Source: Armatimonadota bacterium
GTDB lineage: Bacteria > Armatimonadota > Fimbriimonadia > Fimbriimonadales > Fimbriimonadaceae
Reading direction: 5' to 3'
NCBI GenBank assembly: GCA_022563855.1
Contig: JADFMN010000001.1
Location: 372,001-436,000, forward strand
Length of the DNA stretch: 64,000 nt
Below, one piece after another: positions 1 to 64,000 of the stretch; the first letter of the stretch is position 1; the number at the start of each line of letters is the position of its first letter. The translations under genes and the position numbers were made by a program. Below the pieces are notes generated by a model, which was not told where the DNA came from, searched no databases, and saw nothing but the letters and a program-made list of their open reading frames with translations.

Positions 1-1608
1 TCGACGCTAGTGACCGCTGGGGGCGACTCGACATACAGTAGTTCAGCTATCTACGTGCCAGAAGTCGAGTGGTCTGTCGACAACACCCTCCTCGATCCAA
101 CGAATGGCACTAACTATAGACAGACCCTAGACCTTCGCACCGGAGTACTCGCTACGAGTTGGGAGCAGCAGATCGGTTCCAAGAACGTTCGCATTTCGAG
201 CTATTACTTGTTCGACGGCGAGCTGTTCGGCTCCGCGAGATTCATGGCGGACCAAGACGCAGTCTTGTCAACTGACGGCCCGGGCATGGATGGAATCGTT
301 GTCAAAATGAAAGCTGGGGTCGAATGGGGTGCTAGCGATCCTCGCTTCCTCGGCGCAATCAAGCGAAGGGGCACGCCCGAGGTCGACATCGAGATCGACG
401 GCCCGGTCGGAGACCAAAGGGCCATCCGGTCGTTCCTGTTCTATCTGCGCCAGTCAATGGGCTCCGATACGCCGCCCGGCCCGATGGGGCTGAGCAACGA
501 CACATACAACGGCCACATTTTCTGGGACTCGGACGTGTGGATGTTTCCTGCGCTCGCTTTCGTTGATCCCAATAGCGCATCTCAAATTTCGAACTTCAGA
601 TCACAGACCGTGCAAAACGTGCAGTCTCAGTATCTCCGAACGCTCGGCGGACGATATGAACTTGCTGCGAACGCAATCGAACGCACAGGACACAATTTCG
701 TGTTTCCTGACTATCCGCTGCGCTACCCGTGGGAGTCCGACGCCTCCGGCAACGACGTGACGGAAGGGCCGACGGTCAAGGAAGACCATCAGTCCGGAGG
801 TGTCGCCTGGAGCCTTGATCTAGCGTCGGCGCTCGGGCTTCAGCACCCAAGTACTGCAAAAGACATCGGCACCGCGGTGGCACACTATTACAAGAGCCGT
901 TTGGCTGTCAACGAGAATGGACAGTCGGAAGTCCGAAACGTCACCGGAGTCGACGAGTGGTTCGAGGGCGACAACTGCCTTTACACCAACGCGATCGCGG
1001 ACTGGACGATCAAGAAGTACCTCGGCGACGACGTGAACATGTACTACCCGCGTGATGAAAAGGGGCTGCTCGCTTATGACGGCGACCAGAGGAGGGCGTA
1101 CCAGCAAGCCGCAGCCCCGCTGATCCTGTGGCCGCTCGAGCGCGAGGACCTCGTGGACGACCCGATCGCGTTCCTCGACCTCTTCGAGGGCAAGGAGTCG
1201 CCGAACGGACCGGCGATGTCGCTCAGCGTCTACGCGCTGATCCGCGCGCGGTATGGCGACGCCGACGAGGCGTACGAGACTTGGCGGAATAGCTGGAAGA
1301 AGTACACCGACGGCAACCCGCTCATGCTCTTCAGCGAAAGACCGGGCCGCTCCGACCTCACGTACTTCCTGACCGGCGCCGCGGGATGCCTCAACTCCGT
1401 CATCTACGGCTTCATCGGCGTGCGCATCGTAGACGAGGAACCGCCGGACGAAGCAAAACTGAAGATCGAGAACGGCAAGTGGCTCGTCATCCGGCCAAAC
1501 CTCCCGAAAGCGTGGAAGAGCGTAACGTTCAAAGGGATGCAGGTGCTTGGAAAGAGTTACACCGTCCACTGCGTCGGAAAGACCGCGACGATCACGCTCG
1601 AAGAGTGA
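1..1608 (+). CDS. Glycoside hydrolase family 65 protein, 5' end cut by window
   Basis: The frame is open from base 1, so the GTG at 10 is not necessarily the start and the N-terminal domain probably lies outside the window. GH65 enzymes cleave or phosphorolyse alpha-glucosides such as trehalose, maltose, kojibiose or glucosyl-galactosyl-hydroxylysine. The visible part has the family block GHIFWDSDVWMFP (residues 168-180 counted from base 10), a KEDHQSGGVAW block near residue 258 and DEWFEGDNCLYTNA near 316, which together match the (alpha/alpha)6 barrel of the PGGHG/acid-trehalase branch. The C-terminus forms a small beta domain. Substrate cannot be read from sequence. A short copy of its 3' end lies at 3146-3180, beyond the next gene. 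Confidence 0.8.
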   Translation, partial: STLVTAGGDSTYSSSAIYVPEVEWSVDNTLLDPTNGTNYRQTLDLRTGVLATSWEQQIGSKNVRISSYYLFDGELFGSARFMADQDAVLSTDGPGMDGIVVKMKAGVEWGASDPRFLGAIKRRGTPEVDIEIDGPVGDQRAIRSFLFYLRQSMGSDTPPGPMGLSNDTYNGHIFWDSDVWMFPALAFVDPNSASQISNFRSQTVQNVQSQYLRTLGGRYELAANAIERTGHNFVFPDYPLRYPWESDASGNDVTEGPTVKEDHQSGGVAWSLDLASALGLQHPSTAKDIGTAVAHYYKSRLAVNENGQSEVRNVTGVDEWFEGDNCLYTNAIADWTIKKYLGDDVNMYYPRDEKGLLAYDGDQRRAYQQAAAPLILWPLEREDLVDDPIAFLDLFEGKESPNGPAMSLSVYALIRARYGDADEAYETWRNSWKKYTDGNPLMLFSERPGRSDLTYFLTGAAGCLNSVIYGFIGVRIVDEEPPDEAKLKIENGKWLVIRPNLPKAWKSVTFKGMQVLGKSYTVHCVGKTATITLEE

Positions 1609-1756
1609 AGAAACGCCCAGGCCTAAAGGCGCATTTATGCCAATGCCAGGCCATCCGCAAGCTGCCGTGGCCTTAAGGCTTCCGTAACGGAATCTGCTCG
1701 GACATCACGCCCGAAGAGAATCTTTACTTTTAGGTACATTAAGACCTTGGCACGCC

Positions 1757-3094
1757 ATGAACGACCACACGCTGCGCATCTACGACTCTATCCTCGGCCT
1801 GCTCTCGAGCGTCGACAACCCAACTCCGCTGGTACGGCTCAACCGTGTCGTGCCTTTTCGGAACGCGCAGGTGTACGCCAAGCTCGAATGGTACAACCCA
1901 TTCGGGGCCGTCAAGGACCGGGTGGCCGCCAGCATGGTGGCGGACGCCGAGGAGCACCAGAGGATGGGAGCGGAGCAGCAGCTCGTAGAGCCCACGTCAG
2001 GCAACACCGGTTTCGCCCTCGCCATGCTCTCCAACGCCAAGGGGTACCACCTCACCACACCCCTGTCGATCGAGATACCGCTTGAGAAGCGCACGATGCT
2101 GCGGTTTTTCGGGGCCGATGTCATAGAGCTTGACGACACGCTCTGTCCGGCGCCTGGTGCGCCCGAGGGGGCGATCGCCAAGGCCGTGGAGATCGCTGAG
2201 CATCCCGGCTTCCATATGCTCAACCAGTACGCCAACGAGGCGAACCCGGACGCCCACTACAGCACGACGGGACCGGAGATCTGGCGCCAGACCGAAGGCC
2301 GGGTGACGCACTTCGTGGCCAGCCTTGGCACGTGCGGAACCATCACGGGAGCGGGACGATTTCTAAAGGAAAAAAGCTCCGAGGTCCAGGTCCTGGGCGT
2401 CCATCCCAGCGAGGGCCACGACATTCCGGGCGTGCGCAGCATCCGCCAGCTTGAACAGACCGAGCTGTTCCGCCCCGAACAGTATGACCGCCTGATCGAG
2501 GTCCACGATAAGGCTGCGTTCGACATGTGCCTTAGGCTCAACCGGGAGGAGAGCATCACCGCTGGACCGAGCTCCGGACTGGCTCTCGCGGGTCTGCTCG
2601 AGATGGTCCCAGACGAGCCGGGCAACCTCGCAGTGGTGGTCTTTCCCGACAGCGCATTCAAGTATCCGTCCTCGCTGGCGCGACATCTGCCGGGTCTCGC
2701 CGCCGCGCAGCCGCAGGGCGGAGGGCCCCGTGAGAAGCTGTTGGACCGAATGATCGAGAACGTGCGCGCCAGCGCGGCTCTGACCATCGACGCGGACGCC
2801 GCCCACGAACTTTGGCTACAAAGCAAGCCGTTCGTGATGGACGTCCGCCCCAGTGAACTGTACCGCGAGGCGCACATCCCCGGCGCCGTGAACAAGCCGC
2901 TCTCCGAGCTGGGCGAGGACCTCTCGGGGCTGCCCGAGGCTCTGGACGCACCCATCCTCAGCGTCTGCCAGCTCGGCAACGCATCGCTCTCCGGCGTCCT
3001 GTTCCTCAAGTCGCTCGGTTATACGAACGTGTTGAGCATCAAAGGGGGAACCCTCGGCTGGCGCGAGAAGGGCTTCGCCACGGATTCGGAATAA
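1757..3094 (+). CDS. Cysteine synthase-like PLP enzyme fused to a rhodanese domain
   Basis: Residues 1 to about 310 form a fold-type II PLP enzyme of the cysteine synthase/cystathionine beta-synthase group: NPFGAVKDR holds the likely Schiff-base Lys53, and TSGNTG (residues 80-85) is the substrate-binding loop. Residues about 345-445 form a rhodanese domain with Cys404 in VCQLGNAS as the candidate persulfide cysteine. The active loop lacks the basic residue usual in thiosulfate sulfurtransferases. At 445 aa it is a cysteine synthase plus about 110 residues. The fusion suggests that sulfide or persulfide is passed between halves, which is inference. An ATG at 1757 opens the frame; an overlapping frame from 1747 is a shadow. 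Confidence 0.85.
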   Translation: MNDHTLRIYDSILGLLSSVDNPTPLVRLNRVVPFRNAQVYAKLEWYNPFGAVKDRVAASMVADAEEHQRMGAEQQLVEPTSGNTGFALAMLSNAKGYHLTTPLSIEIPLEKRTMLRFFGADVIELDDTLCPAPGAPEGAIAKAVEIAEHPGFHMLNQYANEANPDAHYSTTGPEIWRQTEGRVTHFVASLGTCGTITGAGRFLKEKSSEVQVLGVHPSEGHDIPGVRSIRQLEQTELFRPEQYDRLIEVHDKAAFDMCLRLNREESITAGPSSGLALAGLLEMVPDEPGNLAVVVFPDSAFKYPSSLARHLPGLAAAQPQGGGPREKLLDRMIENVRASAALTIDADAAHELWLQSKPFVMDVRPSELYREAHIPGAVNKPLSELGEDLSGLPEALDAPILSVCQLGNASLSGVLFLKSLGYTNVLSIKGGTLGWREKGFATDSE

Positions 3095-3734
3095 CGCTCT
3101 TCGTTTGCTCGCCAGCTCGGTTCGGGCGACCGCGACACCGGCCAAACGATAATCACGCTCGAGCAGTGAAGAAGCGGCCGCCGGTCAGTGACCGACGGCC
3201 TACTTATCAAGATTGCCACCCGATGCAATCAAACCGTGATGTCAAAACATCTTGCGGCCGCCAGGCGAACCGTGGCGACCGACTTGTGGGAGGAGGGATC
3301 AATAGTATATTTTGTAGCCGGACGAGCCAGTGCAGGTCCAACCACGTATGACCGGGAAGTCACTCGGCGATACCTTTTGGCAAGCTCGCGTGTGTGATTC
3401 ATATATATCTTTCGCACATAAAACCCGTCGATCATCGATCTGCCTCAGTTAACTCCTGGTCTGAGACATATCGAATCAATCTGCGAGCCAACCGCCATCA
3501 CAGGCAGAAAGCTCGCAGTTGTACTGTTAAGAACCGAACCTCGCGTGGGGCACCGCGCAGTGGAAGAGTCTGGAGCTCCCGCCCCTCTTGCGCTGGATGT
3601 CCGTGCCAGCGGAGGAGGGGAGGGCTGGGGAGGGGAGGTTTCGTCTGCGGCAGAGTCTGGCTCCGACGGAACCTCCATCCCCCAGCCCCCTTCCTCCTCC
3701 CGCGCACGTTGCATCACGGTAAGAGGAAGGGGAT
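3095..3734. other. Gene-free stretch with hairpins and repeat remnants
   Basis: No convincing coding sequence is seen in about 640 bases. It holds a short copy of the GH65 gene tail (3146-3180), a GC-rich inverted repeat around 3174-3200 centred on GGTCAGTGACC that could terminate the cysteine synthase transcript, and from about 3590 to 3720 two inverted purine/pyrimidine-rich blocks (GGAGGAGGGGAGGG and CCCCCTTCCTCCTCCC) that can fold back on each other. A related block occurs at 33218-33290. Confidence 0.5.
3146..3180 (+). repeat. Possible copy of the GH65 gene 3' end
   Basis: The segment shares ATCACGCTCGA, two changed bases, then AGTGAAGAA with bases 1591-1612 at the end of the GH65 gene, including the stop codon context. 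Identity is about 24 of 30. It lies in the same orientation, downstream of the cysteine synthase gene. The match is short and could be chance, but it parallels clearer cases at tauE, hppD and glyA. Confidence 0.35.
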
Positions 3735-4319
3735 TTACTCGCCACCTTGCTCGTCCATCCGCTGAATCGCCTCATTAAGCTCATCAGGCGTGTTCGCGCT
3801 TACGAATGCAGATGGTGCGAGACCTAGTTTCTCTAGCGCTGGCTCATCGACGACTAGCGCGTTCAACTCAGCGATGATGCGCTTCATCGACGGAGCGCTT
3901 ACGCGGGCACTCTCTTGCCGAAATCGAGCAAACACACTCGCGGAATACAACGCGCACAAGTACTGCTCTCGCCCGTTGATCGTTGGAACGACTGCGTCGC
4001 GCCCGACGATGAGCGGGAGGAACGCAGGAACGACGTCCGCGTTGAAACTGGGGATGTCGCACGAACAGACGAACACTGTTCCGTAAGATGGCATGAATTG
4101 GGACAGCGCGCTCGCAGGGCCTTGAAACTCCTCGCGGTCCGGCAAGAACGGCCGACCTCCTATCGGAGTTCTGCCGAGAACCGTGACCGGAACTCCAATC
4201 CGTTCGAACTCGGCGAGAATCCGCTCCGACATCGTGGCCTCGCCGACGACTATGCTCGCCTTGTCGGCGCCCATGCGCCTGCTGGCGCCTCCCGTGAGCA
4301 GGACCGCTTCAACATCCAT
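3735..4319 (-). CDS. mobA: Molybdenum cofactor guanylyltransferase MobA
   Basis: MobA transfers GMP from GTP to Mo-molybdopterin, giving the MGD form used by DMSO-reductase-family enzymes. The N-terminal nucleotide-binding signature LTGGASRRMGADK (residues 8-20) is diagnostic, followed by the GP...AL and CDIPSF blocks of the Rossmann-like fold. The 194 aa length matches the family. It is transcribed away from the moaA operon. A MobA in the cluster fits the need of the molybdoenzyme encoded at 54.6 kb. Confidence 0.93.
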   Translation of the reverse strand: MDVEAVLLTGGASRRMGADKASIVVGEATMSERILAEFERIGVPVTVLGRTPIGGRPFLPDREEFQGPASALSQFMPSYGTVFVCSCDIPSFNADVVPAFLPLIVGRDAVVPTINGREQYLCALYSASVFARFRQESARVSAPSMKRIIAELNALVVDEPALEKLGLAPSAFVSANTPDELNEAIQRMDEQGGE

Positions 4320-4490
4320 ACTGTATTAACTGACGCGGGATTCTGCGCCTGTATGACGAGAATCATACTCTTGGGTCACAAACGAGTTCAGAATTGAGTA
4401 GACGATTATGGGCTGGATGCCTTCACACTGCGTCGAGTCCGTGCAGCATAACCGCGAAGTTGCGGAAAGCTGGGCGACCCTGCGATTCCA

Positions 4491-4680
4491 GGTTGAAAGC
4501 TGATCTTGTCAGGCCCCATGGAATGTTTACAAAGAAGTAAGTGATAAAATGGATGCAGTGCCAAAAACCTCCGCAACACCGACGAGCAGATCGGCTCTTA
4601 CGTCCGGCACGCTTTCCCACTCCTTGAACGGCGAAGATTCGGAAGGGCTGGCAACGGTGTCGCGCGCTGTGGACGTTGGC
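4491..4680 (+). repeat. Copy of the crp/fnr upstream region and first ~42 codons
   Basis: From GGTTGAAA at 4491 the DNA follows the complement of 50239 down to about 50054, i.e. the CMD-crp intergenic region and the start of the Crp/Fnr gene. A 14-base identical run, TGTTTACAAAGAAG, sits before the start codon in both places and GTGATAAAATGGA covers both start codons. The encoded residues also match (M-D/E-AVP, TL..SL.GED...LATVS). Similarity fades after about codon 42. Confidence 0.85.
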
Positions 4681-5676
4681 ACGGAGACTGGGTCTGCCCC
4701 GCTGATGGATCGCCACGGTCGGCGGCACACTTACCTCCGCGTCTCGATAACGGATCGGTGCAACCTTCGCTGCCGGTACTGCATGCCTGCCGAGGGCATC
4801 GAGTGGACGCCCCGCGACCAGCTGCTCAGCTTCGAAGAGATCCAGCGCGTTGTCGCCGCCCTCGCCGAGGTCGGAGTGAACAAGGTTCGCATCACCGGCG
4901 GAGAACCAACTGTGCGGCGCGGCGTCGAAACACTGATCGAGTCTGTGGCCGGCACGCCTGGCATTACCGAAGTCTGCATGACCACAAACGGCACGACGCT
5001 GGGAAAGATGGCCGGCAGGTACCGAAGTGCTGGCCTGGACGTGCTCAACATCAGCCTCGACTCGCTCCGAGCGGACCGGTTTGAAGAGATAACGAGAACG
5101 AAAAAGTTTGATCAAGTCCTGCGCGGAATCGACGCCGCGCTCGAAGCGGGGTTCGCGCCGATAAAACTGAACGTCGTTGCTATGCGCGGAGTGAACGAAG
5201 ACGAGGTCTGCGACTTCGTAGAGTTCGTTCGCGACCGGCCGATCAACGTGCGATTCATCGAGTTCATGCCGTTCGAGGGCAACAGCTGGAGCCGCGCAAA
5301 GTTCCTCCCTTATCAAGAGATGATCTCAGACCTTGAGCGACGGTATAAGCTCACGCCGCTGCCGGAGCGACCAAATCAAGTAGCGAGAGATTTCTCCATC
5401 GAGGGATGCGAGGGGACCATCAGCTTCATCACCTCGATGTCGGAGAACTTCTGCGCGGGGTGCAACAGGATTCGCCTGACAGCGCAGGGCGACATCAAGG
5501 CGTGCCTGTTCATGACACCCGGAGCGCGCTTGCGCGAGCGATTGCGATCCGGAGCAGACAGCGAAGAAATCGTGGAAGTAGTACGTGGCGCAATCCTTCA
5601 GAAGTGGCCCGGCCACCCAGGGGCGGAAAACCTCCTATCCCTCAAAAACGCCAGTATGATACAGATCGGAGGCTGA
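4549..5676 (+). CDS. moaA: GTP 3',8-cyclase MoaA with a Crp/Fnr-derived N-terminal extension
   Basis: MoaA is the radical SAM enzyme that starts molybdopterin synthesis from GTP. The SAM cluster is CNLRCRYC (Cys71, Cys75, Cys78); the C-terminal cluster motif is FCAGCNRIRLTAQGDIKAC and the protein ends in the conserved Gly-Gly. Residues 1-42 are not part of MoaA: they match the start of the Crp/Fnr protein encoded at 49470-50180. A normal MoaA start exists at ATG 4705 (residue 53, MDRHGRRHTYLRVS), but its ribosome site is weak, so either start is possible. It heads the operon moaA-moaCB-moeA-moaD-moaE-tauE. Confidence 0.93.
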   Translation: MDAVPKTSATPTSRSALTSGTLSHSLNGEDSEGLATVSRAVDVGTETGSAPLMDRHGRRHTYLRVSITDRCNLRCRYCMPAEGIEWTPRDQLLSFEEIQRVVAALAEVGVNKVRITGGEPTVRRGVETLIESVAGTPGITEVCMTTNGTTLGKMAGRYRSAGLDVLNISLDSLRADRFEEITRTKKFDQVLRGIDAALEAGFAPIKLNVVAMRGVNEDEVCDFVEFVRDRPINVRFIEFMPFEGNSWSRAKFLPYQEMISDLERRYKLTPLPERPNQVARDFSIEGCEGTISFITSMSENFCAGCNRIRLTAQGDIKACLFMTPGARLRERLRSGADSEEIVEVVRGAILQKWPGHPGAENLLSLKNASMIQIGG

Positions 5677-5682
5677 TGAAAC

Positions 5683-6615
5683 GTGCGCGACGTGACACAC
5701 AAGGTCAACACCCTCCGGACCGCAACGGCGGTCGCCACTCTTCGAGCGCGGGCTGATACGATCAGCCGCATCAGAGACGGTAACTTGCCCAAGGGCGATG
5801 CGCTCACCGTCGCAAAGGTCGCCGGGATTCAGGCGGCAAAGGGCACGTCCGACCTGATCCCGTACTGCCACCCGATTCCGATCGAGTTTGCCGACGTTCG
5901 GTTCTCGTTTTCTGACGACGCTGTCGAAATCACGGCTACGGTCAAAACGATCTACAAGACCGGCATCGAGATGGAGGCGCTGACCGCCGCCTGCATCGCA
6001 GCGCTTACGTTGTACGACATGACGAAGATGATCGACGACGACGTCTTGATCGAGCAGGTCAAGCTATTGGAGAAGCGCGGCGGCAAGTCGGACTTCCCTG
6101 CTGTTCCAGAGGTCGGCGTGGCGATCATCACGGTCTCGGATACTGCGTCTTCTGGCGAACGCGAGGACATCTCCGGGCCGATTGCTGCGGGCGTTTTGAC
6201 CGAGCAGGGCGCGACTCTTGTCGATTCGAAGATCGTCTCCGATGACGCCGATGAAATTGAAATCGCTGTCCGGAGTTTCGTTAAGTCTCCAAGTGTTTCG
6301 CTCATAGTTTTGACAGGCGGAACCGGGGCCGGTCCGCGCGACAACACTCCGGAGGCGGTTCGACGAATCTTCGACAAGGAGCTGCCAGGAGTAGCCGAAC
6401 AGATGCGCAGATACGGTCAGGACAGAACTCCGTTCGCGATGCTCAGCCGGTCGGTCTGCGGAATCGCCGGCGACTCCGTGGTTCTCTGCCTGCCTGGTTC
6501 GCCCAAGGCGGTGGAAGAGGGGCTACGCGCGGTGCTTCCCCACCTGATGCACGTGATCGCCGTGCTCGGTGGCGCAGGGCACGACGAGCTTGTCGCGGCA
6601 GAGGATGAGCTGTGA
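5683..6615 (+). CDS. Bifunctional MoaC-MoaB/Mog molybdopterin biosynthesis protein
   Basis: Residues 1 to about 139 are MoaC (cyclic pyranopterin monophosphate synthase): KGDALTVAKVAGIQAAKGTSD, LIPYCHP, TGIEMEAL and the terminal KRGGKSDF. Residues about 147-310 are MoaB/Mog (molybdopterin adenylyltransferase), with the LTGGTGAGPRDNTPEA MPT-binding signature. Bifunctional MoaC/MoaB proteins are known elsewhere. The start is a GTG at 5683, preceded by GGAGG about 10 bases upstream and 6 bases after the moaA stop. It overlaps moeA by 4 bases, so translation is probably coupled. Confidence 0.93.
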   Translation: MRDVTHKVNTLRTATAVATLRARADTISRIRDGNLPKGDALTVAKVAGIQAAKGTSDLIPYCHPIPIEFADVRFSFSDDAVEITATVKTIYKTGIEMEALTAACIAALTLYDMTKMIDDDVLIEQVKLLEKRGGKSDFPAVPEVGVAIITVSDTASSGEREDISGPIAAGVLTEQGATLVDSKIVSDDADEIEIAVRSFVKSPSVSLIVLTGGTGAGPRDNTPEAVRRIFDKELPGVAEQMRRYGQDRTPFAMLSRSVCGIAGDSVVLCLPGSPKAVEEGLRAVLPHLMHVIAVLGGAGHDELVAAEDEL

Positions 6616-7829
6616 TCTCGTTCGACGATGCCCTTCGCATCGTGCTCGAGTCCTGCGGCGTCCTCGGTTCTGAAGATGTTGCAGTTTCAAACTGCGCGGG
6701 AAGGCACCTCGCCGAAGACGTGACGTCCACGATCAGCCTGCCGATCTTCGACAACTCTGCTGTCGATGGTTTCGCGATTCACGCTGAAGATGTCGCTCGT
6801 GGCTGTAAGCAGTTGAAAGTTCTCGGCACGATCTTCGCCGGCGATGATCCGGCTGTTTTTGTCCTCGAACAAGGGACAACGATACGCGTCATGACCGGTG
6901 CAGGCATCCCCAGCGGAACGAGCGCGGTCGTCATGCAAGAGGATGTGCAACACGACGGCGAGGTTGCGGTTCTCAATTCGGTCGATGTAAGTGAAAGAGC
7001 AAACATCAGGCGCGCGGGCGAGGAGATTCGACCAGGCGACACCGTGCTATCCGCCGGCCTGTGTTGTAATCCTGCGACTGCGGCGGCGCTCGCAACTCTT
7101 GGTCGCACGACGGTCACGGTTCACAAAAGACCCTCCGTCGGAATCATGGTGACCGGTGCAGAACTGGTCCAACCGGGGGGCGAGTTGCAACCTGGGCAGA
7201 TATTCGAATCCAACTCTATCGGTCTTGCTGCCGCAGTTCGAGCGCACGGCATCAACGACGTTGTTGTCGAAACAGTTGGAGACGGCGTTAGTGAGACAGT
7301 TGCTGCTTTCCAACGACTAGCTAAACAGTGTGACATCGTAGTTTCTTCTGGCGGCGTGTCCGTCGGTGAGCGCGATCTTGTTCGAAACGTATACTTGGAA
7401 CACGGAGTGAAAGAGTTGTTTTGGAAGGTCGCTATGAAGCCTGGAAAACCAGTGTTCTTTGGCAAGTCTAGTGCCTGTTTGGTATTTGGCCTACCGGGGA
7501 ACCCCGTTAGCGCGCTTGTGACCTTCGAAACCCTCGTCACTCCCGCGATCAGAAAGATGTCGGGATCGCTGCATCCGGTCGCACCGCGCACTCGCATTAC
7601 CCTGACCAAACACATCAGGCGCAAACCGGGCCGACTCGAGTTTGTCCGTGCGACGACCGAGTATCGCGACGGGAAGCCGTTTGCGACGCCGTTGGACCGC
7701 CAAGGCTCGCACATGACCTCCGGTCTCGCGCTTGCGGACAGGCTTCTAATCGTGCCTCTAGATGCCGAGTGCATCGAGGCCGGAACCGAACTTGATAGCA
7801 TGACAATCGGTTCGGGAGGTAGCCGATGA
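6612..7829 (+). CDS. moeA: Molybdopterin molybdenumtransferase MoeA
   Basis: MoeA inserts molybdate into adenylylated molybdopterin. The 405 aa protein has the family blocks DNSAVDGFAI, GAGIPSGTSAVV, RRAGEEI, GIMVTGAELV, SSGGVSVGERD and GLPGNPVSALVTF in the expected order. The GTG start lies in the four-base overlap GTGA with the stop of moaCB. The stop overlaps the moaD start in ATGA, consistent with a single coupled transcript. Confidence 0.94.
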   Translation: MISFDDALRIVLESCGVLGSEDVAVSNCAGRHLAEDVTSTISLPIFDNSAVDGFAIHAEDVARGCKQLKVLGTIFAGDDPAVFVLEQGTTIRVMTGAGIPSGTSAVVMQEDVQHDGEVAVLNSVDVSERANIRRAGEEIRPGDTVLSAGLCCNPATAAALATLGRTTVTVHKRPSVGIMVTGAELVQPGGELQPGQIFESNSIGLAAAVRAHGINDVVVETVGDGVSETVAAFQRLAKQCDIVVSSGGVSVGERDLVRNVYLEHGVKELFWKVAMKPGKPVFFGKSSACLVFGLPGNPVSALVTFETLVTPAIRKMSGSLHPVAPRTRITLTKHIRRKPGRLEFVRATTEYRDGKPFATPLDRQGSHMTSGLALADRLLIVPLDAECIEAGTELDSMTIGSGGSR

Positions 7830-8068
7830 AATCCGTCCAGCTCACACACTTCGCGCTTTTGCGAGACCAACGCGGCCTCAGTTCAGAGACGCACGAAACT
7901 TCTGCCGAGACGGTCGGGGAACTGTACGATGAGTTGGCAGCTCTGTACAGCTTCACTCTTCCGCGAAACTTCGTCAAGGCGGCGCTGAACAGTGAGTTTG
8001 TCGCCATGGATACACCGTTTGAAAATGGCGACGAGATCGTGTTCCTCCCACCGGTAGCCGGAGGGTGA
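7826..8068 (+). CDS. moaD: Molybdopterin synthase sulfur carrier subunit MoaD
   Basis: This 80 aa ubiquitin-like protein ends in AGG, the Gly-Gly tail that is thiocarboxylated to carry sulfur for the dithiolene of molybdopterin. FENGDEIVFLPPVAGG is the typical C-terminal block. It overlaps moeA by four bases and is followed one base later by moaE, its synthase partner. No MoeB/ThiF-type activating enzyme is in the window. Confidence 0.92.
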   Translation: MKSVQLTHFALLRDQRGLSSETHETSAETVGELYDELAALYSFTLPRNFVKAALNSEFVAMDTPFENGDEIVFLPPVAGG

Positions 8069-8069
8069 T

Positions 8070-8489
8070 GTGTTTCGAATAACCGACCAGCCGATCGATC
8101 CGCCGAATGCGCCCGGCCCGTCAGCTGGCGCGCAGGTCGTGTTCACTGGACTGGTCCGGAATCACAACGAGGGGCGCACAGTCGAGGCATTGGAATACGA
8201 AGCGTTCAACGAGCTGGCGGTCAAAGAGGGAGAGAAGATCTTGCAAGAAGTGCTGAAGCGGTTCGACGTTGAGTCCGTCCTCTGTGTTCATCGCGTCGGG
8301 AAACTGCAGATCGGCGACGTCGCAGTGTTGGTCGCGTGTTCGTCCGCGCACCGGCGCGCAGCGTTCGACGCTTGCCAGTACGTGATCGACGAAGTCAAAA
8401 AGCGAGTGCCGATCTGGAAAAAGGAGATCTACGAAGACGGCGAGTCGGAGTGGCTGAACGCGGCGGATGGGGCAAAATGCAGCCCTTGA
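8070..8489 (+). CDS. moaE: Molybdopterin synthase catalytic subunit MoaE
   Basis: MoaE converts cyclic pyranopterin monophosphate to molybdopterin with thiocarboxylated MoaD. Family blocks are GAQVVFTGLVRNHNEGR, LEYEAFNELA, HRVGKLQIGDVAV, SAHRRAAFDAC and the active-site lysine segment VPIWKKEIYEDG. The GTG at 8070 follows GGAGGG. Its last 23 bases overlap the start of the TauE gene in another frame. Confidence 0.93.
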   Translation: MFRITDQPIDPPNAPGPSAGAQVVFTGLVRNHNEGRTVEALEYEAFNELAVKEGEKILQEVLKRFDVESVLCVHRVGKLQIGDVAVLVACSSAHRRAAFDACQYVIDEVKKRVPIWKKEIYEDGESEWLNAADGAKCSP

Positions 8490-9267
8490 TACCGCTAGCC
8501 CGGAAGGTGCCGCGCTGACGCTCGCCGAGTTGGCTCCGTTCCTAGTGATGATCGCGGCTGTGGCGGCGCTTTATTCGTCGGTCGGCCACGGCGGCGCGTC
8601 GGGGTACATCGCCGTGCTAGGGTTCACCGCCCTCTCGGGAGTCGCCGTATCCTCGACCGCGCTGACAATGAACCTACTCGTCGCGGGCATCGCGCTGTTC
8701 GCCTATTCGCGGCAGGGGCATTTCCAGTGGCGGATCGTGTGGCCGTTCCTGATCACGTCGATCCCTGCGGCGTTCGTCGGCGGGCGATTCAAACTGGAGG
8801 AGGCGACTTACTTCCTCGTTCTGGCCGCAGTGCTGCTGTTCGCGGCGATCCGCTTGGTCATGCGGAAGAAGTCGGGGACAGAGGAGCGACCGATCCCTCT
8901 CGTTCCTGCGCTGGCGTTCGGTGTGGTGATCGGTTTGCTCTCGGGCGTTGTCGGGGTTGGTGGGGGGATATTCCTCAGTCCGTTGATCATTCTTCTCGGC
9001 TGGGCGGGTGCGAAGGAGACCGCCGCGGCCTCGGCGCTGTTCATTCTGGTCAACTCCGGAGCAGGAATCCTCGGCCGCGTCTCGACCGAGCAGTACGAGC
9101 CGTCGGTTTTCCTGCCGCACCTACTCCTCGCCGGCCTGGTCGGCGCCATCCTCGGCGCGACGATCGGCGCGAAAAAGCTGAAGCCGCTCACCGTGCAACG
9201 AGTTCTAGGCGCAGTTCTGTTCATCGCTTCGATGAAAATGGTCTACCAGTACGGGTTCGCGGTGTAA
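8467..9267 (+). CDS. TauE/SafE (TSUP) family membrane permease
   Basis: A 266 aa hydrophobic protein with about eight membrane segments in two repeats, each with a glycine-rich SVGHGGASGYIAVL or VVGVGGGIFLSPLIILL loop typical of the sulfite/organosulfonate exporter family. It begins inside the 3' end of moaE, so it is probably the last gene of the moa operon. TSUP members move small sulfur anions; a role in sulfite, sulfide or molybdate traffic near Moco synthesis is inference. Its last ~135 bases are duplicated at 9533-9671. Confidence 0.85.
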   Translation: MGQNAALDTASPEGAALTLAELAPFLVMIAAVAALYSSVGHGGASGYIAVLGFTALSGVAVSSTALTMNLLVAGIALFAYSRQGHFQWRIVWPFLITSIPAAFVGGRFKLEEATYFLVLAAVLLFAAIRLVMRKKSGTEERPIPLVPALAFGVVIGLLSGVVGVGGGIFLSPLIILLGWAGAKETAAASALFILVNSGAGILGRVSTEQYEPSVFLPHLLLAGLVGAILGATIGAKKLKPLTVQRVLGAVLFIASMKMVYQYGFAV

Positions 9268-9532
9268 CTGCCAACTGCCAACAGCCAACTGCCAACAAAA
9301 TTGGCCCGCCGGCCAAGACGGGCCATCGGAGAGGGAACGCATTTGATGTTGCGCTTTCGGCAAACGGCTTGCGACCTGCCGTTCGCTTGACCCAGCTTAT
9401 TCGCATTACTGCCGTTCTTTCGATTAAGCTTTCAGCAGGTTTTCCCCCTGCACCTCGCACTTAGCCCCTCGACCCTCGACCCTCGCACTTCGACCCTGTG
9501 TTTGCTGCATCTTCAACGCCGAGGTTTGACGG
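9268..9532. repeat. Low-complexity tandem repeats between tauE and its tail copy
   Basis: The segment begins with iterations of AACTGCCAAC/AGCCAACTGCC (about 9267-9297), then an inverted repeat GGCCCG...CGGGCC (9302-9323) that may be a terminator, and near 9455-9495 iterations of CCCTCGACCCTCGCACTT. No coding sequence is evident. Confidence 0.7.
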
Positions 9533-9671
9533 CGCGGGATTGGCGGGAGCGCTGCTCGGCGCGACGATCGGCGCGAAAAAGCTAAAGCCGCTCACCGTAC
9601 AACGCGTGCTCGCCGCCGTCCTATTCATCGCTTCGATGAAGATGGTCTACCAGTACGGCTTCTCGCTTTGA
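9533..9671 (+). pseudogene. Duplicated 3' fragment of the TauE/SafE gene
   Basis: About 139 bases reproduce 9133-9267 at roughly 85% identity and in the same frame: the LLGATIGAKKLKPLTVQRVL block, FIASMKMVYQYGF and the stop codon are all present. It has no start and no upstream domain, so it is a gene fragment. It is separated from the intact gene by 265 bases of tandem repeat. Confidence 0.88.
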
Positions 9672-9728
9672 GCTCGCTGCTGAGTGCCGTGGTGTGCGGC
9701 TCGTAATTTATCGCTCGAATTGCACTAG

Positions 9729-11219
9729 CTATCGTCGACTCGAGCGCCTATACTTCGTGCCCGAGGGATCGCGAATTTGGAGAACTTGACGGAAGACGGG
9801 GTGAATCTCCCAAGCGAGTCCTTGATCAACACTCGTTCGGCTCTTCAACAGCTCCGGTTTGTCAACGTAGCTATAATGCTGATATCCTCCATTCTCCTGC
9901 CTCCTAGCTGTAATGAACCCTATTTGAAATAGGAATTGTGCTATATTAATGGCGCTCGCATTACCGACAGAGCCGGATATTTTCACGTTGACATGTGTCA
10001 GTATCCTCTTCTCAATGAGTGTTATCAGTTCGTCAGTCTTGTAGTCTTCGGCCTGCTTCGCAAAGGCTGTGAGGATTTCTTCTATTTCAGGGCACATCGA
10101 GCGGAACTCAACAATCGTGTCACTGACGCGTCGCTCCCCAAACGATTCCAAGCACCTAGTGATGTCCTTGTACGTGATTGTCAAACTTTCCCTTCGACTA
10201 GCAAATTTTGCTGCCTCTTTGCAAAGCTCAATCAACCATCTAGGGCGCTGGCGACTGAGAGTGCCGAGCACGACATGTGGTGGTCTCGTCTGTTGTTCTC
10301 CGTCCGCAACTCCGCCCCACGGCATCTTGGGCTCAAACAACTCGGCGATGAGTTGCTCCTCATTCTGTTGCCTGCTCTTGTTCTGAAAATGTCCCAAGCC
10401 TTGATTCGTCCGCTTAAGATATCCCTTCAGCCTTTCGGCAAGAAGATTGCGAAGATCAACGGTCTGCCACGTGAGATCGACCATATATTGCTCCACATGG
10501 GACATTGCTTCAGCTTCCCTCTTAATGATGACCCAAATATTAGGCCGTATAGACGTTCGAATATGAAGTTCAGGAAGCAGATTCACGAGTTGGCGACATG
10601 CCGTCATCAAGGAGGCAATTTTTGCCTTCGAACTATCGGAGTTATCGTAGTTGAGATCTACATCGTCGATGAAGAGCCAGATCGGATAGTCGCGTGGAAA
10701 TCGCTGGAGGACCCTGCTGGGCGATGGGATTCCCAATTTGCGCAGATCGAGTGAAAAGTCCTTCAATTTTGGCTTCGCGCGATCAAGGATTGTACTTACA
10801 AGATTTCGCGCTCTGAACCCGGCCCTCTCGGCTTCTTCAACGAGGCCAATGGCGTCATCGCCCAGCGCAAAGCCGATTCTGGTACCCACCTCCTGAGCTA
10901 CACGCTCCAGTATCGAATGCTTCCAAGCCCGAACCCAATCATCAGGTGACTGAGTGTCAGGCGCCACCGCGATATTTGCAGCAGTCGTCACTATCCTCAG
11001 CGATGCAGGGTGGCTCTTTGCGATCGTTGATTCGGCTTCGCGAAGTATCGCTGACTTACCTTCACCTTTGTATGCGCGTGCGACAAGAAACTTATGCTCG
11101 TTGGATCCAAAAGAGGAGTAATCCGATCGTCGAAGAAAGTAGGCGTCGAAGACAGCTGCGTCCTCATCTTCGGCGGCCTCGTTTCCAAATAATGTTGAAT
11201 CCTCCAAATCGAATGTCAT
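9729..11219 (-). CDS. P-loop ATPase, Sll1717-like family
   Basis: The likely start is ATG 11219 (MTFDLEDSTLFGNEAAEDED); an upstream in-frame extension to 11327 runs into repeat DNA and is unlikely. A Walker A-like AYKGEGKSA follows about 50 residues in, and IWLFIDDVDLN near residue 190 is a Walker B. The FGNEAAEDED opening resembles the Sll1717-type P-loop ATPases, a group related to KAP/STAND NTPases and of unclear role. The C-terminal half is helical. The gene is visibly more AT-rich than its neighbours and stands alone between repeats, suggesting acquisition. Antiviral or stress sensing is only conjecture. Confidence 0.65.
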   Translation of the reverse strand: MTFDLEDSTLFGNEAAEDEDAAVFDAYFLRRSDYSSFGSNEHKFLVARAYKGEGKSAILREAESTIAKSHPASLRIVTTAANIAVAPDTQSPDDWVRAWKHSILERVAQEVGTRIGFALGDDAIGLVEEAERAGFRARNLVSTILDRAKPKLKDFSLDLRKLGIPSPSRVLQRFPRDYPIWLFIDDVDLNYDNSDSSKAKIASLMTACRQLVNLLPELHIRTSIRPNIWVIIKREAEAMSHVEQYMVDLTWQTVDLRNLLAERLKGYLKRTNQGLGHFQNKSRQQNEEQLIAELFEPKMPWGGVADGEQQTRPPHVVLGTLSRQRPRWLIELCKEAAKFASRRESLTITYKDITRCLESFGERRVSDTIVEFRSMCPEIEEILTAFAKQAEDYKTDELITLIEKRILTHVNVKISGSVGNASAINIAQFLFQIGFITARRQENGGYQHYSYVDKPELLKSRTSVDQGLAWEIHPVFRQVLQIRDPSGTKYRRSSRR

Positions 11220-11331
11220 GACTTTACGATACCAGAGCCTGAGCCTTGGCTCCGGCTTCATCGCTTGTTCGACACATATTGCTCGAGGGCGTGAGCGACC
11301 TGTTCGCAAACGCGGTCGAACCCACACCTTA

Positions 11332-11487
11332 CACCCCTTGAGCCGGGAGGGACAGGGGGATCCTTCGTTGCTTCGACAAGCTCAGCACAGGCCTAGCTCA
11401 GGACAGGCCTTCGCCCTCGGGACGGATCCTTCGATGCTTCATCCGGCTCAGCACAGGCTGAGCTCAGGTTAACCGTCAGCCGCGCCC
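11332..11487 (+). repeat. Modular intergenic repeat A, copy 1
   Basis: The order of modules is CCCCTTGAGCCGGGAGGGAC, AGGGGGATCC, TTCGTNNNTTCGACAAGCTCAGNACAGGC-like units, CTTCGCCCTCGGGACGG and a terminal CCGTCAGCCGCG. This longest copy carries two extra CTCAGCACAGGC units. Ten further copies lie between here and 20.4 kb, all in the same orientation. Confidence 0.85.
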
Positions 11488-11600
11488 AGCTTCGATCTTT
11501 CTGGATCGACAGTATTAGAGTATGTGTAGTTTCTGACGTACCTTCGGTATGCTTGAATCATGGTCGTCAGCCATGACAGACGAGCACGGACAGTGACCTC

Positions 11601-12455
11601 ATGAACAACTCCTCGATACTCGTTCTCGGTGCCACCGGAAAAACTGGTCGTCGAATCGTCCAGCGTCTTTCAGAGAAAGGCCATAAAGTGCGGAAGGGAT
11701 CGCGGCAGTCTGACACGCCGTTCGACTGGGGCGATCAAAGCAACTGGGACGCCGTGCTCGATGGCGTTACGGCCGCGTACATAGTCTACGCACCCGACCT
11801 CGCCATCCCGGGGGCGACGGACTCCATCCGCGCCTTTGTCGACCAGGCCGTGAAGCAAGGCGTCCGACGCTTGGTGCTCTTGTCCGGTCGCGGCGAAGAG
11901 GAGGCGCAGGCGTGCGAGCTGATCATCCAGCGTCCGGACATCGAGTGGACCGTCGTTCGCTGTAGCTGGTTCTCCCAGAACTTCTCTGAGGGGCCGTTTC
12001 TCCCGATGGTGCTGGGCGGCGAGATCGCTCTCCCAGCCGGGGATGTCGGGGAGCCGTTCGTCGACGTGGACGACATCGCCGACGTCGCAGTCGCCGCACT
12101 GACCGAAGACGGCCATGCAGGCCAGGTATACGAACTGACCGGTCCCCGACTGCTCACGTTCGCCGAAGCAGTGGACGAGATCGCCGGCGCCACCGGACGC
12201 GAGATCCGATACGTCCAGATCCCGCCCGAGGCCTTTGCGGCCGGCGTTGCGGAGATGGGACTGCCGGAAGACGTCGCGTGGTTGTTGAACTACCTGTTCG
12301 CCACCGTCCTCGACGGTCGGAACGCCAACGTGTGCGACGGCGTCCGTCGAGCGCTGGGTCGCGAGCCGGTGGACTTCGCCGAGTATGCGCGCCGGATCGC
12401 CGCCGCTGGTGTGTGGAACATACCGTCAGAACATCGAACGAAAGTGGAGAAATGA
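11601..12455 (+). CDS. NmrA/SDR-like NAD(P)-binding protein
   Basis: The N-terminal ILVLGATGKTGRRIVQRL is a Rossmann dinucleotide-binding motif (GATGxxG) and the protein follows the atypical SDR/NmrA pattern: GVRRLVLLSGRG, EWTVVRCSWFSQNF, and DVDDIADVAVAAL. Such proteins act as quinone or NADPH sensors or as small reductases. The 284 aa length is typical. Its stop overlaps the ATG of the DUF1772 gene, so the pair is one transcription unit. Confidence 0.85.
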   Translation: MNNSSILVLGATGKTGRRIVQRLSEKGHKVRKGSRQSDTPFDWGDQSNWDAVLDGVTAAYIVYAPDLAIPGATDSIRAFVDQAVKQGVRRLVLLSGRGEEEAQACELIIQRPDIEWTVVRCSWFSQNFSEGPFLPMVLGGEIALPAGDVGEPFVDVDDIADVAVAALTEDGHAGQVYELTGPRLLTFAEAVDEIAGATGREIRYVQIPPEAFAAGVAEMGLPEDVAWLLNYLFATVLDGRNANVCDGVRRALGREPVDFAEYARRIAAAGVWNIPSEHRTKVEK

Positions 12456-12943
12456 ACCAGCTCATACCGATGGTCGGGACGGCGGCCCTGCTTGGTTCCG
12501 CCCTTGTGGGCGGAGTCTTCTTCGCGTTCTCGAGCTTCATCATGAAGGCCCTGGGCCGCGTGCCACCGGCAGAGGGCATCGCCGCGATGCAGTCGATCAA
12601 CGTCGTCGTGATCAACCCCTGGTTCATGGGCGCGTTTTTCGGGACAGCGTTGCTTTCGCTCGGTGCGGGCGGGCTTGCCGTGGCAGACTGGGGGCGTCCC
12701 TCGGCGCCTTACTTCTTGGCAGGGGCGATCTTGTACCTCGTGGGCACGATTGTCGTTACCATCCTCGGCAACATCCCGCTGAACGACCAACTGGCCGCAG
12801 TGTCTGCGACCGATCCCGGCGCACGCGAAGTCTGGGCGCACTACTTGAGCCGGTGGACGATGTGGAACACCGTTCGGACCGCCGCCGCGATGGTCGCCGC
12901 ACTGCTGTTCACGTTGGGCCTCATGAAAAGCGCGGGCGCGTGA
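12452..12943 (+). CDS. DUF1772 (anthrone oxygenase-like) membrane protein
   Basis: The ATG at 12452 overlaps the stop of the NmrA-like gene (ATGA); a longer frame from 12278 is a shadow. The 163 aa protein has four membrane helices and the GGVFFAFSSFIMKAL, NVVVINPWFMGAFFGTALL, GTIVVTILGNIPLND and W..YL.RWT.WNTVRT blocks of DUF1772. NmrA-like and DUF1772 genes often occur together. Function is unknown beyond distant similarity to anthrone oxygenase. Confidence 0.85.
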   Translation: MNQLIPMVGTAALLGSALVGGVFFAFSSFIMKALGRVPPAEGIAAMQSINVVVINPWFMGAFFGTALLSLGAGGLAVADWGRPSAPYFLAGAILYLVGTIVVTILGNIPLNDQLAAVSATDPGAREVWAHYLSRWTMWNTVRTAAAMVAALLFTLGLMKSAGA

Positions 12944-12985
12944 TGGCGAGACTACCGGGCGCCATGCTCGGCGTTCCACCCGCAC

Positions 12986-13064
12986 TCCCCACACCGTGAG
13001 CCGGGAGGGCAGGGGGACAAACCCTCGGGACAGGTCTTGAAACCGTCAGCCGCGCCCGCCTGGG
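12986..13064 (+). repeat. Modular intergenic repeat A, copy 2
   Basis: The copy reads GTGAGCCGGGAGGGCAGGGG, ACAAACCCTCGGGACAGG, TCTTGAAACCGTCAGCCGCG. It lacks the TCAAGCTCAGGACAGG module. Confidence 0.8.
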
Positions 13065-13215
13065 CGCAGCAACAAGAGCTCCGCCCGACACAGCACACGC
13101 GCGGGACTAGGCCGCCGGCAGAATTGCCGGGTTGTCCTGGGCAGTCTATACATCGCACGACTGCGGCGCTCATAATTGCAGATTGACCACAGTCCTTGTC
13201 GGTCACCTTACGATC

Positions 13216-13806
13216 ATGAAAACCCGTCTTGCACTAGCTTCGCTACTACTAACCACTTGCGCCATCTCGAGCGCACAGACTTTCGACTGGGAAAACCTGT
13301 CACTTGGGTCATTTTCGAGCGTCGTCCAGACGGTCGGCGGCATCACCGCGACCGGCACCGGCGTCGGCGCGAACGTCCAGGTTCTTGACATGACGTTTGC
13401 TTTTGCTGGGTTCGGAACGCGCTCTATCTACGGTGACGGCGGCGCAGGCGGCAATCGAGTTCCGCTGCGCGTCGACTTCTCTGCGGTTTTGAGCCAGGTG
13501 CGAGTGGAGTTCGGTGACGGCGGCAACGATGACGACGGTACGGTGACGATCACGGCGTTCAACTCCTCGGACGTGCAGGTCGACCAGGAGTCATTCGCTT
13601 TTGGCTTTAATACAGGTATCGAAAGCCTGACGCTGGACGCGCCAGACATTAGCTACATCGTCGGGGGTACCAACGGTTCCATCGTGAACTCCGTGGCCTT
13701 TGACAACATGTCTGTAACTCCCGTGCCCGAGCCAGCAAGCATCATCGCCATTGGTGCCGGTCTCGCGGCCCTCGCTGCGAGCCGACGTCGCAATTCCGCC
13801 GCGTAA
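13216..13806 (+). CDS. PEP-CTERM sorting domain protein, paralogue 1
   Basis: ATG 13216 opens a signal peptide (MKTRLALASLLLTTCAISSAQ). The body of about 150 residues is a beta-rich domain containing FDWENL.LG.FSS and DDDGTVTITAFNSS. The C-terminus is a PEP-CTERM signal: VPEPAS, a hydrophobic helix and an Arg cluster SRRRNSAA, which directs exosortase processing and export. It is about 55% identical to the protein at 19570-20157. No exosortase is in the window. The frame upstream of 13216 (from 13132) is non-coding. Confidence 0.9.
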   Translation: MKTRLALASLLLTTCAISSAQTFDWENLSLGSFSSVVQTVGGITATGTGVGANVQVLDMTFAFAGFGTRSIYGDGGAGGNRVPLRVDFSAVLSQVRVEFGDGGNDDDGTVTITAFNSSDVQVDQESFAFGFNTGIESLTLDAPDISYIVGGTNGSIVNSVAFDNMSVTPVPEPASIIAIGAGLAALAASRRRNSAA

Positions 13807-13833
13807 GCAGATCGGGCTCCCAAAATCCGCAGC

Positions 13834-13869
13834 AACTCCATCCTCTCGCAGGTTGGAGTCTTAGTTTTG
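13834..13869 (+). terminator. Rho-independent terminator after PEP-CTERM gene 1
   Basis: ACTCCA pairs with TGGAGT across a ~13-base loop and is followed by TTAGTTTT. The same position after the second PEP-CTERM gene carries a stronger homologous hairpin. Confidence 0.65.
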
Positions 13870-13879
13870 CCGAAACCAC

Positions 13880-13978
13880 TCACCCCTAGAGCCGGGAGGG
13901 ACAGGGGGATCCTTCGTCAAGCTCAGGACAGACCTTCGCCCTCGGGACGGGTCTTGAAACCGTCAGCCGCGACCACCC
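13880..13978 (+). repeat. Modular intergenic repeat A, copy 3
   Basis: A full-length copy: GAGCCGGGAGGGACAGGGGG, TCAAGCTCAGGACAG, CTTCGCCCTCGGGACGG, CTTGAAACCGTCAGCCGCG. Confidence 0.85.
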
Positions 13979-14050
13979 CGCGCGTCAGTCGGGGCAACGC
14001 CAATTGGCACAGACCCAAGACGGCCGCCATCCTACCACACAGCGTTGCCC

Positions 14051-14254
14051 CTACTCTTCGAGAATAAAGGTCACAAGCATGTGCACCTTATAGCTCGTGA
14101 TCTGCCCATCGTTAACGTCGACTTTCATCTCCTTAACCCATGCCCCCTGGACGTCCCGCAGGGTCTTGGTTGCTCGGGCGATGCCCACTTGGACTGCATC
14201 CTGGAAACTCGTCGAGGAAGTGCTACTGATTTCGGTTACTCGTGCGACTGCCAT
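14051..14254 (-). CDS. Dodecin family flavin-binding protein
   Basis: A 67 aa single-domain protein matching dodecin: VTEISSTSSTSFQDAVQVGI, RATKTLRDVQGAWVKEMKV and DGQITSYKVHMLVTFILEE. Dodecins assemble into hollow dodecamers that store riboflavin, FMN or lumichrome between stacked tryptophans; Trp38 in GAWVKE is at that position. It stands alone between two repeat copies. Confidence 0.92.
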   Translation of the reverse strand: MAVARVTEISSTSSTSFQDAVQVGIARATKTLRDVQGAWVKEMKVDVNDGQITSYKVHMLVTFILEE

Positions 14255-14320
14255 ACGTGCAGTCTAACACGGCGCGTGCCTCTGGTGCCGGCGGGTATGC
14301 GGTCGGCCTTGAATACCGCC

Positions 14321-14404
14321 ACCCCTTGAGCCGGGCGGAACAGGGGGATCCTTCGTCAAGCTCAGGACAGGCATTCGCTCAGGATGACCGTCAGCCACGC
14401 CCAC
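14321..14404 (+). repeat. Modular intergenic repeat A, copy 4
   Basis: The copy reads CCCCTTGAGCCGGGCGGAAC, AGGGGGATCC, TTCGTCAAGCTCAGGACAGG and ACCGTCAGCCACG. The Ala-Gly-like CCCTCGGGACGG module is missing. Confidence 0.8.
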
Positions 14405-14439
14405 CCCGCGCATCACTCACCAGGGCAGCCAATCCTTGG

Positions 14440-14847
14440 TCACTGACTTGATACGGAATCGTCTTGTCGCCCGTCTGAAAGCGGCATGACGGCTACAAGC
14501 GTTATATCGCCGCGATCCACCCAGCAACGAAACCAATACTCACCGGTGTCCGCCTTGAGGTATCCGTCCACGTAAACAGAATGCCAGAGGATCAGCGGGT
14601 ACGCGTCGTCGACGGTAAAGGATTGAATGTCGCCCGTCTCCTCTTCAATCTTCTTTCGAAGAACCGAAGTGGTTCTGCGGCTGCTCCCCGCCAGTTCGGT
14701 CCGAAGTTCGGCTCGCACCATATTCAGAGCGGTGCGAGCATACTGCCGTTGGCTGTCGACATAGAAATTGTACGACCAGACTGCAAACAGCACAACGAAG
14801 GCCAACACCCCGCCAACGATCCACCAGACCTTCCTCTTCTTTCTCAC
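14440..14847 (-). CDS. Small membrane-anchored protein sharing its head with the 17.9 kb gene
   Basis: Function is not recognised. The protein starts with a basic stretch and one membrane helix (RKKRKVWWIVGGVLAFVVLFAVW), then a ~100-residue extracytoplasmic domain. I favour the GTG at 14847, because the gene at 17949-18425 has the same GTG-RKKRKVWWIVGG context and both are preceded by a -10-like GCATACTA; ATG 14862 is the alternative. Just after its stop, bases 14403-14438 hold a near copy of the other gene's last codons (…KSWWPW/…KDWLPW then TGA), suggesting a late frameshift or an exchanged body. Confidence 0.6.
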   Translation of the reverse strand: MRKKRKVWWIVGGVLAFVVLFAVWSYNFYVDSQRQYARTALNMVRAELRTELAGSSRRTTSVLRKKIEEETGDIQSFTVDDAYPLILWHSVYVDGYLKADTGEYWFRCWVDRGDITLVAVMPLSDGRQDDSVSSQ

Positions 14848-14870
14848 TCTATTAGTATGCATCGAATCTT

Positions 14871-14983
14871 CCGCCCCTTGAGCCGGGAGGGACAGGGGGA
14901 TCCTTCGTTGCTTCGTCCGGCTCAGGACAGGCCTTCGCCCTCGGGACGGGTCCTTCGTCAAGCTCAGGATTACCGTCAGCGCT
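14871..14983 (+). repeat. Modular intergenic repeat A, copy 5
   Basis: A full copy with an extra TTCGTCAAGCTCAGG unit after the CCCTCGGGACGGG module. It lies immediately upstream of a minus-strand gene, so copies are not confined to 3' ends. Confidence 0.83.
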
Positions 14984-15175
14984 GAGTGCCTACTGCGCCG
15001 GTCCATAGGTTCATGTGAGGCACGGTGTTTTTCACTGGATACCTAGTACTAATGCTGGGGTTTGGGTTCGAACACCAATTTAGAGAACAGTTCTTTTCAT
15101 GTCGTGATAGACTACGAGTCAATTCTGGAGGAACGTGCTTCCGGACAGTATTTGGAATTGTGAGGAGATTATATT

Positions 15176-16378
15176 GTGAAGAAGATTCTTGGATTGTTCT
15201 GCGTTCTTGCGCTCACTGTTACAGTGTGGCCTCAGGGCGAAATCACTGACGGAAACGCAAGATGGGCGTACGACTCCGTCTCCGGGACTGACTTCCAGCC
15301 TGACAGCACCGTTGACCACCTACCTTTGAATTGGTGGTTTTATCGCGTCAACAACGGAGAAGGCGAAACGTTGTTCGAAAACGAATTCGCCCTTCCGCCC
15401 AACGTCAGCCAATCGTATATAGGGAATACCGCAGTCCTGGAATGGGTAGTCGAGTTTGTAGATGTCCGTGGCAACGTTACCCCCATTTTCGATGCTCGTT
15501 TGACGACCGTATTGACCGATGGCGGCTCTCCAGGCGAGGCGACGGTAACGCAGGAGCTGGTGATAACGAACAACTATAGTACAGACATGACGATCAGTGT
15601 TTTCAACTATTCGGACTGGGACGTGAGCGGTGTCTTCGTCGACGACATCGCGACCATTTCAGGAGACGTCATGACCATCACGGATACCGTTACGGGTGAC
15701 GTCATAAATTATCAAGGCGTCGGCGCGGACGCTTACCAGGCGGCTGAGTGGCCAACTTTGCGATCCGATTTGCTTGACGGGGACATCACGAATCTGGACA
15801 ATTCGGGCTTTCCGTGGGGAGGTGCTGACTTCACAGGCGCATTTCAGTGGGATCGTTCGATTCCTTCAGGGCAGTCGACGGCATTCAACGTAGAAATAAC
15901 AGCACCAGGGCCGGAGCAGACCGTCCTGCCCGACAGCTTCTCGTTCTTCCGTGGTTCGCAGACAGGTGGCGTACTGAGCGACCTATTCGACAGTGACGAC
16001 AGCTTCATAACTGTGCTGCCAGGGATTACGCTGAACCAAGCTGAGCGCCAAGTGCAGCTCATCGTCGTTGGCACCGCTCCGACTGAAACACCGACCGAGC
16101 TGCGGTTCAGAGTTGAGGCCCACGCCGAGATCAACAACATCGGGCAGTGGATCGAGCTGTGGAACTACGACACTAACTCGTACGAGCAAGTTGACTTTAT
16201 GATTGCGACGTTGGCAGACTCGATCGTGGAAGTGAGCATCGCTGTCGATCCGGGGCGGTTCATACAGGCAGGTACGAAGCAGATGAAGGCCAGGGTCAGC
16301 TACAAGGAAGCGGGCATAGTGCTGTCGTTCCCCTGGCTGATCAGCTTTGATCAGACCGTCTGGATCATCGTTCCGTAG
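15176..16378 (+). CDS. Secreted protein of unknown function
   Basis: The GTG at 15176 is preceded by GAGGAG. A signal peptide (MKKILGLFCVLALTVTVWPQ) leads a 400 aa beta-rich protein without recognised domain. The middle contains many Thr, Val and Asp residues (ATVTQELVITNNYSTDMTI) as in cell-surface beta sandwiches. No lipobox, membrane anchor or PEP-CTERM tail is seen, so it is probably released or periplasmic. Confidence 0.7.
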   Translation: MKKILGLFCVLALTVTVWPQGEITDGNARWAYDSVSGTDFQPDSTVDHLPLNWWFYRVNNGEGETLFENEFALPPNVSQSYIGNTAVLEWVVEFVDVRGNVTPIFDARLTTVLTDGGSPGEATVTQELVITNNYSTDMTISVFNYSDWDVSGVFVDDIATISGDVMTITDTVTGDVINYQGVGADAYQAAEWPTLRSDLLDGDITNLDNSGFPWGGADFTGAFQWDRSIPSGQSTAFNVEITAPGPEQTVLPDSFSFFRGSQTGGVLSDLFDSDDSFITVLPGITLNQAERQVQLIVVGTAPTETPTELRFRVEAHAEINNIGQWIELWNYDTNSYEQVDFMIATLADSIVEVSIAVDPGRFIQAGTKQMKARVSYKEAGIVLSFPWLISFDQTVWIIVP

Positions 16379-16386
16379 ACGACAGA

Positions 16387-16488
16387 CCCCCCACCCCTTG
16401 AGCCGACAGGGACAGGGGGATCCTTCGTCAAGCTCAGGACAGGCCTTCGCCCTCGGGACGGGTCTTGAAACCGTCAGCCGCGACCGCT
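16387..16488 (+). repeat. Modular intergenic repeat A, copy 6
   Basis: A full-length copy ending in CTTGAAACCGTCAGCCGCG; it lies between two convergent genes. Confidence 0.85.
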
Positions 16489-16518
16489 ACGCACTGCCGT
16501 CAGTGCCGAATCGATCGG

Positions 16519-17487
16519 TCACTTCCGCTTTAGTATCATGAACGGAAAGCCGCCTCTTGCCGGATCATGCGCCACGAGGGTCGTCCCGTCCTCGGTCAGG
16601 CGCAGCTTCGCTGTCATGGCGTCGAGTTCCGTGGCCTCCATCTGTATGGCCTCTACCGCAAAAAGGGGTGGCAAGAGAAGCAAAGTCGCGCCGTCGTCGC
16701 TCAGTTCCCAGGTGCCGAACGGCATTCCGTCCCCGAACCACCGATAAGTCATGTCGTCCGAGAGCTGTAAACTGTCCGTCTCGCTGTCGTCTTCCTCCTT
16801 CATCCTCTGCACTTCAGCCTCGCTCCACATCCCGCGCATGTCGGCCCAATATGCGTCCATATCGAACCGGAAAGTCCAGTCGCCGACGAAATCCGCAACC
16901 TCCCCGCTCTCCGCATAGGTGTACGGGGCGTCAGGAACGGGCATCTCTACCACAGCCGATCCAGGTCTCGAGTAGATGACGCTGCCCACACTCATCGCTG
17001 AGTCCGTCATCGATTGCCTGTTCACCGAAATCTCGAGGCTCATTCGCGGCTGGAGCGTGCCGGGCGTAATCTTCTCTTCAGTGACTATTGTTTCGCCTGT
17101 CACGGGGTCGTACGTCGAAGATCCCTCGGAGATCTCACCGCTCAGCATTGAGATCGTGATTGACTCGCCGTCCGGGCTCAGCTCCCAGGTCCCTTCGCTC
17201 ATTGTTTCGACGGGAGCTCCGTCGATTCCGATCAACGCAGTCCCGTCGTCGTTCAACTCGAGGAACTGTACGATTCTCGCGTAGTCTCGGCGCGTGGTCC
17301 TCGCTAGCACTTCGCGGTCGCCGTCGGGGTACGACTCGTGCAAGACGTCGATATACTCTTCGCTGATCTTCGTATGGCCGACCCACTTGCCTGTAAAGTC
17401 CGGCTGGGCGGCGACTTGCTCAGAATCCTTGTCGCATGCGACGGCCAGAACGGAAACAGCGAAGACGGCGTAAAAGAGTAGTCTCAT
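16519..17487 (-). CDS. Lipoprotein of unknown function, paralogue 1
   Basis: ATG 17487 gives a signal peptide with a lipobox LAVAC (cysteine near residue 18); the frame upstream to 17538 is non-coding. The 322 aa protein contains DFTGKWVGHT near its N-terminus and two WELS.DG repeats, suggesting two lipocalin-like or META-like beta domains, each judged by a GTWELSPDG core. It is about 45% identical to the lipoprotein at 20464-21438 along its length. Function is unknown. Confidence 0.72.
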   Translation of the reverse strand: MRLLFYAVFAVSVLAVACDKDSEQVAAQPDFTGKWVGHTKISEEYIDVLHESYPDGDREVLARTTRRDYARIVQFLELNDDGTALIGIDGAPVETMSEGTWELSPDGESITISMLSGEISEGSSTYDPVTGETIVTEEKITPGTLQPRMSLEISVNRQSMTDSAMSVGSVIYSRPGSAVVEMPVPDAPYTYAESGEVADFVGDWTFRFDMDAYWADMRGMWSEAEVQRMKEEDDSETDSLQLSDDMTYRWFGDGMPFGTWELSDDGATLLLLPPLFAVEAIQMEATELDAMTAKLRLTEDGTTLVAHDPARGGFPFMILKRK

Positions 17488-17536
17488 ATCCCTGTTCTCG
17501 TCACCGGAGTATACGTCATGTCGCACCCAGAACTCC

Positions 17537-17632
17537 ACCCCTTGAGCCGGGAGGGACAGGGGGATCCTTCGTCAAGCTCAGGACAGGCCTTCGCCCTCGG
17601 GACGGGTCTTGAAACCGTCAGCCGCGCCCACC
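17537..17632 (+). repeat. Modular intergenic repeat A, copy 7
   Basis: A full-length copy nearly identical to copy 6. Confidence 0.85.
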
Positions 17633-17688
17633 CCGCGCGGTCCACTTTGCATCAGGGTGCCAGGTACTCTCTGGCTTGAGGTTCGAAC

Positions 17689-17862
17689 ATGGTATTCAAC
17701 TGTTACAAGGATGTCAGGGGCGAATGGCGCTGGCGACTGAAGGCCGACAACGGCGAGATCATCGCATCCGGCGAGTCGTACAAGAACAAGCAGGACTGCC
17801 TTCACGTCATCGACCTGGTGAAAGGCTCCTCGGACGCTGCGGTCAAAGAAACCGAGGATTAG
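17689..17862 (+). CDS. DUF1508/YegP-type small protein
   Basis: A 57 aa protein opened by ATG 17689. It carries the DUF1508 pattern: GEWRWRLKADNGEIIASGE, SYKNKQDCLHVIDLVK. These small proteins form beta-beta-beta-alpha repeats of unknown function, widespread in bacteria. Only one repeat is present here; YegP of E. coli has two. Confidence 0.85.
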   Translation: MVFNCYKDVRGEWRWRLKADNGEIIASGESYKNKQDCLHVIDLVKGSSDAAVKETED

Positions 17863-17884
17863 CGCGAAAGCCCGCGCAATCCAA

Positions 17885-17938
17885 CCCCTCGGGACTGGTC
17901 CTTCGAGAAGCTCAGGATGACCGTCAGCCGCGACCACC
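17885..17938 (+). repeat. Modular intergenic repeat A, copy 8 (short)
   Basis: Only the CCCTCGGGACTGG, TCCTTCGAGAAGCTCAGGAT and GACCGTCAGCCGCG modules are present. Confidence 0.75.
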
Positions 17939-17948
17939 CGCGCATCAC

Positions 17949-18425
17949 TCACCACGGCCACCAGCTCTTGATCCGATCAACCAGGGTTGGGGTTCTCCTG
18001 GCTACTAATATTCCGCTAGACTGGCCCTTAAAATGCGGTTCGAAGGCATCCTTTCCGACAATAGTAATCTCCTGAATGGACTGGTACTGGTCGCCGGTAT
18101 AGAACGACTTCAATCCAAAGTCGTCAAACTTTCGGTCGCGGGGACGAACAGCGCAGTCTTGGCAGGCGTCGTCAATCGTCTTCAGTATCTCATCGATGTC
18201 AGCTTCGGACAGCTCGGGAGACTGGTAGACGTTACCTATGAACCTGGGGGGACGGATTGCATAGAGAGGAAAAACTTCCAGTCCATAGCGCGCGGCGAGC
18301 CCTTCGAGCGTTGCCGTCATCTTCGCGTCGGCGGAGTTCACTCGCATGACGAGCATCGCAAACATGAACAGCACGACGAACCCCACCCCACCAACGATCC
18401 ACCAGACCTTCCTCTTCTTTCGCAC
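17949..18425 (-). CDS. Small membrane-anchored protein sharing its head with the 14.4 kb gene
   Basis: Not recognised. The first ~20 residues (RKKRKVWWIVGGVGFVVLF) match the protein at 14440-14847 almost exactly in protein and DNA, but the extracytoplasmic bodies differ. The body contains two Cys pairs-like positions (DDACQDCAV) and ends KSWWPW. The GTG at 18425 is chosen because the frame further upstream lies inside a palindromic repeat. Confidence 0.6.
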   Translation of the reverse strand: MRKKRKVWWIVGGVGFVVLFMFAMLVMRVNSADAKMTATLEGLAARYGLEVFPLYAIRPPRFIGNVYQSPELSEADIDEILKTIDDACQDCAVRPRDRKFDDFGLKSFYTGDQYQSIQEITIVGKDAFEPHFKGQSSGILVARRTPTLVDRIKSWWPW

Positions 18426-18451
18426 TCTCTGATAGTATGCAACGAATCGGC

Positions 18452-18549
18452 CAACCCTCCACACTGCGAGTGTGGAGGGATGAAGGGACAGGGGGACAAA
18501 CCCTTGAGACTGGTCCTTCGAGAAGCTCAGGATAACCGTCAGCCGTGCC
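18452..18549 (+). repeat. Modular intergenic repeat A, copy 9, with hairpin module
   Basis: The first module is replaced by a perfect hairpin, CCCTCCACACT-GCG-AGTGTGGAGGG, followed by AGGGACAGGGGGACAAACCC, TCCTTCGAGAAGCTCAGGAT and AACCGTCAGCCGTG. Confidence 0.83.
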
Positions 18550-18631
18550 CACTCCGTACGGCGGTATGAAACAGCTCACGGAGGTCCAGCCCATGAGCTG
18601 CCAGGCGCGCTGGATCGAACGCTACGCCACG

Positions 18632-19165
18632 CTAATAGCTGTCGAAGAACAGTTCGACGCTAAGGGTAAAGCCGTCGGTGCCGAACAGTTGGACGCTCGC
18701 CCCGTGGGCGGGGACGAACTTGCGAGGATGCTGCACTGCTGGGATCAGCAGTGCAATCAGAATCCCGTCGTCGCTGGGAGCGACGCCAAGCTCGCGTCCA
18801 GACTTGCCATCGGTCAAGACGAACACGTTCCTTGTGCCCGGGTCCTCGTGGTATGCGATGTCATAGAACGGTGTCAAGTCGGCCAGCGGTTCATGCACAT
18901 CGAACATGACGTGTCCATTGCCGTCAGTCACGACCATTCTTCCTGCTTCCCTAGGGCGCTCGACAGCCGGCAACAACATACCGATTCGGACGGATTCCCC
19001 AGGTCTCAGTGTGATGTGTCCGCTGGAGTGCGAGGGTTGAGGCGACGGGAAACTCTGCGCAGCGGCCTCGCGCGGGTAGAGCCCCCAGGCGGCGATCACT
19101 GCGGCTATGGCGACGGCCGAGACGATGGCGTACTTGTTGCGAACGAATCCTAGTTTTGTTCTCAT
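18632..19165 (-). CDS. Secreted or membrane-anchored protein of unknown function
   Basis: ATG 19165 follows GGAGG and gives a signal anchor (KYAIVSAVAIAAVIAAWGLY); the frame further up runs into repeat DNA. The 177 aa protein has no recognised domain. GESVRIGMLLPAV and GILIALLIPAVQHPR are two similar short blocks about 90 residues apart, so the extracytoplasmic part may be an internal duplication. Confidence 0.65.
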   Translation of the reverse strand: MRTKLGFVRNKYAIVSAVAIAAVIAAWGLYPREAAAQSFPSPQPSHSSGHITLRPGESVRIGMLLPAVERPREAGRMVVTDGNGHVMFDVHEPLADLTPFYDIAYHEDPGTRNVFVLTDGKSGRELGVAPSDDGILIALLIPAVQHPRKFVPAHGASVQLFGTDGFTLSVELFFDSY

Positions 19166-19301
19166 ATCATCATCCTCCGCTCCGGGCGGGAGCGTTGCCC
19201 GGACGAATCGGGCTTCATCAGCAGTGTGACCGACGCAGTAGCGAGAGCCAAGCGCGGGCAAGCATTCCAAGTGAATTTGCGGTGCCGCGCTGTCTTGCGG
19301 C

Positions 19302-19412
19302 CGCCCCTTGAGCCGGGAGGGACGGGACGCAAACCCTCGGGCAACACTCTTACCCTCCACACTGCGAGTGTGGAGGGATGAGCGGACGGGCGTTGAAACC
19401 GTCAGCCGCGAC
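19302..19412 (+). repeat. Modular intergenic repeat A, copy 10, with hairpin module
   Basis: CCCCTTGAGCCGGGAGGGAC is followed by CAAACCCTCGGG, the CCCTCCACACT-GCG-AGTGTGGAGGG hairpin and TTGAAACCGTCAGCCGCGAC. Confidence 0.85.
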
Positions 19413-19569
19413 GACCCGGCGCATCATGCCCCATGAAATATGCATCCGGCAGAACCGTTGGACTCCGCCTAGCAAAAATGCCTGTATTGTGCCGCCACAC
19501 TGTACTTTATTGTGCAGGGCGTACAGACTCATCTGAGGTCGCTTCGATTATCGGCCGGGAGAGGACAAC

Positions 19570-20157
19570 ATGAAAACACGAATCTTGATCGCTGCCAGCC
19601 TTCTTAGTCTGGGATCCTTCGCATCTGCCCAAGTTTTCGATTGGGAAAACTTAGGTCTTGGGAATTTCTCTAGCGTCTCGCAGACGGTAAGCGGCATCAC
19701 TGCGACGGGCACCGGCGTCGGAGGGACCATCGACGTTCTCGACTTTGGTAGCTTTACTAACTTTTCAACATTCGGCACAAGGTCGATCGTGGGCGGTGGC
19801 GACCCAAGGGTAGCGATCCGCGTCGACTTCTCGATTGATTTGACCCTGCTTACTGTGCAGTTCGGGGATATAGGTGTCGACGACGATGGCACAGTGACTG
19901 TGACAGCGTACAATTCGTCCAACGCGGTCGTTGACACGAACTCGATGAATTACGGTTTGATGGACAGGCCAGCCAGCTTGACGCTGTCTGCGCCGGACAT
20001 CAGCTACTTCATAGGAGTATCTGGCGGTCCTTTCCCGAACACGTTAGTCTGGGACAACATGACGGTGACGCCCGTGCCTGAACCAGCGACAATGATCGCG
20101 TTATTAGCAGGCGTTTCCGCTCTTGTTGCGCGCCGTCGTCGCAAATCTGCCGCGTAA
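19570..20157 (+). CDS. PEP-CTERM sorting domain protein, paralogue 2
   Basis: The signal peptide MKTRILIAASLLSLGSFASAQ is followed by the same beta-rich domain as the 13.2 kb paralogue (FDWENLGLGNFSS, ITATGTGVG, DDDGTVTVTAYNSS) and a PEP-CTERM tail: VPEPAT, hydrophobic helix, RRRRKSAA. The two genes share their flanking terminator, so the duplication included it. Exosortase-dependent sorting is expected; the ligand or structural role is unknown. Confidence 0.9.
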   Translation: MKTRILIAASLLSLGSFASAQVFDWENLGLGNFSSVSQTVSGITATGTGVGGTIDVLDFGSFTNFSTFGTRSIVGGGDPRVAIRVDFSIDLTLLTVQFGDIGVDDDGTVTVTAYNSSNAVVDTNSMNYGLMDRPASLTLSAPDISYFIGVSGGPFPNTLVWDNMTVTPVPEPATMIALLAGVSALVARRRRKSAA

Positions 20158-20184
20158 GCTGATCGGTCGGCCGGTATCTGTTGT

Positions 20185-20215
20185 AACTCCACCCTCTTCC
20201 GGGGTGGAGTTTTTG
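20185..20215 (+). terminator. Rho-independent terminator after PEP-CTERM gene 2
   Basis: AACTCCACC and GGTGGAGTT form a nine-base stem around a CTCTTCCGG loop, followed by TTTT. Confidence 0.88.
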
Positions 20216-20226
20216 CATCGCCCAAC

Positions 20227-20342
20227 CCTCAACCCCTTAAGCCGGGAGGCACAGGGGGACAAACCCTCGGGGAACACTTTTACCCTCCACACTGCGAGTG
20301 TGGAGGGATGGCGGGACGGGTCTTGAAACCGTCGGCAACGAC
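20227..20342 (+). repeat. Modular intergenic repeat A, copy 11, with hairpin module
   Basis: Same module order as copy 10, with CCCTCCACACT-GCG-AGTGTGGAGGG in the middle and GTCTTGAAACCGTCGGCAACG at the end. Confidence 0.85.
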
Positions 20343-20463
20343 GCCTTTGGACGCTGGTTACTCCGACGAGCATACGGTTAGAGCGGCGATCGCCGGGAGT
20401 AGCGCGTGAGTGCGTTTCATGTCCATGCCTTTTGTACGTTGACAGAGCATCGGGCTGGATCGG

Positions 20464-21438
20464 TCACTGACGCTTGAAGCTCATGATTGGGCCGCGGAAG
20501 CCGGTCATGTCATGCGCCACGAGGGTTGTCCTATCCTCGGTCAGGCGCAGCTCAAATTTCATGTCGTACCCCATGGCCTCCATCTGTGCGGCCTCTTCTT
20601 CCGTAACGGGCAGCTCGAGAAACGCGGTCGCGCCATCCTCGCTCAGCGTCCAGCTGCCCTCCTGCACAATTTCGCCATCGATCATGCGGTAGGTCATGTC
20701 GTCGAAGATCTGCAAGGTGCCTTTCGCGCTCCCGAATTCGTCCAACATCTTCTGCACGTCCTCTTCGCTCGTCATGCCGCGCATGCCGTCCCACATCGCG
20801 TCAATCCCTTCGAAGCTCATGTCCCACTCTCCGACGAAGTCTGCGACGTCGCCGTTCGCGGCATAGGTGAACGGGTCATCGGGCACGTACTTTTCCATCG
20901 TGACCGTTCCAGGCCTCGTGTACGTAATCCTGCCGGCTCCCGGCACCGAATCGGTCACGATCAGCGACTGACCGTCCTTTACGACCCTGAGGCGCATCAT
21001 CGGTTCGGGCTGACCGGGGTCTATCCTTTCAGTCTCCTGGATCTCGCCAGTCACAGGATCGACGACCCCAGCTCGGGTTATCGTCTCTCCGCTCAGCATA
21101 GAGACCGTAATCAAATCTCCGTCCTCGCTCAGCTCCCAGGTTCCCTTATACATGCCGACCGCGACGCCGATTACGCCCATAGACATCGTCCCGTCTTCAT
21201 TCAGTTCGAGCCGAAAGACCATTGCCTGGCTCTTGCGCATCGACCTCTCGAGCGCGTCTCGGTCGCCCTCGGGGTACATCTCGTGCATAACGTCGATATC
21301 CTCGTCGGTGATCGTCGTGTGGCCCTCCCACTTGCCGGTGAAGTCCGGCTGGGCGGCGACTGGCTCAGGTTCCGCGTCCTTGTTGCACGCGACGGTCAGC
21401 AACGAGACGACGAATACGGCGAAATAGAGCTTTCTCAT
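20464..21438 (-). CDS. Lipoprotein of unknown function, paralogue 2
   Basis: ATG 21438 gives a signal peptide with lipobox LTVAC. The 324 aa protein parallels the one at 16519-17487: QPDFTGKWEGHT near the start, KGTWELSEDGDLITVSMLSGE, DFVGEWDMSF and EGSWTLSEDGATAFLELP. Each half looks like a small beta barrel built around a G.W.LS.DG core. The two paralogues lie in equivalent positions after the two PEP-CTERM genes, pointing to a segmental duplication of about 6 kb. Confidence 0.72.
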   Translation of the reverse strand: MRKLYFAVFVVSLLTVACNKDAEPEPVAAQPDFTGKWEGHTTITDEDIDVMHEMYPEGDRDALERSMRKSQAMVFRLELNEDGTMSMGVIGVAVGMYKGTWELSEDGDLITVSMLSGETITRAGVVDPVTGEIQETERIDPGQPEPMMRLRVVKDGQSLIVTDSVPGAGRITYTRPGTVTMEKYVPDDPFTYAANGDVADFVGEWDMSFEGIDAMWDGMRGMTSEEDVQKMLDEFGSAKGTLQIFDDMTYRMIDGEIVQEGSWTLSEDGATAFLELPVTEEEAAQMEAMGYDMKFELRLTEDRTTLVAHDMTGFRGPIMSFKRQ

Positions 21439-21593
21439 TTCCCTGCGGTCCTCTCTGGAGTATACGACGACGACAGCAGGATGAAGAGAATCAATCACTC
21501 GGACTCTCCGATCTGGACAAATACATTCCACGGCGGCGGGAACGTATGGATGTAGAATCAACCCTGCGCCGCTAGCGATGGCGGCGCGAGCCC

Positions 21594-22994
21594 ATGAAAG
21601 TCCATGTCGTTGAGAGCAGCCTGAAGACCAAAGCGGTCAGTACGCGCATTCCGTTCAAGTTCGGCGTTTACGTCTTGCGAACGGTGCCAATCGCCGAGCT
21701 GACGTTGACCGTCGAGGCGGAGGATGGGTCAACGGAGATCGGGCGGTCGAGCGACCTTCTCATCCCGAAGTGGTTCGACAAGAGCCCCGACACTTCGCCC
21801 GAGGAGGACTCTGCGGCACTCGCGAGGAGTGCAGAGCAAGCAGCAGCGAAGTACATCGAGGCGGGCTCTCAATCGGCGTTCGACCTCTGGAAGGACGTGT
21901 ACGATGAGCAAGTCGGCGCACGAGACCACCGGGACGCAGACGTGCTGGTGCGCGGGTTCGGCGTCGCGCTCGCAGAGCGTGCGCTCATCGACGCGACGTG
22001 CCGCCTCGCGGGGCTATCTTTCTATCAGGCGCTATGCAGCGGCGCGTTAGGGTTTGAAGCCGAACGGGTCATCCCCGAAACAAGGGGATGGTCTCCCGAA
22101 AGGCTTGCGCAGCCCTTGATGAGCATCGCCGTCCGGCACACCGTGGGAATGCTCGATCCTCTAACAATCAGCGAAATCCCCCCCGATGAACGGATCGACG
22201 ACGGACTCCCGCAGGCGCTGGAGCAGGACATCGAAACGTACGGCTTAAGATGGTTCAAGGTCAAGGTTACTGGCGACCCGATGATAGACCGAGAGAGGCT
22301 CCGAAACGTAGCGAGGGTCGTCTTCGCGACGACCGACCGCGACGTAAAGTTCACGCTGGACGGCAACGAGGGTTGCACCGACCTCGAAGCGTTCGCAGGC
22401 ACCCTCGAAGACCTTGCGAAAGACGAAACCTGTGGGCGTTTGATCAAGAACACGGTGCTGATCGAGCAACCGCTTCCCCGCCGCGACACCTTCGACGCAG
22501 CCGCGAACAGATCGCTAGAACGGCTCTCAAGGATCGCGCCCGTCATCATCGACGAAGCCGACACCGACGCGCTCGCGTTCCAACGAGCAATCGAAATCGG
22601 CTACAAGGGCGTCAGCGTCAAGGCGTGCAAGGGCGTGTTCCGCGCCGTCGCAAACCGCGCGCTGATCGACACCCGCGGCGACGGAAAGCTGTTCCAAAGC
22701 GGCGAGGACTTGACGAACCTCGGCTCGGTGCCGCTGCAACAAGACCTGGCCTTGCAAGCGACCCTGGGGATACAGAACGTCGAGCGAAACGGGCACCACT
22801 ACTTTCGCGGACTCGACCACCTCGACGACGCCGTTTGCGCCAAACTGGTCGAGTCGCTGCCCGGCCTGTACACTGAGAGAGACCGCCTGACCCAGCTCTG
22901 GATCGAACACGGCTCGCTCGATCTTGCCGGTATCGCGGACGGGCTGGGACTCGGCGGAGAACTCGGACCTTTGTTCATGGAGAAGCCGAATTGA
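21594..22994 (+). CDS. Enolase-superfamily (mandelate racemase/muconate lactonizing-like) enzyme
   Basis: Enolase-superfamily enzymes abstract a proton next to a carboxylate bound to Mg2+. The metal-ligand series is visible as FTLDGNEG, VLIEQPLPR and PVIIDEADTD; the KVKVTG strand carries a K-x-K base motif and GYKGVSVKACKG the opposite lysine. At 466 aa it is longer than typical family members (350-420). It starts a four-gene operon in which every junction overlaps by 4 to 8 bases. The substrate is unknown; dehydration or epimerisation of a sugar acid-like compound is inference. Confidence 0.82.
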   Translation: MKVHVVESSLKTKAVSTRIPFKFGVYVLRTVPIAELTLTVEAEDGSTEIGRSSDLLIPKWFDKSPDTSPEEDSAALARSAEQAAAKYIEAGSQSAFDLWKDVYDEQVGARDHRDADVLVRGFGVALAERALIDATCRLAGLSFYQALCSGALGFEAERVIPETRGWSPERLAQPLMSIAVRHTVGMLDPLTISEIPPDERIDDGLPQALEQDIETYGLRWFKVKVTGDPMIDRERLRNVARVVFATTDRDVKFTLDGNEGCTDLEAFAGTLEDLAKDETCGRLIKNTVLIEQPLPRRDTFDAAANRSLERLSRIAPVIIDEADTDALAFQRAIEIGYKGVSVKACKGVFRAVANRALIDTRGDGKLFQSGEDLTNLGSVPLQQDLALQATLGIQNVERNGHHYFRGLDHLDDAVCAKLVESLPGLYTERDRLTQLWIEHGSLDLAGIADGLGLGGELGPLFMEKPN

Positions 22995-24469
22995 ACTTCA
23001 CTCCGATAGGACGGCTGAAAACGATCGAGGCGTTCCGCGACTACCTCTACGAGTGCGACCCGGAACTGGGGTGCGACCTGGAGCTTGAGGGCAGGGAGGG
23101 GCCGCTCGGTCAGAGCCTGGACATCGTCGCAGCCGACGGGACGACGCGCACGGTCGGGAACCGCTTTTGCGTACAGCCCATGGAGGGGTGGGACGCAACG
23201 GCCGACGGAGCTCCGACAGATCACATGTTGCGCAGGTGGCGGCGGTTCGGCGAAAGCGGCGCGAAGCTCATCTGGGGGTGTGAAGCTTTCGCCGTGCAGC
23301 GCGACGGTCGCGCAAATCCGAACCAGCTTTTCCTAAATCCAGAGGCGGACACGAGGGCGGTGCTTGCAGGCCTGCTCGGCGAGTTGCGGTCAGCGCACGA
23401 AGCGGCCTTCGGAACAACAGGGGAATTAGTCGTCGGCTTGCAACTGACACATTCAGGAAGGTTCTCGCGCCCAGACGGACCGATGGCGCCGTTGATCGCC
23501 GAGAACAATCCGCTGCTCGCGGCGAAATACGATTTACCAAAGGAGACGCACGTGCTGACCGACGACGAGCTGCGGGCGATCCGCGACAGGATGATCAAGG
23601 CCGCTTGCGTCGCGGCGGACGCAGGATTCGACTTCGTCGACGTCAAGGCCTGCCACGGCTATCTCGTGCACGAACTGCTCGGCGCAAGGACGCGCACCGG
23701 CGACTACGGCGGCTCGTTCGAAAACCGCACGCGGTTTTTCAAAGAAGTGGTGACAGGCATCCGCCGCGAAAGGCCGGGCCTCATAATCGGCTGCCGCGTG
23801 TCGATCACCGACCTTCCGCCGTTCGTCGAAGAGACCGGCACACGACTTGGCACACCAATGAACTTCGAAGAACATCTTCCCTGGTCGCACGGCTTTGGGG
23901 TTCAAAAGGACGACCCAATGCGACCGGATTGGTCGGAGCCGGTCGCGTTCCTCGAACTTGCTCGTTCGCTCGGAGTGTCAATGGTTAATCTCACCGTCGG
24001 GTCACCGTACTACTGTCCGCACTTCCAGCGGCCGGCGGCCTACCCGCCGAGCGACGGATACCTGCCGCCGCGGGACCCGCTCCTGGAGGTGGCAAGACAC
24101 TTGAGAACAGTGCGAGAGATCAAGGCGCGGGTCCCCGGTCTACCGCTGGTCGGTTCGGGGTACTCGTACTTGCAGGACTGGCTTCCGTACGTCGCCCAAA
24201 GCGTGGTCCGAAACGGCCACGTCGACTTTGTCGGTCTCGGTCGGTCGACGCTCACTTACCACGACCTTCCAGCAGACGTGCTCGCCGGTCGAGAGCTGAA
24301 AAGGAAGAGGTTCTGCCGAACGTTCAGCGACTGCACGACCGGACCGCGTACCGGTAAGATCTCAGGGTGCTTCCCGCTCGACCCGTACTACAATCAGATG
24401 CCGGAATCAAAGGAGATCAAGGCGATCCGGATGGCAGCCTCCAAAGCAAGGAGTCAAACCGATGAGTGA
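22991..24469 (+). CDS. NADH:flavin oxidoreductase (Old Yellow Enzyme family)
   Basis: A TTG start overlaps the previous stop (TTGA). The 492 aa protein is an FMN TIM barrel: NRFCVQPMEGWDA, VGLQLTHSGRFSRPDG, FVDVKACHGYLVHELLGARTR (family HGYL..F), DYGGSFENRTRFF and the phosphate-binding FVGLGRSTLTYHD. Near the C-terminus Cys residues at KRFCRTFSDC and KISGCFP recall the iron-sulfur-bearing dienoyl-CoA reductase branch but do not form its standard motif. Ene reduction of an intermediate from the neighbouring enzymes is inferred. Confidence 0.86.
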   Translation: MNFTPIGRLKTIEAFRDYLYECDPELGCDLELEGREGPLGQSLDIVAADGTTRTVGNRFCVQPMEGWDATADGAPTDHMLRRWRRFGESGAKLIWGCEAFAVQRDGRANPNQLFLNPEADTRAVLAGLLGELRSAHEAAFGTTGELVVGLQLTHSGRFSRPDGPMAPLIAENNPLLAAKYDLPKETHVLTDDELRAIRDRMIKAACVAADAGFDFVDVKACHGYLVHELLGARTRTGDYGGSFENRTRFFKEVVTGIRRERPGLIIGCRVSITDLPPFVEETGTRLGTPMNFEEHLPWSHGFGVQKDDPMRPDWSEPVAFLELARSLGVSMVNLTVGSPYYCPHFQRPAAYPPSDGYLPPRDPLLEVARHLRTVREIKARVPGLPLVGSGYSYLQDWLPYVAQSVVRNGHVDFVGLGRSTLTYHDLPADVLAGRELKRKRFCRTFSDCTTGPRTGKISGCFPLDPYYNQMPESKEIKAIRMAASKARSQTDE

Positions 24470-25793
24470 CAAGCAGGGCGAAGGACTGTTCCGCCAGTAC
24501 TTGCGCACGATGGGACCCGGCTTCATGCAGTCGGCGATGACGCTCGGCGGCGGCAGCGCGTTCGCGGCAATTTTTGCTGGCGCGGCGTTCGGCTATCAAC
24601 TTCTATGGGTCGCGCCACTCGGCATGTTGCTCGGCGTTATTGTGATGTCGGCCGTCGCGTGGCAAACGCTCTCGACTGGGATGGACCCGTACGACGCGCT
24701 GAAAAAGCACGCGCATCCGCTGTTCGCCTGGGCGTTCGCTTGGGGCGGCCTGATCTCGTCCGTCATCTGGCAGTTCGCGCAGTATGCGCTCGCGGGCGCG
24801 ATGCTGAGCCTTCTTTTGGGAGTCAAGCCGTGGGTTGGTGGACTGATCGCGCTGGCATGGTGCGTTCCGGTCGGCCTGCTGTATGGAAAGGGAGGGAAAT
24901 TTGTCCGTTCTTACGAGCTTCTGCTGACCGGGATGGTGTGGTTCATCATCGTCAGCATGCTCGTCGTTGTTGTGCGGGCGGGAGTACCGGAGTCCGGTTC
25001 CCTGCTCAAAGGATTTGTTCCGTCGATCCCTCCCGACTGGACGGGCACGGACGCGGCCGGTGGGCCGACGAGCATCGCGACCAACCTCGTTATCGTCAGC
25101 GGCCTCGCCGCAGCAGTCGGCGCGAACATGCTGTTCGTCTATCCGTACACCCTGATCCGCAACAAATGGGGGCGCGGCGAGCGGAAGGTGGCGCTGCTCG
25201 ATCTGGTCTTGGGGATGCTCATTCCGTTCACGATCGCCGTCACGCTGATGGTCATCGCCAGCGCGTCGGTGTTCCACTTTGGCGACGGGGCGTTCGTCGG
25301 TTCGATGATTAAACCGGAAGATGCGGCGAGAGTCTTTTCGGATCCCGATAGACTGGGACAAACCGTCGGCGTCTGGGTGTTCGGCCTTGGAATCCTCGCA
25401 ATGGCCTTGTCTTCGATCACAATGCAGATGCTCGCGTCGGGTTTCGCGGGGGTCAAGCTTTTCGGCTTCCAGAACGATTCGATCGGACACAAGGCGTTCA
25501 CTCTGCTGCCTGCCGTCGGCGTTCTCGGGGCGATCTGGTGGGGAGAGATGGCCGCGTGGGTGCCCGTCCCCACGAACGTGATCTGCGGGATATTCCTGCC
25601 CGCCGCCTACCTCGGCTTTCTCATCTTGCATATCAAGAAGGACTACCTCCGCGAGGACTCGCCGGTCGGCGGCAAGCGCCTGTTCTGGAACGTCGGCATG
25701 ATCGTTGCGATCCTCGTGATCTCTATTGGAGTTGGAAATGTGCTGATTACCGAACTGCCGAAGTACATCGATAAATTCGGCGGCGGGGGATGA
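24462..25793 (+). CDS. Nramp-like transporter with altered metal-site motifs
   Basis: A 443 aa protein with about eleven membrane helices that resembles the Nramp family in GPGFMQSAMTLGGGS (TM1) and GANMLFVYPYTLIRNKWG (TM6). In canonical Nramps TM1 carries DPGN and TM6 carries MPH, which bind Mn2+/Fe2+. Both are missing here, as in the divergent Nramp-related branches, so metal transport should not be assumed. Its place between two catabolic-looking enzymes suggests uptake of their substrate. It overlaps neighbours by 8 and 4 bases. Confidence 0.75.
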   Translation: MSDKQGEGLFRQYLRTMGPGFMQSAMTLGGGSAFAAIFAGAAFGYQLLWVAPLGMLLGVIVMSAVAWQTLSTGMDPYDALKKHAHPLFAWAFAWGGLISSVIWQFAQYALAGAMLSLLLGVKPWVGGLIALAWCVPVGLLYGKGGKFVRSYELLLTGMVWFIIVSMLVVVVRAGVPESGSLLKGFVPSIPPDWTGTDAAGGPTSIATNLVIVSGLAAAVGANMLFVYPYTLIRNKWGRGERKVALLDLVLGMLIPFTIAVTLMVIASASVFHFGDGAFVGSMIKPEDAARVFSDPDRLGQTVGVWVFGLGILAMALSSITMQMLASGFAGVKLFGFQNDSIGHKAFTLLPAVGVLGAIWWGEMAAWVPVPTNVICGIFLPAAYLGFLILHIKKDYLREDSPVGGKRLFWNVGMIVAILVISIGVGNVLITELPKYIDKFGGGG

Positions 25794-26962
25794 CGCCTCT
25801 GCCGGAATTTCGCGACGACCGCTGGGCTGAGTTGGCCAACGGCGTCGACATGGCGGCGCCTCTTCCCAGGCTTTGCTACGCGGCTGTGCACGTCGCGATG
25901 CTGGATTCTTATCGGGAGGTCGGCCACATGCCCGACTCCCCCGGCGCGGCCCATGAGATCGCCGAGCACATCGACTGGGAGTCGACCATGTCCCTCCGGA
26001 CTTCCATCGCACGAACAGGCATGGGGATTGCAGAGGCGATGGACACCGCGCAACGGTTCTCGCTCGGTTGGGACGCCGCGCGCGACCTGATTGAGCGAAC
26101 TGGCAAGCTTGGTATTCGGTTTTGCGCGGGCGCGAGTACCGACCATCTCGAGCGTGTCGAGACGACTACGCAACTGGTCGACGGCGTATGTTCGCAGATC
26201 GAAACGATCCGCTCGGCTGGCGGCGTTCCGGTGATCCTACCAATGCCGCTGCTCCCATCTCTTGGCACTGACGCCAGCGGCTACGTCGAGGTGTACGGCG
26301 ACATCGTGCGGAACTCGTCCGACGGGCCGTTGATCGTCCACTGGCTTGGCCCCATGTTCATGCCGTCGCTGGAGGGCTACTTCCCCGGCGATTCCTTCGA
26401 GAAAGTCATGCAACTCGATCCGCAGAAGCTGCGAGCCGCAAAGATTTCGATGCTCGACGGCGCGCTGGAAGTCCGTCTCCGACGCGAACTGCTGAAGAAC
26501 GATCAAGTCATGCTGACCGGCGACGACTTCCATTTTGCGGGTCTGATTGCTGGCGACGGGTCAGTTGAGCGGACGACGACGCTTGGCGACAGGGACGTGC
26601 CGCTCGGCGACTTCAGCCACGCGCTCTTGGGCATCTTCGACGCGATCGCCGAGCCAGCGGCGCTGGCGCTGCGGCTCTTGGACCGAGGCGACAGAACTGG
26701 ATACGATGAGATCATGTCGAGGTGCGAGGCGCTCGGCCAGTGCGTCTTCGAAGAGCCCACGCGCTTCTACAAAACCGGCCTCGCGTTCCTCTCCTGGCTC
26801 AACGGCCACCAGCCGAACGCGATGCTCGTCAATCACGAGGAAACCTGTCGCGACCGCGAGCATCTTCTCAGGGTTGCCCGTCTGGCGGACGAGGCAGGCG
26901 CGATCACGGACCCGAAGACCGCAAGCAAGCGCGTAGAAGGCTGGATTTCTGAGTCGGAGTGA
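25790..26962 (+). CDS. DUF993 family protein (TIM-barrel, DapA/aldolase-like)
   Basis: The 390 aa protein matches DUF993: MAAPLPRLCYAAVHVAM, EHIDWESTMSLRTSIARTGMGIAEAMDTAQRFSLGW, RFCAGASTDHL, HWLGPMFMPSLEGYFPG, KISMLDGALEVRLRRELL and TGDDFHF. The pattern suggests a dihydrodipicolinate-synthase-like barrel with a Lys in AAKISMLD as possible Schiff base. DUF993 genes commonly sit in sugar or polyol catabolic clusters. It closes the operon. Confidence 0.8.
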   Translation: MTPLPEFRDDRWAELANGVDMAAPLPRLCYAAVHVAMLDSYREVGHMPDSPGAAHEIAEHIDWESTMSLRTSIARTGMGIAEAMDTAQRFSLGWDAARDLIERTGKLGIRFCAGASTDHLERVETTTQLVDGVCSQIETIRSAGGVPVILPMPLLPSLGTDASGYVEVYGDIVRNSSDGPLIVHWLGPMFMPSLEGYFPGDSFEKVMQLDPQKLRAAKISMLDGALEVRLRRELLKNDQVMLTGDDFHFAGLIAGDGSVERTTTLGDRDVPLGDFSHALLGIFDAIAEPAALALRLLDRGDRTGYDEIMSRCEALGQCVFEEPTRFYKTGLAFLSWLNGHQPNAMLVNHEETCRDREHLLRVARLADEAGAITDPKTASKRVEGWISESE

Positions 26963-26995
26963 CCGGGAGGACGCGTCCTTAACCTGCAGAACGCA

Positions 26996-27070
26996 TGGAG
27001 CCATCGAGCGGATTCGAACCGCTGACCTGCTGTTTACGAAACAGCTGCTCTACCACTGAGCTACGATGGC
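26996..27070 (-). tRNA. tRNA-Thr (CGT)
   Basis: The reverse strand folds as a 75-base tRNA with acceptor GCCATCG/CGATGGC, D arm GCTCAGTGGTAGAGC, anticodon stem GCTGT/ACAGC with loop TTCGTAA, T arm GCGGTTCGAATCCGC and an encoded CCA. The anticodon CGT reads ACG threonine codons. Confidence 0.95.
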
Positions 27071-27462
27071 TTCCGCGTAGAACAAGATTACCAGTTCGCG
27101 GCTGGGCCGCGGCTCTACTTGCCTACAGGTCAGGCGTGGTGGTGTACCAAACGACCGACCCGCCCACTCCGCTTATGCTGAACCTCGACGGCGCCGTGCC
27201 TATGTAGCAGCTGTCGGCTACCACCCGACGCAAACTAGTCCCCTCCCACGAGCGAGGGCGAGGGCTAGGGAGATGGGGCAAGCAGACAAAGTCCCTTCTA
27301 TTCGGCAGCATAATTTCGTTGGATGAAATCCAAAGCGGAAAGGACTCTAGAGCTTGGACCCGTCACCCAGCCTCTCCCTCAGGGGGGAGAGGAGTTGCCT
27401 GCGATTGGCAGAATGGCGGAAAACGCACCGCTCGGAGCCCTAATCCGCTGTCGGGACAGCCG
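27071..27462. other. Gene-free stretch before hppD
   Basis: No coding sequence is supported. It contains two members of the CTCTCC-type palindromic repeat family: CCCCTCCCACGAGCGAGGGC with AGGGAGATGGGG (27238-27277) and CCTCTCCCTCAGGGGGGAGA (27372-27391). The motif AAAGTCCCTTCTATTCGG at 27290 recurs in related form at 37069 and 45951. Confidence 0.5.
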
Positions 27463-27468
27463 TATAAT
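27463..27468 (+). promoter_or_regulatory. Likely -10 box of hppD
   Basis: A perfect TATAAT lies 24 bases before the hppD start, followed by TATAGGAGC, which provides a ribosome site. The region at -35 is weak (GCTGTC), so an activator may be involved. Confidence 0.6.
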
Positions 27469-27491
27469 AGAAGTATAGGAGCAGCCCGACA

Positions 27492-28580
27492 ATGGCTAAA
27501 GATAGTTTCCCCCTCCGAGAAGTCGACCACATCCGGTTTTACGTCAACAACGCCCGCCAGAGCGCGTACTTCTATCAGCACGCGTTCGGCTTCAACATCG
27601 AGGGGTATCACGGCCTCGAGACCGGCCAGAAGAACGAAGTCGACTACCTGGTCAAGCAGGGCAACGTGCGGTTTCTGTTCACCGCGCCGATCCGTCCAGG
27701 TCATCCAATGGCGGATGCAATTGGTCAGCACGGCGACTTTGCGCAAGACATCGCGTTTGGAGTCGACGACGTCGAGTGGTCTTATCGGACTGCGGTCGAG
27801 CGCGGAGCGGAGTCTGCCCGTGAGCCGTTTGAACTTAGAGACGACAACGGTGTCGTTCGCATGGCTTCGATCAAGACTTACGGCGATGTGTTGCATACGT
27901 TCGTCAACCGCGACGAGTTCACCGGTAATTTCCTGCCGAACTTCAGGACGTTGAACGAGCCGGGCGACCCGATCGGGGTGATCGAGATCGATCACGTCGT
28001 CGGAAACGTCGAGCTGGGAAAAATGAACGAGTGGGTGAAGTGGTACGAAGACGTGCTCGGATTCACGCAGATCATCAGCTTCGACGACAAAGACATCTCG
28101 ACCGAGTACACCGCGCTGATGTCCAAGGTCATGGCGAGCGGCAACGAACGGATAAAGTTTCCGATCAACGAGCCGGCTGAGGGCAAGAAGAAGTCGCAGA
28201 TCGACGAGTACCTGGAGTTCTTCGGCGGCGCGGGCGTGCAGCACATTGCGATGCGCACCGATGACATCATCCGCACGGTGACGCACCTGCACAACCGGGG
28301 CGTGCTGTTCCTGCACGTTCCACAGAACTACTACGACGAGCTGACCGACCGAGTGGGAAAGATCGACGAGGACATCTCCGAGCTTGCCGAGTTGGGCGTG
28401 CTGGTCGACCGCGACGACGAAGGTTATCTGCTGCAGCTGTTCACGAAGCCGATCACGGACCGCCCGACGCTGTTCTACGAGATCATCCAGCGCAAGGGCG
28501 CGAAGTCGTTCGGCAAAGGCAACTTCAAAGCGCTGTTCGAGTCGATCGAGCGCGAGCAAGCGCTGCGCGGGACTCTTTAA
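27492..28580 (+). CDS. hppD: 4-Hydroxyphenylpyruvate dioxygenase
   Basis: HPPD converts 4-hydroxyphenylpyruvate to homogentisate in tyrosine breakdown. The Fe(II) triad is complete: His168 in EIDHVVGNV, His251 in GVQHIAMRTDD and Glu330 in FYEIIQRKG. The 362 aa length and C-terminal GNFKALFESIEREQALRG(T)L are typical. It has its own TATAAT promoter and is followed by a strong hairpin, so it appears monocistronic. No homogentisate dioxygenase is nearby. A copy of its last ~30 bases lies at 29279-29310. Confidence 0.96.
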   Translation: MAKDSFPLREVDHIRFYVNNARQSAYFYQHAFGFNIEGYHGLETGQKNEVDYLVKQGNVRFLFTAPIRPGHPMADAIGQHGDFAQDIAFGVDDVEWSYRTAVERGAESAREPFELRDDNGVVRMASIKTYGDVLHTFVNRDEFTGNFLPNFRTLNEPGDPIGVIEIDHVVGNVELGKMNEWVKWYEDVLGFTQIISFDDKDISTEYTALMSKVMASGNERIKFPINEPAEGKKKSQIDEYLEFFGGAGVQHIAMRTDDIIRTVTHLHNRGVLFLHVPQNYYDELTDRVGKIDEDISELAELGVLVDRDDEGYLLQLFTKPITDRPTLFYEIIQRKGAKSFGKGNFKALFESIEREQALRGTL

Positions 28581-28590
28581 GGTGTAATGT

Positions 28591-28625
28591 CTTCTCCTCT
28601 CCGCTCCTTGAGCGGAGAGGAGAAG
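28591..28625 (+). terminator. Perfect hairpin after hppD
   Basis: CTTCTCCTCTCCGCT pairs without mismatch with AGCGGAGAGGAGAAG around CCTTG, 10 bases after the hppD stop. There is no T-run, so it may be a repeat-family palindrome rather than a classical terminator. Confidence 0.7.
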
Positions 28626-28642
28626 CAGGTGAAGTAAGCCCT

Positions 28643-29260
28643 ATGGCAAAGCACAAGTCGCCCTTCTCTGAGGCGGTGTACAAGGAGTGGGAGTCGCTCG
28701 CGTTTCCAAAAGGCGAACTCGATCCGGATGAAGCGAGGCGGCGTTGGGCGAATCTATACCGGCGGACACGATCTAATAATGCCTGGACCGTGAACAGCTA
28801 CGATGCCGGTCTGGTTGCCTCAAGGGGTGCCCGCCTAGCAATCGAGGATAAACGGTGGGCAGATGCGGCAAAGCTGTGCACGGAGTTTCTTGCACACCCG
28901 GACGCCGGAGCCGACGATGTTACGCACGACCACCACTTTGTTCTGCTCGGCTGCATGACGATCCTGCTCGGCGACGCAACTACAGGCGCAAAGATGCTGC
29001 TCGATCCCCTGTATCAAGAGAAGCGGCCGCGCCTCTACTTCCTCGAACTCCGAGCTTGCTTGCTGTCTATGCTTGGCGAGTTAGACGACGTCAGCCCGCC
29101 GAACCCAACTATCACCAATTTGGTGAGCGTCACGATCAGACAGTTTCGAGATAAGAAGCGCACCAGCCAGGCAGCACTCCGTGCCGATTCGTACAGAGAA
29201 CTCTTGGAACTCCTGCGATCAACGTTCCCGCCTCGCCCGAAATCGACTGAACTTCCTTAA
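28643..29260 (+). CDS. Uncharacterised protein inserted between hppD and a copy of its tail
   Basis: Not recognised. The 205 aa soluble protein is helix-rich, with DYDAGLVASRGARLAIEDKRWADAAKLCTEFL-like spacing reminiscent of TPR-type helical pairs; this is a weak impression. No signal peptide. ATG 28643 follows a GAAGCAGG ribosome site. It is bracketed by the real hppD 3' end and its duplicate at 29279-29310, suggesting that it arrived as a unit. Confidence 0.6.
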   Translation: MAKHKSPFSEAVYKEWESLAFPKGELDPDEARRRWANLYRRTRSNNAWTVNSYDAGLVASRGARLAIEDKRWADAAKLCTEFLAHPDAGADDVTHDHHFVLLGCMTILLGDATTGAKMLLDPLYQEKRPRLYFLELRACLLSMLGELDDVSPPNPTITNLVSVTIRQFRDKKRTSQAALRADSYRELLELLRSTFPPRPKSTELP

Positions 29261-29278
29261 GATCTCTGAGAGCGGTCT

Positions 29279-29310
29279 AGCGCGAACAAGCGCTACGCGG
29301 GACTCTGTAA
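29279..29310 (+). repeat. Copy of the hppD 3' end
   Basis: GCGCGA-CAAGCGCT-CGCGGGACTCT-TAA matches 28549-28580 with only three substitutions, stop codon included, in the same orientation. No upstream hppD sequence accompanies it. Confidence 0.88.
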
Positions 29311-29374
29311 CCGCATGTATTAGCTTGCGCGGCCGGGCAGACTCCTCAGAGCCTGCCCGGTGTAGACTGTGGCC

Positions 29375-31129
29375 ATGTGCCTACACCGCACGTTGTCCCT
29401 GTTCGCCTTAGTAGCCGTCGCCGCGCTTTCGAGCGGGGAGATCCGGTACACCGTCACTCCGATGCCGGACGAAGGCAAGCTTCTCGTCTCGATGTCGTTC
29501 ATCGCGCCTGCCGGAGCTTTCGAAGTACAGATGCCGAACTGGTCGCCTGGGGCGTACATGCTGCGGGACATGGGGCGGAGCGTTTCCGAATTTCACGCGA
29601 TGGACAGTTCTGGAAACACCCTCACGGTCGAGCACGCTTCAGACAACAGTTGGTCGGCGAATCTCGAACACGCTGCGCGCGTGTTCATCGCCTACACCGT
29701 GCCGAACCGGATCAGCGAGGGCGCGATGCACTACAGCGGCCCGCCGACGTATATGTACTTGGTCGGGCGAAAGGAAGAGGCGTGCCGACTGAGACTGGAC
29801 ACGCCGCGCGGTTGGAAGATCGCGATCGGCCTCGACGCGATCGGCGACTCGTACTTCGATTACACCGCACCTGATTACGATGTGCTCGCGGACAATCCCG
29901 TGACGATGGGCGACTTTATCGAACTTCGCTACACGTCGCACGGAAAGCCGATCACCATCGCGATGCGCGGCGCGCCGCGCAACAACGTCGACCGAAAGAG
30001 AATCCTGCGCGTGTGCAAGGAGATCACCGACGGCCAGGGCGATTTCTTCGGCGGGCTCCCGTTCAGCAAGTTCATCTGGCACTTCAACGTTACGCCGGGG
30101 CAAGATGGCGGTGGCGGGCTGGAACACCTATCGAGCACGCAGATCAGCTTGGCGCAGGGCATCGGGCCAAGGTCGATACGAGTGTTGGCGCACGAGTTCT
30201 TCCACCTTTGGAACGTCAAGCGGATCCGCTCGCGGGTGCTCGGACCGTTCGATTACACCGAACTCCCCGAGACCGGCGCGCTCTACTGGCTGGAAGGTGT
30301 CACGGACTACTATGCATCGCTCTTGACGTATCGGTTCGGCACGTTGGACCAGTCCGCCTTCCTCGGCGACCTGGTATCAAACATCAGTAACGTCCGCAAC
30401 AACGCTGCGCGCCTGGAAGTCTCGCCGTACGAGTCCAGCATGCGCGTCGGCGAGACGAACAACGGGCGCGGCAACAGCAACGGCTACCAGATCAGCTACT
30501 ACAACTACGGCTGGGTGACCGGACTGGTCCTCGATATCGAGATGCGTGATCGGACGAACGGCGAACGCTCGCTCGACGACGTAATGCTCGCCCTGTGGGA
30601 GATTTGCAAAGACGACAAACCAGGATTCGTCGAAGAAGAAATCCGTCGGCAGTACGTGCGGTTCGGCGGCTCAGACGACTTCTTTGACGACGTCGTCATG
30701 AATCCAGGCCAACTCCCGCTGGAAGAACAGCTGGCCAGGGTCGGGTATCAGCTGACCGCCGATCAGGTGCCTTATGTAGACAACGGCTTCGACGCCCGGC
30801 CTGGCTTCGGGTCGGGGAGCGTGACCGTGCGAAGAGTCAGCGACAGCGCGGCGTCCGCCGGCCTGAAGGTTGGCGACGTCGTGCTGGAGATCAACGGCGA
30901 AAGCGTGCAGGGCACAGACCGGCGCGACACGATGGGCAAGGTGCGTGCAGCGCTCTCGGAAGCCAAGGCCGGCACCGCTATCCGGCTAAAGGTAAGGCGC
31001 GACGGCGAAGAGCACGAGATCAGCGTCGTCCCTGTCGAGGCGTTCCGCTCCGTGTGGAAGATCGAGGACGTCGCCAACGGCGACGAAGAGAAACTAGCCC
31101 TGCGCAAAGGCTGGATCACCGGCGGATAA
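29375..31129 (+). CDS. M61-family (glycyl aminopeptidase-like) metallopeptidase with PDZ domain
   Basis: A signal peptide (CLHRTLSLFALVAVAALSSG) leads a 584 aa exported peptidase. The zinc site is HEFFHLWN, near residue 273, with the third ligand Glu in LYWLEGVTDYYASL about 30 residues later, matching M61. An N-terminal beta domain (APAGAFEVQMPNWSPGAYMLRD) precedes it. Residues about 480-560 form a PDZ domain (GSVTVRRVSDSAASAGLKVGDVVLEING). ATG 29375 is chosen; an in-frame GTG two codons upstream is the alternative. Peptidase activity on N-terminal Gly/Ala is known in the family. Confidence 0.9.
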   Translation: MCLHRTLSLFALVAVAALSSGEIRYTVTPMPDEGKLLVSMSFIAPAGAFEVQMPNWSPGAYMLRDMGRSVSEFHAMDSSGNTLTVEHASDNSWSANLEHAARVFIAYTVPNRISEGAMHYSGPPTYMYLVGRKEEACRLRLDTPRGWKIAIGLDAIGDSYFDYTAPDYDVLADNPVTMGDFIELRYTSHGKPITIAMRGAPRNNVDRKRILRVCKEITDGQGDFFGGLPFSKFIWHFNVTPGQDGGGGLEHLSSTQISLAQGIGPRSIRVLAHEFFHLWNVKRIRSRVLGPFDYTELPETGALYWLEGVTDYYASLLTYRFGTLDQSAFLGDLVSNISNVRNNAARLEVSPYESSMRVGETNNGRGNSNGYQISYYNYGWVTGLVLDIEMRDRTNGERSLDDVMLALWEICKDDKPGFVEEEIRRQYVRFGGSDDFFDDVVMNPGQLPLEEQLARVGYQLTADQVPYVDNGFDARPGFGSGSVTVRRVSDSAASAGLKVGDVVLEINGESVQGTDRRDTMGKVRAALSEAKAGTAIRLKVRRDGEEHEISVVPVEAFRSVWKIEDVANGDEEKLALRKGWITGG

Positions 31130-31178
31130 CGATCGGGCACGGCCACCAGCCCGCTACGAGCCGGCGGCCGCCCTCTTC

Positions 31179-33002
31179 TCAGTCTTGCCTCTCACCGGCA
31201 TCGCCGAGGTCGCGCCCTTCGGACGCGCCGCTCTCCATCACATACCCAGGTATGTCGCTGAGCGTGATCGAATAGTCCGTCGCCTTGCCGCTCGATGTCA
31301 GCACGATCAAGAACGTGCTCGGCGCACGAACTTTGAGAAGCCCGAACTGGTTCATGTCGTCGATGCGAGTCAGCGACAGCGGTGCAGGTCGGCCCTTCTC
31401 ATCGCGGATCGAGACGGTGTACGAAAAGCTCGAGGTCTTCCAATGTATGAACAGTGGCTGATCCGGTGTAGCGGTAAATTTCCAGACCTCGACCTTTCCG
31501 GTTGAAAAGTTGCCTTGCGCGGGCGAGTCCATTCCAAACTCCCGAGCGCTGAACACCTGCCGGTTCAAGGTGTAGGCACCGCCACCGCCGTTACCCTTTG
31601 CAGACACGGCCACCAAGTACCGACCGGGCTTCTCGACGATCATGCTCCAGCTCGCGGAGGTCTGGTCAAGCGACATGGACACGGTCCGGACTTCACGAAG
31701 TTCTGGATCGCGAACGATCAGCCGCTCAGAGAACTGTGTCGTGCCCGTCACAAACGTCATAACGTCGCCAGCTTCCGCATTGAACTCCCAATAGTCGGTG
31801 TCCGCAATCCTCAAATGGCTCTCGATCTCCTGATCGAGCGAGAATTCCTTGGCCGCTGGACGGACCGACATCGTATACGTGTTCCCCTTCCCTCCTGCGC
31901 CGTCCGACACCAGCCACAGCACGGCGTTGCGCTGGATGACATACACTCCTCTGCGCGAATCGCCTTCACGCGCTGGCAGCGCGATGAACGCAGGGCCTTT
32001 AACTTCCTCCTCTTCGTCCGGTACATGCGGAAAGAACGGGTTTTTCTCCGGATCTTGCATGTCGTACTTTGAGATATCCGGTTGCTCTGCGAGCACAAAC
32101 CTTGAGCCAAAGGAAAGCTCAGGAGTAGACACTTCCAAGAAGTCGCCTTTCTTGACGGAGAGCGACCAGAGTGAAAGCGAATTGACTGGCGCCTGGGCCG
32201 AGTACCGTCCGTCTTCGCGTTCTAGTTGGTGTACTGGGATGTCCTCGATCGTAGCCCGCACCTTCCCGTTCCGATTGCCGGTCGTTCTGGCTACTACGTA
32301 GTAGTCGCCATCGACCGCTGCCATCACGGTATTTGGCACGACAGATTCGATCGGCTTGATCAGGTTAATGTCTGGCAGTCCGGTCGGCGAGATAAACTGA
32401 TCGATTCTGATCGGTGGGTAAACGTTCAAGTTCGGCCCCCCGTAATGAACCCGCTTGATCTCGCCTGCCTTCATCGAAATCCGTAAGAAGAACCTCTTGC
32501 CAGCCTCGATTTCCATCTCTGTGACTCTTCCTGAGAAGATGTCAAGGCAGTCGTACGTTTTCGTCCGCAAGAAGAACTGACCTCCCGCCGCGTCCTCGAA
32601 ACACCGTGCGCGCAACTTGTAGTCTCCGGCCTCTTCGCACCGCCAGATAAGAAACGGGCGCTGGTCGCCGGGGTAGCGGTCGTCGTTGTAAATGAGTACC
32701 TCTTCTGCTCCGTCGTCGTCGATAAAGACGATCTGCAGCGCGGGATCGAACGCATCGCTGCGCGCGGACGCTATCACGACCTGGCCCTTCTTCAAGGTCA
32801 GTGACCACTCGCTGAACCCGCCGGGGGTCAGGATGTTTCTGATCTCCGGCGGATTGAAGTATGAAGCTACTGCGCTGTCGATCGCACGGACCTTAGCGTT
32901 GTAACGATCCTGTATCGTGCCAGCCTGTCTTCCCTGTCCAAGAACTACTGTGCTAAAGGCACAGGCTGCTATTGCTGTCGCTATGTGAATGATTCTTTTC
33001 AT
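31179..33002 (-). CDS. Large secreted protein, tandem paralogue 1
   Basis: ATG 33002 opens a signal peptide (MKRIIHIATAIAACAFSTVVLGQ); the frame up to 33071 is non-coding. The 607 aa mature protein is built of repeated beta-sandwich units resembling bacterial pre-peptidase C-terminal domains: SEWSLTLKKGQVVIASARSD, NSLSLWSLSVKKGDFLEVS, TDYWEFNAEAGDVMTFVTG and GKVEVWKFTATPDQPLFIHW, each with a W-[SE]-[LF]-x(3)-[KA]-G-D/Q core. At least four units are visible. No catalytic domain is recognised. The next gene upstream is a paralogue about 40% identical along its length. Confidence 0.75.
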   Translation of the reverse strand: MKRIIHIATAIAACAFSTVVLGQGRQAGTIQDRYNAKVRAIDSAVASYFNPPEIRNILTPGGFSEWSLTLKKGQVVIASARSDAFDPALQIVFIDDDGAEEVLIYNDDRYPGDQRPFLIWRCEEAGDYKLRARCFEDAAGGQFFLRTKTYDCLDIFSGRVTEMEIEAGKRFFLRISMKAGEIKRVHYGGPNLNVYPPIRIDQFISPTGLPDINLIKPIESVVPNTVMAAVDGDYYVVARTTGNRNGKVRATIEDIPVHQLEREDGRYSAQAPVNSLSLWSLSVKKGDFLEVSTPELSFGSRFVLAEQPDISKYDMQDPEKNPFFPHVPDEEEEVKGPAFIALPAREGDSRRGVYVIQRNAVLWLVSDGAGGKGNTYTMSVRPAAKEFSLDQEIESHLRIADTDYWEFNAEAGDVMTFVTGTTQFSERLIVRDPELREVRTVSMSLDQTSASWSMIVEKPGRYLVAVSAKGNGGGGAYTLNRQVFSAREFGMDSPAQGNFSTGKVEVWKFTATPDQPLFIHWKTSSFSYTVSIRDEKGRPAPLSLTRIDDMNQFGLLKVRAPSTFLIVLTSSGKATDYSITLSDIPGYVMESGASEGRDLGDAGERQD

Positions 33003-33373
33003 TTCGATCTTCCTGTCCTCTGTGACGGGATGGCCTGCCGCGACGTTACCGTGAGGCCTACTTCGTCCCACAGCCTGATTACAGTGCTCTCAGACGTCAG
33101 AATCAAAACCAACTTTGTGCAGTGCGCAAGGCCTTAGGTAAATCCTCGTGCGCTGTGCAAGAGCTGGATTCGCAGCACAATACGTCTCGAATCAAATCGA
33201 TTCTCGGATCTCGGGCTCATAGCCCCCTTCCCCCTGCATCGGAGGAGGAAGGGGGTTGGGGGAAGGAGGTTTCGGAAGCGCGAGAGCCGGCGCCCATCAC
33301 GCGGCTCGCGTGGTCCTTCGATCCGCTCAGGATGACGCGCTCGCCCTTCCACAACTTGATGCTTCGGTCAATC
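33003..33373. other. Gene-free stretch between the tandem paralogues
   Basis: It contains an inverted repeat block AGCCCCCTTCCCCCTGCATC/GGAGGAGGAAGGGGGTTGGG (33218-33265), similar to the one at 3.6 kb, then a single TCCTTCGATCCGCTCAGGATGA unit (33313-33334) of the repeat A type. No coding sequence is seen. Confidence 0.5.
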
Positions 33374-35197
33374 TCACCTCCCCGGCAGGTCGCGCAGCGT
33401 GATCGAGTAGTTCGACTTCCCGCCGTTCGAGACCAGCACGATCAGATACGTCGTTGGCTCATTCACCTTCAGCACTCCGTACTTGTTGTTGCCGTCTACG
33501 GTCGTCAGCGGCAACTCGATCGCGACGCCTCTTTCGTCGCGAATCGAGATCGTGTACGCCCAGTTGGAGGATCTCCAGTGCACGAGCAGCGGTTCGTCCG
33601 GCGTGGCCATGAACTTCCAGACCTCAGCCCGACCGCTTGAGAAGTCGCCTTGTGCAGGAGACCCCTTTCCAAACTCCCGGGCGCCGAACACGTGACGCTC
33701 GAGCGTGTACGGACCGCTCCCTCCGTCGCCGATCGCCGAGATTGCCACCAAGTATCTGCCCGGCTTTCTGACGATCAAGCTCCAGTCGGTCTCCGTCTCG
33801 TCAACGGTAGCGTACGCGCTCTCGGTCACGCTCAGGTCTGGGTCGTAAACGATGACCCTTTCTGCAAATCCTTTCGCCTTGGTCTTGAACGTCATGACGT
33901 CCCCCACCTCGGCGTCGAACGCCCAGTAGTCTGTGTAACCGATCCGCAGTTGGTCTTTGCGCTCGCTCACAGCTGTGAAGTCTCTGGCGGCCGGCGTGAT
34001 CGACAGCGTATACGTCTCGCTCGTACCTCCGAGACCGTTCGACGCCAGCCAGAGCGTCGCGTCGCGTCTGACGACGAACACCGTTATCCGTGGGTCACGG
34101 GCGCGCCCTGGGAGCTTGACAAATGCCGGCCCCTCATCGTCCTTTTCATCCACCGGTTGCGGGAAGAACGGATTGGTGTCGTTCTCCCCCACATCGTACT
34201 CAGAGATGTCCGGGTGCTCGGCGAGGGCGAACCGAGAACTCAGCGAGAGCCCCGGTGTGGAAACCTGGAGGATATCGCCCTCTTTGACGTCGAGCGTCCA
34301 GAGCGAAAGCGTGTTTCTAGATGCCGACACCGTGTATCTGCCCTCCTTTCTCGATAGCGCTACTTCAACGATATCTTGAATGCGGGCTCGCAGTTTCCAG
34401 TCGCTCGGGCCGCTGGGTCTGACGATAACGTAATAGTCCCCATCGACAGCGGCCATTACAGCGTCGCTGATCACGTTCCTCATCGGCCTAGTGAGCTCGA
34501 TGTCCGGCAACCCCGTCGGAGAGATCACGCCCTCGATTCTCCCCCAGACGTACTCTTTGCGGTTCGGAAGTTCAATGATGACCTTCTTGATCTGTCCTGC
34601 CTTCATTGGGATGCGAATCAGGATCTTCTCCTGACCGTCAAGTTGCATATCTACGGGTTTCTCCGACAGTAGGTCCATTGAGTCGTAGATCCTCATTCGC
34701 AAGAAGAACTGCCCGCCGGACTTGTCGCGGAAGCACCGTGCCCGGAGTCTGTACTCGCCGTCCCTTTCGCACCGCCAGATCAGAAGCGGTCGTTGGTCGC
34801 CGGGGTAACGGTCATCGTTCTCTGCGAGAACGATCCCCTCGGCCTCCTCGTCCTCATCCTCCTCTAAGAAAATGACCTGCAGCGCGGGGTCGAAGGCGTC
34901 GCTCCGCGCGTCTGCGATCAGGACCTGCCCAGCCTCTAGCTTCAGCGTCCACTGGCTAATCTCGCCTGTCGTCAAGATGTTCTTGATCTCGTTCGTCTCT
35001 AGGTACGCGTCCACTTCGCTATCTATGAGGAGTACAGCCTCTTCGTAGGTGTCGTTATCGGATCCGCCGCCCTGTCCAAAGCCGCCGCCGAAGCCGCCCC
35101 CACCTCCCCCGCCGAAGCTGCCGCCCCCCTGTCCGAGAACAGCTGTGCTCAAGGCACAGACTGCGATAACCGTCAAAAAGTAAAAGGTTCGTCCCAT
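33374..35197 (-). CDS. Large secreted protein, tandem paralogue 2, with Gly-rich N-terminal linker
   Basis: A signal peptide (FYFLTVIAVCALSTAVLGQ) is followed by a Gly/Ser/Phe-rich linker of about 25 residues (GGGSFGGGGGGGFGGGFGQG) absent from the neighbour. The rest aligns with the protein at 31179-33002: NDDRYPGDQRPLLIWRCERDGEY, QFFLRMRIYD, NTLSLWTLDVKEGDIL, YTDYWAFDAEVGDVMTFKT and GRAEVWKFMATPDEPLLVHW. Repeated beta-sandwich units suggest a surface or periplasmic scaffold. A set of 10-bp phased repeats lies 75-135 bases upstream. Confidence 0.75.
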   Translation of the reverse strand: MGRTFYFLTVIAVCALSTAVLGQGGGSFGGGGGGGFGGGFGQGGGSDNDTYEEAVLLIDSEVDAYLETNEIKNILTTGEISQWTLKLEAGQVLIADARSDAFDPALQVIFLEEDEDEEAEGIVLAENDDRYPGDQRPLLIWRCERDGEYRLRARCFRDKSGGQFFLRMRIYDSMDLLSEKPVDMQLDGQEKILIRIPMKAGQIKKVIIELPNRKEYVWGRIEGVISPTGLPDIELTRPMRNVISDAVMAAVDGDYYVIVRPSGPSDWKLRARIQDIVEVALSRKEGRYTVSASRNTLSLWTLDVKEGDILQVSTPGLSLSSRFALAEHPDISEYDVGENDTNPFFPQPVDEKDDEGPAFVKLPGRARDPRITVFVVRRDATLWLASNGLGGTSETYTLSITPAARDFTAVSERKDQLRIGYTDYWAFDAEVGDVMTFKTKAKGFAERVIVYDPDLSVTESAYATVDETETDWSLIVRKPGRYLVAISAIGDGGSGPYTLERHVFGAREFGKGSPAQGDFSSGRAEVWKFMATPDEPLLVHWRSSNWAYTISIRDERGVAIELPLTTVDGNNKYGVLKVNEPTTYLIVLVSNGGKSNYSITLRDLPGR

Positions 35198-35270
35198 ATC
35201 AATCCTCCTGGTATTTCAGACGGGACGAGGTAGTGCGACGTTACTATGAGTTCGCGATCGCCGTCTCGGC

Positions 35271-35330
35271 AAGCAAACCCAAACAAATCCGAGCAAATCC
35301 TGGCCAATCCGAACGAATCCGAACTAACCC
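35271..35330. repeat. Six decamer repeats phased at 10 bp
   Basis: Six consecutive 10-base units each end in AAYCC: AAGCAAACCC, AAACAAATCC, GAGCAAATCC, TGGCCAATCC, GAACGAATCC, GAACTAACCC. The repeat lies between the 3' end of the lipoprotein gene and the start of the large secreted protein, on whose strand the core reads GGATT or GGGTT. Exact helical phasing suggests a protein-binding array, but a simple minisatellite is possible. Confidence 0.75.
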
Positions 35331-35348
35331 GATCAACGACTGCCACGG

Positions 35349-36281
35349 CTACTCGTCGGCTTTCCCACGAGGTTTGACGACGTACGGGACGAACGCCGTG
35401 CCTTCGTTCGTCGTGATCGCGACGATCTTCCTGTTCGGCACGAACACGAACCAATACACGTCGGCGCCGACGTAGACGAGCGCCGTCCTGTCTAGCATCA
35501 GTTCATCTGACTCGTCGTCATGCATTTCGACCGCCTTGTCATGATCCAGCCACACAGCTGTGACATACGCTTCTGCGTCGTTTCGTTCAAGGGTCGTTGC
35601 GTCGATCAACAGGTGCATCGAGCCTCGGTGCACAGTCTGATTAGCGACAAGGTATCCCGGCCGGTCTACCCCTTTCGTGACACTCTTGTCCCGACCTACG
35701 GACGACCATCCGCTTCTCGACCGATACCAGACCGCTCCGTACTGGTCGAAGAACGGTTGACCTTCGGCGCCGGCGACCGCTACCAGTGATCCGTCGCGGA
35801 AGAGCACAACCCCGTTTGTAAGTGCGTGCAATGTTGAGTCGTAGTTGTTTACGCCAAAGCTTTCGTTACTCTCATCTTCGACCACGGCATCGATTGAGAC
35901 TCTTGCATGAACCACCGGCTCCGTGTCTGTACCTGTAACCGGCACGACCGCAGACTCGCACACTTTCTTGCCACTGCAGACGAGTATCAACGACTCGTTG
36001 TCCGGGCTAAAAAGAGCTGGCCACCAGCCAGTGGTCAGATCAGGGAAGCTCCCGACGAGCGATCCGGTGTCGACGTCCCTCACTTCGAAGGAATCCTCAG
36101 CCTCCGAGAGTCCTGCCATCAACTCCCCGTCAGTGGAGTAGGTAATTGCCAAGAAACCACTCTCGAAGCGGTGGGGCTCGACTGTGATCCAGCTATGTTC
36201 GAGCGTTATCGTGCGATCCGAAGTTCTACACCCGCACAGGGCCATGAGTACGAAAAGTCCGACAATCGGAAATTGCTTCAT
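35349..36281 (-). CDS. Lipoprotein of unknown function
   Basis: ATG 36281 gives a signal peptide with lipobox LMALCGC. The 310 aa protein has weak beta-propeller-like features (LAITYSTDGELMAGLSEAEDSFEVRD, WWPALFSPDNESLILV), i.e. blade-like strands with D-G/N-E turns, but no confident family. GRDKSVTKGVDRPGYLVAN and the C-terminal VVAITTNEG are not recognised. Possibly a WD40-like surface lipoprotein. Confidence 0.68.
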   Translation of the reverse strand: MKQFPIVGLFVLMALCGCRTSDRTITLEHSWITVEPHRFESGFLAITYSTDGELMAGLSEAEDSFEVRDVDTGSLVGSFPDLTTGWWPALFSPDNESLILVCSGKKVCESAVVPVTGTDTEPVVHARVSIDAVVEDESNESFGVNNYDSTLHALTNGVVLFRDGSLVAVAGAEGQPFFDQYGAVWYRSRSGWSSVGRDKSVTKGVDRPGYLVANQTVHRGSMHLLIDATTLERNDAEAYVTAVWLDHDKAVEMHDDESDELMLDRTALVYVGADVYWFVFVPNRKIVAITTNEGTAFVPYVVKPRGKADE

Positions 36282-36351
36282 TCTCTTTCACCTCCTTGCT
36301 TGAGTGTAGCCACATTCCGACTTGGTTCAATATCAGGAGCGCGGCTCGCGA

Positions 36352-36395
36352 GGTCGTGGATGCTGCAGCGTTCGCAAAACGTGATCGAGTCTGCG
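36352..36395 (-). repeat. Copy of the glyA 3' coding end (second orphan copy)
   Basis: CGTGGATGCTG-AGCGTTCGCA-A-CGTGATC on the plus strand matches 38034-38066, the antisense of the glyA C-terminus, with about 30 of 33 bases identical. Translated in the glyA frame it reads ITFCERCSIH against ITLCERFSIH in GlyA. No other part of glyA is present. Confidence 0.85.
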
Positions 36396-36409
36396 GTAGT
36401 GCACGAACC

Positions 36410-36450
36410 AATTCCCTCCCCCCTGGGGGAGGGTTAGGGAGAGGGTGCGC
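36410..36450. repeat. CTCTCC-type palindromic repeat
   Basis: CCCTCCCCCCTGGGGGAGGG forms a hairpin and is followed by TTAGGGAGAGGGTG, the family's flanking arm. Confidence 0.8.
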
Positions 36451-36490
36451 TTGCCTACGGAGCCCGCTTTTGCGCTAACCTAAGTCCAGT

Positions 36491-36880
36491 ATGGAGTTCC
36501 CTCGTCCAACCGTTGAGCAGACGACAAATGCACGTAGGCTCCGCAAAGACATGTCTGAGTCTCAGAAACGGCTTTGGTATGAAGTGCGTGCAGGCCGTAT
36601 CGGCTTCAAGATAAAGAGAGAGGTTCCGTTGGGCGTGTTCACGTTGGACTTCTACTGTCACGAAGCTCTGCTGTGCATCGAAGTCGACGGCGAGCAGCAC
36701 GACCCTGACAAAGATCGCGAACGAGACGCAGCTCTTCGAGATTTAGGCGTCGAAACGGTTCGGTTCTCTTCAATCGAGTGCTTCGAAGAGCCAGAAAGTG
36801 TCGCCAAACACGTGCTTGAGATTTGCATCCAAAGGTCAGGGCGCGACCCGTTTCGTGAGCAGGACGCACCCTCTCCCTAA
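36491..36880 (+). CDS. DUF559 endonuclease-domain protein
   Basis: A 129 aa protein of the DUF559 family, related to very-short-patch-repair (Vsr-like) nucleases: RRLRKDMSESQKRLWYEVRA, GFKIKREVPLGVFTLDFYCHEALLCIEVDGEQH, and RDAALRDLGVETVRFSS. D-F..(~11)..EVDG matches the PD-(D/E)xK-like core. It lies on the opposite strand to its neighbours between CTCTCC repeats, and its last codons (APSP, stop) are encoded by the repeat itself. DUF559 genes are typically scattered accessory genes; a link to repeat movement is conjecture. Confidence 0.85.
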   Translation: MEFPRPTVEQTTNARRLRKDMSESQKRLWYEVRAGRIGFKIKREVPLGVFTLDFYCHEALLCIEVDGEQHDPDKDRERDAALRDLGVETVRFSSIECFEEPESVAKHVLEICIQRSGRDPFREQDAPSP

Positions 36881-36891
36881 CCCTCTCCCAA

Positions 36892-37023
36892 GGGAGAGGG
36901 GATTGGCTTCCTCCCCCTTGGGGGAGGCTAGGAGAGGGTTCGAACAATCCAAATCATTTCCGAATCAAACAATCATGCCGCAGGACACACCCTCTCCCTA
37001 ACCCTCTCCCAAGGGAGAGGGGA
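36892..37023. repeat. CTCTCC-type repeat block, copy 1 of a ~131-bp direct repeat
   Basis: The block contains CCTCCCCCTTGGGGGAGG, a spacer with AATCATTTCCGAATCAAACA, and CCCTCTCCCAAGGGAGAGGG. It matches 37867-37998 with about one mismatch, implying a very recent duplication. A further family hairpin runs on to 37070. Confidence 0.92.
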
Positions 37024-37085
37024 TTCGGTCCCTCCCCCTTGGGGGAGGTTAGGAGAGGGTTAGAGCAGAGAAAGTCCTTTCCCTT

Positions 37086-37122
37086 TAGTCGCCGTGGATG
37101 TTGAAACGATCGTAGAGTGCGA
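37086..37122 (-). repeat. Copy of the glyA 3' coding end (first orphan copy)
   Basis: CCGTGGATG-TGAA-CG-TCG-AGAG-G-GA on the plus strand follows 38033-38064 at about 76% identity. In the glyA frame it reads VALYDRFNIHGD then stop, against ITLCERFSIHGA in GlyA. It begins two bases after the stop of the lipoprotein gene at 37124. Confidence 0.8.
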
Positions 37123-37123
37123 C

Positions 37124-37690
37124 TTATCCGCTATCTACGTAGCCAACGTTGCCCGGGAGCGGTATTGTGCTCTCCCACGGACTCTCTTGCACGTTGGCTT
37201 TCAGGAAGAGGTTCAAACCGTTCAAACGAACTTCTCTGATCGCACTAGTCAGCGATATCGGCTCCACGTACCTGTAGCTCAGCTCCCATTGCTCATCCTT
37301 CAGCAAATACAGAGAGACAAAGTAAATGCATAGTCCGGAGCCGACATTGGTAAGCATGACTGCGGCATCTGAGTCGTCTATCACGATTCCGTCAAGTCTT
37401 ACGAAGTCGTCCGTTAAACCGCTCGTATATTCGATCGGCAAAGTGCGTTCAAGCGGCCTGTCCGTCCCCATGAGCGGCAGATCTGTCGTGAAGTTCGGCC
37501 ACTCGTCCCAAACTTGCGCCGCCCTTGCTTGCCGATCGAATTCAGCAGGCAAATCAGTGTTCCTAGCTTGACTCTCAATTTGCTTTTCAACTGCTGGCGC
37601 GGTTTTGGTGTCAGTGCGCGATTCAGGTCGGGTGCATGCGCAAGAGATTGCGGCGATCTGTACCAGTAAGAGCAAGTTCCTGATGTTCAT
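37124..37690 (-). CDS. Small lipoprotein between glyA and a copy of its tail
   Basis: ATG 37690 gives MNIRNLLLLVQIAAISCAC, a signal peptide with a lipobox-like ISCAC; the frame to 37723 is non-coding. The 188 aa protein is unrecognised. It has GTDRPLERTLPIEYTSG and a C-terminal ESPWESTIPLPGNVGYV. It lies downstream of glyA on the same strand, bracketed by the two 131-bp repeat copies and two glyA tails. Confidence 0.65.
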   Translation of the reverse strand: MNIRNLLLLVQIAAISCACTRPESRTDTKTAPAVEKQIESQARNTDLPAEFDRQARAAQVWDEWPNFTTDLPLMGTDRPLERTLPIEYTSGLTDDFVRLDGIVIDDSDAAVMLTNVGSGLCIYFVSLYLLKDEQWELSYRYVEPISLTSAIREVRLNGLNLFLKANVQESPWESTIPLPGNVGYVDSG

Positions 37691-37866
37691 CTCGTAGTGG
37701 ATCCGTCCTCCACCGGTGACCACTGATTCATACGTTGCAGGGCTATGAATGGTTCCAAACGGGCAGTCCGGACGCGCTCCGAAGCACTACGAGACATCGT
37801 GGATCGAGAACCACTCACGGAGCCCAAACGTCTCGCATGTAGAGCGCCGCTCGGTTCCCTCCTCCG

Positions 37867-37998
37867 TGGGAGAGGGGATTGGCTTCCTCCCTCTTGGGGG
37901 AGGCTAGGAGAGGGTTCGAACAATCCAAATCATTTCCGAATCAAACAATCATGCCGCAGGACACACCCTCTCCCTAACCCTCTCCCAAGGGAGAGGGG
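37867..37998. repeat. CTCTCC-type repeat block, copy 2, overlapping the end of glyA
   Basis: Near-identical to 36892-37023. The glyA reading frame runs into this block: its final residues VPSPLGEG and the stop codon at 37974 are repeat-encoded. Confidence 0.92.
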
Positions 37999-39287
37999 AC
38001 AGAATGCGCATCTTCTTGGGCACCGTGGATGCTGAAGCGTTCGCAGAGCGTGATCACTTTCTGCTTGACCGCCGCGATTTTGTCCTCGTCCTCGTGGTGC
38101 CGCAAGACTTCGGCGATGTGCGACGCGATCTCTTTCATCTCGGGCTCTTGCATTCCACGAGTCGTGACTGCCGGAGTGCCGAGTCGGACGCCGGAAGTCA
38201 CGAACGGCTTCTCTGGATCGTTTGGAATCGTGTTCTTGTTGGTCGTGATGTTGGCCTTGTCGAGAGCCTCTTCCGCAACCTTGCCCGTGATCCCAAACGG
38301 ACGAACGTCGACGAGCATCAGGTGCGAGTCCGTCCCCCCGCTGACGATGCGGAAGCCCTCTTCGCCCAACGCGGCCGCGAGGGACTGCGCATTCGTCTTG
38401 ACCTGCGCGGCGTACTCCTTCCAATTCGGCTGTAGGCACAGGCCGAACGCCACGGCCTTCGCTGCGATCACGTGCATCAGCGGCCCGCCTTGCAGACCTG
38501 GAAACACGGACATCCGGATCGCTTTGCTGTACTCCTTGTCGTCCCACAGGATGATCCCGCCGCGCGGCCCGCGCAGAGACTTGTGAGTCGTCGAGGTGAT
38601 GATGTGCGCGACGCCTGCGGGGTTCGGGTATACGCCGCCCGCGATCAAACCCGCATAGTGCGCGATGTCGCTCATGTGGATCGCGCCGACCTCCTCAGCG
38701 ACCTTCGTGAAGAACGCGAAGTCGATCGCGCGAGAATAAGCCGACGCGCCGCTAACGATTATCTGGGGCTTCGCCGCAAGCGCAACCGCACGAACGTCGT
38801 CGTAGTCGATCGTCTCGTCGTCCTTCAGACCGTACGACGCGATGTTGTACATCTGCCCGCTGAAAGCGACCGGCGAACCGTGCGTCAGGTGCCCGCCGTC
38901 GGTCAGCGCCAGCCCCATCAGCGTATCGCCGGGCTTCATGAACGCGTGGTAGACGGCCATGTTCGCCTGCGCGCCGCTGTGCGGCTGGACGTTGGCGTAC
39001 TTGCTTCCAAAAATCTCCTTGACACGCGAAATCGCCAGCCGCTCGGCCTCGTCGACGTGCTCGCACCCGCCGTAGTACCGCTTGCCGGGCACACCCTCGG
39101 CGTACTTGTCCGTCATAACGCATGCGGTGGCCTCTCGCACCGCAGTGCTGGCGATGTTCTCGCTGGCGATCAGCTCGAGGTTCTGCTCCTGGCGCTGCTC
39201 TTCCCTGCCGATGATCTCGAAGACCTCGGGATCGACTTCGGAGAGTTGGCGGCGGTGTACAGCCTTGACGGGGTTCGCGGTCCGCAT
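37974..39287 (-). CDS. glyA: Serine hydroxymethyltransferase, C-terminus recast by a repeat
   Basis: GlyA interconverts serine and glycine with tetrahydrofolate. PLP Lys236 lies in TSTTHKSLRGPRGG; other family blocks are ELIASENIAS, YAEGVPGKRYYGG, QPHSGAQANMAVY and SDIAHYAGLIAGG. The 437 aa length is slightly above the usual ~415 because the last ~15 residues (after IHGAQEDAH) come from a CTCTCC repeat that replaced the natural stop. Two older, repeat-free copies of the glyA tail lie downstream at 37086 and 36352; one of these has a stop right after IHGD. Confidence 0.96.
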   Translation of the reverse strand: MRTANPVKAVHRRQLSEVDPEVFEIIGREEQRQEQNLELIASENIASTAVREATACVMTDKYAEGVPGKRYYGGCEHVDEAERLAISRVKEIFGSKYANVQPHSGAQANMAVYHAFMKPGDTLMGLALTDGGHLTHGSPVAFSGQMYNIASYGLKDDETIDYDDVRAVALAAKPQIIVSGASAYSRAIDFAFFTKVAEEVGAIHMSDIAHYAGLIAGGVYPNPAGVAHIITSTTHKSLRGPRGGIILWDDKEYSKAIRMSVFPGLQGGPLMHVIAAKAVAFGLCLQPNWKEYAAQVKTNAQSLAAALGEEGFRIVSGGTDSHLMLVDVRPFGITGKVAEEALDKANITTNKNTIPNDPEKPFVTSGVRLGTPAVTTRGMQEPEMKEIASHIAEVLRHHEDEDKIAAVKQKVITLCERFSIHGAQEDAHSVPSPLGEG

Positions 39288-39303
39288 ACCCCAATTTTAG
39301 CCC

Positions 39304-40011
39304 CTAGCTGTCGGCCCAGTTGGCCGCCCCGACCCCTTCGGCGGCTCCGACGGCCCGCATGATCTTATCTCGCTCCCCCTTGACCTCGAGTTGGGCGTGC
39401 AGCTTCGGCTCCGTCGATACGATTCTGACGCCCTCGACGGAGATCCCAGACTCCTGCATCAGCTGGAACAGCGCCGTGAGCCTCGAGTGGTCATCGAGCT
39501 CGACCAGCAAGGTCGTTGGCTCTGCAAACGGCACGAGCTTCGCTTCGAGCTTCGAGACCCAAGCAAGCGTGACCATCGTGAGAAAGGTACCGACGATCGC
39601 CACCGCATAGAACTCCCCGCCCGTCGCGACCGCCATCCCGATCGCAGCCGTCGCCCACAGGCTCGCGGCGCTCGTCAGCCCCTTGACCTCCCATCGGTGC
39701 CGCATGATCGTCCCTGCGCCGAGGAAGCCGACGCCCGTCACGATCTGCGCAGCGATTCGGCTGTCGTCGCCCCCGCCGAACGCGCGGCTGACCTCGCTAT
39801 AGAGAACGACGCCGATGATCAGAAGCATGTGCGTGCGGATGCCCGCCGGCCGCCCGCTCTTCTCGCGCTCATAGCCGATGAGCGCGCCCAAGAGCGCCGC
39901 CAGCCCCATTCGAATCAGCACGTCAACAGCGCCAGCCCAGGATTCCCCGGACACGAGTTCCTGCCAAAGATCCATCGTTACTTGAAGTAGAGACGGACGA
40001 TCCCCGCTCAT
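39304..40011 (-). CDS. MgtC/SapB family inner-membrane protein
   Basis: Four to five membrane helices carry the MgtC signature: RMGLAALLGALIGYEREKSGRPAGIRTHMLL, QIVTGVGFLGAGTIMRH and VKGLTSAASLWATAAIGMAVATG. The C-terminal ~75 residues form an ACT-like cytoplasmic domain. MgtC proteins help survival at low Mg2+ and modulate ATP synthase in pathogens; here the role is unknown. ATG 40011 (MSGDRP) or ATG 39975 (MDLWQE) may be the start; the frame further upstream is not coding. Confidence 0.88.
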   Translation of the reverse strand: MSGDRPSLLQVTMDLWQELVSGESWAGAVDVLIRMGLAALLGALIGYEREKSGRPAGIRTHMLLIIGVVLYSEVSRAFGGGDDSRIAAQIVTGVGFLGAGTIMRHRWEVKGLTSAASLWATAAIGMAVATGGEFYAVAIVGTFLTMVTLAWVSKLEAKLVPFAEPTTLLVELDDHSRLTALFQLMQESGISVEGVRIVSTEPKLHAQLEVKGERDKIMRAVGAAEGVGAANWADS

Positions 40012-40098
40012 CGAAGCGCCAACAATATTACCGGCACGACAAGGACGCTCGCGAAAAACTGTTCGCACAACTCTAAAATTGTTTGATAGAATAGAGCT

Positions 40099-40305
40099 AT
40101 GGGCCGCGCGTGGCAATGTCCCAAATGCTCTGGAACGAAGATTCGGACTGAGAAGCTGACGTTCAACAACGACCTCTGGTCGATCTGTCCTCGAACCGAG
40201 CTGTCGATCATGTACCTCTTCTGTTGCACGCGGTGCCACTACGGCGAGTTGATCCATCCAGGTCGCCTCACCCCGCCTCGCTTTTGCGTCGCGAACGTGA
40301 ATTGA
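40099..40305 (+). CDS. Small zinc-ribbon-like protein
   Basis: A 68 aa protein with two cysteine pairs, CPKC at residues 7-10 and CCTRC at 41-45, spaced like a zinc ribbon. Function is not recognised. A TTGTTTGATAGAATAG promoter-like stretch lies just upstream. Confidence 0.5.
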   Translation: MGRAWQCPKCSGTKIRTEKLTFNNDLWSICPRTELSIMYLFCCTRCHYGELIHPGRLTPPRFCVANVN

Positions 40306-40422
40306 GGCTAGCGGGCATCAGCCGCAGTGCGCCGTCTTTTGGCACAACAACCTAGTAATTAAGCTGGGATTGGCGCGATCAAACCGACGCGAACGTGGAA
40401 TACACAAGGTGGAGACCGATTC

Positions 40423-40878
40423 ATGCTGGGAATGATCGCTTACCTGATCGCGTGTGCTGTTGCCGCGGTTATCCTGACCGTGATAATGGCTATGATCCGG
40501 CCTATCAAGCGCATGGATGACTTCCTCTCCTGGCGCGTAGCGTTTTGGATGTTCCTCCTTACGGTCTTCAGCCCGTACGCCTATATCGAGTTCATGACAT
40601 ATCAGTTCGGCAAGGGCATGTCAGCCGTCGTCCTCGAAGTCATGCAGGACACATCCGACTCGGACGAAGTCCGCTATTTTAAGGTCTTGAAATACTCCGA
40701 CGACACCGCGCGGGTTATCGCCGTTGGTGAGGAGCCGACTGGTTGGGGAGGGACGGAGCGACCGCTGATTGCAATGACGCTACACCGCGAAGACGGAGTG
40801 TGGGTTGCGGACGAGTACAACTTCGTGGTCTCCGACAAGCGCGGGTTCGACAGCTCGACCTTGCCGCCATACTGGTAG
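40423..40878 (+). CDS. Small membrane protein of unknown function
   Basis: Two N-terminal helices (MIAYLIACAVAAVILTVIMAMI and WRVAFWMFLLTVFSPYAYIEF) precede a ~90-residue soluble domain with many acidic residues. No family is recognised. GGAGACC before ATG 40423 is a plausible ribosome site. Confidence 0.6.
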   Translation: MLGMIAYLIACAVAAVILTVIMAMIRPIKRMDDFLSWRVAFWMFLLTVFSPYAYIEFMTYQFGKGMSAVVLEVMQDTSDSDEVRYFKVLKYSDDTARVIAVGEEPTGWGGTERPLIAMTLHREDGVWVADEYNFVVSDKRGFDSSTLPPYW

Positions 40879-40900
40879 CCAAGTCGGCTAAAATAACCGC

Positions 40901-41302
40901 ATGACCCTCAGGGCCGTGCTGCACGCACACATCCCCACTCTTACTATGCGTAGCACGTTGCGTGACGCGATCGACAAGATGACTTTGTACCAGTTCGCTA
41001 CGCTCGTGATCGTGGATGAGAATCATGCCCCGGTCGCCGTCATCACCGAGGGCGACGTCGCTCGGGCCGTGCACCAACGCGGAAACCTGACGAGCCTGGC
41101 CTCTGACACGGCGCTTCACTTCGGCAGCCAGTCCCCTCAGATCGTCGGACCGGACATGGAGATCAGCGACGCTCTGCACCTCATGCTGAACAGTGGGCTG
41201 ACGGTTCTGCCAGTCGTGGAGAACGGCGGGCTGATCGGCGTTGCCTTGCGGACGGATCTGATGCATGCGATACTGCTCGACGCTCCCGTGAAGCAAATCT
41301 AA
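40901..41302 (+). CDS. CBS-pair domain protein
   Basis: The 133 aa protein is a stand-alone CBS pair: LRDAIDKMTLYQFATLVIVDENHAPVAVITEGDVARA, then EISDALHLMLNSGLTVLPVVENGGLIGVALRTDLMH. CBS pairs bind adenosine nucleotides and act as energy sensors. It precedes the peroxiredoxin gene by 52 bases. Confidence 0.88.
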   Translation: MTLRAVLHAHIPTLTMRSTLRDAIDKMTLYQFATLVIVDENHAPVAVITEGDVARAVHQRGNLTSLASDTALHFGSQSPQIVGPDMEISDALHLMLNSGLTVLPVVENGGLIGVALRTDLMHAILLDAPVKQI

Positions 41303-41354
41303 TCGTTCCGCCAGGGCTCGACCTTGCAAAACCTGCCAATATATCGGCAGAGAG

Positions 41355-41810
41355 ATGATCGGCAAGCCGTTCCCAGAATTCAGGTTAGAGGACCAAAACG
41401 GAAAAACCTGGACGCGCCAGGACTTGCTTGGGAAACAGACCGTCCTGTTTTGCTATCCGAAGGACGGTACGCCTGGGTGAACCGTCGAGGCTCGCGAGTT
41501 TCGCGACGCACACTCCCGGTTCGGCGAAGTCCAGCTCGTCGGCCTTAGCCCGGACACCGTCAAGTCACATCAGAAATTCAGCGCCAAGAACGACCTGAAG
41601 ATGCCGCTGCTCGCAGATGAACAGAAGGGCTTGCTGACGGCGCTCGGAGTATGGGTAGAAAAGTCGCTGTACGGCCGAAAGTACATGGGCGTCGATCGCA
41701 GCACGTTCGTCGTAGACTCCGATGGAGTCGTCGTTCACGCGTGGTCGAAAGTGAAGCCGAAAGACCATGCGGCTCAGGTTCTAGCGTGGCTGGAAGCGAA
41801 CAGCCGGTAA
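41355..41810 (+). CDS. Bcp/PrxQ-type peroxiredoxin with TGA (selenocysteine?) at the catalytic position
   Basis: Read with TGA 41478-41480 as an amino acid, the frame gives a complete 151 aa peroxiredoxin: GKPFPEFRLEDQNGKTW, VLFCYPKDGTPG, X42, TVEAREFRD, LVGLSPDTVKSHQKF, LPLLAD-like MPLLADEQK and RSTFVVDSDG. In Bcp/PrxQ proteins X42 is the peroxidatic Cys of TPGCT. The sequence after TGA remains perfectly conserved in family pattern, and a SECIS-like hairpin lies 12 bases downstream, so selenocysteine insertion is likely. The resolving Cys of E. coli Bcp is Arg here (TVEAR), so it would act as a one-selenol enzyme. A point nonsense mutation is the alternative. Confidence 0.8.
41478..41506 (+). 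promoter_or_regulatory. Candidate bacterial SECIS element
   Basis: After UGA (41478-41480), TCGCGA (41492-41497) pairs with TCGCGA (41501-41506) around the loop GTT. The loop starts 18 bases after UGA and its first base is G. Bacterial SECIS elements typically place a small apical loop 16-37 bases after UGA with a G in the first two loop bases, so both criteria are met. Confidence 0.65.
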
Positions 41811-41823
41811 AATCGTACTCGGA

Positions 41824-42609
41824 ATGGCTGGAAAGCGCACTGCGCCCTCGATCCTAGCGATGAAGGCCAAAGGCGAGCTGATCGTCTCGGTCACGGCGTA
41901 CGACGTGACGAGCGGTGCGATCGCGGATGCGTCCGGAGTCGACCTGATTCTGGTTGGCGACTCGCTCGGAAACGTCGTGCTAGGCTACGACTCGACTGTC
42001 GGCGTCACGATGGCCGACATGGTCCATCACGTCCGTGCGGCCAGAGCGGGCGTTAAGGACGCCCTCTTCATAGCCGACCTACCGTTCGGAAGCTATCAAG
42101 AGTCTCCGCCGCAGGCAGTACGTTCCGCCGTCGAACTCATGAGAGCTGGCGCTGAGGGCGTGAAGCTTGAAGGCGCGTACGTCGAGCAGGTCGCGGCGAT
42201 CACCAAAGCTGGCATCCCCGTGATGGGGCACGTCGGCCTCACGCCGCAATCGGTGCACGCTTTTGGCGGACACAAGGTGCAGGGCAAGGGCGAGGACGGC
42301 GAGAGAATCCGAGGCGAGGCGTGCGCTATTCAGGATGCCGGTGCGTTCTCCATCGTGCTCGAACTCATGCCAGCAAAGCTCGCCGGCAGAATCACGGCGG
42401 ACCTCGACATCCCGACTATCGGGATTGGCGCCGGACCGCACTGCGACGGCCAGATCCAAGTTTTTCACGACATCATGGGCCTGAGCGAGCGCACTTTCAA
42501 ACACGCAAAGGATTTCGCGCAAGCACGCAAGGCGATGGCCGAGGGGATGACTCAGTACTCCGAAGAAGTGCGAACCGGAGTCTTCCCTTCGCAGGAAAAC
42601 AGCTTTTGA
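41824..42609 (+). CDS. panB: 3-Methyl-2-oxobutanoate hydroxymethyltransferase
   Basis: PanB makes ketopantoate from 2-oxoisovalerate and methylene-THF, the first step to pantothenate and CoA. Family blocks are VTAYDVTSGAIADASGVDLILVGDSLGNVVLGYDST-type N-terminal strand (metal-binding Asp in DSLG), ADLPFGSYQ, KLEGAYV, GHVGLTPQSVHAFGG and IGIGAGPHCDGQIQV. Length 261 aa is normal. The stop overlaps the TTG start of panC. Confidence 0.95.
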   Translation: MAGKRTAPSILAMKAKGELIVSVTAYDVTSGAIADASGVDLILVGDSLGNVVLGYDSTVGVTMADMVHHVRAARAGVKDALFIADLPFGSYQESPPQAVRSAVELMRAGAEGVKLEGAYVEQVAAITKAGIPVMGHVGLTPQSVHAFGGHKVQGKGEDGERIRGEACAIQDAGAFSIVLELMPAKLAGRITADLDIPTIGIGAGPHCDGQIQVFHDIMGLSERTFKHAKDFAQARKAMAEGMTQYSEEVRTGVFPSQENSF

Positions 42610-43427
42610 GGGTTCTCAGCTCTATCGCTGAACTTCGATCATTTCGTGATGGGCTCGACGACGTCGGTCTGGTCCCGACTATGGGGGCGTTTCACGACGG
42701 GCACGTGCGCCTGATGAGCGAGTCCGCCAAAGAGTGCAAGACGACGATCGTTTCGTTGTTCGTCAATCCGATGCAGTTCAACTCGCCGGCAGACTTCAAT
42801 ACTTATCCGCGAGACTTGGATACAGATATGGCCGTTGCTGAGCGAGCCGGCGTCGATGCAGTCTTCGTGCCTGCCGAGTCCGAAATGGTCACAAAGGGCG
42901 TGTACGACAGACTGCCTGCAAGGATCGCCGACCAGTGGGAGGGCGAGCACCGACCAGGGCACTTTGCTGGCGTAGCGACGATCGTATTGAGACTGTTCAC
43001 GTTGGTCAGTCCGCAGAGAGCGTATTTTGGCGAGAAAGACTTGCAGCAGTGCGCTGTTATCCGCTGCCTAATCCGCGAGGAAAAGCTAGACGTGGAACTC
43101 CGAACGATCGAGACCGTCCGTGAGCCGTCTGGCCTGGCGATGTCTAGTCGGAACGAGCTATTGAGCGAAAATGATCGCGAGAAGGCTGGACGCATATATC
43201 ACACCCTGCAAAGCCTGGCGGGCGTGATTCAGGCAAGCCTTGAGCCAGTTTCACCGCTTTGCACTGCGGCGCGAGAGGAGCTTGAAAGGCCAGGTTTTCA
43301 CGTTCAGTACTTGGCTTATGTTGACCCGGAGAGCATGCGCGAACGCACAGATCCGGAAGCCGGCGGCCGGTTGATTATAGCCGCGATCCTGTCCCGCGTC
43401 CGACTGATCGACAACGTTGCTGTCTAG
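42606..43427 (+). CDS. panC: Pantothenate synthetase
   Basis: PanC joins pantoate and beta-alanine with ATP. A TTG start at 42606 overlaps the panB stop (TTGA) and yields 273 aa; the longer frame from 42321 lies antisense-free inside panB and is a shadow. Motifs are VPTMGAFHDGHVRLM (HIGH-like), LFVNPMQF, YFGEKDLQQ and EPSGLAMSSRNELL. panB and panC form an operon. Confidence 0.95.
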   Translation: MRVLSSIAELRSFRDGLDDVGLVPTMGAFHDGHVRLMSESAKECKTTIVSLFVNPMQFNSPADFNTYPRDLDTDMAVAERAGVDAVFVPAESEMVTKGVYDRLPARIADQWEGEHRPGHFAGVATIVLRLFTLVSPQRAYFGEKDLQQCAVIRCLIREEKLDVELRTIETVREPSGLAMSSRNELLSENDREKAGRIYHTLQSLAGVIQASLEPVSPLCTAAREELERPGFHVQYLAYVDPESMRERTDPEAGGRLIIAAILSRVRLIDNVAV

Positions 43428-43455
43428 CCATTAGGCCAATTTGACCTGCTAAGGC

Positions 43456-43486
43456 TTGACTTCATACTCTTATAATAACATATAAT
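43456..43486 (+). promoter_or_regulatory. Likely promoter of the basic-protein gene
   Basis: TTGACT at 43456 and TATAAT at 43481 are separated by 19 bases; a second TATAAT at 43471 overlaps the spacer. The AT-rich run is unlike the surroundings. Confidence 0.5.
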
Positions 43487-43551
43487 ATCGATTCACTGTT
43501 TGCAAAGCCGGGAGGTGTTTATGGCTGCAAATAGTCTTCCCGGAGATACAA

Positions 43552-44025
43552 ATGGCAAGAAGTTTAGAAAAAATCAAGTTCGGCCTAAAGCTTAGAACCA
43601 CCAAGAAGGACAACGTACTGACGCTGCGCATGGGGACTCGAAAGATGGTGATACCCGTCGAGGCGAGACTGATCTCCTCCGACGAATACGTATTCCTGCA
43701 CATCCCACCGACTGCAGAGCTAATGAAGATTTCAAAGTCAGGATTGGAAGTCATCACGAAAGGACCAGATGCTGAGGTCGCTGTCAAGACGTTCCGGCGT
43801 CGACGCCGAGCGCGAAACGTCAAGCCCGTCCAGATGCCCTCAGCGTTGGCAGACGCGTTGAGGAAGATGCCTGGCGGCTATAAGCTCGGATACGGCGAAG
43901 ATGGCAAGCCCAGATTGGTCAAAAGGCGAAAGCGCCGAGCCACCAAGAAGGTCGCCGTCGCCAAGACGACGAGGCGCAAAGCGACGACCAGGAAGAAGCG
44001 AAAGACCACGAGACGAAGGAAGTAA
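43552..44025 (+). CDS. Highly basic protein with histone H1-like tail
   Basis: The first ~85 residues form a small beta-rich domain of unknown family; residues about 83-90 are Arg-rich (FRRRRRARN), and the last ~40 are Lys/Arg/Thr/Ala-rich (KKVAVAKTTRRKATTRKKRK), like bacterial histone H1-like or nucleoid proteins. A role in binding DNA or RNA is inference. It has its own AT-rich promoter and hairpin. Confidence 0.7.
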   Translation: MARSLEKIKFGLKLRTTKKDNVLTLRMGTRKMVIPVEARLISSDEYVFLHIPPTAELMKISKSGLEVITKGPDAEVAVKTFRRRRRARNVKPVQMPSALADALRKMPGGYKLGYGEDGKPRLVKRRKRRATKKVAVAKTTRRKATTRKKRKTTRRRK

Positions 44026-44054
44026 GAAGCAACCTTTCTGCGTCTGATCAATTC

Positions 44055-44083
44055 GGGGCCTTTGAGAATCTCTCAGAGGCCCC
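44055..44083 (+). terminator. Hairpin after the basic-protein gene
   Basis: GGGGCCTTTGAGA pairs with TCTCAGAGGCCCC (one G-T wobble) around ATC. No T-run follows. Confidence 0.65.
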
Positions 44084-44123
44084 TCAGCGTCGGAGCTATA
44101 TGGGATAGAATCCAACCGTTCTG

Positions 44124-44198
44124 GCCGCCTTAGCTCAGGGGTAGAGCAGCTGTTTTGTAAACAGCAGGTCACCCGTTCGAATCGGGTAGGCGGCTCCA
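44124..44198 (+). tRNA. tRNA-Thr (TGT)
   Basis: A 75-base cloverleaf: acceptor GCCGCCT/AGGCGGC, D arm GCTCAGGGGTAGAGC, anticodon stem GCTGT/ACAGC with loop TTTGTAA, T arm CCCGTTCGAATCGGG and encoded CCA. The TGT anticodon reads ACA and other threonine codons. Confidence 0.96.
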
Positions 44199-44360
44199 GA
44201 ATCAGGTTTAAATCCGGTCTAACACCCCTTACATTGAGCCCTGTCTGCGCCAATTCAGATCACAGCCGAACTGCGCCCGGATTCCCGTAATGGTACGCTA
44301 GGCCAGTTCGCTTCCGGCCGGTGCGCAGGTCTGTGGATAAAGCGGCACGCGGTTGCAACA

Positions 44361-45761
44361 ATGACCGACTCGACTCACAGCGACGAATCGAGACCCAGCC
44401 TCTGGTCGCGGGCCGCAGCGGCCGCCGCCAAAACTCCGGAAACGCGCAACCGCTACGTCGACTTCCTGCGGGCGCTCTCCATCATGGCCGTGATCTCCGG
44501 CCACTGGCTGGTTACCGCCGCGTTTCTCAGCAGCGATAAACTGGACGTCGGCAATCTGCTGGCGTACCAGGATTGGACAAAGTGGCTTACTTGGCTGTTC
44601 CAAGTCATGCCGATCTTCTTCCTCGTCGGCGGCTACGCGAACGGCGTGTCGTGGAACGCGGCGATGCGAGACGGGCGGAGCTACAAGGAGTGGCTGAAAG
44701 CGCGGCTTGAACGCCTCATCGGACCCGTCCTGCCGCTGCTCGCCGTGTGGGCCGTGATCGGCGTCGTCGTTCACCTGATCAGGGCGGATTCCGTGACTGT
44801 CCTAGTCATGGATCCAAACGGAATTACCGTCGCGAAACCGGCTTTTGAAGCGTTCTCCATGTTGGCCATCGTCCCGGCCTGGTTCCTCGCGGTCTACGTC
44901 GTCGTCGTCGTTCTCGCGCCGGTGACGTACGGAGCGTGGAAACGGTTCGGATTCGGCTCCTTCTGGGCGCTGGTCGCCCTAGCGGCGGTGGACGACGTGT
45001 TGTTCTTCCGCACCGGTATCGATGCCATCGGGTATTTCAACTTCGTGTTCATCTGGTTCGCAGTCCACCAGCTCGGCTACGCGTGGCGCGACGGACGGCT
45101 CGAAGGGCTCAAGAAGACGCTAGTTTGGGGGATCGGTGGTTTGGCGCTCTTGATCGTGCTGGTCACGATCGAATGGCTGCCGTATCCCGTCAACATGGCG
45201 GGCAACACCGGCGAGGGAGTGAGCAACTCGTTCCCGCCGAAGCTCCCAATGCTGGCGCTCGGTCTCGCGCAGTGCGGGATGCTGCTCTCCATCGAGGGAC
45301 CGATGCGACGCTGGCTCACAAGGGCAAGGCCGTGGACCGCGACGCTGCTCGTCAACGGGATGATCATGACGATCTACCTCTGGCACTTCAGCGCGGCGAT
45401 GTTGGTCATTAGTCTGGCGTGGAAGTTCTGGCCTGCGGGACTAGCAGCGTTTCCCGGGAGCGGGCCGTGGTGGGCCGCCCGGCCACTTTGGCTCATCGTT
45501 TACCTTGTTGCGCTCGTGGTTTTGTCGCTGGCGTTTGGGCGGTTCGAGCGCGGCCGCGCAGGTGCTGAACCCGCAGCTGCGTGGCGACAGATCGTCGGCG
45601 CCTCGATGATGTGCGTCGGCCTCGCGCTCCTGGCGAAAGACGGGATCGTGTTCGAGGGATGGCTCAAGCTTCAGACTTGGGTGTTTCTCTTGCCGATCCT
45701 GGGCGCAGCCGTAGCAGGCGTCCTGCCGTTCGGCACATCGGCGCGACGAGCGGCAAAGTAG
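44361..45761 (+). CDS. Acyltransferase-3 family membrane protein
   Basis: A 466 aa protein with about ten membrane helices. RYVDFLRALSIMAVISGHWLV is the N-terminal signature of acyltransferase family 3, with His in SGHW as candidate catalytic residue; FFLVGGYAN and the Arg-rich KARLERLIGPVLPL loop follow. Family members O-acylate surface sugars, lipids or peptidoglycan. No sugar-related neighbour indicates the substrate. Confidence 0.85.
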   Translation: MTDSTHSDESRPSLWSRAAAAAAKTPETRNRYVDFLRALSIMAVISGHWLVTAAFLSSDKLDVGNLLAYQDWTKWLTWLFQVMPIFFLVGGYANGVSWNAAMRDGRSYKEWLKARLERLIGPVLPLLAVWAVIGVVVHLIRADSVTVLVMDPNGITVAKPAFEAFSMLAIVPAWFLAVYVVVVVLAPVTYGAWKRFGFGSFWALVALAAVDDVLFFRTGIDAIGYFNFVFIWFAVHQLGYAWRDGRLEGLKKTLVWGIGGLALLIVLVTIEWLPYPVNMAGNTGEGVSNSFPPKLPMLALGLAQCGMLLSIEGPMRRWLTRARPWTATLLVNGMIMTIYLWHFSAAMLVISLAWKFWPAGLAAFPGSGPWWAARPLWLIVYLVALVVLSLAFGRFERGRAGAEPAAAWRQIVGASMMCVGLALLAKDGIVFEGWLKLQTWVFLLPILGAAVAGVLPFGTSARRAAK

Positions 45762-46175
45762 CGCAACCAGCTTCCACACCTCTCCCCATGAGACCGTTCT
45801 ACTAAGGCGTCTTCAGTGGAGAGTCCGCAGCGAACAGATGTTAGGCGAGGGGTTCAAGCTCTCGAGTGCGGTGTAGCAGAAGCGCCACCCTCCATGGACC
45901 GCAGGCCATTCCCTCTCCCCATGAGGGATAGGGTGAGGGGTTCAAGCGACAAAGTCCTTTCCGCTTAGTCTTCTTCCAACGAAAGAATGCGGAAAATTTG
46001 AAGGGACTTTTTCTGTTTGGACCCCCTCCCTAACCTTTGCGCGGCAAGACTCTCCACCGGAGAGGTCTTGGCGGCAAATCCCGAGGCACCGTGGGAGGGG
46101 AGTACCTTGCGGCGGGCGGCACGGGTAAGTCGCTGCAAAGCCCGCGCCGTCAGAAGGATTTCTCGTCACCAGTCT
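45762..46175. other. Gene-free stretch with CTCTCC-type repeats
   Basis: It holds CCCTCTCCCCATGAGGGATAG-type arms (45911-45940), the AAAGTCCTTTCCGCTTAGTC motif (45951-45970) shared with 37069-37089, a long imperfect inverted repeat with GAAGGGACTTT (45999-46009) and a GC-rich hairpin GACTCTCCACCGGAGAGGTC (46050-46069). No coding sequence is supported. Confidence 0.5.
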
Positions 46176-46817
46176 TCAGCTGCGCCTAACGCCAGTCATT
46201 GCAGTGAAGCTCACAAGCACGCCGGGCGCGCCTCCGTCCCTGGCCCAGAGCGAGATGGAAACAGGACCGGCAAAGGCGCCGACGTAGTAGTTGACGTCGT
46301 GCCCTGTTTGTTGGAACCCGAGGAACACCAAGTCTTCCAAAGTGAGCCGCACTCCACTGACTAAATGTAGGTGGCTCTCATTCGGCCGGTCGACGAAACC
46401 AGCGTAAGCGTTCAATCGCGATGAGCCGAGCGCAAACCGCTTGCCCGTCGTTACGAACGGCGCAACTTTGTCGTCGAACGAGTCTTGGAACGCGAATCCA
46501 AGGTTCAGGTACGGCGACGCGTCACTCTCGGGAACCAGGTCGTAGTTGCCCAGCAGACGGACGTAGCCTGTACGCCAGATGTAAGCGGCCCCGACCTGCA
46601 GCCTCCGCATCGCGGGCGGCTTGTACCAAACAAACGTCTGGGTCGAGTCGTCACCGACGGCTGGCACGGTGAAGGTGGATACGGTGAACTCGGGCGCACG
46701 GCCCGAGGGTGCGGCGGACGCAGAGCCCGCCGAACCAGCGGCTCATATCGGTCACCCACTCTGCGCCAGCAGGAGGCCAGGCACAAGGAAAAGGCCAAGC
46801 GCGAATATATTTCTCAT
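46176..46817 (-). pseudogene. Exported beta-barrel-like protein with two in-frame TGA codons
   Basis: The ATG at 46817 overlaps the stop of the MerR-thioredoxin gene (ATGA) and starts a good signal peptide (MRNIFALGLFLVPGLLLAQSG). Codons 22 and 25 are TGA (46752-46754, 46743-46745), separated by Pro-Ile. The same frame then continues to 46176 as an Ala/Ser-rich linker and a ~150-residue beta-strand-rich domain (LQVGAAYIWRTGYVRLLGNYDL, GKRFALGSSRLNAYAGFV). This looks like one gene broken by two nonsense codons after its signal peptide. Recoding as a U-x-x-U motif is possible but unproven. Translation from GTG 46667 would lack a signal peptide. Confidence 0.6.
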
Positions 46818-47467
46818 GCGGATCTCCGCAGCGCCTCGATGGCTTCCTCGCTTGTAGGTCTGCCGCAGAAGACGATCTTGCCGTCTCGAACGATCGTCGG
46901 AGCGGACTTGACGCCCAGTGCCCTCGCTTCGTCGGAGTCGACGGGCTTGACCTCGACCGAGCACCCGCAGGGTGCGACCGCATCGCGGACAATTCTTGCC
47001 GCCTCTTCGCACAGGCCGCAAGTGGCGGAGTAGATAGTGATCTTGCTGTTTGTCATTTGTTCTTCCATGAAGTCTTCTTGTGATCGGCCGGTTATTATTG
47101 GGCATGGCCCGGACTCTGAGCGCTGACCGCGCGCACACGCATCGAGTCGCTCTGTGAGGAGCCGCTCGATCTCGGTCATTCGCGCGATGGCCTCTTTGAT
47201 GCTCCTCACGCGCGCTTTCGCGAAGAGTGAGATGGTTTCGCACCGATCCGGCTCCTCCGCGACGTTGAGCATCCGACGAATCTCCACGAGCGAGAATCCG
47301 AGCCGCTTTGCGGCGAGCACAGTCTCCACACGCTCGATCGAGCCGTCGTCGTACTCCCGATACCCGGCTTCCGTCCGCCGTGTGGCAGGCAAGAGTCCAC
47401 GGCTCTCGTAGTACCGAAGGGTCGAGCTACTTAGCCCAGTTCGCTCCGCCAGTTCACCGATCTTCAT
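46814..47467 (-). CDS. MerR-family regulator fused to a thioredoxin-like domain
   Basis: Residues 1 to about 130 are a MerR metalloregulator: MKIGELAERTGLSSSTLRYYESRGLL helix-turn-helix and a metal-site cysteine pattern (RCETI, DACARG, GPCPII) like the Hg(II)-binding triad of MerR. Residues about 145-217 form a glutaredoxin/thioredoxin-like domain (ITIYSATCGLCEEAARIV with CGLC, KSAPTIVRDGKIVFCG). One open frame covers both. Upstream lies a TTCAACCTAGGTTGAA operator. It is translationally coupled to the exported gene at 46817. Metal- or thiol-responsive control is inferred; no mercuric reductase is nearby. Confidence 0.85.
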   Translation of the reverse strand: MKIGELAERTGLSSSTLRYYESRGLLPATRRTEAGYREYDDGSIERVETVLAAKRLGFSLVEIRRMLNVAEEPDRCETISLFAKARVRSIKEAIARMTEIERLLTERLDACARGQRSESGPCPIITGRSQEDFMEEQMTNSKITIYSATCGLCEEAARIVRDAVAPCGCSVEVKPVDSDEARALGVKSAPTIVRDGKIVFCGRPTSEEAIEALRRSA

Positions 47468-47496
47468 TTTTCTGACTTCATTGTAGAATATGAAGC

Positions 47497-47518
47497 TTCA
47501 ACCTAGGTTGAATGTCAA
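47497..47518 (-). promoter_or_regulatory. MerR-type operator/promoter
   Basis: The perfect palindrome TTCAACCTAGGTTGAA directly follows TTGACA (-35, read on the minus strand, 47518-47513), the arrangement of MerR-family promoters in which the dyad fills a long spacer. AT-rich -10 candidates lie near 47485-47492, and the MerR-thioredoxin start is at 47467. Confidence 0.75.
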
Positions 47519-47693
47519 GGGTCCCAGTGAACTCGTGAAATCGACGTGCGGCCGGATTGACCTGCGGGACCACACCGGTTCCGTCGTCCTCGACGTCCCT
47601 AAGCTCCCTTGCGGCGGGTCTGCATGTCGAAGGGTCGAAGTGCCGAATAACGATGTGCCGCTCCCGGCCAGTGACGGGTACATTGGGGCGAAG

Positions 47694-49391
47694 ATGGACA
47701 TACGGCCTTGGCACCGGTTCTACGACAGCGGGGTGCCGACGAGTCCTAGGTTCGAGAACGTTCCGATTCCGGAGTATCTCAAGCGGTCGGCGACGCTATA
47801 CGGCAGCTCCACGGCGCTCATTTATATGAACTGCCACATGAATTACCGCCATCTCAAGGACGACGCGAATCGGTTCGCGACCGCGCTGGTAGATCTCGGA
47901 GTCGGCAAGGACACCAAGGTCGGCATCCAACTGGCCAACATCCCCCAGGCAGTGATCGCCTACTACGCCATCCTCTCGCTCGGAGGACAGGTAGTCATGA
48001 CCAATCCCCTTTACGTCGAACGAGAGCTCGAGCATCAGTGGAACGATGCCGAATGCTCCGTGGTCGTCGTCAGCGACTACTTGTTCGAGAGTCGCATCCG
48101 GGCCATCCGGGACAAGCTCCCCGTCAAGCACTACATCGTGACGTCGATTCCGGACTACGTTCGGTTCCCGCTAAACTTCATACTCTCCCTAAAACTCAAA
48201 CGGGCGAAAACGCCGATGATCGCAAAGGTCGCTCCGGATGAAGGCATCTATAACATGATTGACCTCATTCGGTCCAACCCGCCGAATCCTCCCGCGGTCG
48301 AGATCGATATCGACGATGTCGCGGTGCTGCAGTACACAGGCGGCACGACTGGCGTCTCGAAAGGTGCGATGCTCACCCATCGCAACCTGTCGTGCAACGT
48401 GCAGCAGATCAGCTCCTGGTTCACGGGCGTCGAGCCCGGCAAGGACGTTTTTCTCGCCTGTCTGCCCTACTTTCACGTTTACGGAATGACCGTCTGCATG
48501 AACTTCCCGATCTCCGTTGGGGCAGCGATCGTGCTCATGCCTGACCCGCGGGACATCTCGCGACTGATCTCGAACATCGCGAAACACCGGGTGACAATGT
48601 TTCCAGGGGTGCCGGCACAGTTCAACTCCATCAACAACTTCCCCGGGATTGAGAACTTCGACCTCACCAGCGTCAAATCGTGCTTCTCGGCTTCGGCCGC
48701 GTTGCCGAGCGCTGTCCGGGAGAGGTTTGAGGTAGTTACGCGCGGGACGATCGTCGAGGGGTTCGGGATGACCGAGACGTCGCCTGTGACCCATTGCAAC
48801 CCCCTCGGCGGCACGCGCAAGATCGGCAGTATCGGGGTGCCGGTTCCTGGCACAGACGCAAAGGTCGTGTCGCTCGAAGACGGCACGACGGAGCTGCCGG
48901 TCGGTGCGGAAGGCGAGCTCCTAATCCGAGGCCCGCAGGTGATGAAAGGGTACTGGAAGCAGCCGGGTGAGACCGAAGAGGCGATCAAAGACGGCTGGCT
49001 CTACACAGGGGACATCGCGACCGTCGACGAAGACGGTTACTTCTTCATCGTCGGTCGCAAGAAAGAGATCATCATCGCGGGCGGATTCAACATCTACCCC
49101 GACGAAGTGGACGACGTGCTCATGGCCCATCCCGCCGTCTTGGAGTCGGGCACGATCGGTATTCCGGACGAGAAGCGCGGCGAGACGGTGAAGTCTTTCG
49201 TTGTACTGGCCTCGGGCCGATCTGTGACGGAGGAGGCGCTGATCGAGTACTCCCGCAAGGAGCTCGCCGCCTACAAGGTTCCTCGGCAGATCGAGTTTCG
49301 AGATTCGCTCCCCAAGAGCGCCGCCCTCAAGATCCTTCGGCGGGAGCTGCGCGATGAGGAATTGAAGAAGAATTCCGAGAGCGACCGATAA
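47694..49391 (+). CDS. Long-chain acyl-CoA synthetase (AMP-binding)
   Basis: ATG 47694 (MDIRPWHRFY) is the natural start; the frame upstream to 47490 is regulatory DNA of the divergent MerR gene. The 565 aa protein has the adenylation motif LQYTGGTTGVSKGAMLTH, GFGMTETSPVTH, YTGDIATVDEDGYFFIVGRKKEIIIAGGFNIYP and the catalytic Lys near the end (PKSAALKILRREL). It matches FadD-type ligases that activate fatty acids to acyl-CoA. Confidence 0.9.
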   Translation: MDIRPWHRFYDSGVPTSPRFENVPIPEYLKRSATLYGSSTALIYMNCHMNYRHLKDDANRFATALVDLGVGKDTKVGIQLANIPQAVIAYYAILSLGGQVVMTNPLYVERELEHQWNDAECSVVVVSDYLFESRIRAIRDKLPVKHYIVTSIPDYVRFPLNFILSLKLKRAKTPMIAKVAPDEGIYNMIDLIRSNPPNPPAVEIDIDDVAVLQYTGGTTGVSKGAMLTHRNLSCNVQQISSWFTGVEPGKDVFLACLPYFHVYGMTVCMNFPISVGAAIVLMPDPRDISRLISNIAKHRVTMFPGVPAQFNSINNFPGIENFDLTSVKSCFSASAALPSAVRERFEVVTRGTIVEGFGMTETSPVTHCNPLGGTRKIGSIGVPVPGTDAKVVSLEDGTTELPVGAEGELLIRGPQVMKGYWKQPGETEEAIKDGWLYTGDIATVDEDGYFFIVGRKKEIIIAGGFNIYPDEVDDVLMAHPAVLESGTIGIPDEKRGETVKSFVVLASGRSVTEEALIEYSRKELAAYKVPRQIEFRDSLPKSAALKILRRELRDEELKKNSESDR

Positions 49392-49412
49392 CCGGTGATT
49401 GCGACCCGCTCC

Positions 49413-49446
49413 AACCCTCCACACTATGAGTATGGAGGGATGATAA
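49413..49446 (+). repeat. Isolated hairpin module of repeat A
   Basis: CCCTCCACACT-ATG-AGTATGGAGGG is a diverged copy of the hairpin found at 18.5, 19.35 and 20.3 kb, here between two convergent genes where it may terminate transcription. Confidence 0.75.
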
Positions 49447-49469
49447 GACACCCGGACCGGCTTTCGCTA

Positions 49470-50180
49470 CTACCTTAAGTACTCCTCGAGCACACGCACA
49501 TCCAGAATTGTAACGAACCGGTGATCGCTTTCGATGATCCCGTTCTTCTGCCACCGGCTCATCACACGGATCGTCGACTCAACGGTGGTTCCCGCCATCT
49601 CGCCGATGTCCTGCCTCGTCAGGGGCACCTGAATCGTCACACCTTTCTCAGACTCCTTGCCGTACGACTCGCTGAGCAGCATGAGAATGAGCGCGATGCG
49701 CTCGTCGACCTTGCCCGTAGACATCTTGGCCATCATGTCCATCGTCTGCCGCAGCCTGTTGGTCGTGCGGCGCAAAAGCTGGTTCTTGAACTCTATGCGG
49801 CCGTCAAAAATTGGCATGAAGTCGGCCTTCGGGATCTTGAGGTACCACATGTTGCAGACCGCCCTCGACTCCAGCGGACATCCGGTTCCCTCGACCGTGC
49901 CGAGAAGGCCAAATATCTGGCCCGGCCCCATGATCTCGGACGTCACCTCGTGGCCGTTCGCCAGGCTCTGCACCATCTTGACGAAACCCACGCCGACCAG
50001 CCCGTAAAAGTCGACCTCGTTCCCGCGCATCCAGATCGTTTCCCCACGCTCGGCGTACGCCATGTGCGACACCGTCGCCAGCTCGTCCAAGTCTTCGCCC
50101 GTCAAGGAATTGAAGAGCGTGCTGGACCTGAGGGCCGCGATGTTCGTCGGCCTTTCGGGAGCTTGTGGCACTGCTTCCAT
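49470..50180 (-). CDS. Crp/Fnr-family transcriptional regulator
   Basis: ATG 50180 (MEAVPQAPERP) gives 236 aa. An N-terminal cyclic-nucleotide-binding-type beta barrel (GETIWMRGNEVDFYGLVGVGFVKM, GPGQIFGLLGTVEG) and long dimer helix lead to a winged helix with recognition segment GTTVESTIRVMSRWQ, the FNR-like E..xxR arrangement. No N-terminal cysteine cluster is seen, so it is not an oxygen-sensing FNR. It follows the CMD gene by 53 bases. Candidate sites ATGA-N6-TCAT occur at 50587, 54472 and 54537. Its 5' region is duplicated at moaA. Confidence 0.9.
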   Translation of the reverse strand: MEAVPQAPERPTNIAALRSSTLFNSLTGEDLDELATVSHMAYAERGETIWMRGNEVDFYGLVGVGFVKMVQSLANGHEVTSEIMGPGQIFGLLGTVEGTGCPLESRAVCNMWYLKIPKADFMPIFDGRIEFKNQLLRRTTNRLRQTMDMMAKMSTGKVDERIALILMLLSESYGKESEKGVTIQVPLTRQDIGEMAGTTVESTIRVMSRWQKNGIIESDHRFVTILDVRVLEEYLR

Positions 50181-50233
50181 TTTATCACGTGCTTCTTTGT
50201 AAACATTTCCTGCGGCGCATGCTAGGTCGTTTT

Positions 50234-50545
50234 TCAACCCGCCATCGCTTCCTCGATCCAACGCAGGCCAGCCATCATCGTCGGGAATCCGACGGTCGTA
50301 ACGGCGAGCATCACGGCGTGGCGGACCTCTTGCTCGGTTGCTCCAGCTTCGATGGCCTTGCGGCAGTGGCTTCGTACCGCGCTCTCAAGGCACGCGCCTA
50401 GCGAGATGCCGATTTTGACCAGCTCCGCGTGCTTCCTTGTCAGCGGCCCTGAGTCGAGCGTCGCCTCGCCCAGCTTCTGGTAGGCATCGCCAATTTCGGG
50501 GTTCTTTTGCATGAACTCTACGTAATGTGAGGGTATCCGGGACAT
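50234..50545 (-). CDS. Carboxymuconolactone decarboxylase (AhpD-like) family protein
   Basis: A 103 aa (from ATG 50545; ATG 50560 adds five residues) all-helical protein of the CMD family: LTRKHAELVKIGISLGACLESAVRSHCRKAIEAGATEQEVRHAVMLAVTTVGFP. The AhpD C-x-x-C-x-x-x-H site is replaced by ACLESAVRSHC, so peroxidase activity is uncertain. It shares an operon with crp and a divergent promoter region with the decarboxylase gene. Confidence 0.85.
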   Translation of the reverse strand: MSRIPSHYVEFMQKNPEIGDAYQKLGEATLDSGPLTRKHAELVKIGISLGACLESAVRSHCRKAIEAGATEQEVRHAVMLAVTTVGFPTMMAGLRWIEEAMAG

Positions 50546-50586
50546 GTTCGTATCCTTCATTCTCGATTCATTTCTGACCCAGGACT

Positions 50587-50600
50587 ATGATTCCCGTCAT
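50587..50600. promoter_or_regulatory. Candidate Crp/Fnr site between CMD-crp and the decarboxylase gene
   Basis: ATGATTCCCGTCAT has the TGA-N6-TCA spacing of Crp/Fnr operators. Its centre lies 60 bases before the decarboxylase start and about 40 before the CMD start, so it could serve either direction. Confidence 0.55.
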
Positions 50601-50653
50601 AGAAACGAATTTTCCTGTGTCGGAGAATACAGTATGGATGTCGAAGCAGAACG

Positions 50654-52606
50654 ATGAATGACACTTCTGGTCACATTTCGGGTTGGTTCACCGGTCCGAA
50701 CGCCGAAAACGGGGGCGCCTTCGCCGACGTGCTCCAGCGGATCTACCAAGATCACATCTACTGGCGACGGAACTACTTCCCGCAAGACGGCGTCGTGATC
50801 GATTCGCGAGTACGAAGGCAGAACGAACCGTTTCAAGACGAGTTCGAAGACCGTCTGATCGAGCTGCTTTCGAGGCTCAAGGCCGACTTTCCGTTCCACA
50901 GCCCGCGCTACGCCGCGCACATGATCGCGGAGCAGACGCTGCCGAGCATCGCCGGGATGTTCGCCGGGCTGCTCTACAACCCGAACAACGTAAGCTACGA
51001 GGCAGCCCCCGTGACGGTCGAGATGGAACTGGAGGTCGCACGGATGCTCGCCAACATGCTCGGCTACGGCGACGACGCCTGGGGGCATCTGACGAGCGGC
51101 GGCACGATCGCCAACATCGAGGCGTTGTGGGCGGCGCGCGCAGTGCTGTTTCTGCCGCTGGTCGTTAAGGACGTCTCGCTTTCGTTGGGTTTAGGGTTGC
51201 CAGAAGAGTCGATGGATGAACGGGCTTTGCTCGCGCTTTCTCCGACGCGGTCGTTGCAGTCTCTTGATGACTGCTTTGTGGCGGCGCGTAAGAAGTACGT
51301 CAACGCGAAGGAGTCGATAGCAGACGTCTTCCGGGCGATCAAAGATTCGCGGCACAACGTGACCGAGCGCGGGCTGGGAACTGTGCTGCACACGGTCGAG
51401 ACAGAGCTTGTCGTGCTGACCCCAGAGACGCATCACTACTGCGTGCCAAAGGCGCTCGACCTTCTCGGGCTCGGGCGCGACACGCTCATTCGAGTCCCGG
51501 TGGACCACCAGTTCAGGATGCGGAGCGAGATGCTCCGCGTGAAGCTCGACGAAGTCGAGAAGGCGGGCAAGACCGTGCTCGCGGTCGTAGCGGTAGCAGG
51601 CACGACAGAAGAGGGCGCGATCGACCCGATTCATGAAATTGTCGCCGTGCGAGCACAGAACGAACTAGACGGCAGACAGAGCTTCTGGATCCATGCGGAT
51701 GCCGCGTACGGCGGATATCTAAGAACCATGACCGTGCCAAAGAGGATCGGCCTGGGCAGCCCTATCACGACCGTCAAGATCGACGGCGAGGTGCGCGAGC
51801 TGGACATCTATCTGCCGCACGACTCGGCGTGCGACGCGCTCGAACAGCTAGGCGAGTGCGACTCGGTCGCGATCGACCCGCACAAGCTCGGCTACGTGCC
51901 GTACCCTGCAGGCGCGGTGTGCTTCAAGTCCGACCTGGTGAAGCCGGTGCTGAGACAGGACGCACCGTACATCGAAGGCGAGATGCAACCGCCAAGCGTG
52001 GAGCGGCGGTCGAAGGCGGTCGGGGTCTACATCCTCGAGGGGAGCAAGCCGGGCATGGTCGCCGCGTCGCTGTGGCTCAGCCACACCCTGATCCCGCTCG
52101 ACTGTTACGGCCATGGCAGGTTGATGCAGGAGACCGTGCGCAACGCCGGCGAGCTTTACACGCTGCTGAACGAGCTGCCGAACCTCTCGCGCGGCCACAA
52201 AGTCAAGGCGGTGCCGCTCTGCCAGCCGGGCTCGAACATCCTGTGCTTCGCGTTCGTTCCCGAAGGATCGCAAAGAAGTTTGCGAGAACTGAACGAGATC
52301 AACAAGGCGATCCACTCGAAGTTCACGATCGAGCAAGGGCGCAAGAGCAGCATCTACGAACAGGAGTTTTTCGTCAGCCGCACAGTCCTGCGGCCCGACC
52401 ACTACAGTTGGGAGACGGTCTCGGAGTTCGCCGGCAAAATTGGCGCAACAAGGGAGGAGTACGAACGCGAGGGAATCTTCCTGATGCGGTGCGTACTGAT
52501 GAACCCGTGGTACACGCAGGCGAAGGAGAAGGGGCAGTACTTCATCTCCGACCTCGTCGCGGCGCTGTACCGCGAGGCTGCTGTTGCGTTCGGATTTGGT
52601 GAGTAA
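50654..52606 (+). CDS. Group II PLP-dependent decarboxylase (tyrosine/glutamate decarboxylase-like)
   Basis: A 650 aa PLP decarboxylase. PLP Lys411 is in IDPHKLGYVPYPAG; the cofactor Asp is in WIHADAAYGGY; HLTSGGTIANIEALWAAR is the phosphate-binding loop. Length and the extended N-terminal NYFPQDG...FHSPRYAAHMI segment match the larger bacterial tyrosine decarboxylase-like branch. The amino-acid substrate is not readable from sequence. A strong hairpin follows. Confidence 0.88.
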   Translation: MNDTSGHISGWFTGPNAENGGAFADVLQRIYQDHIYWRRNYFPQDGVVIDSRVRRQNEPFQDEFEDRLIELLSRLKADFPFHSPRYAAHMIAEQTLPSIAGMFAGLLYNPNNVSYEAAPVTVEMELEVARMLANMLGYGDDAWGHLTSGGTIANIEALWAARAVLFLPLVVKDVSLSLGLGLPEESMDERALLALSPTRSLQSLDDCFVAARKKYVNAKESIADVFRAIKDSRHNVTERGLGTVLHTVETELVVLTPETHHYCVPKALDLLGLGRDTLIRVPVDHQFRMRSEMLRVKLDEVEKAGKTVLAVVAVAGTTEEGAIDPIHEIVAVRAQNELDGRQSFWIHADAAYGGYLRTMTVPKRIGLGSPITTVKIDGEVRELDIYLPHDSACDALEQLGECDSVAIDPHKLGYVPYPAGAVCFKSDLVKPVLRQDAPYIEGEMQPPSVERRSKAVGVYILEGSKPGMVAASLWLSHTLIPLDCYGHGRLMQETVRNAGELYTLLNELPNLSRGHKVKAVPLCQPGSNILCFAFVPEGSQRSLRELNEINKAIHSKFTIEQGRKSSIYEQEFFVSRTVLRPDHYSWETVSEFAGKIGATREEYEREGIFLMRCVLMNPWYTQAKEKGQYFISDLVAALYREAAVAFGFGE

Positions 52607-52625
52607 TCGGTGTGTCTTTTGGAGT

Positions 52626-52647
52626 GCTCCGACGAGTCGGAGCTTTC
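52626..52647 (+). terminator. Terminator after the decarboxylase gene
   Basis: GCTCCGAC and GTCGGAGC form a perfect eight-base stem with a GA loop, followed by TTTC. A second perfect palindrome, GCGCGGACGCGTCCGCGC, lies at 52708-52725 in the otherwise gene-free stretch to 52910. Confidence 0.7.
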
Positions 52648-52910
52648 GACAGTGCATGCAGGACGTTTATGCTGCAGAGGAATGCTTTCTCCACCGCTGG
52701 GTAAAGCGCGGACGCGTCCGCGCACTCCGAAAAGGGAAAGCAGCCCGTGACCCTAACACGGTATCTCGGCGTTCTTCCTCGCTTAGAGCCGACAGTTGAC
52801 GATCACGCAGCTAAAGTCGTACGCCGTGACGCCGTACAGGCGTACCACGGAGCGCCCGGCCTGATCCGCGTGGCAAGAACCTTGGCATGAAGTTCACGAA
52901 CGCGTTGTCG

Positions 52911-54437
52911 TCAGTTCGTTGCTCCGTTACCGTTCGGCTCGGTCGGGGTGCGAGACGGGTCGTCCATCGGCCCTGTCGGCCTGGCGTCCCTGCTGATCTT
53001 CAGGATCACCGTGTGCATCCAGACGAAGGCGACGATCGAGATGAGCGCGAGGAACAGCCAGCAGGTCGTCCACACGCCCGTGCCTTTCAACATGTAGCCG
53101 AATATGATAGGGCAAACAAAGCCGCCGAGGCCGCCGAGTACGCCGACCAGACCGCCGACGACGCCGACGTCGCGTGGGAAGTAGTCGGGGATGTGCCGGT
53201 AGACAGCGGCACTTCCAACGCCCATCGCTATGCCTGCGAAGAGCAGCAACACAGTGAAGATCCAGACGTTCGCCTGGAAATACACATGGGTCAAACCCTT
53301 GGCGATCAGCTGTTTCTTCGTGACCTGGTCGCCTACCGAGACCGCAGGCTCTTGCCAGGACTCGAAGGTCGGGAATACGAGCGCGCCCTCCTTCTCAACG
53401 CCCGTCTCTTCAGCCGGTTTCGGCTCTAGCTCGTACGTCTTGTCGCCGATCGTGACGCTCGTATCCGTCACTGCCGTGACCGTGCCCGGTTGAGCGGCCA
53501 AGATTCCCTCGCCGGGGGAGCTGATGTCCATGCGCGGCGCGACGATCAGCAGGAAGAACACGACGCAGGCGCTGAGCACCCAGTACATCGTCGCGCGTGC
53601 GCCGAACCTGTCTGCGCACCAGCCGCCGAGAGCCCTGATCGCGCCCGATGGCAAGATGAAGATCGACGCCATCATGCCGGCCGTCGCGAGGCTCATTGTA
53701 TAGACGTTGAGGTAGTAAGGCACCAGCCACTGGGAGAGTGCGACGAAGCCGCCGAACACCAGGAAGTAGTAGTAGCCGAACCGCCAAACGCGGATGTCCT
53801 TCAGCGGTTCCAGCCGCTGTTTGAGCGTCTTGCCTGCTGCGCCTTCCGGCTTCTTGTTCGTCGTAAACAGCGCGAATAAAACTGTCATGACGATCAGCGC
53901 CAGGCCGTAGATCATCGGAAGGTACTTCCAGTTCTCCGGGTTGGCACCGTTGTCGGTAAGGTTTCGTAGCAAAAGCGGCGCGCCGAACGCTGTAATCGCA
54001 GCGCCGGCGTTACCAACGCCAAAGATTCCGAGAACCGTTCCTTGCCTCTCTTTCGGGAACCACACGGACGTGTAGGCGATGCCGACAGCGAACGACGTGC
54101 CCGCCAGGCCGAACGCCAATCCTGCCACGAACAACCCGGCGAACGACTGCATGAAACTGAGCAGGAAGCACGCTGCGGCGGTGATCAGCATGACGCCGAT
54201 GTAAACCGGCTTGCCGCCGTACTTGTCCGCCATGATGCCCACAGGAAGCCGGAGAATCGCACCCGTGAGAACGGGGATACCGATCAGCCAGCCGATCTGT
54301 GCTTTGTCGAGCGTGAGCAAGCCGTTGTCGACCATGAAGGTCACGAGCACGCCGTTCATCATCCACACGGCGAAGCACACGGTGAACGCCAGCGTGTTCA
54401 TGAACAGAATTCGGTTTGCTGGACTTCTTGTGCTCAC
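52911..54437 (-). CDS. narK: NarK-type nitrate/nitrite transporter with an inserted soluble domain
   Basis: A 12-helix MFS carrier with NarK hallmarks: LAFTVCFAVWMMNGVL, GIPVLTGAILRLPVGIMADKYGG, GLAGTSFAVGIAYTSVWFP and GNAGAAITAFGAPLL. I place the start at GTG 54437 because upstream in-frame ATGs (54485, 54518) overlap a likely operator. Between helices near the middle, residues about 302-384 form an insert not found in typical NarK, ending in EPAVSVGDQVTKKQLIAKG, which resembles a lipoyl/biotinyl-like hammerhead. It diverges from the molybdoenzyme operon. Confidence 0.88.
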   Translation of the reverse strand: MSTRSPANRILFMNTLAFTVCFAVWMMNGVLVTFMVDNGLLTLDKAQIGWLIGIPVLTGAILRLPVGIMADKYGGKPVYIGVMLITAAACFLLSFMQSFAGLFVAGLAFGLAGTSFAVGIAYTSVWFPKERQGTVLGIFGVGNAGAAITAFGAPLLLRNLTDNGANPENWKYLPMIYGLALIVMTVLFALFTTNKKPEGAAGKTLKQRLEPLKDIRVWRFGYYYFLVFGGFVALSQWLVPYYLNVYTMSLATAGMMASIFILPSGAIRALGGWCADRFGARATMYWVLSACVVFFLLIVAPRMDISSPGEGILAAQPGTVTAVTDTSVTIGDKTYELEPKPAEETGVEKEGALVFPTFESWQEPAVSVGDQVTKKQLIAKGLTHVYFQANVWIFTVLLLFAGIAMGVGSAAVYRHIPDYFPRDVGVVGGLVGVLGGLGGFVCPIIFGYMLKGTGVWTTCWLFLALISIVAFVWMHTVILKISRDARPTGPMDDPSRTPTEPNGNGATN

Positions 54438-54471
54438 GGCTAGATTCTTGACGCGCCGCAAGAGTGCATCT

Positions 54472-54485
54472 ATGACGCCCGTCAT
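54472..54485. promoter_or_regulatory. Candidate Crp/Fnr site upstream of narK
   Basis: ATGACGCCCGTCAT is a perfect inverted repeat around CC with TGA-N6-TCA spacing. Its centre is 41 bases before GTG 54437, a class II activator distance if transcription begins near that codon. Confidence 0.65.
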
Positions 54486-54536
54486 AGCCCAGGACCATGC
54501 CGCATTTTCGAGCATCATGGACTCTTTGTTCCAGAT

Positions 54537-54550
54537 ATGACGGGCGTCAT
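54537..54550. promoter_or_regulatory. Candidate Crp/Fnr site upstream of the molybdoenzyme operon
   Basis: ATGACGGGCGTCAT is a perfect palindrome. A -10-like AATACT lies at 54573-54578, placing a start about 41 bases from the dyad centre, as in class II FNR-type promoters, and 11 bases before ATG 54596. Confidence 0.7.
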
Positions 54551-54595
54551 AGTTCGGACTCTTGACGCACCAAATACTTACATCACACGATCCTC

Positions 54596-57040
54596 ATGGC
54601 AACACGTCACCCCGTTCCCGGACGAGCGAAGACTGAGGCGCCCAAGGAGGGCAACGTTCGCGTCGTTCGAACGACCGACAGTCCTAACTGCACTGGCGCT
54701 TGCGGATGGCTTGCGACGGTGGTCGACGACGTGATCGTCGACCTCAAGCCAGCGGCCGACTATCCGGATGAGGAGTACAACCCGCGCGGCTGCCTGCGCG
54801 GGATGTCGATGACGCATCTCATCTACGGGCCGGACAGGATCAAGACGCCTTTGATCAGAACAGGCGAGAGGGGAGAGGGCAAGTTCCGGGAGGCCACATG
54901 GGACGAAGCGCTCGATTTGATCGCGGACAAGATGAAGAAGGCGATGAAAGACCACGGGCCGGAGAGCGTCATGCTCTTCAACCAGGTCGTGGGGACCGGC
55001 TACGTGCAAAAAGGCGCGCAAGTCCGAATGGCTTCGCTGCTCGGCATGTCGTTCGGCACCGCTTACGATTTCAACGGCGACATTTCGATGGGGTACACGC
55101 AGACGCTCGGTATCGACAGCATTGAGTGCGAGTCGAAGAGCTGGGGTTACGCAAAGACCGCGATCCTGTGGTCGAGCAACATCTTCCAAACGCGCATACC
55201 CGACGCCCAGTTCTTGACCCGCGTCGCAAAGCAGCGCAACAACTGCAAGATCATCTCGATCGATCCACGCGCCAGTCAGACGGCGAAGGGCGCAGACCAG
55301 TGGCTACCGATTACGCCCGGCACAGACGGCCTCCTGGCGCTCTCAATGTGCCAAGTCGTGATGGAGAGGGAGCTGATCGACTGGTCATTTTTGCGCACGT
55401 ACACCGACATGGCGACGCTCGTCAGGTCGGACAACGGGATGCGCGTAACAGCCAAGGACGTCGGCATGGGCGAAGAGAGCGAGTTCGTCGTCTGGGACGA
55501 CACCCGCAACGGTCTGTTCACCCTGCCGATGGACACGCTCAGGCTTCCCGAGGGGATCGAACCGTCGTTCCGCGGAGTTCGCAAGCTCCAGATCGACGGC
55601 CAGGAAGTCGAGGTCACCCCAGTGTTCCAGCTAGTCGAAGACGTTGTGATGCGAGACGAGTACCGTCCGGAGAACGTCGCCAAGATCACGGACATCCCGG
55701 CAGAAACGATCAGGCAGGTCGCGACCGACTACGCGACCAACAGGCCGTCCACGATCATCGTCGGAATGGGCGTGAACCACAGGCTGCACGGCGATCTGAC
55801 GATCCGGTCGATCCTGCTGCTGAGCGCGCTCGTCGGCGCGCACGGCAAGCCGGGCGAATCCGTTTCGATCTACTCCGGCCAGCACCACTTCCGGCTCGAC
55901 GTCTCGCCGTGGTGGTTCCCCGACGGGAAGCGCCCGAACGCGGTTCCTGTGCACTACTTCATCTTGGGCCGTCCGACCAACTCGATGAACAAGAAGATCA
56001 AGTTCCCCAAGGACGGCTTCAAGGGATTCATTTGCTCGCACGCCAACCCGATGGTCACGGAGTTCAGCAACTTGATGAAAGCGGCGATGGACAAGCTCGA
56101 CATCTTCGTCACCATCGACTTTCAAATGACGCCGACCTGCGAGTACTCGGACGTCGTGCTTCCTGCGCCGACGTTTTGGGAGAAGTACGAACTCGTCGCC
56201 ACTGGCTGCCATCCGTTCTTGCAGATCCAGCAAGAGGTCGTGCCGCCGCAGTACGACAGCAAGACGGAGTACTGGATCGTCAAGGAGATGGTGCGACGGA
56301 TCGATCCCGACTTGCTCAAATACTTTGAAGTTGACGAGTTCGGTGCGATGGAGATGATGCTCGACGCCCCGGACTGTCCGGAAGTGGCGGGCATCACGAT
56401 CGAGCAGCTCAAGGCAGGCCCGGTTCGGCTGAAGGTACACGACCCTGAGTGCGGACTTGACGAACAGATTCAAGACTTCAAGCTGTTCCCGCCACGCGCC
56501 TATCCGTTCCCCGAGGGCGCGCAGCGGGAGTTCCTCAAGACCGGCCGCATGGAGTTCTACAAGGAAGAAGAGACGTACCAGAAGCTCGGTGAGACGCTCC
56601 CCGTTTTCAAGCCAGCGTTCTCGCACATGACGGACGACGAGCAGGCGCTTCCGTTCTGCATCGTCACCCCGCACTCCAAGTGGCGCGTGCACTCGACTCA
56701 CTGCAACAACAACGTGCTGAGGAATCTGAACCGCAAGCCGGTCGTCGAGATCCATCCAGCCGATGCACTGACGAGAGGAATCGAGGACGACGACGAGGTC
56801 GAGGTGTTCAACGACAACGGTTCCTACAAGTTGTGGGCGCTGCTGACAGAATCGATCAAGCCCGGCGTCCTGTGCGTCGATCACGGCTGGTGGGATCGGT
56901 TCCTGATTGATGGGAAGTACCACTCCGTGCACTCGGAGCAGAAGATCAAGCCGACCCATGAGACGTACTATCTGCCAGCCGTCTACGCGCCGGGTCAACA
57001 CTGGAAAGATACGAGAGTGAACATCAGGAGATCGAAGTAG
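54596..57040 (+). CDS. Nitrate-reductase-like molybdopterin oxidoreductase (DMSO reductase family, type II)
   Basis: An 814 aa bis-MGD enzyme. The N-terminal iron-sulfur motif is D-SPN-C-TGA-C (Asp28, Cys32, Cys36) plus Cys66 in NPRGCLRG; NarG has His at the Asp28 position. AYDFNGDIS places Asp162 where type II enzymes (NarG, NxrA, PcrA, DdhA) use an Asp Mo ligand. No twin-arginine signal is present, implying a cytoplasmic-facing subunit. At 814 aa it is much shorter than NarG (~1,230). Nitrate is the likely substrate because narK lies next door, but other oxyanions cannot be excluded. No NarJ chaperone is seen. Confidence 0.87.
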   Translation: MATRHPVPGRAKTEAPKEGNVRVVRTTDSPNCTGACGWLATVVDDVIVDLKPAADYPDEEYNPRGCLRGMSMTHLIYGPDRIKTPLIRTGERGEGKFREATWDEALDLIADKMKKAMKDHGPESVMLFNQVVGTGYVQKGAQVRMASLLGMSFGTAYDFNGDISMGYTQTLGIDSIECESKSWGYAKTAILWSSNIFQTRIPDAQFLTRVAKQRNNCKIISIDPRASQTAKGADQWLPITPGTDGLLALSMCQVVMERELIDWSFLRTYTDMATLVRSDNGMRVTAKDVGMGEESEFVVWDDTRNGLFTLPMDTLRLPEGIEPSFRGVRKLQIDGQEVEVTPVFQLVEDVVMRDEYRPENVAKITDIPAETIRQVATDYATNRPSTIIVGMGVNHRLHGDLTIRSILLLSALVGAHGKPGESVSIYSGQHHFRLDVSPWWFPDGKRPNAVPVHYFILGRPTNSMNKKIKFPKDGFKGFICSHANPMVTEFSNLMKAAMDKLDIFVTIDFQMTPTCEYSDVVLPAPTFWEKYELVATGCHPFLQIQQEVVPPQYDSKTEYWIVKEMVRRIDPDLLKYFEVDEFGAMEMMLDAPDCPEVAGITIEQLKAGPVRLKVHDPECGLDEQIQDFKLFPPRAYPFPEGAQREFLKTGRMEFYKEEETYQKLGETLPVFKPAFSHMTDDEQALPFCIVTPHSKWRVHSTHCNNNVLRNLNRKPVVEIHPADALTRGIEDDDEVEVFNDNGSYKLWALLTESIKPGVLCVDHGWWDRFLIDGKYHSVHSEQKIKPTHETYYLPAVYAPGQHWKDTRVNIRRSK

Positions 57041-58948
57041 ATGCCGCGAATGGCGATGCTGATCGATCTCACTCGCTGCATCGGCTGCGACGCCTGCACG
57101 ATCGCCTGCAAACAGGAGAACGGCACTCCCGTCAATACGTTTTTCGCGCGCGTGCTGAACGTCGAGGCCGGTACATACCCGAACGTCAAGCGCGTTTACA
57201 TCCCGGTGCTCTGCAATCACTGCGACGACGCGCCGTGCTTGAAGGCTTGCCCGAACAAAGCGATCTTCAGACGCGACGACGGCATCGTGCTGATCGACCA
57301 GGATCGTTGCAAGGGGACGGGCGCGTGCGTCTCCGCCTGCCCGTACGGAAACGTATATCTTACCAAGACCGATGAGTGGTACTTGAACGAGGACGAGCCG
57401 TACGAGCGCGACTTTGTCAAACCAAGGCTGAAGGAGAACGTCGCGCGCAAGTGCACTTACTGCGCGCACCGCGTCGATCAGGGCTTGGATCCGGCTTGCG
57501 TCGTTGCGTGCCCCACGACTGCGCGGATCTTTGGAGATTTGGACGACCCGGACAGCGCGGTCTCGAAGTACATCGTAGAGCAGAAGGAGCTGACCGGACG
57601 AGATACGTTCCATTTGCTGCCGCAGGCGAAGACCAAGCCTGCAGGTCTGTACCTTGGCACCATGTCCGATCAAGAGAGCCACACGCACGGAAATCGGGCG
57701 ACTGCTACCGGCGTCGAACCGGTCACCAGCAAAGCTCAGCGCTCTATCGAAACGCGTGAACTGGAAGCAGCGCCAGCACAAGCGACAGGAAAGAAGCTGC
57801 GGTTGCTGCCGATCATCGGCAGCCTGATCCTGCTGGCTGCCGCGGCCCTCGCATCTGGCCAGGAAGACGTAGAGGTCATGGAGCGCATCGCGCCGAGCGA
57901 CGTGTATTCGACCTCCACCTGCATGGGGTGCCACGGCATCACCGGCAACGGCGGCATAGGCCCGCCAATAGCAGAGACCAAGCTCACAGAAATGGAGTTC
58001 CTCGCGATCATTCGCGACGGCAAGGGGATGATGCCAGCGACCCCTGCCGAAGCTCTCTCCGACGAAGACGCTAGGAGCATCTACTCAGAGATGCGGGCGA
58101 AAGAGGTGGACGAAGATCAGATCCCGATCGCCTACAAGGTCGGAAGGGTTCTATCGACCAAGAGCGTCATGCACATCTTCCTCTTCGCGGGGCTGTTTTC
58201 GATCTTCTTCGGTCTCAAGGTCCTGTTCTACTGGATCAAGATCTCCGGTGCCTGGGGGCTGTTGCCTCATCTCAAGAAATTCGGCTTTGGCAAAGCGATC
58301 GGAGTGTTCTCCTGGTCGCTCATCGTCGACGGGTTCCTCGTCGCGTCCCTGTGGCGGAAGAACAAGCAGCGTTGGTTCTTGCACGGGCTGATGCTTTACG
58401 GAATGTTCGGCCTCCTGCTCGCGGACATGCTGATGCAGATCTACAACCCTTCGCGGGGCGATTTGGAATTGACGCACCCGATCAAGCTGCTCGCGATAGT
58501 TGCCGGCGCCGCCGTGATCTATGGGGTCGGCTACGTCATGGTGCGATACAAGACCGACGAGTACATGGACAACGGCCTGACGCTCGGACGCGACTTCCTG
58601 TTCGTCAACTTGCTGTTCCATACCGTTTTAAGCGGATTCATGACGTTGACGCTGAACAAGGCCGGCGTCAACGACTGGCTGATGACGATTTACATTTATC
58701 ACTTGACGTCGGTCGCGCTGCTCATCATGACCGCGCCGTTCACCCGCTTCGCGCACGCGTTCGTCGTTCCAGTCCTGGTCGGCATCACGCGCGTCGGGGA
58801 AGAGCTGGTGGCAAGCGGAGTCAACATAGCGTTCGAACGCGAACCGTCTCCGGGCAGGCACCACAAGAGCGAACAGATCGCCGCGCAGGTGATGGCAGAA
58901 ATAGATCCAGGGTTTGAGGGCCCGATCAGGCTGCGCTACTACCCGTAG
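57041..58948 (+). CDS. Fused four-cluster ferredoxin, cytochrome c and b-type membrane subunit
   Basis: Residues 1 to about 210 are a NarH/DmsB-like ferredoxin: CIGCDACTIAC, CNHCDDAPCLKAC, CKGTGACVSAC and CTYCAHR...CVVAC. The third group has Thr where a fourth Cys is expected, suggesting a 3Fe-4S centre as in NarH. Residues about 254-274 are a membrane helix, then CMGCH (294-298) is a c-heme site outside the membrane. From about residue 375 five or six helices with paired His resemble NarI-type cytochrome b. The ATG directly follows the previous stop. It would connect the molybdenum subunit to quinones and to the Rieske/cytochrome b partners. Confidence 0.88.
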   Translation: MPRMAMLIDLTRCIGCDACTIACKQENGTPVNTFFARVLNVEAGTYPNVKRVYIPVLCNHCDDAPCLKACPNKAIFRRDDGIVLIDQDRCKGTGACVSACPYGNVYLTKTDEWYLNEDEPYERDFVKPRLKENVARKCTYCAHRVDQGLDPACVVACPTTARIFGDLDDPDSAVSKYIVEQKELTGRDTFHLLPQAKTKPAGLYLGTMSDQESHTHGNRATATGVEPVTSKAQRSIETRELEAAPAQATGKKLRLLPIIGSLILLAAAALASGQEDVEVMERIAPSDVYSTSTCMGCHGITGNGGIGPPIAETKLTEMEFLAIIRDGKGMMPATPAEALSDEDARSIYSEMRAKEVDEDQIPIAYKVGRVLSTKSVMHIFLFAGLFSIFFGLKVLFYWIKISGAWGLLPHLKKFGFGKAIGVFSWSLIVDGFLVASLWRKNKQRWFLHGLMLYGMFGLLLADMLMQIYNPSRGDLELTHPIKLLAIVAGAAVIYGVGYVMVRYKTDEYMDNGLTLGRDFLFVNLLFHTVLSGFMTLTLNKAGVNDWLMTIYIYHLTSVALLIMTAPFTRFAHAFVVPVLVGITRVGEELVASGVNIAFEREPSPGRHHKSEQIAAQVMAEIDPGFEGPIRLRYYP

Positions 58949-58965
58949 CCGTTTGGAAAGAAACA

Positions 58966-59481
58966 ATGTGTGCAAGCAGAAACAACCGCGCAGAGTGCAA
59001 CTGCAAAGACGAGCCGATGAGCAAGGAGCGACGCAAGTTTCTCGGTGGTTTGATCGGACTGTTCAACGCAGTGGTCGGGATCGCCGTCCTCGGTCCCGTG
59101 ATCGGATTCATCGGTGCGCCGTTGGCAAAGAAGCTCAAAGGCGAGTGGGTGCCTGTGCTGGACGACGCGGACCTCGCAGTCGGCGAAACACGGGAGGCCA
59201 ATTACTCGATGGTAATCAAGGATGGTTACCGGACGATCAACCGCAGCTACAACGTATTCCTGCACAGACACGACGATCGAATAGCCGCGTTCAACCCGTC
59301 CTGCACGCACCTTGGCTGCCGGATCGAGTTCCAAGACGACAAGGGGCGGTATTTCTGTCCCTGCCACGGCGGTGTATTCGACGAAAGAGGTGAGGTCGTC
59401 GCAGGCCCGCCACCGAGAGCGCTGGACCAGTACGAGACGAAAGTAGAGGACGGCAAGGTGTGGATCTACCGAGAGGTGTGA
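58966..59481 (+). CDS. Rieske iron-sulfur protein
   Basis: The 2Fe-2S site is CTHLGC and CPCHGG, with the Pro loop GPPPRALDQY. An N-terminal SKERRKFLGGLIGLFNAVVG resembles a Tat-type signal anchor. ATG 58966 is preceded by GGAAAG; ATG 59017, directly before the twin arginines, is an alternative start. With the following cytochrome b it forms a bc-type quinol-oxidising module. Confidence 0.92.
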   Translation: MCASRNNRAECNCKDEPMSKERRKFLGGLIGLFNAVVGIAVLGPVIGFIGAPLAKKLKGEWVPVLDDADLAVGETREANYSMVIKDGYRTINRSYNVFLHRHDDRIAAFNPSCTHLGCRIEFQDDKGRYFCPCHGGVFDERGEVVAGPPPRALDQYETKVEDGKVWIYREV

Positions 59482-59482
59482 T

Positions 59483-60700
59483 GTGAGCAAACGAGTCCTG
59501 ACACCGGAGCAACCGATCGAGCAAGAGCCCGAGCGAACGCGCGAGGAACAGCTGGTCGCCGATCGCCCGCGCCTGCGGGACTGGCTCGAGCTGCGCCTAG
59601 GCTGGTGGGGCTTCGTTCGCAAGAACCTCGACGAGAAGATGCCCGCTGGCGTTGGCTGGTGGCAGACGCTTGGCAACCTCCTGCTAACGCTGCTCGTGTT
59701 CCAGTTTTCAACCGGCATAGCGCTGGCGATGTACTACTCGCCGAGCCCGGAATCAGCGCACGCAAGCATTCAACACATCAACGATGGTCTTTACTTTTGG
59801 GGCATCAACGTGGGGATCGCAACTCGCAGTCTGCACGTTTGGGGTTCGACCGCCATCATCTGCGTCACCGTGATCCACATCTTGCGCGTGTTCTTCTGGG
59901 GCAGTTACAAAAAGCCGCGCGAACTAACGTGGCTGATAGGCGTGCTGATCTTTTTCGTGATGCTCGCCTTCTCGTTCACCGGATACCTGCTGCCTTGGGA
60001 CCAGACCGCGTACTGGGCGACCGTCGTCGGCACGAACATCGCGGGGACCGTCCCCGTCATCGGCGATGCGCTCTTGGTACTGATTCGCGGTGGCCATGAG
60101 GTCGGATCGCTCACCCTGACCCGGTTCTACGCCATCCATGTGATGCTGCTGCCTGGAGCACTCTTGTTCCTCACCGGCCTGCATCTGATGCTCGTGCGAA
60201 AGCACCACATCGCCGGACCTGTCAAGCCGCAGAAAGGGCCAGGCGTGCCTTTCTTTCCGGTGCAGCTGTTCAAGGACGCGGTCGTTGTGCTGTTCGGCGT
60301 TGGGCTGGTCGTCTATCTCGCGGCCGCATTCCCTCCAGGACTGGAGGCGATGGCCGATCCATCCGGGACGGACTTCGCGCCGCGTCCGGAGTGGTACTAC
60401 CTCGGACTGTTCGAGCTGCTCAAGATCATGCCAGCCGGGTGGGAAGTGCTCGCCACGGTCGTCGTACCGGGCATCGTCAGCCTTGGGATGATCTTTCTCC
60501 CGTGGTTGGACCGCTCGGATTCCAGGCACCCGGCCATGCGGCAGTGGATCATCGTAACCGGCACGTTCATCATTCTGATGATCGGGCTGATGACGCTAAA
60601 AGGGATCCTCGATACACCGGTTCACGCGGAGCCGGAGCAGGTTGAGTCGGCCGTTGACGCTAACGTGACGAATCTTGCAGACGACGTTGATCCACCGTAA
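59483..60700 (+). CDS. Cytochrome b (bc1/b6f type)
   Basis: A 405 aa cytochrome b with N- and C-terminal halves in one chain. Heme His pairs are visible in TRSLHVWGSTAIICVTVIH and YAIHVMLLPGALLFLTGLH; GYLLPWDQTAYWATVV and PEWYY are Q-site motifs. The GTG start follows the Rieske stop by one base. No separate cytochrome c1 follows; the c-heme domain in the fusion protein upstream may take its place, which is inference. Confidence 0.93.
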   Translation: MSKRVLTPEQPIEQEPERTREEQLVADRPRLRDWLELRLGWWGFVRKNLDEKMPAGVGWWQTLGNLLLTLLVFQFSTGIALAMYYSPSPESAHASIQHINDGLYFWGINVGIATRSLHVWGSTAIICVTVIHILRVFFWGSYKKPRELTWLIGVLIFFVMLAFSFTGYLLPWDQTAYWATVVGTNIAGTVPVIGDALLVLIRGGHEVGSLTLTRFYAIHVMLLPGALLFLTGLHLMLVRKHHIAGPVKPQKGPGVPFFPVQLFKDAVVVLFGVGLVVYLAAAFPPGLEAMADPSGTDFAPRPEWYYLGLFELLKIMPAGWEVLATVVVPGIVSLGMIFLPWLDRSDSRHPAMRQWIIVTGTFIILMIGLMTLKGILDTPVHAEPEQVESAVDANVTNLADDVDPP

Positions 60701-61038
60701 GCGCCCCAGCAGACGCCATGCGAAAGTTTCTCTTCAGGTATGCGCAGCCCGTCGTCGCCGCTGCAACGCTCCCTTACTGACGGAATAATGCCGCGCCAGC
60801 CTTGACGGATGATTCACGGTGCCGATCGATCTGTCCCGGGCGTGGATTAACCTTGATCTGGACTGTATCATACTGGGCAAGGCAATCCGCGACCTGAACA
60901 GCTCGGTGAGCGGGGCCTACGGATGCCGGAAACGCCCAAGATAAGCGGGCACACAGCTCAACGGGAATAAGCGTAAACAATCCGAACACTGTTGGCGAAG
61001 TAAAGGACGTTAGAAGCAAAAAGCGAGTGTGCTCCGGT
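60701..61038. other. Gene-free stretch at the end of the respiratory operon
   Basis: Only a 20-codon frame (60718-60780, MRKFLFRYAQPVVAAATLPY then TGA) is seen, possibly a remnant. No terminator, repeat or further gene is evident. The base composition drops toward the restriction-modification genes. Confidence 0.4.
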
Positions 61039-61781
61039 TCATCGTCTTGTTAACCAGAATTGCCCTTCGTTTTTAAGTTCGCGGTCATACGCAGCGCGAA
61101 TCGCTTCTTCAAGTTCGTTTGGCTTTACTTCGTACTTCTCGAATTCGTGTATGTTGTCCTGCTTGACGTGGAGCTGGCCTTCGCCAACGTTGCCACGGTG
61201 TTGGCCTTGAGAATAGTAGGGATTCGTTTCCACTTCGTGAGAAGATAGCACCCAGTACCGAATAACGTCTCGCCACACAGCGACCCACACGAATAGATCA
61301 CAGCAGCCCGGCTTCACTTGCTGGAAATTCATCCAGAAGTTCTTCTTGGAATGGGATGCCAGCGCCTTGACGCACAGTGGAGCATCCATGTCCGCGTCCA
61401 CCGGCGTGACGCTTTCACCTCGATGCGAATGTTGTCGAGGACAAGGTCGTATTGACCAGAGTAATCAGGATCAGTTTTCTTCGAGGGTTTCTGAAGCTCG
61501 GGAACCAATTCCTTCACGTGTCCCTGCGCCCAAGACTCGCCGAACGTGCGCGGCGCGCTGATCTCAAAGATATACAAGTAAAGATTCCTCGCGATGTAGT
61601 TGTCACGGAGCTCGTGATAGCCGTCTAAAGTCAAGACGTCCGTCGCCAGCAGAGTGGAAATGATGTACTCGTATTCGTTGAACGGATAAACTGACACGAG
61701 CGACTCGAGCCGATCGCGTACTTCTTGCTCGTTGGGTAGCTGCGCCAGCAGTGAATCAAGTTGTTCTTGTAGGTGTTCCAT
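61039..61781 (-). pseudogene. Type II restriction endonuclease, frameshifted
   Basis: From ATG 61781 the frame runs MEHLQEQLDSLLAQLP... to DNIRIEVKASR near 61405, giving a PD-(D/E)xK-like core YDLVLDNIRIEVKAS. One base appears to be missing near 61398-61405. The protein then continues in another frame (VDADMDAPLCVKALASHSKKNFWMNFQQVKPG... to 61039). The two parts join naturally, giving about 245 aa. The gene lies just downstream of its methyltransferase on the same strand. I cannot name the recognition sequence. Confidence 0.75.
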
Positions 61782-61786
61782 GCGAA

Positions 61787-62782
61787 TCAAAACAACAATT
61801 TCTGAGCAGGCAAAGATTCGCTTTCCACCAGAGGGGCTGTGTCCGGTTCGACATCGGGGACTTCGTCTTCAAACGGATGTCCGTTTTGCCATCCGAGTCG
61901 CCCGGTCGTCCGAAAACGTTCAAGACGACGAATTGTGATCTCAGCGTAGATGGGATCGAGTTCAACCGTGAAGCATTTGCGTTTAAGGATTTCAGCCGCA
62001 AGCAGCGTTGTTCCGGAATGAGCGAAAAAGTCAACCACGAGATCGCCAGGATTTGAGCTTGCCCGAATGATTCGATCAATACACTTCAAGGGCTTCTGAG
62101 CATAGCAGCCGGAGACGTTCTCCTCCATCCGGTAAAATACCTGCTGGATGTCGACCCAAACGTTGCCCGCCCGAATCGTGTCCGACCGGCTTCGTTCGAG
62201 ATTCTCTGTTATTTTCCCATTCACTTCCTTGTAGTACCCGCGCAGAATCTTGGGGATGTCCGTGTATTCGGCATCTACGTTGAACGTTGGCGTTCCCTTG
62301 ATGTAGTACAGCAGTTCTTGCCGAACGGCCATCCAGTTCTTTTGAGTTCCATATCCGCGTTGGTTTCGCATCGTGATGAAACTTCGAGGAGCAAATGTTT
62401 GATTGCGCATCATCAGCATGAAATCCGGCAAGGGCTGAAAACCGTCGTTTTGATCCGCGCCCAGCCAGACGTAGAATGAGGCGTTTGAATCCAGCACGGC
62501 GTCCGTAACCCGCACCCATTTCTGGCACCAGTCGATATACTCGGTGATTGATCGACGTTCGAAGGCCGCGAGATTGTATGGGGGATCGTGAATGGCCAAT
62601 TGGGCTCGCTGGCCGGCCATCACGTCTTGGATCGCACGGCCATCCGTAGCGTCGAGACAACCGACGCGGTGCCCGCACACATTATCTTTCCAAATGTCAC
62701 CGGGTTGGAGTCGGCAGTGCGGAAGTAATTGCTCTCTGACATGCGGCGCTGCGTCAAGTCGCGGAAGTGGGTTGTTCTTCAT
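61787..62782 (-). CDS. DNA adenine/cytosine-N4 methyltransferase of a type II system
   Basis: A 331 aa beta-class amino-methyltransferase: catalytic motif IHDPPYNLA (DPPY) precedes the SAM-binding block VVDFFAHSGTTLLAAEILKRKCFTVELDP. DPPY favours N6-adenine methylation, though N4-cytosine is not excluded. It ends 6 bases before the nuclease start. With the nuclease broken it would now act as an orphan methylase. Confidence 0.9.
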   Translation of the reverse strand: MKNNPLPRLDAAPHVREQLLPHCRLQPGDIWKDNVCGHRVGCLDATDGRAIQDVMAGQRAQLAIHDPPYNLAAFERRSITEYIDWCQKWVRVTDAVLDSNASFYVWLGADQNDGFQPLPDFMLMMRNQTFAPRSFITMRNQRGYGTQKNWMAVRQELLYYIKGTPTFNVDAEYTDIPKILRGYYKEVNGKITENLERSRSDTIRAGNVWVDIQQVFYRMEENVSGCYAQKPLKCIDRIIRASSNPGDLVVDFFAHSGTTLLAAEILKRKCFTVELDPIYAEITIRRLERFRTTGRLGWQNGHPFEDEVPDVEPDTAPLVESESLPAQKLLF

Positions 62783-63172
62783 ATGTATGCGGCCTTCCGA
62801 GACGTGTGTTCTGTCTGGCTAACAATAGTTTGATTGAACTGCAATTAGCAGAACTGCGGTTTCCTGGGCGTATAACACGCACCTGAATCATCTGGCAGAG
62901 TCGCGCCAAGTCCAGTATCTCCTGTCGGCTGCGCCCTATCTCGCGAATTGTCACGGGGTTTTATGTGGATCGGAATAACATCCTCCCTGGATTACCTCAA
63001 CGCCCGTCGATCGGACTGAGACCAACCGTGTCTGGATTACCAAGGCTTTGCTGTCCAGATCACACTCCCGCCAGGGAACTGCCTTCGTCGGGCTCCGTTG
63101 GCTAGCATGCAAAAAGCATACCCGCGAGCGGTGCCCGCTGCTACGTTGGTCTTTGCCGCAGATTAGCAGGGG
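62783..63172. other. Gene-free stretch upstream of the methyltransferase and DUF6941 gene
   Basis: Nothing coding is supported. CTGGATTACC occurs twice (62984 and 63033). The region presumably holds the promoter of the leftward methyltransferase. Confidence 0.4.
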
Positions 63173-63201
63173 ATGACTCGATGACCGCGCGTCGGTATAA
63201 T
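63173..63201 (+). promoter_or_regulatory. Promoter of the DUF6941 gene
   Basis: ATGACT and TATAAT are separated by 17 bases, a good sigma-70-type match. It lies inside the longest open frame, so translation must start downstream, at GTG 63214. Confidence 0.7.
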
Positions 63202-63213
63202 GCTTTGCGTACC

Positions 63214-63642
63214 GTGCGAGTCCTACTCAGCAAGTTCTGCGAATACGCAACCCAGCAGCGCAACGGACGGCATTCGATGATCGGCGTCTTCGACAACATC
63301 GTCGCGCCGGCCTTTCCGCTGGATCATCCACCGTTCTTCCTGTGCCTGCAGACGGAGTTTGAACCGACCGAGGCGGGGGAAGCGATGAACGTGCAGGCGA
63401 TACTGATCGACGCGGACGGCAAGCAGGTGATGGACGTCACGGCCAGCGGCACGGTTCCGGGGGATTCGCGCGGCGGCGCGACTCGCATCTTCATCCAGTT
63501 CCTGCTGCCGCCGATAAGGTTTGAGTCGCCCGGCGACTATCGGCTGGACGTGATGTTCAACGGCAAGAAGGTCGGCGAAGAGAGGTTGCCGGTCATCGAG
63601 TCTGAAACGACGAAAGAACCTCTTAGGTTCTTCAACGCTTAG
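63214..63642 (+). CDS. DUF6941 family protein
   Basis: GTG 63214, 13 bases after the TATAAT box, gives a 142 aa protein: RVLLSKFCEYATQQRNGRHSMIGVFDNIVAPAFP is the start of DUF6941, a small beta-sandwich family with an IGVFD motif, here followed by FFLCLQTEFEPTEAG and PGDYRLDVMFNGKKVGEE. Function is unknown; members often stand alone. ATG 63181 is rejected as start because it lies upstream of the promoter -10. Confidence 0.75.
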   Translation: MRVLLSKFCEYATQQRNGRHSMIGVFDNIVAPAFPLDHPPFFLCLQTEFEPTEAGEAMNVQAILIDADGKQVMDVTASGTVPGDSRGGATRIFIQFLLPPIRFESPGDYRLDVMFNGKKVGEERLPVIESETTKEPLRFFNA

Positions 63643-64000
63643 CGCAGAGGAGCGTCGAAATCTGCCGGGACGAACAGGCCGCACCCCGGCGAATCTGCCC
63701 ACTAGCGTTAGACGCAGAGACAGCAGCCAGCAAAGCTGTTCGTCCATGCGTAGGCTGACGAACTTATCGGTTGATCCAGACTAGTACTCAGGGTCGAGTC
63801 GGGTTAGTCCACATCGAGCGGTCCTCCGTGCCTTTGTTCGCTCCTGTAACGCGATTCAGCTTCGGCAATGGCGGGAGCCTCTCTAGGTTAGACCAGGCTC
63901 AGCTGGGTCACTGGTCTTAAAAGACGTGAAGGAGACGAGGGTTGCGAAAAATAAAAGGGCACGCCTTAGGTTCTTCATGAGGGAGTAATTTTCGGAACGA
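63643..64000. other. 3' margin without a clear gene
   Basis: No family is recognised. A 31-codon minus-strand frame is described separately; the remainder holds nothing I can support. Confidence 0.4.
63883..63978 (-). CDS. Possible short signal-peptide ORF
   Basis: ATG 63978 opens MKNLRRALLFFATLVSFTSF, a plausible signal peptide, and stops after 31 codons. A different frame beyond the stop reads EAPAIAEAESRYRSEQ, so this may be the 5' remnant of a frameshifted secreted protein. No ribosome site is visible. Confidence 0.25.
   Translation of the reverse strand: MKNLRRALLFFATLVSFTSFKTSDPAEPGLT

Follow-up and report, generated by a model that had tools for sequence, protein, structure and literature searches.

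The window analysed here, a stretch of 64,000 nt corresponding to bases 372001-436000 of contig 1 of a draft genome (3.18 Mb, 22 contigs), contains two related loci (Table 1). Locus 1 has the order mobA, promoter, CMD stub (CMD', a remnant of a carboxymuconolactone decarboxylase family gene), crp stub (crp'), moaA, moaC-mog and moeA. MoaA matched Pfam Radical_SAM and Mob_synth_C and scored 374.6 bits against TIGR02666, above the cut-off of 284.05. MobA matched Pfam NTP_transf_3, and its TIGR02665 score of 53.5 bits was under the cut-off of 151.85. The end of the CMD' stub was out of the CMD frame, while the moaA reading frame was fused to the head of a crp/fnr-family gene with no intervening stop, ATG 4705 being M53 of this frame. 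At 1757-3094 we also found a pyridoxal-phosphate enzyme with a fused rhodanese domain.

Locus 2 has the order ddc, mobA stub, promoter, CMD and crp. Its regulator matched Pfam cNMP_binding (41.4 bits) and HTH_Crp_2 (61.2 bits), which places it in the Crp/Fnr family. It could not be named as Fnr, Dnr or NnrR, the best NCBIfam scores being 58 bits against cut-offs of 228-300. The CMD of locus 2 likely starts at ATG 50545, judging from homology with the sister genome G031 and from the Shine-Dalgarno score. One scan of viral contigs with this Crp found no relative. A scan of genome contigs with MoaA gave 80 loci, none of them from a near relative; the best match was 52%, a value found for a Chthonomonas record. 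A palindromic repeat, ACCCTCCACACT..GAGT.TGGAGGGATGA, was represented by four copies (at 18454, 19352, 20282 and 49414), one of them just downstream of crp.

Table 1. Coordinates of genes, stubs, repeat blocks and putative promoter elements at the two loci, in positions of the window.
Feature	Position	Strand	Remarks
Locus 1
mobA (molybdenum cofactor guanylyltransferase-like)	3735-4319	-	intact; divergent from the moaA operon
repeat block 1	4306-4462	+	mobA start (14 nt), divergent promoter, CMD 5' part; matches 50647-50491
-10-like hexamer GTTAAT	4325-4330	-	22-27 nt after the dyad, towards mobA
Crp/Fnr-type dyad TATGACGAGAATCATA	4352-4367		between mobA and CMD', also so placed in G031 and G090
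-10-like hexamer CAGAAT	4389-4394	+	faces moaA; class II spacing, 22-27 nt past the dyad
CMD' stub	4408-4503	+	31-aa open frame; CMD N-terminus, internal deletion, frame change
repeat block 2	4513-4663	+	leader of crp with ~38 of its codons; matches 50216-50066
crp' stub	4549-4668	+	continuous with the moaA frame; GTG 4657 and GTG 4669 are candidate internal starts
moaA open frame	4549-5676	+	crp-derived head included; homology to MoaA begins near residue 45-52
moaC-mog fusion	5683-6615	+	Pfam; Moco operon downstream of moaA
moeA	6612-7829	+	Pfam; Moco operon
moaD	7826-8068	+	Pfam; Moco operon
moaE	8070-8489	+	Pfam; Moco operon, whose part after moaA spans 5683-8489
Locus 2
crp/fnr-family regulator	49470-50180	-	intact; ATG at 50180
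CMD	50234-50560	-	intact
dyad TATGACGGGAATCATA (minus strand)	50586-50601		counterpart of the 4352 dyad
mobA stub MDVEAER*	50634-50657	+	overlaps the ddc start by ATGA
ddc (pyridoxal-dependent decarboxylase)	50654-52606	+	Pfam; mobA neighbour in the sister genus (loci L069, L167)

The first-pass annotation had described a parallel between 4491-4680 and 50239-50054. Alignment of the two regions bore this out and gave a larger parallel than the one described. The second repeat block was gapless, with 119 of 151 positions identical (79%; E 5.8e-30 in a search of the 3.18 Mb genome). The first block, which the annotation had missed, was identical at 115 of 157 positions (73%; E 9.2e-20 genome-wide). 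The common leader GTTTACAAAGAAG and the start codon were present at both loci. In its full extent, the parallel ran from the fifth mobA codon through the mobA/CMD promoter and the 5' part of CMD, and resumed after a gap, taking in the CMD end, the leader of crp and about 38-39 of its codons. Relative to locus 2, locus 1 lacked ~210-220 nt of CMD. The two copies are inverted relative to each other and lie 45-46 kb apart. They were the only two in the genome, not the several dispersed copies that would mark a mobile promoter; no third copy of comparable strength was found genome-wide, the next best match having an E of 0.15. As had also been claimed, the head of MoaA resembles the N-terminus of the regulator (residues 1-39, 54% match to the crp reading frame, tblastn E 6e-6 in the window) and is followed by normal MoaA, placed by the annotation from residue 53 and by the TIGR02666 match from residue 52.

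In a survey of 61 genomes (this one and 60 relatives), crp was matched at E<=1e-20 in 33 and MoaA at E<=1e-40 in 37. Among 85 genomes of the family, crp was found at E<=1e-60 in 49. Both genomes of the sister genus g31 (G031 and G090), which have the crp genes nearest to that of the window, carry all of the genes in a single locus. There, ddc and mobA lie on one strand, divergent from CMD, crp and moaA on the other, with mobA in the equivalent place and a complete crp directly upstream of moaA, behind CMD and the divergent mobA promoter. The G031 locus goes on with moaC-mog and moeA, like that of the window. Elsewhere in the family, crp, CMD, mobA and moaA repeatedly occur in looser groupings, as in G025, G012 and G017, and such a grouping was also seen in G038, from another family of the order. 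Among the MoaA loci inspected for upstream neighbours, most of them with a 1.5 kb flank, only those of G031 and G090 had a same-strand crp immediately upstream of moaA.

The annotation had interpreted the head of moaA as a regulator fragment captured in front of the gene. The sister genomes speak against this reading, since the complete crp already stands upstream of moaA in both; the site, expected to be empty in relatives had a capture occurred, is filled there by complete CMD and crp. The form of capture that we weighed, in which a partial copy of the CMD-crp promoter and head from locus 2 was inserted between mobA and moaA, bringing new control, draws on the presence of complete genes at locus 2 and of mere stubs at locus 1, and on the two window copies being each other's nearest kin. 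However, the slot, order and orientation of the stubs exactly match those of the complete genes in G031 and G090, and an internal CMD deletion and a chance in-frame join at the moaA start would still be needed. Moreover, the copied DNA holds the first codons of mobA, although the complete mobA is at locus 1, so locus 2 must once have had mobA there too. Formally, partial copying of locus 2 into locus 1 is conceivable, but we regard it as unlikely.

Phylogenetic trees placed the window genes close to the sister genus, in agreement with descent from a common ancestor with it. The window crp grouped with G031 and G090 with support of 100/98 (49 rows), as did CMD (100/99, 15 rows) and mobA (89/83, 12 rows). 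In the moaA tree (22 rows) the window grouped with its congener G001 (99/98) and then with G031 (92/79). Neither the mobA grouping nor the placement of G031 in the tree of moaA reached the support mark of 95/80. Before tree building we removed rows that contained stops or had coverage below 75%; the G090 moaA was left out of its tree as it is cut by a contig end, and a few rows were the same gene entered through two loci. The higher identity of crp (67-68%) and CMD (65%) to G031, against 50% for moaA and 44% for mobA, could suggest that the ddc-CMD-crp locus is a xenologue from the sister genus and that the native locus 1 lost CMD and crp later. We consider this very improbable. The moaA and mobA trees likewise point to g31, so the lower identities of these genes reflect faster change, and loci 1 and 2 have a common leader sequence that is absent from G031.

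The two loci are also nearer to each other than to G031, which contradicts a transfer from that genus. Over 38 codons of the crp heads, dN was 0.25 and dS 0.39 between the loci, and dS to G031 was 1.09 and 1.20 for the two window copies; window moaA and G001 moaA differed by a dS of 1.49, all these dS values being rough since the stretches are short and saturated. Since less divergence separates the two copies than separates either of them from G031, or the moaA genes of the two congeners from one another, the duplication is younger than both splits. Relative-rate tests with G031 as outgroup gave 11 amino-acid changes in crp' against 2 in the locus 2 crp (p 0.022). At second codon positions the counts were 8 and 0 (p 0.008), and at third positions 6 and 5. 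CMD' had 9 amino-acid changes against 0 (p 0.004), and the mobA stub of locus 2 was too short for the test. The locus 1 stubs have lost protein constraint and locus 2 has kept it; the concentration of amino-acid changes in the stubs is the pattern expected of relics. Such codon-position patterns of long separate evolution also argue against misassembly or strain mixture as the source of the parallel, an explanation which we consider the least probable of all. The genome is a draft in 22 contigs, but copies that have diverged by 21-27% cannot arise by misjoining the reads of one strain, and each half makes sense against G031.

As the simplest reading, and a highly probable one, we therefore infer that a single ddc-mobA-CMD-crp-moaA locus was split by an inverted duplication followed by complementary deletions. 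Three marks of a split operon were found, namely flanks that are homologous between the two loci, an outgroup in which one locus holds all genes in this order, and stubs under relaxed constraint. Jointly, loci 1 and 2 carry each gene once, with the CMD, crp and mobA stubs in the expected places. The ancestor would have had one locus, with ddc and mobA reading one way and CMD, crp, moaA, moaC-mog and moeA the other, and a Crp-type site between mobA and CMD. The stretch from ddc to crp would have been duplicated and inverted about 46 kb away, after which deletions would have removed mobA from locus 2 and, from locus 1, ddc, the greater part of CMD and the crp body. Through the crp deletion, the moaA start would have come to follow crp codon ~39 in frame. 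Most likely, then, the Crp-like head of moaA is a relic and not a captured piece, the scar of a crp gene that once stood between moaA and its promoter. The promoter driving moaA would be the original one, retained when the duplicated cluster was pared down. We searched for a ddc remnant beside mobA at locus 1 and for a moaA remnant beside crp at locus 2, and found neither. No relative with two complete copies or an intermediate state was found in the loci read; the only congener among the genomes surveyed, G001, is 68% complete and had no crp match at E<=1e-20 and no CMD match at E<=1e-5. At L073 6057-6460, its moaA lies ~370 nt behind an oxidoreductase gene with no dyad, mobA, CMD or crp nearby, so intermediates are not seen.

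Where translation of moaA would now begin was assessed against relatives, 22 of whose 23 MoaA frames were readable. In at least 20 of the 22, a start codon lay 12-38 residues before the LR.S.TDRC motif. In the window this distance is 10 residues for ATG 4705, 22 for GTG 4669 (like the G031 ATG) and 26 for GTG 4657. A Crp-like MoaA extension in relatives, which the annotation had named as evidence against its own reading where Crp lacks it, was seen in none of the 22 frames by eye, four of which were also compared by tblastn. Likeness of the MoaA head to the N-termini of G032, G038, G009 and G017, whose alignments had appeared to extend into the head, proved on checking by tblastn to be due to chance. 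Predicted ribosome pairing was -2.1 kcal/mol at ATG 4549, where 67% of random positions do as well, and -6.2 kcal/mol at GTG 4657, where 11% do. It was -3.0 at GTG 4669, -3.1 at ATG 4705 and -1.0 at the intact crp start, with values of -9.5 to -11.6 at the moaC, moaD and moaE starts. Around the start codon, 39 of 43 bases are common to both loci, but a shuffled match pattern equalled this in 25% of 20000 trials, so that the identity is no evidence for use of ATG 4549. Similarly, 52-74% of simulated stubs with 15-31 changes stayed open; an open crp' frame is thus expected by chance in over half of the simulations and is no evidence for translation. The transcript 4401-4720 was predicted to fold no better than shuffles (z 0.57). 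AlphaFold2 (14 rows) left residues 1-47 of the fused MoaA unordered with pLDDT below 50, partly by construction, because the other rows do not cover these residues.

It is less likely than not that the crp-derived head is in use, either within a fused protein or, more mildly, as the bearer of a new ribosome site. It is possible that the fused frame is translated as MoaA with a 42-residue N-terminal extension, a disordered Crp-derived tail of ~40 residues whose translation would begin at the former crp start codon. The regulator's translation signal would then set the dose of the first Moco enzyme. Alternatively, changes in the dying crp head may have made the GGAAGGG ribosome site before GTG 4657, in which case regulator coding DNA would have been turned into the leader of moaA.

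Continuity of control is suggested by the promoter. Between mobA and CMD, both window copies and both sister genomes have a TATGAC-N4-ATCATA dyad, and the exact pattern occurred in this genome only at loci 1 and 2. With up to one mismatch there were 17 strand matches genome-wide, against 2 for a reversed control, and with up to two mismatches 10 matches in the window against 1.1 expected. Hexamers resembling a -10 element were found at class II spacing in all four directions across the two loci; with a hexamer 22-27 nt past it, a dyad is centred at -41.5, as in class II promoters. Hexamers with at least 4/6 matches to TATAAT lay 22-27 nt past the dyad in 15 of 44 flanks (both sides of 22 dyads from the window and relatives), against 0-6 at the 19 other offsets tested. 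At two loci of G027 and in G017, moaA likewise has a dyad closely upstream, the hexamer position at both G027 loci being unlike a -10.

The repeat blocks and the dyad uphold the earlier statement that moaA sits behind crp-type promoter and leader DNA. Because a Crp-type dyad and its -10-like hexamers persist in both copies, moaA probably remains in the regulon of the locus 2 regulator; as each half retains its own dyad, the regulator probably still controls both, and would bind these putative sites and co-regulate the two loci. Thus moaA is probably an old target that the duplicated promoter has kept as such. The annotation had further suggested that Moco supply could thereby be synchronised with Crp-linked nitrate genes. 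The Moco genes and a molybdoenzyme cluster do share the Crp-type dyad, and hence putatively their control, but synchronisation as a new state was not supported: crp is already upstream of moaA in G031 and G090, and locus 1 has their gene order with CMD and crp cut to stubs, so the coupling of Moco genes to the regulator looks inherited.

At 54471-54551, two symmetric dyads (TATGACG-N2-CGTCATA) occupy the promoter between two divergent genes. One encodes a NarK-like transporter (203 bits against a cut-off of 311.7) and the other a molybdopterin oxidoreductase of the DMSO reductase type (469 bits against 984.75), both scores being under the cut-off. Adjoining the molybdoenzyme, at 57041-58948, is an unusual fusion, a 635-aa protein with Fe-S and cytochrome c domains and a C-terminal QmoC-like stretch (residues 438-572). 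The symmetric dyad was found elsewhere near NnrS-family, nitronate monooxygenase-family and Fe-S protein genes. A role in nitrate metabolism is likely for this putative regulon. It shares with the Fnr, Dnr and NnrR regulons for nitrate and NO a Crp/Fnr-family protein, a dyad at -41.5 and candidate targets including an NnrS gene and the molybdoenzyme cluster with its NarK-like transporter. The dyad here, TATGAC-N4-GTCATA, a putative site, differs from the FNR consensus, TTGAT-N4-ATCAA. It points to a testable candidate regulon of Moco synthesis, the NarK-like transporter and molybdoenzyme cluster, and NnrS in a little-studied family.

The proposed event is a good example of an already known kind, the splitting of an operon by segmental duplication and reciprocal loss. 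It shares with other such cases two copies of a locus, each gene kept once and stubs at the deletion points. Here, what survives in duplicate is the divergent promoter together with the dyad, and crp' was joined in frame to moaA by one of the deletions. Putatively mobile promoters, or promoter propagation, likewise place one promoter sequence before different gene sets, as seen here ahead of two sets. Unlike these, the present promoter has two copies only, tied to gene stubs in ancestral order, with no sign of self-movement. The case offers a stepwise view of an operon being split while both halves keep their control through a duplicated promoter, with different losses in each copy. It also shows how a foreign-looking gene head can arise without capture, and the trap of taking the shorter copy for a derived insertion. 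In Helicobacter pylori, DNA duplication associated with inversion (Furuta et al. 2011, cited in PMC3120642) reportedly also involves a distant inverted duplicate followed by gene loss. The mark of such an event would be an inverted duplicate at each end of an inverted segment; the copies here, inverted and 45-46 kb apart, enclose a 46 kb segment that is a candidate for such an inversion. Titles and abstract openings from the literature on operon splitting, Fimbriimonadaceae nitrate and Moco genes, mobile promoters and inversion duplication, and on duplicated operons with vestigial genes and CMD with Crp, MoaA or nitrate, held no description of this locus.

The window contains other repeats. 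Two more inverted-repeat pairs lie 17-19 kb apart, one at 26996-27070 and 44124-44198 (84%) and one at 27258-27327 and 45971-46040 (74%). Two candidate frames with no Pfam match (16519-17538 and 20464-21561) have several common blocks of 73-84%. Two adjacent long frames, also with no Pfam match (31179-33071 and 33374-35197), have 259 nt in common at 71% and are tandem paralogues.

Follow-up and report, generated by a model that had tools for sequence, protein, structure and literature searches.

A probable selenocysteine-containing PrxQ/Bcp peroxiredoxin in a member of the Armatimonadota

Peroxiredoxins of the COG1225/Bcp type carrying selenocysteine (Sec) in a TxxU motif form an established selenoprotein family (PMC9312934; PMC1088965), and ‘Peroxiredoxin (Prx)’ selenoproteins have been counted at 91 members in 78 organisms (PMC5029168). 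For this Sec-Prx family, an earlier study traced five Cys-to-Sec changes across bacteria (PMC1794560). The main text of the selenoprotein reviews, the comparative survey and the prediction-method paper that we consulted makes no mention of the phylum Armatimonadota, nor did we find a link between the phylum and selenoproteins in the open-access literature; a report from outside this scope may exist. Here, we analyzed a 64,000 nt stretch of a Fimbriimonadaceae genome (hereafter ‘the window’; its genome is G000), in which an earlier note, drawn from the sequence alone, had claimed a Bcp/PrxQ-like reading frame with a single TGA at the codon of the catalytic Cys.

Translation bore out this frame. 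It runs from an ATG at 41355 to a TAA at 41808–41810, with codon 42 as its sole TGA, placed in the context YPKDGTPG-U-TVEAR. The motif PxxxTxxU is present as PKDGTPGU, and U42 aligns with the invariant C42 of relatives. When the TGA was read as Cys, a profile search matched the protein to AhpC-TSA (PF00578; 118.5 bits, E = 2e-34). The top NCBIfam models were PrxQ and PRK09437 (Bcp), each under its strict cut-off; the score of 126.6 bits for PRK09437 (thioredoxin-dependent thiol peroxidase), against a curated cut-off of 140, marks the protein as related and just under. The closest solved structures—by sequence and by fold—were Bcp/PrxQ enzymes, the structure prediction yielded a confident PrxQ fold (pLDDT 97), and the closest named protein match came from a Fimbriimonadaceae bacterium of the Armatimonadota. 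We consider it highly probable (roughly 0.95) that the gene encodes a Sec-containing PrxQ/Bcp enzyme whose UGA42 would be decoded by SelB and tRNA-Sec, and which would have arisen from an in-place exchange of Cys for Sec. Along with this, we infer Sec insertion at codon 42 and peroxidase activity of the protein. The features are collected in Table 1.

Table 1 Features of the peroxiredoxin locus and TGA-containing thioredoxin-fold genes elsewhere in genome G000.
Feature	Position	Strand	Basis or remark
CBS-domain protein	40901..41302	+	Upstream neighbor; position beside PrxQ conserved family-wide, the Sec forms of G001 and G013 included
Probable Sec-containing PrxQ/Bcp peroxiredoxin gene	41355..41810	+	151 residues with U42; translation, profile and structure matches
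In-frame TGA (probable Sec codon) replacing the peroxidatic Cys codon	41478..41480	+	TGC/TGT in Cys relatives; TGA in G001, G013 and G054
Predicted SECIS-like stem-loop	41481..41520	+	-15.2 kcal/mol; fits the model, not discriminating
Codon 47 (CGC, Arg) replacing the usual resolving Cys at CP+5	41493..41495	+	Translation, alignment
PanB (ketopantoate hydroxymethyltransferase)	41824..42609	+	Downstream neighbor; position beside PrxQ conserved among Cys relatives
Candidate thioredoxin-fold TGA genes (loci L163-L168, L171, L176, L179)	C2:207325 and neighbor (L163), C2:345778, C4:55835, C4:136847, C4:283102, C9:22319, C9:98869, C10:107339		TGA at the first redox Cys

A TGA within an otherwise open frame could also denote a nonsense pseudogene, inactivated by a point mutation of TGC or TGT; TGA lies one mutation from both Cys codons, and the gene has lost its resolving Cys as well. 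Conservation along the gene argues against such decay. Identity before and after the TGA was 60% and 59% to L002, and 55% and 57% to L083, the nearest Cys relatives (overall about 55–60%), with the 109 codons that follow the TGA as well conserved as the upstream part. Equal identity to the Cys relatives on both sides speaks against both chance and decay as the source of the match across the TGA, and the family motifs that the earlier note had seen flanking the codon were intact. That note had further proposed an alignment of homologues, and this returned TGA at the orthologous codon in a genome of the same genus (G001, where the gene sits at a contig end), one of the same family (G013) and one of the same order (G054), while the other PrxQ relatives carry TGC or TGT at the peroxidatic codon. 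The three TGA orthologues lie at 50–55% protein identity to the window protein, and none of them contains the scattered stops that the earlier note had named as a sign of a pseudogene. The recurrent TGA brings the pseudogene close to refutation, the whole Sec machinery encoded in the genome (see below) also speaks against it, and we give it very little credence.

A motif search across 291 genomes of the phylum recovered the TGA version in four (one of which, G014, represents a different peroxiredoxin family), the G001 gene escaping the strict search pattern. The same motif with TAA or TAG occurred in 0 of the 291, which is a weak to moderate control, because either codon is two mutations away from the Cys codons; conservation of the gene downstream of the TGA is the stronger argument against nonsense. 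No Cys orthologue of PrxQ was found in G000. As a separate observation, two relatives have a Sec codon in this other peroxiredoxin family (PKDFTPG-U-TAQVR), at loci L116 (G014:C11) and L117 (G032:C1:398001).

The earlier note had supposed that the organism decodes UGA as Sec and had suggested a search for the machinery. All four components were present in the genome: profile searches identified selA (433 bits), selB (345 bits) and selD (359 bits), and a tRNA-Sec with anticodon TCA scored 74 bits. These genes sit on contigs other than that of PrxQ, the genome being a draft of 22 contigs (96% complete, 3.3% contamination). Together with the TGA orthologues, they support the supposed decoding. 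Over the 61 genomes compared, selB exceeded its curated cut-off in 32 and selD in 34; the Sec trait is therefore common in the group, and for this order of Armatimonadota we found no prior report in the literature searched. Its distribution is patchy, as selB, selD and tRNA-Sec were seen in about half of the genomes from the family and order (G001–G060) and not found in the rest. The draft genome G054 (73% complete) yielded no clear tRNA-Sec.

Sequence by itself does not name the inserted residue, and UGA might instead specify a different amino acid, such as Trp or Cys, through a reassigned or suppressor tRNA. The presence of tRNA-Sec, selA, selB and selD speaks against this, as does the fact that several redox proteins of the genome have TGA where a catalytic Cys would be; moreover, a scan of the whole window for in-frame TGA in redox-like motifs left PrxQ as the only one resembling a real gene, with no other convincing case. 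We thus regard decoding as another residue as about as improbable as a pseudogene. Least credible of all is a wrong base at codon 42 from sequencing or assembly, conceivable because the genome is a draft and one assembly of the species was analyzed: distinct genomes from its genus, its family and its order all have TGA there, and a wrong codon 42 would leave the missing Cys at CP+5 unexplained. Elsewhere in the window, two adjacent minus-strand ORFs of 630 and 607 aa (31179–35197) look alike along their length and are apparently duplicate copies of one secreted-protein gene.

Sec decoding by this organism would extend beyond PrxQ. About nine further thioredoxin-fold genes in G000 have a TGA at the first redox Cys, within the motifs YWUGPC (twice), APTUGAC, HWUGFC, DWUGFC, SWUGWC, FATUPPC, SWUGC and VWUSFC. 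SelD is itself a selenoprotein in many Sec-decoding bacteria, and selD of G000 (L146; G000:C4:337500-341500) likewise contains a TGA, within the motif KCAGU, making it a candidate selenoprotein. Counting PrxQ and SelD, the genome thus has about eleven candidates, the thioredoxin-fold ones by motif only; as the searches covered the Sec machinery and three protein families, the true number may be higher. On this basis, G000 is a candidate for a selenoprotein-rich genome within the Armatimonadota. Sec-containing formate dehydrogenase has been reported in 89% of Sec-decoding bacteria (PMC1794560). The molybdopterin oxidoreductases found in G000 have no in-frame TGA and hence give no sign of such an enzyme; in the window, a molybdopterin oxidoreductase (PF00384) at 54836–56293 is likewise free of in-frame TGA. 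Gene callers would take UGA42 for a stop, fragmenting the peroxiredoxin as well as the other candidate selenoproteins and leaving the antioxidant system partly hidden.

The earlier note had also placed an Arg where PrxQ enzymes usually have the resolving Cys, and Arg47 was indeed seen at CP+5. The protein departs from the atypical 2-Cys PrxQ pattern (CP-X4-CR), with zero Cys after residue 42. Across the four Sec forms, the CP+5 residues are Arg, Lys, Thr and Ser—Cys in none—while a Cys is retained there (CTxEAC) by those Cys orthologues examined within the order. Outside the order, Cys forms devoid of the CP+5 Cys are common, and direct reduction by thioredoxin or GSH/glutaredoxin is documented for 1-Cys Bcp in work cited in PMC8945050. 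In light of these Cys forms and this precedent, the different route of reduction that the earlier note had deduced appears plausible. Cys33 was considered as a substitute resolving residue and is unlikely to serve as one, given that it falls in a predicted strand (residues 29–33), is missing from G013 and also occurs in L083, a Cys relative.

A catalytic sequence can be sketched as follows. SelB and tRNA-Sec would decode UGA42 as Sec, presumably with guidance from the stem-loop that closely follows the codon. With the conserved T39 and R115 activating it, the U42 selenolate would attack the peroxide and be converted to a selenenic acid. Given the loss of the CP+5 Cys and the lack of any Cys downstream of U42, the enzyme could not form the intramolecular bridge typical of 2-Cys PrxQ; most likely, the selenenic acid would be reduced directly by an external thiol, as in 1-Cys Bcp, with thioredoxin or another thiol probably acting on the Sec enzyme. 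Two adjacent thioredoxin genes of G000 free of TGA (C3:109244-109948) could provide this reductant.

As to the stem-loop itself, bacterial SECIS elements have been modeled as having a loop of 3–9 nt with a G in its first two positions, 16–37 nt of spacing and a free energy of at most -7.5 kcal/mol (PMC13188914). The structure in the window, whose palindromic apical hairpin TCGCGA-GTT-TCGCGA (41492–41506) exposes a GUU loop at 41498–41500, falls within these constraints, as the earlier note had held; G is the first loop base, and the spacing from UGA to loop is 17 nt rather than the 18 that the note had given. The same constraints were satisfied by 90% of 400 synonymous random versions and by 78% of 36 Cys relatives, and 22% of the synonymous versions were at least as stable. 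These controls rule the hairpin out as proof of Sec: since random versions and Cys relatives pass too, the fit is no better than this sequence composition would predict, and the hairpin is compatible with Sec insertion and adds almost no weight. Hairpin position varies among the four related Sec sequences, the G001 gene having a weak model hairpin only, at the far end of the permitted distance.

With respect to the origin of the Sec form, the order CBS–PrxQ–PanB is found in G000 and in many Cys relatives (most family genomes). In G001 and G013, the CBS gene adjoins the Sec-type PrxQ, and the contigs stop before panB. The conservation of this locus suggests the Sec gene to be an ordinary family copy changed in place, and we infer the direction of exchange to have been from Cys to Sec. 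In a weakly resolved tree of 53 sequences (149 columns), the window protein grouped with that of G001 and two Cys relatives, and G013 and G054 were placed apart from this group. The Sec label required two changes on the best tree; a single Sec clade was not rejected (AU p 0.21). We tentatively entertain, at somewhat less than even odds, that PrxQ of Fimbriimonadales went from 2-Cys to Sec more than once, each time losing the resolving Cys, in a lineage with a previously unreported set of thioredoxin-fold selenoproteins. The occurrence of Cys and Sec forms at one conserved locus in close relatives offers a natural experiment on the exchange of Cys for Sec, and its comparison bears also on the fate of the resolving Cys upon that exchange.

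How does the enzyme relate to described systems? The peroxiredoxin domain is shared with PrxU of Eubacterium acidaminophilum, and the same chemistry is expected. NF040737 (peroxi_PrxU), which by its name we take to represent that protein, scored 23.4 bits against a cut-off of 270 (model length, 233 positions), excluding membership in the NCBI PrxU family. Of the kinship that the earlier note had drawn with Sec peroxiredoxins such as PrxU, the relation to the Bcp/PrxQ type stands, then, and that to the PrxU family does not. The Cys-type PrxQ/Bcp proteins of Fimbriimonadaceae (such as L002 and L083) are close in sequence, at 58–60% identity, and PrxQ lies beside the CBS gene and panB in most family genomes; they differ from the window gene in that their peroxidatic codon is TGC or TGT and that they have a resolving Cys at CP+5. 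The 1-Cys Bcp of Burkholderia cenocepacia, as cited in PMC8945050, is likewise devoid of a resolving Cys and has a peroxidatic Cys, not Sec. The known Sec-Prx proteins of the COG1225/Bcp type (TxxU; PMC9312934, PMC13188914, PMC1088965, PMC1794560) belong to the same AhpC-TSA Bcp class and share the peroxidatic Sec within TPGU. Against these, the window gene stands out by its origin in Armatimonadota; it also lacks the resolving Cys at CP+5, a trait that other members may share. It adds a member of the known Sec-Prx family in a little-studied phylum.

Follow-up and report, generated by a model that had tools for sequence, protein, structure and literature searches.

In an Armatimonadota genome, a four-cluster ferredoxin (FeS) domain, a heme c domain and a NarI-like cytochrome b domain are encoded by one gene, which lies in a conserved operon between the gene for a molybdenum (Mo) catalytic subunit and those for a Rieske protein and a bc-type cytochrome b. 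The fusion is genuine; we consider it somewhat probable that it belongs to an oxyanion reductase, most likely for nitrate, which works with its own Rieske/cytochrome b pair, and that the fused chain is cleaved. The combination is unusual and conserved, but the modules are already known. No description of such an Armatimonadota respiratory complex was found in the literature searched.

A conserved operon around a fused subunit

Positions refer to the window, the whole stretch of 64,000 nucleotides that was analyzed. The operon, its neighbors and the parts of the fused chain are as follows.

49470..50261, - strand: CRP/FNR-family regulator, ~4 kb upstream of the Mo gene
52911..54518, - strand: NarK-family MFS nitrate/nitrite transporter, divergent (TIGR00886 E 7e-60, below cut-off; PF07690)
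54596..57040, + strand: Mo-bisPGD catalytic subunit, type II DMSO-reductase family, 814 aa, without Tat signal
57041..58948, + strand: fused FeS / heme c / NarI-like b subunit, 635 aa
57041..57658, + strand: four-cluster ferredoxin domain of ArrB/PsrB/NarH type, residues 1-206
57659..57796, + strand: variable linker, residues 207-252, unconserved in the alignment and of low pLDDT
57797..57859, + strand: junction helix, a retained signal-peptide h-region with a predicted signal peptidase (SPase) I site
57902..58084, + strand: class-I cytochrome c domain, residues 288-348, with CMGCH at 294-298 and the axial Met in GMMP
58127..58900, + strand: NarI-like five-helix b domain, residues 363-620, with invariant H448, H554 and H572
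58966..59481, + strand: Rieske [2Fe-2S] protein with Tat-type N-terminus (PF00355 E 4.4e-12)
59483..60700, + strand: cytochrome b, b6 and subunit IV joined, 405 aa (PF00033 E 1e-47, PF00032 E 1.7e-9)

The Mo gene and the fused gene, a single open frame without an internal stop, are separated by nothing but the stop codon of the former. The Rieske protein likely starts at MSKERRKFLGG, residue 18 of its frame, and its CTHLGC...CPCHG motif is present in all relatives, while the full-length cytochrome b that follows has no heme c of its own. NarK adjoins the operon here and in many relatives, and a CRP/FNR-family regulator is also located near it in several. The conserved operon hence comprises the Mo subunit, the FeS/c/b part, a Rieske protein of the Tat type and cytochrome b; NarK and the regulator often accompany it. 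An earlier reading of the same DNA, made from the sequence only, had described the fused chain but mentioned neither its Rieske and bc-type cytochrome b partners nor the fact that its b domain is short of one NarI heme His.

That sequence-only reading had proposed the order ferredoxin, helix, CMGCH heme c and NarI-like b, which is borne out by Pfam, by PDB matches and by a model with the NarI fold. Among PDB entries, the ferredoxin domain matches ArrB (E 2.8e-46), PsrB (3e-41), PcrB (7e-31) and NarH (2e-18), and Fer4_11 covers it in two stretches (E 1.7e-24). Its third cluster motif, C-x-G-T-x-x-C, is one Cys short; at the Thr position ArrB has Cys and NarH carries Trp. Given this Thr for Cys, one of the four clusters is probably a [3Fe-4S] cluster. 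The CMGCH site falls within a Cytochrome_CBB3 domain (residues 288-348, E 2e-11), and the alignment shows the GMMP motif to be kept in relatives.

The b domain belongs to the NarI type. Of 32 family members, 31 are recognized by PF02665 (NarI; best E 1.1e-6), with the present copy at E 0.0029, under the gathering score. When residues ~364-598 of the AlphaFold model are compared with E. coli NarI, 172-181 residues align at Z 10.6-12.1, more than for the unrelated structures in the comparison; mycobacterial EtfD gives Z 12.2. The modeled domain has a NarI fold. A conserved C-terminus, REPxPGRxHK...RYYP, follows it. The invariant His residues (H448, H554, H572) account for only three of the four NarI heme ligands (H56, H66, H187, H205). 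H554 and H572 are 18 residues apart, the same spacing as H187/H205 in NarI, and the topology suggests that H448 occupies the place of H56. No invariant counterpart of H66 was found in the family alignment; H538, a possible substitute, is present in most members and absent from deep lineages. The inner heme b site thus appears well supported by sequence and the outer one uncertain, which makes a two-heme path across the membrane uncertain as well.

As for topology, the FeS domain had been placed inside and the heme c outside, and the present data support this placement. The junction helix (residues 255-274 in the AlphaFold model, 20 residues long) is flanked by positive charge on its N-side and mostly negative charge on its C-side, and five more helices come after it in the model. 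The FeS domain has no export signal and stands before the first helix, and the Mo subunit has no export signal either, so both are taken as cytoplasmic, with the heme c domain predicted to lie outside. The FeS part of the AlphaFold model, with pLDDT mostly <60, was left out of inferences.

Two neighboring genes show peculiarities of their own. The NarK-family transporter (52911-54518, - strand) contains an insert of ~75 aa (residues ~333-407) with weak barrel-sandwich-hybrid likeness (RnfC_N, E 0.03), and NarK matches in other Armatimonadota families skip the equivalent stretch. Positions 4306-4663, at moaA (4549-5676), are a 73-79% copy of ~50065-50650 (- strand), which holds the upstream region and start of the CRP/FNR gene. 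The first ~40 residues of the moaA product are a CRP N-terminus fused to MoaA; moaA has apparently captured the promoter and start of the regulator gene.

Fused and split genes and the junction between them

Named relatives suggest that the genome comes from a Fimbriimonadales-like member of the Armatimonadota. In a survey of 291 Armatimonadota genomes, the full b domain was found at at least 48% identity in 36, the present genome counted, and at 39% in G117. Thirty-five relatives were retrieved in full, and the 36th, G035, was examined as locus L014. The FeS and c-b parts share one frame in 13 genomes (the present one and 12 relatives) and are two separate genes in 23 relatives; one further relative lies on a cut contig. 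Among 22 split pairs that were measured, 18 show a 4-nt overlap between the start of the second gene and the FeS stop. Of 36 relatives, 35 have the Rieske and cytochrome b genes immediately downstream of the b domain, and G117 does not. Where the contig extends far enough, the FeS gene is preceded by the Mo gene in all relatives but G025.

The 635-residue frame is real. The same fusion occurs in 11 other genomes at 55-65% identity, including the single-contig assemblies G018 and G159, and these intact fusions reject the possibility that a sequencing error or frameshift joined two genes. The earlier reading had expected such an error to be betrayed by relatives with separate frames; split relatives do exist, but the error itself is excluded.

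Further rearrangements occur within the family. The heme c domain is tandemly duplicated in three fused (G018, G159, G031) and two split (G161, G162) relatives (L123, L124, L125, L137, L139). In G117, the C-terminal part of the Mo subunit is fused as well, giving one 1138-aa frame with FeS, heme c and b domains (L153:4453-7866), which is followed by a TehA-like transporter without adjoining Rieske/cytochrome b genes. This genome was given little weight, as its assembly is incomplete and its Mo gene broken.

Strong relatives of the b domain were not found in 20 FeS-bearing genomes of other phyla, in 301 genomes of a Chloroflexota-centred sample, or in samples of 217 Acidobacteriota, 216 Planctomycetota and plasmids. 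Matches outside Armatimonadota are distant NarI/QmoC-like frames with at best 74 bits in a profile search; within the phylum, all copies other than that of G117 reach ~294 bits or more in a protein search.

The fusion probably dates far back. When G117 is used to root a concatenated tree, a fused root costs 4 changes and a split root 6, and without G117 the costs are 4 and 5. The maximum-likelihood tree calls for at least 4 switches between fused and split forms, and its backbone is weakly supported; one change suffices after branches with support <90 are collapsed, and repeated independent fusion or fission events are therefore not claimed.

In split relatives, the second gene opens with a typical signal peptide which ends in small-x-small, followed mostly by Gln. 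A site matrix built from 22 split relatives only was applied to every position of the 13 fused chains (~600-700 positions each), and the junction was the top-scoring position in 12 of them. In the remaining one, G117, the junction comes fourth, and a site in another part of the chain scores higher. The present chain has ASG/Q (the slash marking the cut) after residue 273, rank 1 of 620 positions, with alternatives within ALASG. Junction sites score below those of split genes and are weak in G018 and G159 (5.9). Yet the small-x-small/Q motif survives where linker and helix have diverged, which we read as a sign of selection and as predicting cleavage by SPase I, probably into an FeS and a c-b subunit. 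The FeS part would then end in a membrane tail, the signal peptide of old. An internal small-x-small cleavage site between two subunits is also what characterizes SPase I polyproteins of the FbcH type. Bradyrhizobium FbcH is a cytochrome b/c1 precursor (Thony-Meyer 1991) and is reportedly processed. The two cases resemble each other in that one gene with an internal signal sequence encodes two membrane redox subunits, and differ in the identity of the subunits and in that cleavage here is predicted only.

The chain might instead stay whole, holding FeS, heme c and b domain together through an uncut signal-anchor helix. The 20-residue helix of the model would suffice as an anchor, and the fused form is the most parsimonious ancestral state, thus stable over long evolution. 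Nevertheless, we regard an uncut chain as rather unlikely, since the motif is retained just past the helix in nearly all fused lineages despite divergence of the flanks, and since two chains function in the split relatives. Two products may also come from an internal translation start, for which the TTG at residue 255, preceded by a purine-rich stretch, is a candidate; however, there is no suitably placed ATG, and a start at this TTG would drop the positively charged n-region. The topology of the earlier proposal is thus supported, and its idea of a membrane crossing by electrons inside a single polypeptide is less secure: the junction keeps an AxA/Q-type SPase site, so that the mature enzyme probably consists of two chains.

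The molybdenum subunit and its likely substrate

The Mo subunit contains the Molybdopterin, Molydop_binding and Molybdop_Fe4S4 domains of Pfam, and its sequence places it in the type II DMSO-reductase (Nar) clade. Its best NCBIfam model, TIGR03479, scores 469 bits, below the cut-off of 985, and the NarG equivalog TIGR01580 gives 264 bits against a cut-off of 1084. The N-terminus reads MATRxxVPGR or a near variant in all 29 relatives in which it is complete, and none of these has a Tat or Sec signal. At the position of NarG His49, the FS0 ligand, the present subunit and all 29 of these relatives have an invariant Asp. This replacement of the FS0 His of NarG and PcrA makes the family a candidate for an Asp-ligated [4Fe-4S] cluster.

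The enzyme would be a membrane-bound, cytoplasm-facing oxyanion reductase, and nitrate is its most likely substrate. Nitrate is favored by the adjacency of NarK, by an excess of NrfA among operon-bearing genomes, by the absence of chlorite dismutase (PF06778) from the genome and by NarGH expression in ARM1. A full-length or large NrfA match occurs in 18 of 36 operon-bearing genomes versus 44 of 255 others (Fisher p 4e-5), and within the same family in 13 of 28 versus 6 of 55 (p 6e-4), p-values which are optimistic given that the genomes are related. ARM1, the most abundant heterotroph of an anammox reactor, expressed NarGH (PMC6714388); it is presumably a member of the Armatimonadetes, and its NarGH is not necessarily the present enzyme. 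Against nitrate stand a closer match to PcrA than to NarG, the absence of a NarJ/TorD chaperone (PF02613) from the genome, which is ~96% complete, and the absence of NrfA from this same genome. Nor was there an above-cut-off match to Cu nitrite reductase in it.

That another oxyanion, such as perchlorate/chlorate, selenate or arsenate, is reduced in place of nitrate is unlikely in our judgment. Among solved Mo subunits PcrA comes nearest (371 bits, NarG 220), the FeS domain is nearest to ArrB, and the highest-scoring plasmid match of the Mo subunit, among those listed, adjoins a gene of the chlorite-dismutase family. However, the genome itself has no chlorite dismutase, and the operon is adjoined by NarK. 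The system resembles perchlorate reductase PcrAB in the close match of the Mo subunit, and differs in that it has neither chlorite dismutase nor export signal and includes a membrane b domain.

A putative electron path through a dedicated Rieske/cytochrome b pair

For the likely nitrate reductase, we envisage that the FeS domain remains with the Mo subunit in the cytoplasm, that the heme c domain is led out to the periplasmic side by what was once the signal peptide of the second gene, and that the chain makes five membrane passes in the b domain. Electrons would most likely leave menaquinol by way of cytochrome b/Rieske and reach heme c, which would act in the role of cytochrome c1, and then through the heme(s) b to the cytoplasmic FeS clusters, Mo and nitrate. 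By our bookkeeping, a Q cycle combined with inward transfer would move ~4 charges per 2 electrons, compared to 2 for NarGHI.

The heme c of the fused subunit is the only one encoded in the operon, and a Rieske protein, cytochrome b and a heme c subunit, the components expected of a bc1/b6f-type complex, are found together there. The idea that this pair forms the only bc-type complex of the genome was rejected, as a second Rieske/cytochrome b pair exists (L163:7835-9872, - strand, G000 contig C12). Its cytochrome b is a paralog (58%) which carries a C-terminal heme c (CMNCH). Since the operon cytochrome b lacks a heme c and the paralog has one, the heme c of the fused subunit is a natural substitute for c1. 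We tentatively suggest, with doubt outweighing confidence, that a bc-type complex and a cytoplasmic nitrate reductase are permanently wired together, and that the one gene would yield, through cleavage of its product, the FeS subunit and a c-b bridge across the membrane. Electrons from quinol oxidized outside would then return inward, doubling the charge per nitrate relative to NarGHI.

Two other routes deserve consideration. The Rieske/cytochrome b pair could be a separate complex, with the NarI-like domain oxidizing menaquinol as in NarGHI and the heme c serving as a side exit, similar to Thermus NarC, which has been proposed to hand electrons to periplasmic reductases (PMC7694296). The NarI fold of the b domain and one invariant NarI-like heme site (H448/H572) agree with such a division of labor, which we nonetheless consider improbable: the Rieske and cytochrome b genes trail the subunit in nearly every relative, the operon cytochrome b is without the heme c found in its paralog, and the ligand pair typical of the P-side heme of NarI is not conserved. 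Still less probable, and in our view very unlikely, is an oxidase of nitrite or another donor, resembling nitrite oxidoreductase (NXR) or arsenite oxidase, in which electrons flow outward from Mo to heme c. Although the Nitrobacter NXR route has the same parts of Mo, FeS, b and c (PMC7694296) and the genome encodes a heme-copper oxidase, NarK, the CRP/FNR regulator and the co-occurrence of NrfA point to anaerobic reduction, and the Rieske/cytochrome b pair would need to operate in reverse.

The proposed path from bc-type complex to nitrate reductase has partial precedents. With E. coli NarGHI the system shares a cytoplasmic Mo subunit of the type II DMSO-reductase clade with NarK nearby, a four-cluster FeS subunit whose third motif is one Cys short, and a five-helix b subunit of NarI fold. 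It differs in the size of the Mo subunit (814 aa here, ~1247 in NarGHI), in the Asp that stands for His49, in the lack of NarJ, in the heme c domain at the N-terminus of the b domain and the fusion of the latter to the FeS subunit, and in having its own Rieske/cytochrome b genes. In Thermus NarCGHI, a periplasmic cytochrome c, NarC, is bound to NarI and works with it in nitrate reduction, but NarC, which has two hemes, is a protein of its own, and the operon is not described as containing Rieske/cytochrome b (PMC7694296). In haloarchaea and Methanoperedens, Rieske and cytochrome b genes accompany those of a nitrate reductase, or their products are proposed as its electron donors; there, however, the Mo subunit faces outside (PMC4683180), whereas here it lacks an export signal. 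Nar1 of Streptomyces coelicolor depends on bcc-aa3 and is proposed to be fed through NarI by the cytochrome c of the bc complex, with electrons passing from QcrC to NarI (PMC7931247). The bcc-aa3 complex is separate and general-purpose, in contrast to the dedicated operon described here, in which the cytochrome c is joined to the NarI-like domain.

Streptomyces Nar1 and Thermus NarC raise the question of whether electrons from a bc complex can reach a cytoplasmic nitrate reductase via a cytochrome c and a b subunit of the NarI type. In the Armatimonadota family, the genes for such a path sit in one conserved operon, and the cytochrome c is part of the NarI-like subunit, which makes the question directly testable. 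The family also switches naturally between fused and split forms of a subunit pair while retaining the cleavage motif, and is thus well suited to clean studies of how a single gene can give rise to membrane redox subunits.

Apart from the operon, the genome contains an ActB-like FeS frame (1052 aa) adjoining a heme-copper oxidase gene (G000 contig C4, 300734-309162), which is probably an alternative complex III/oxidase cluster.
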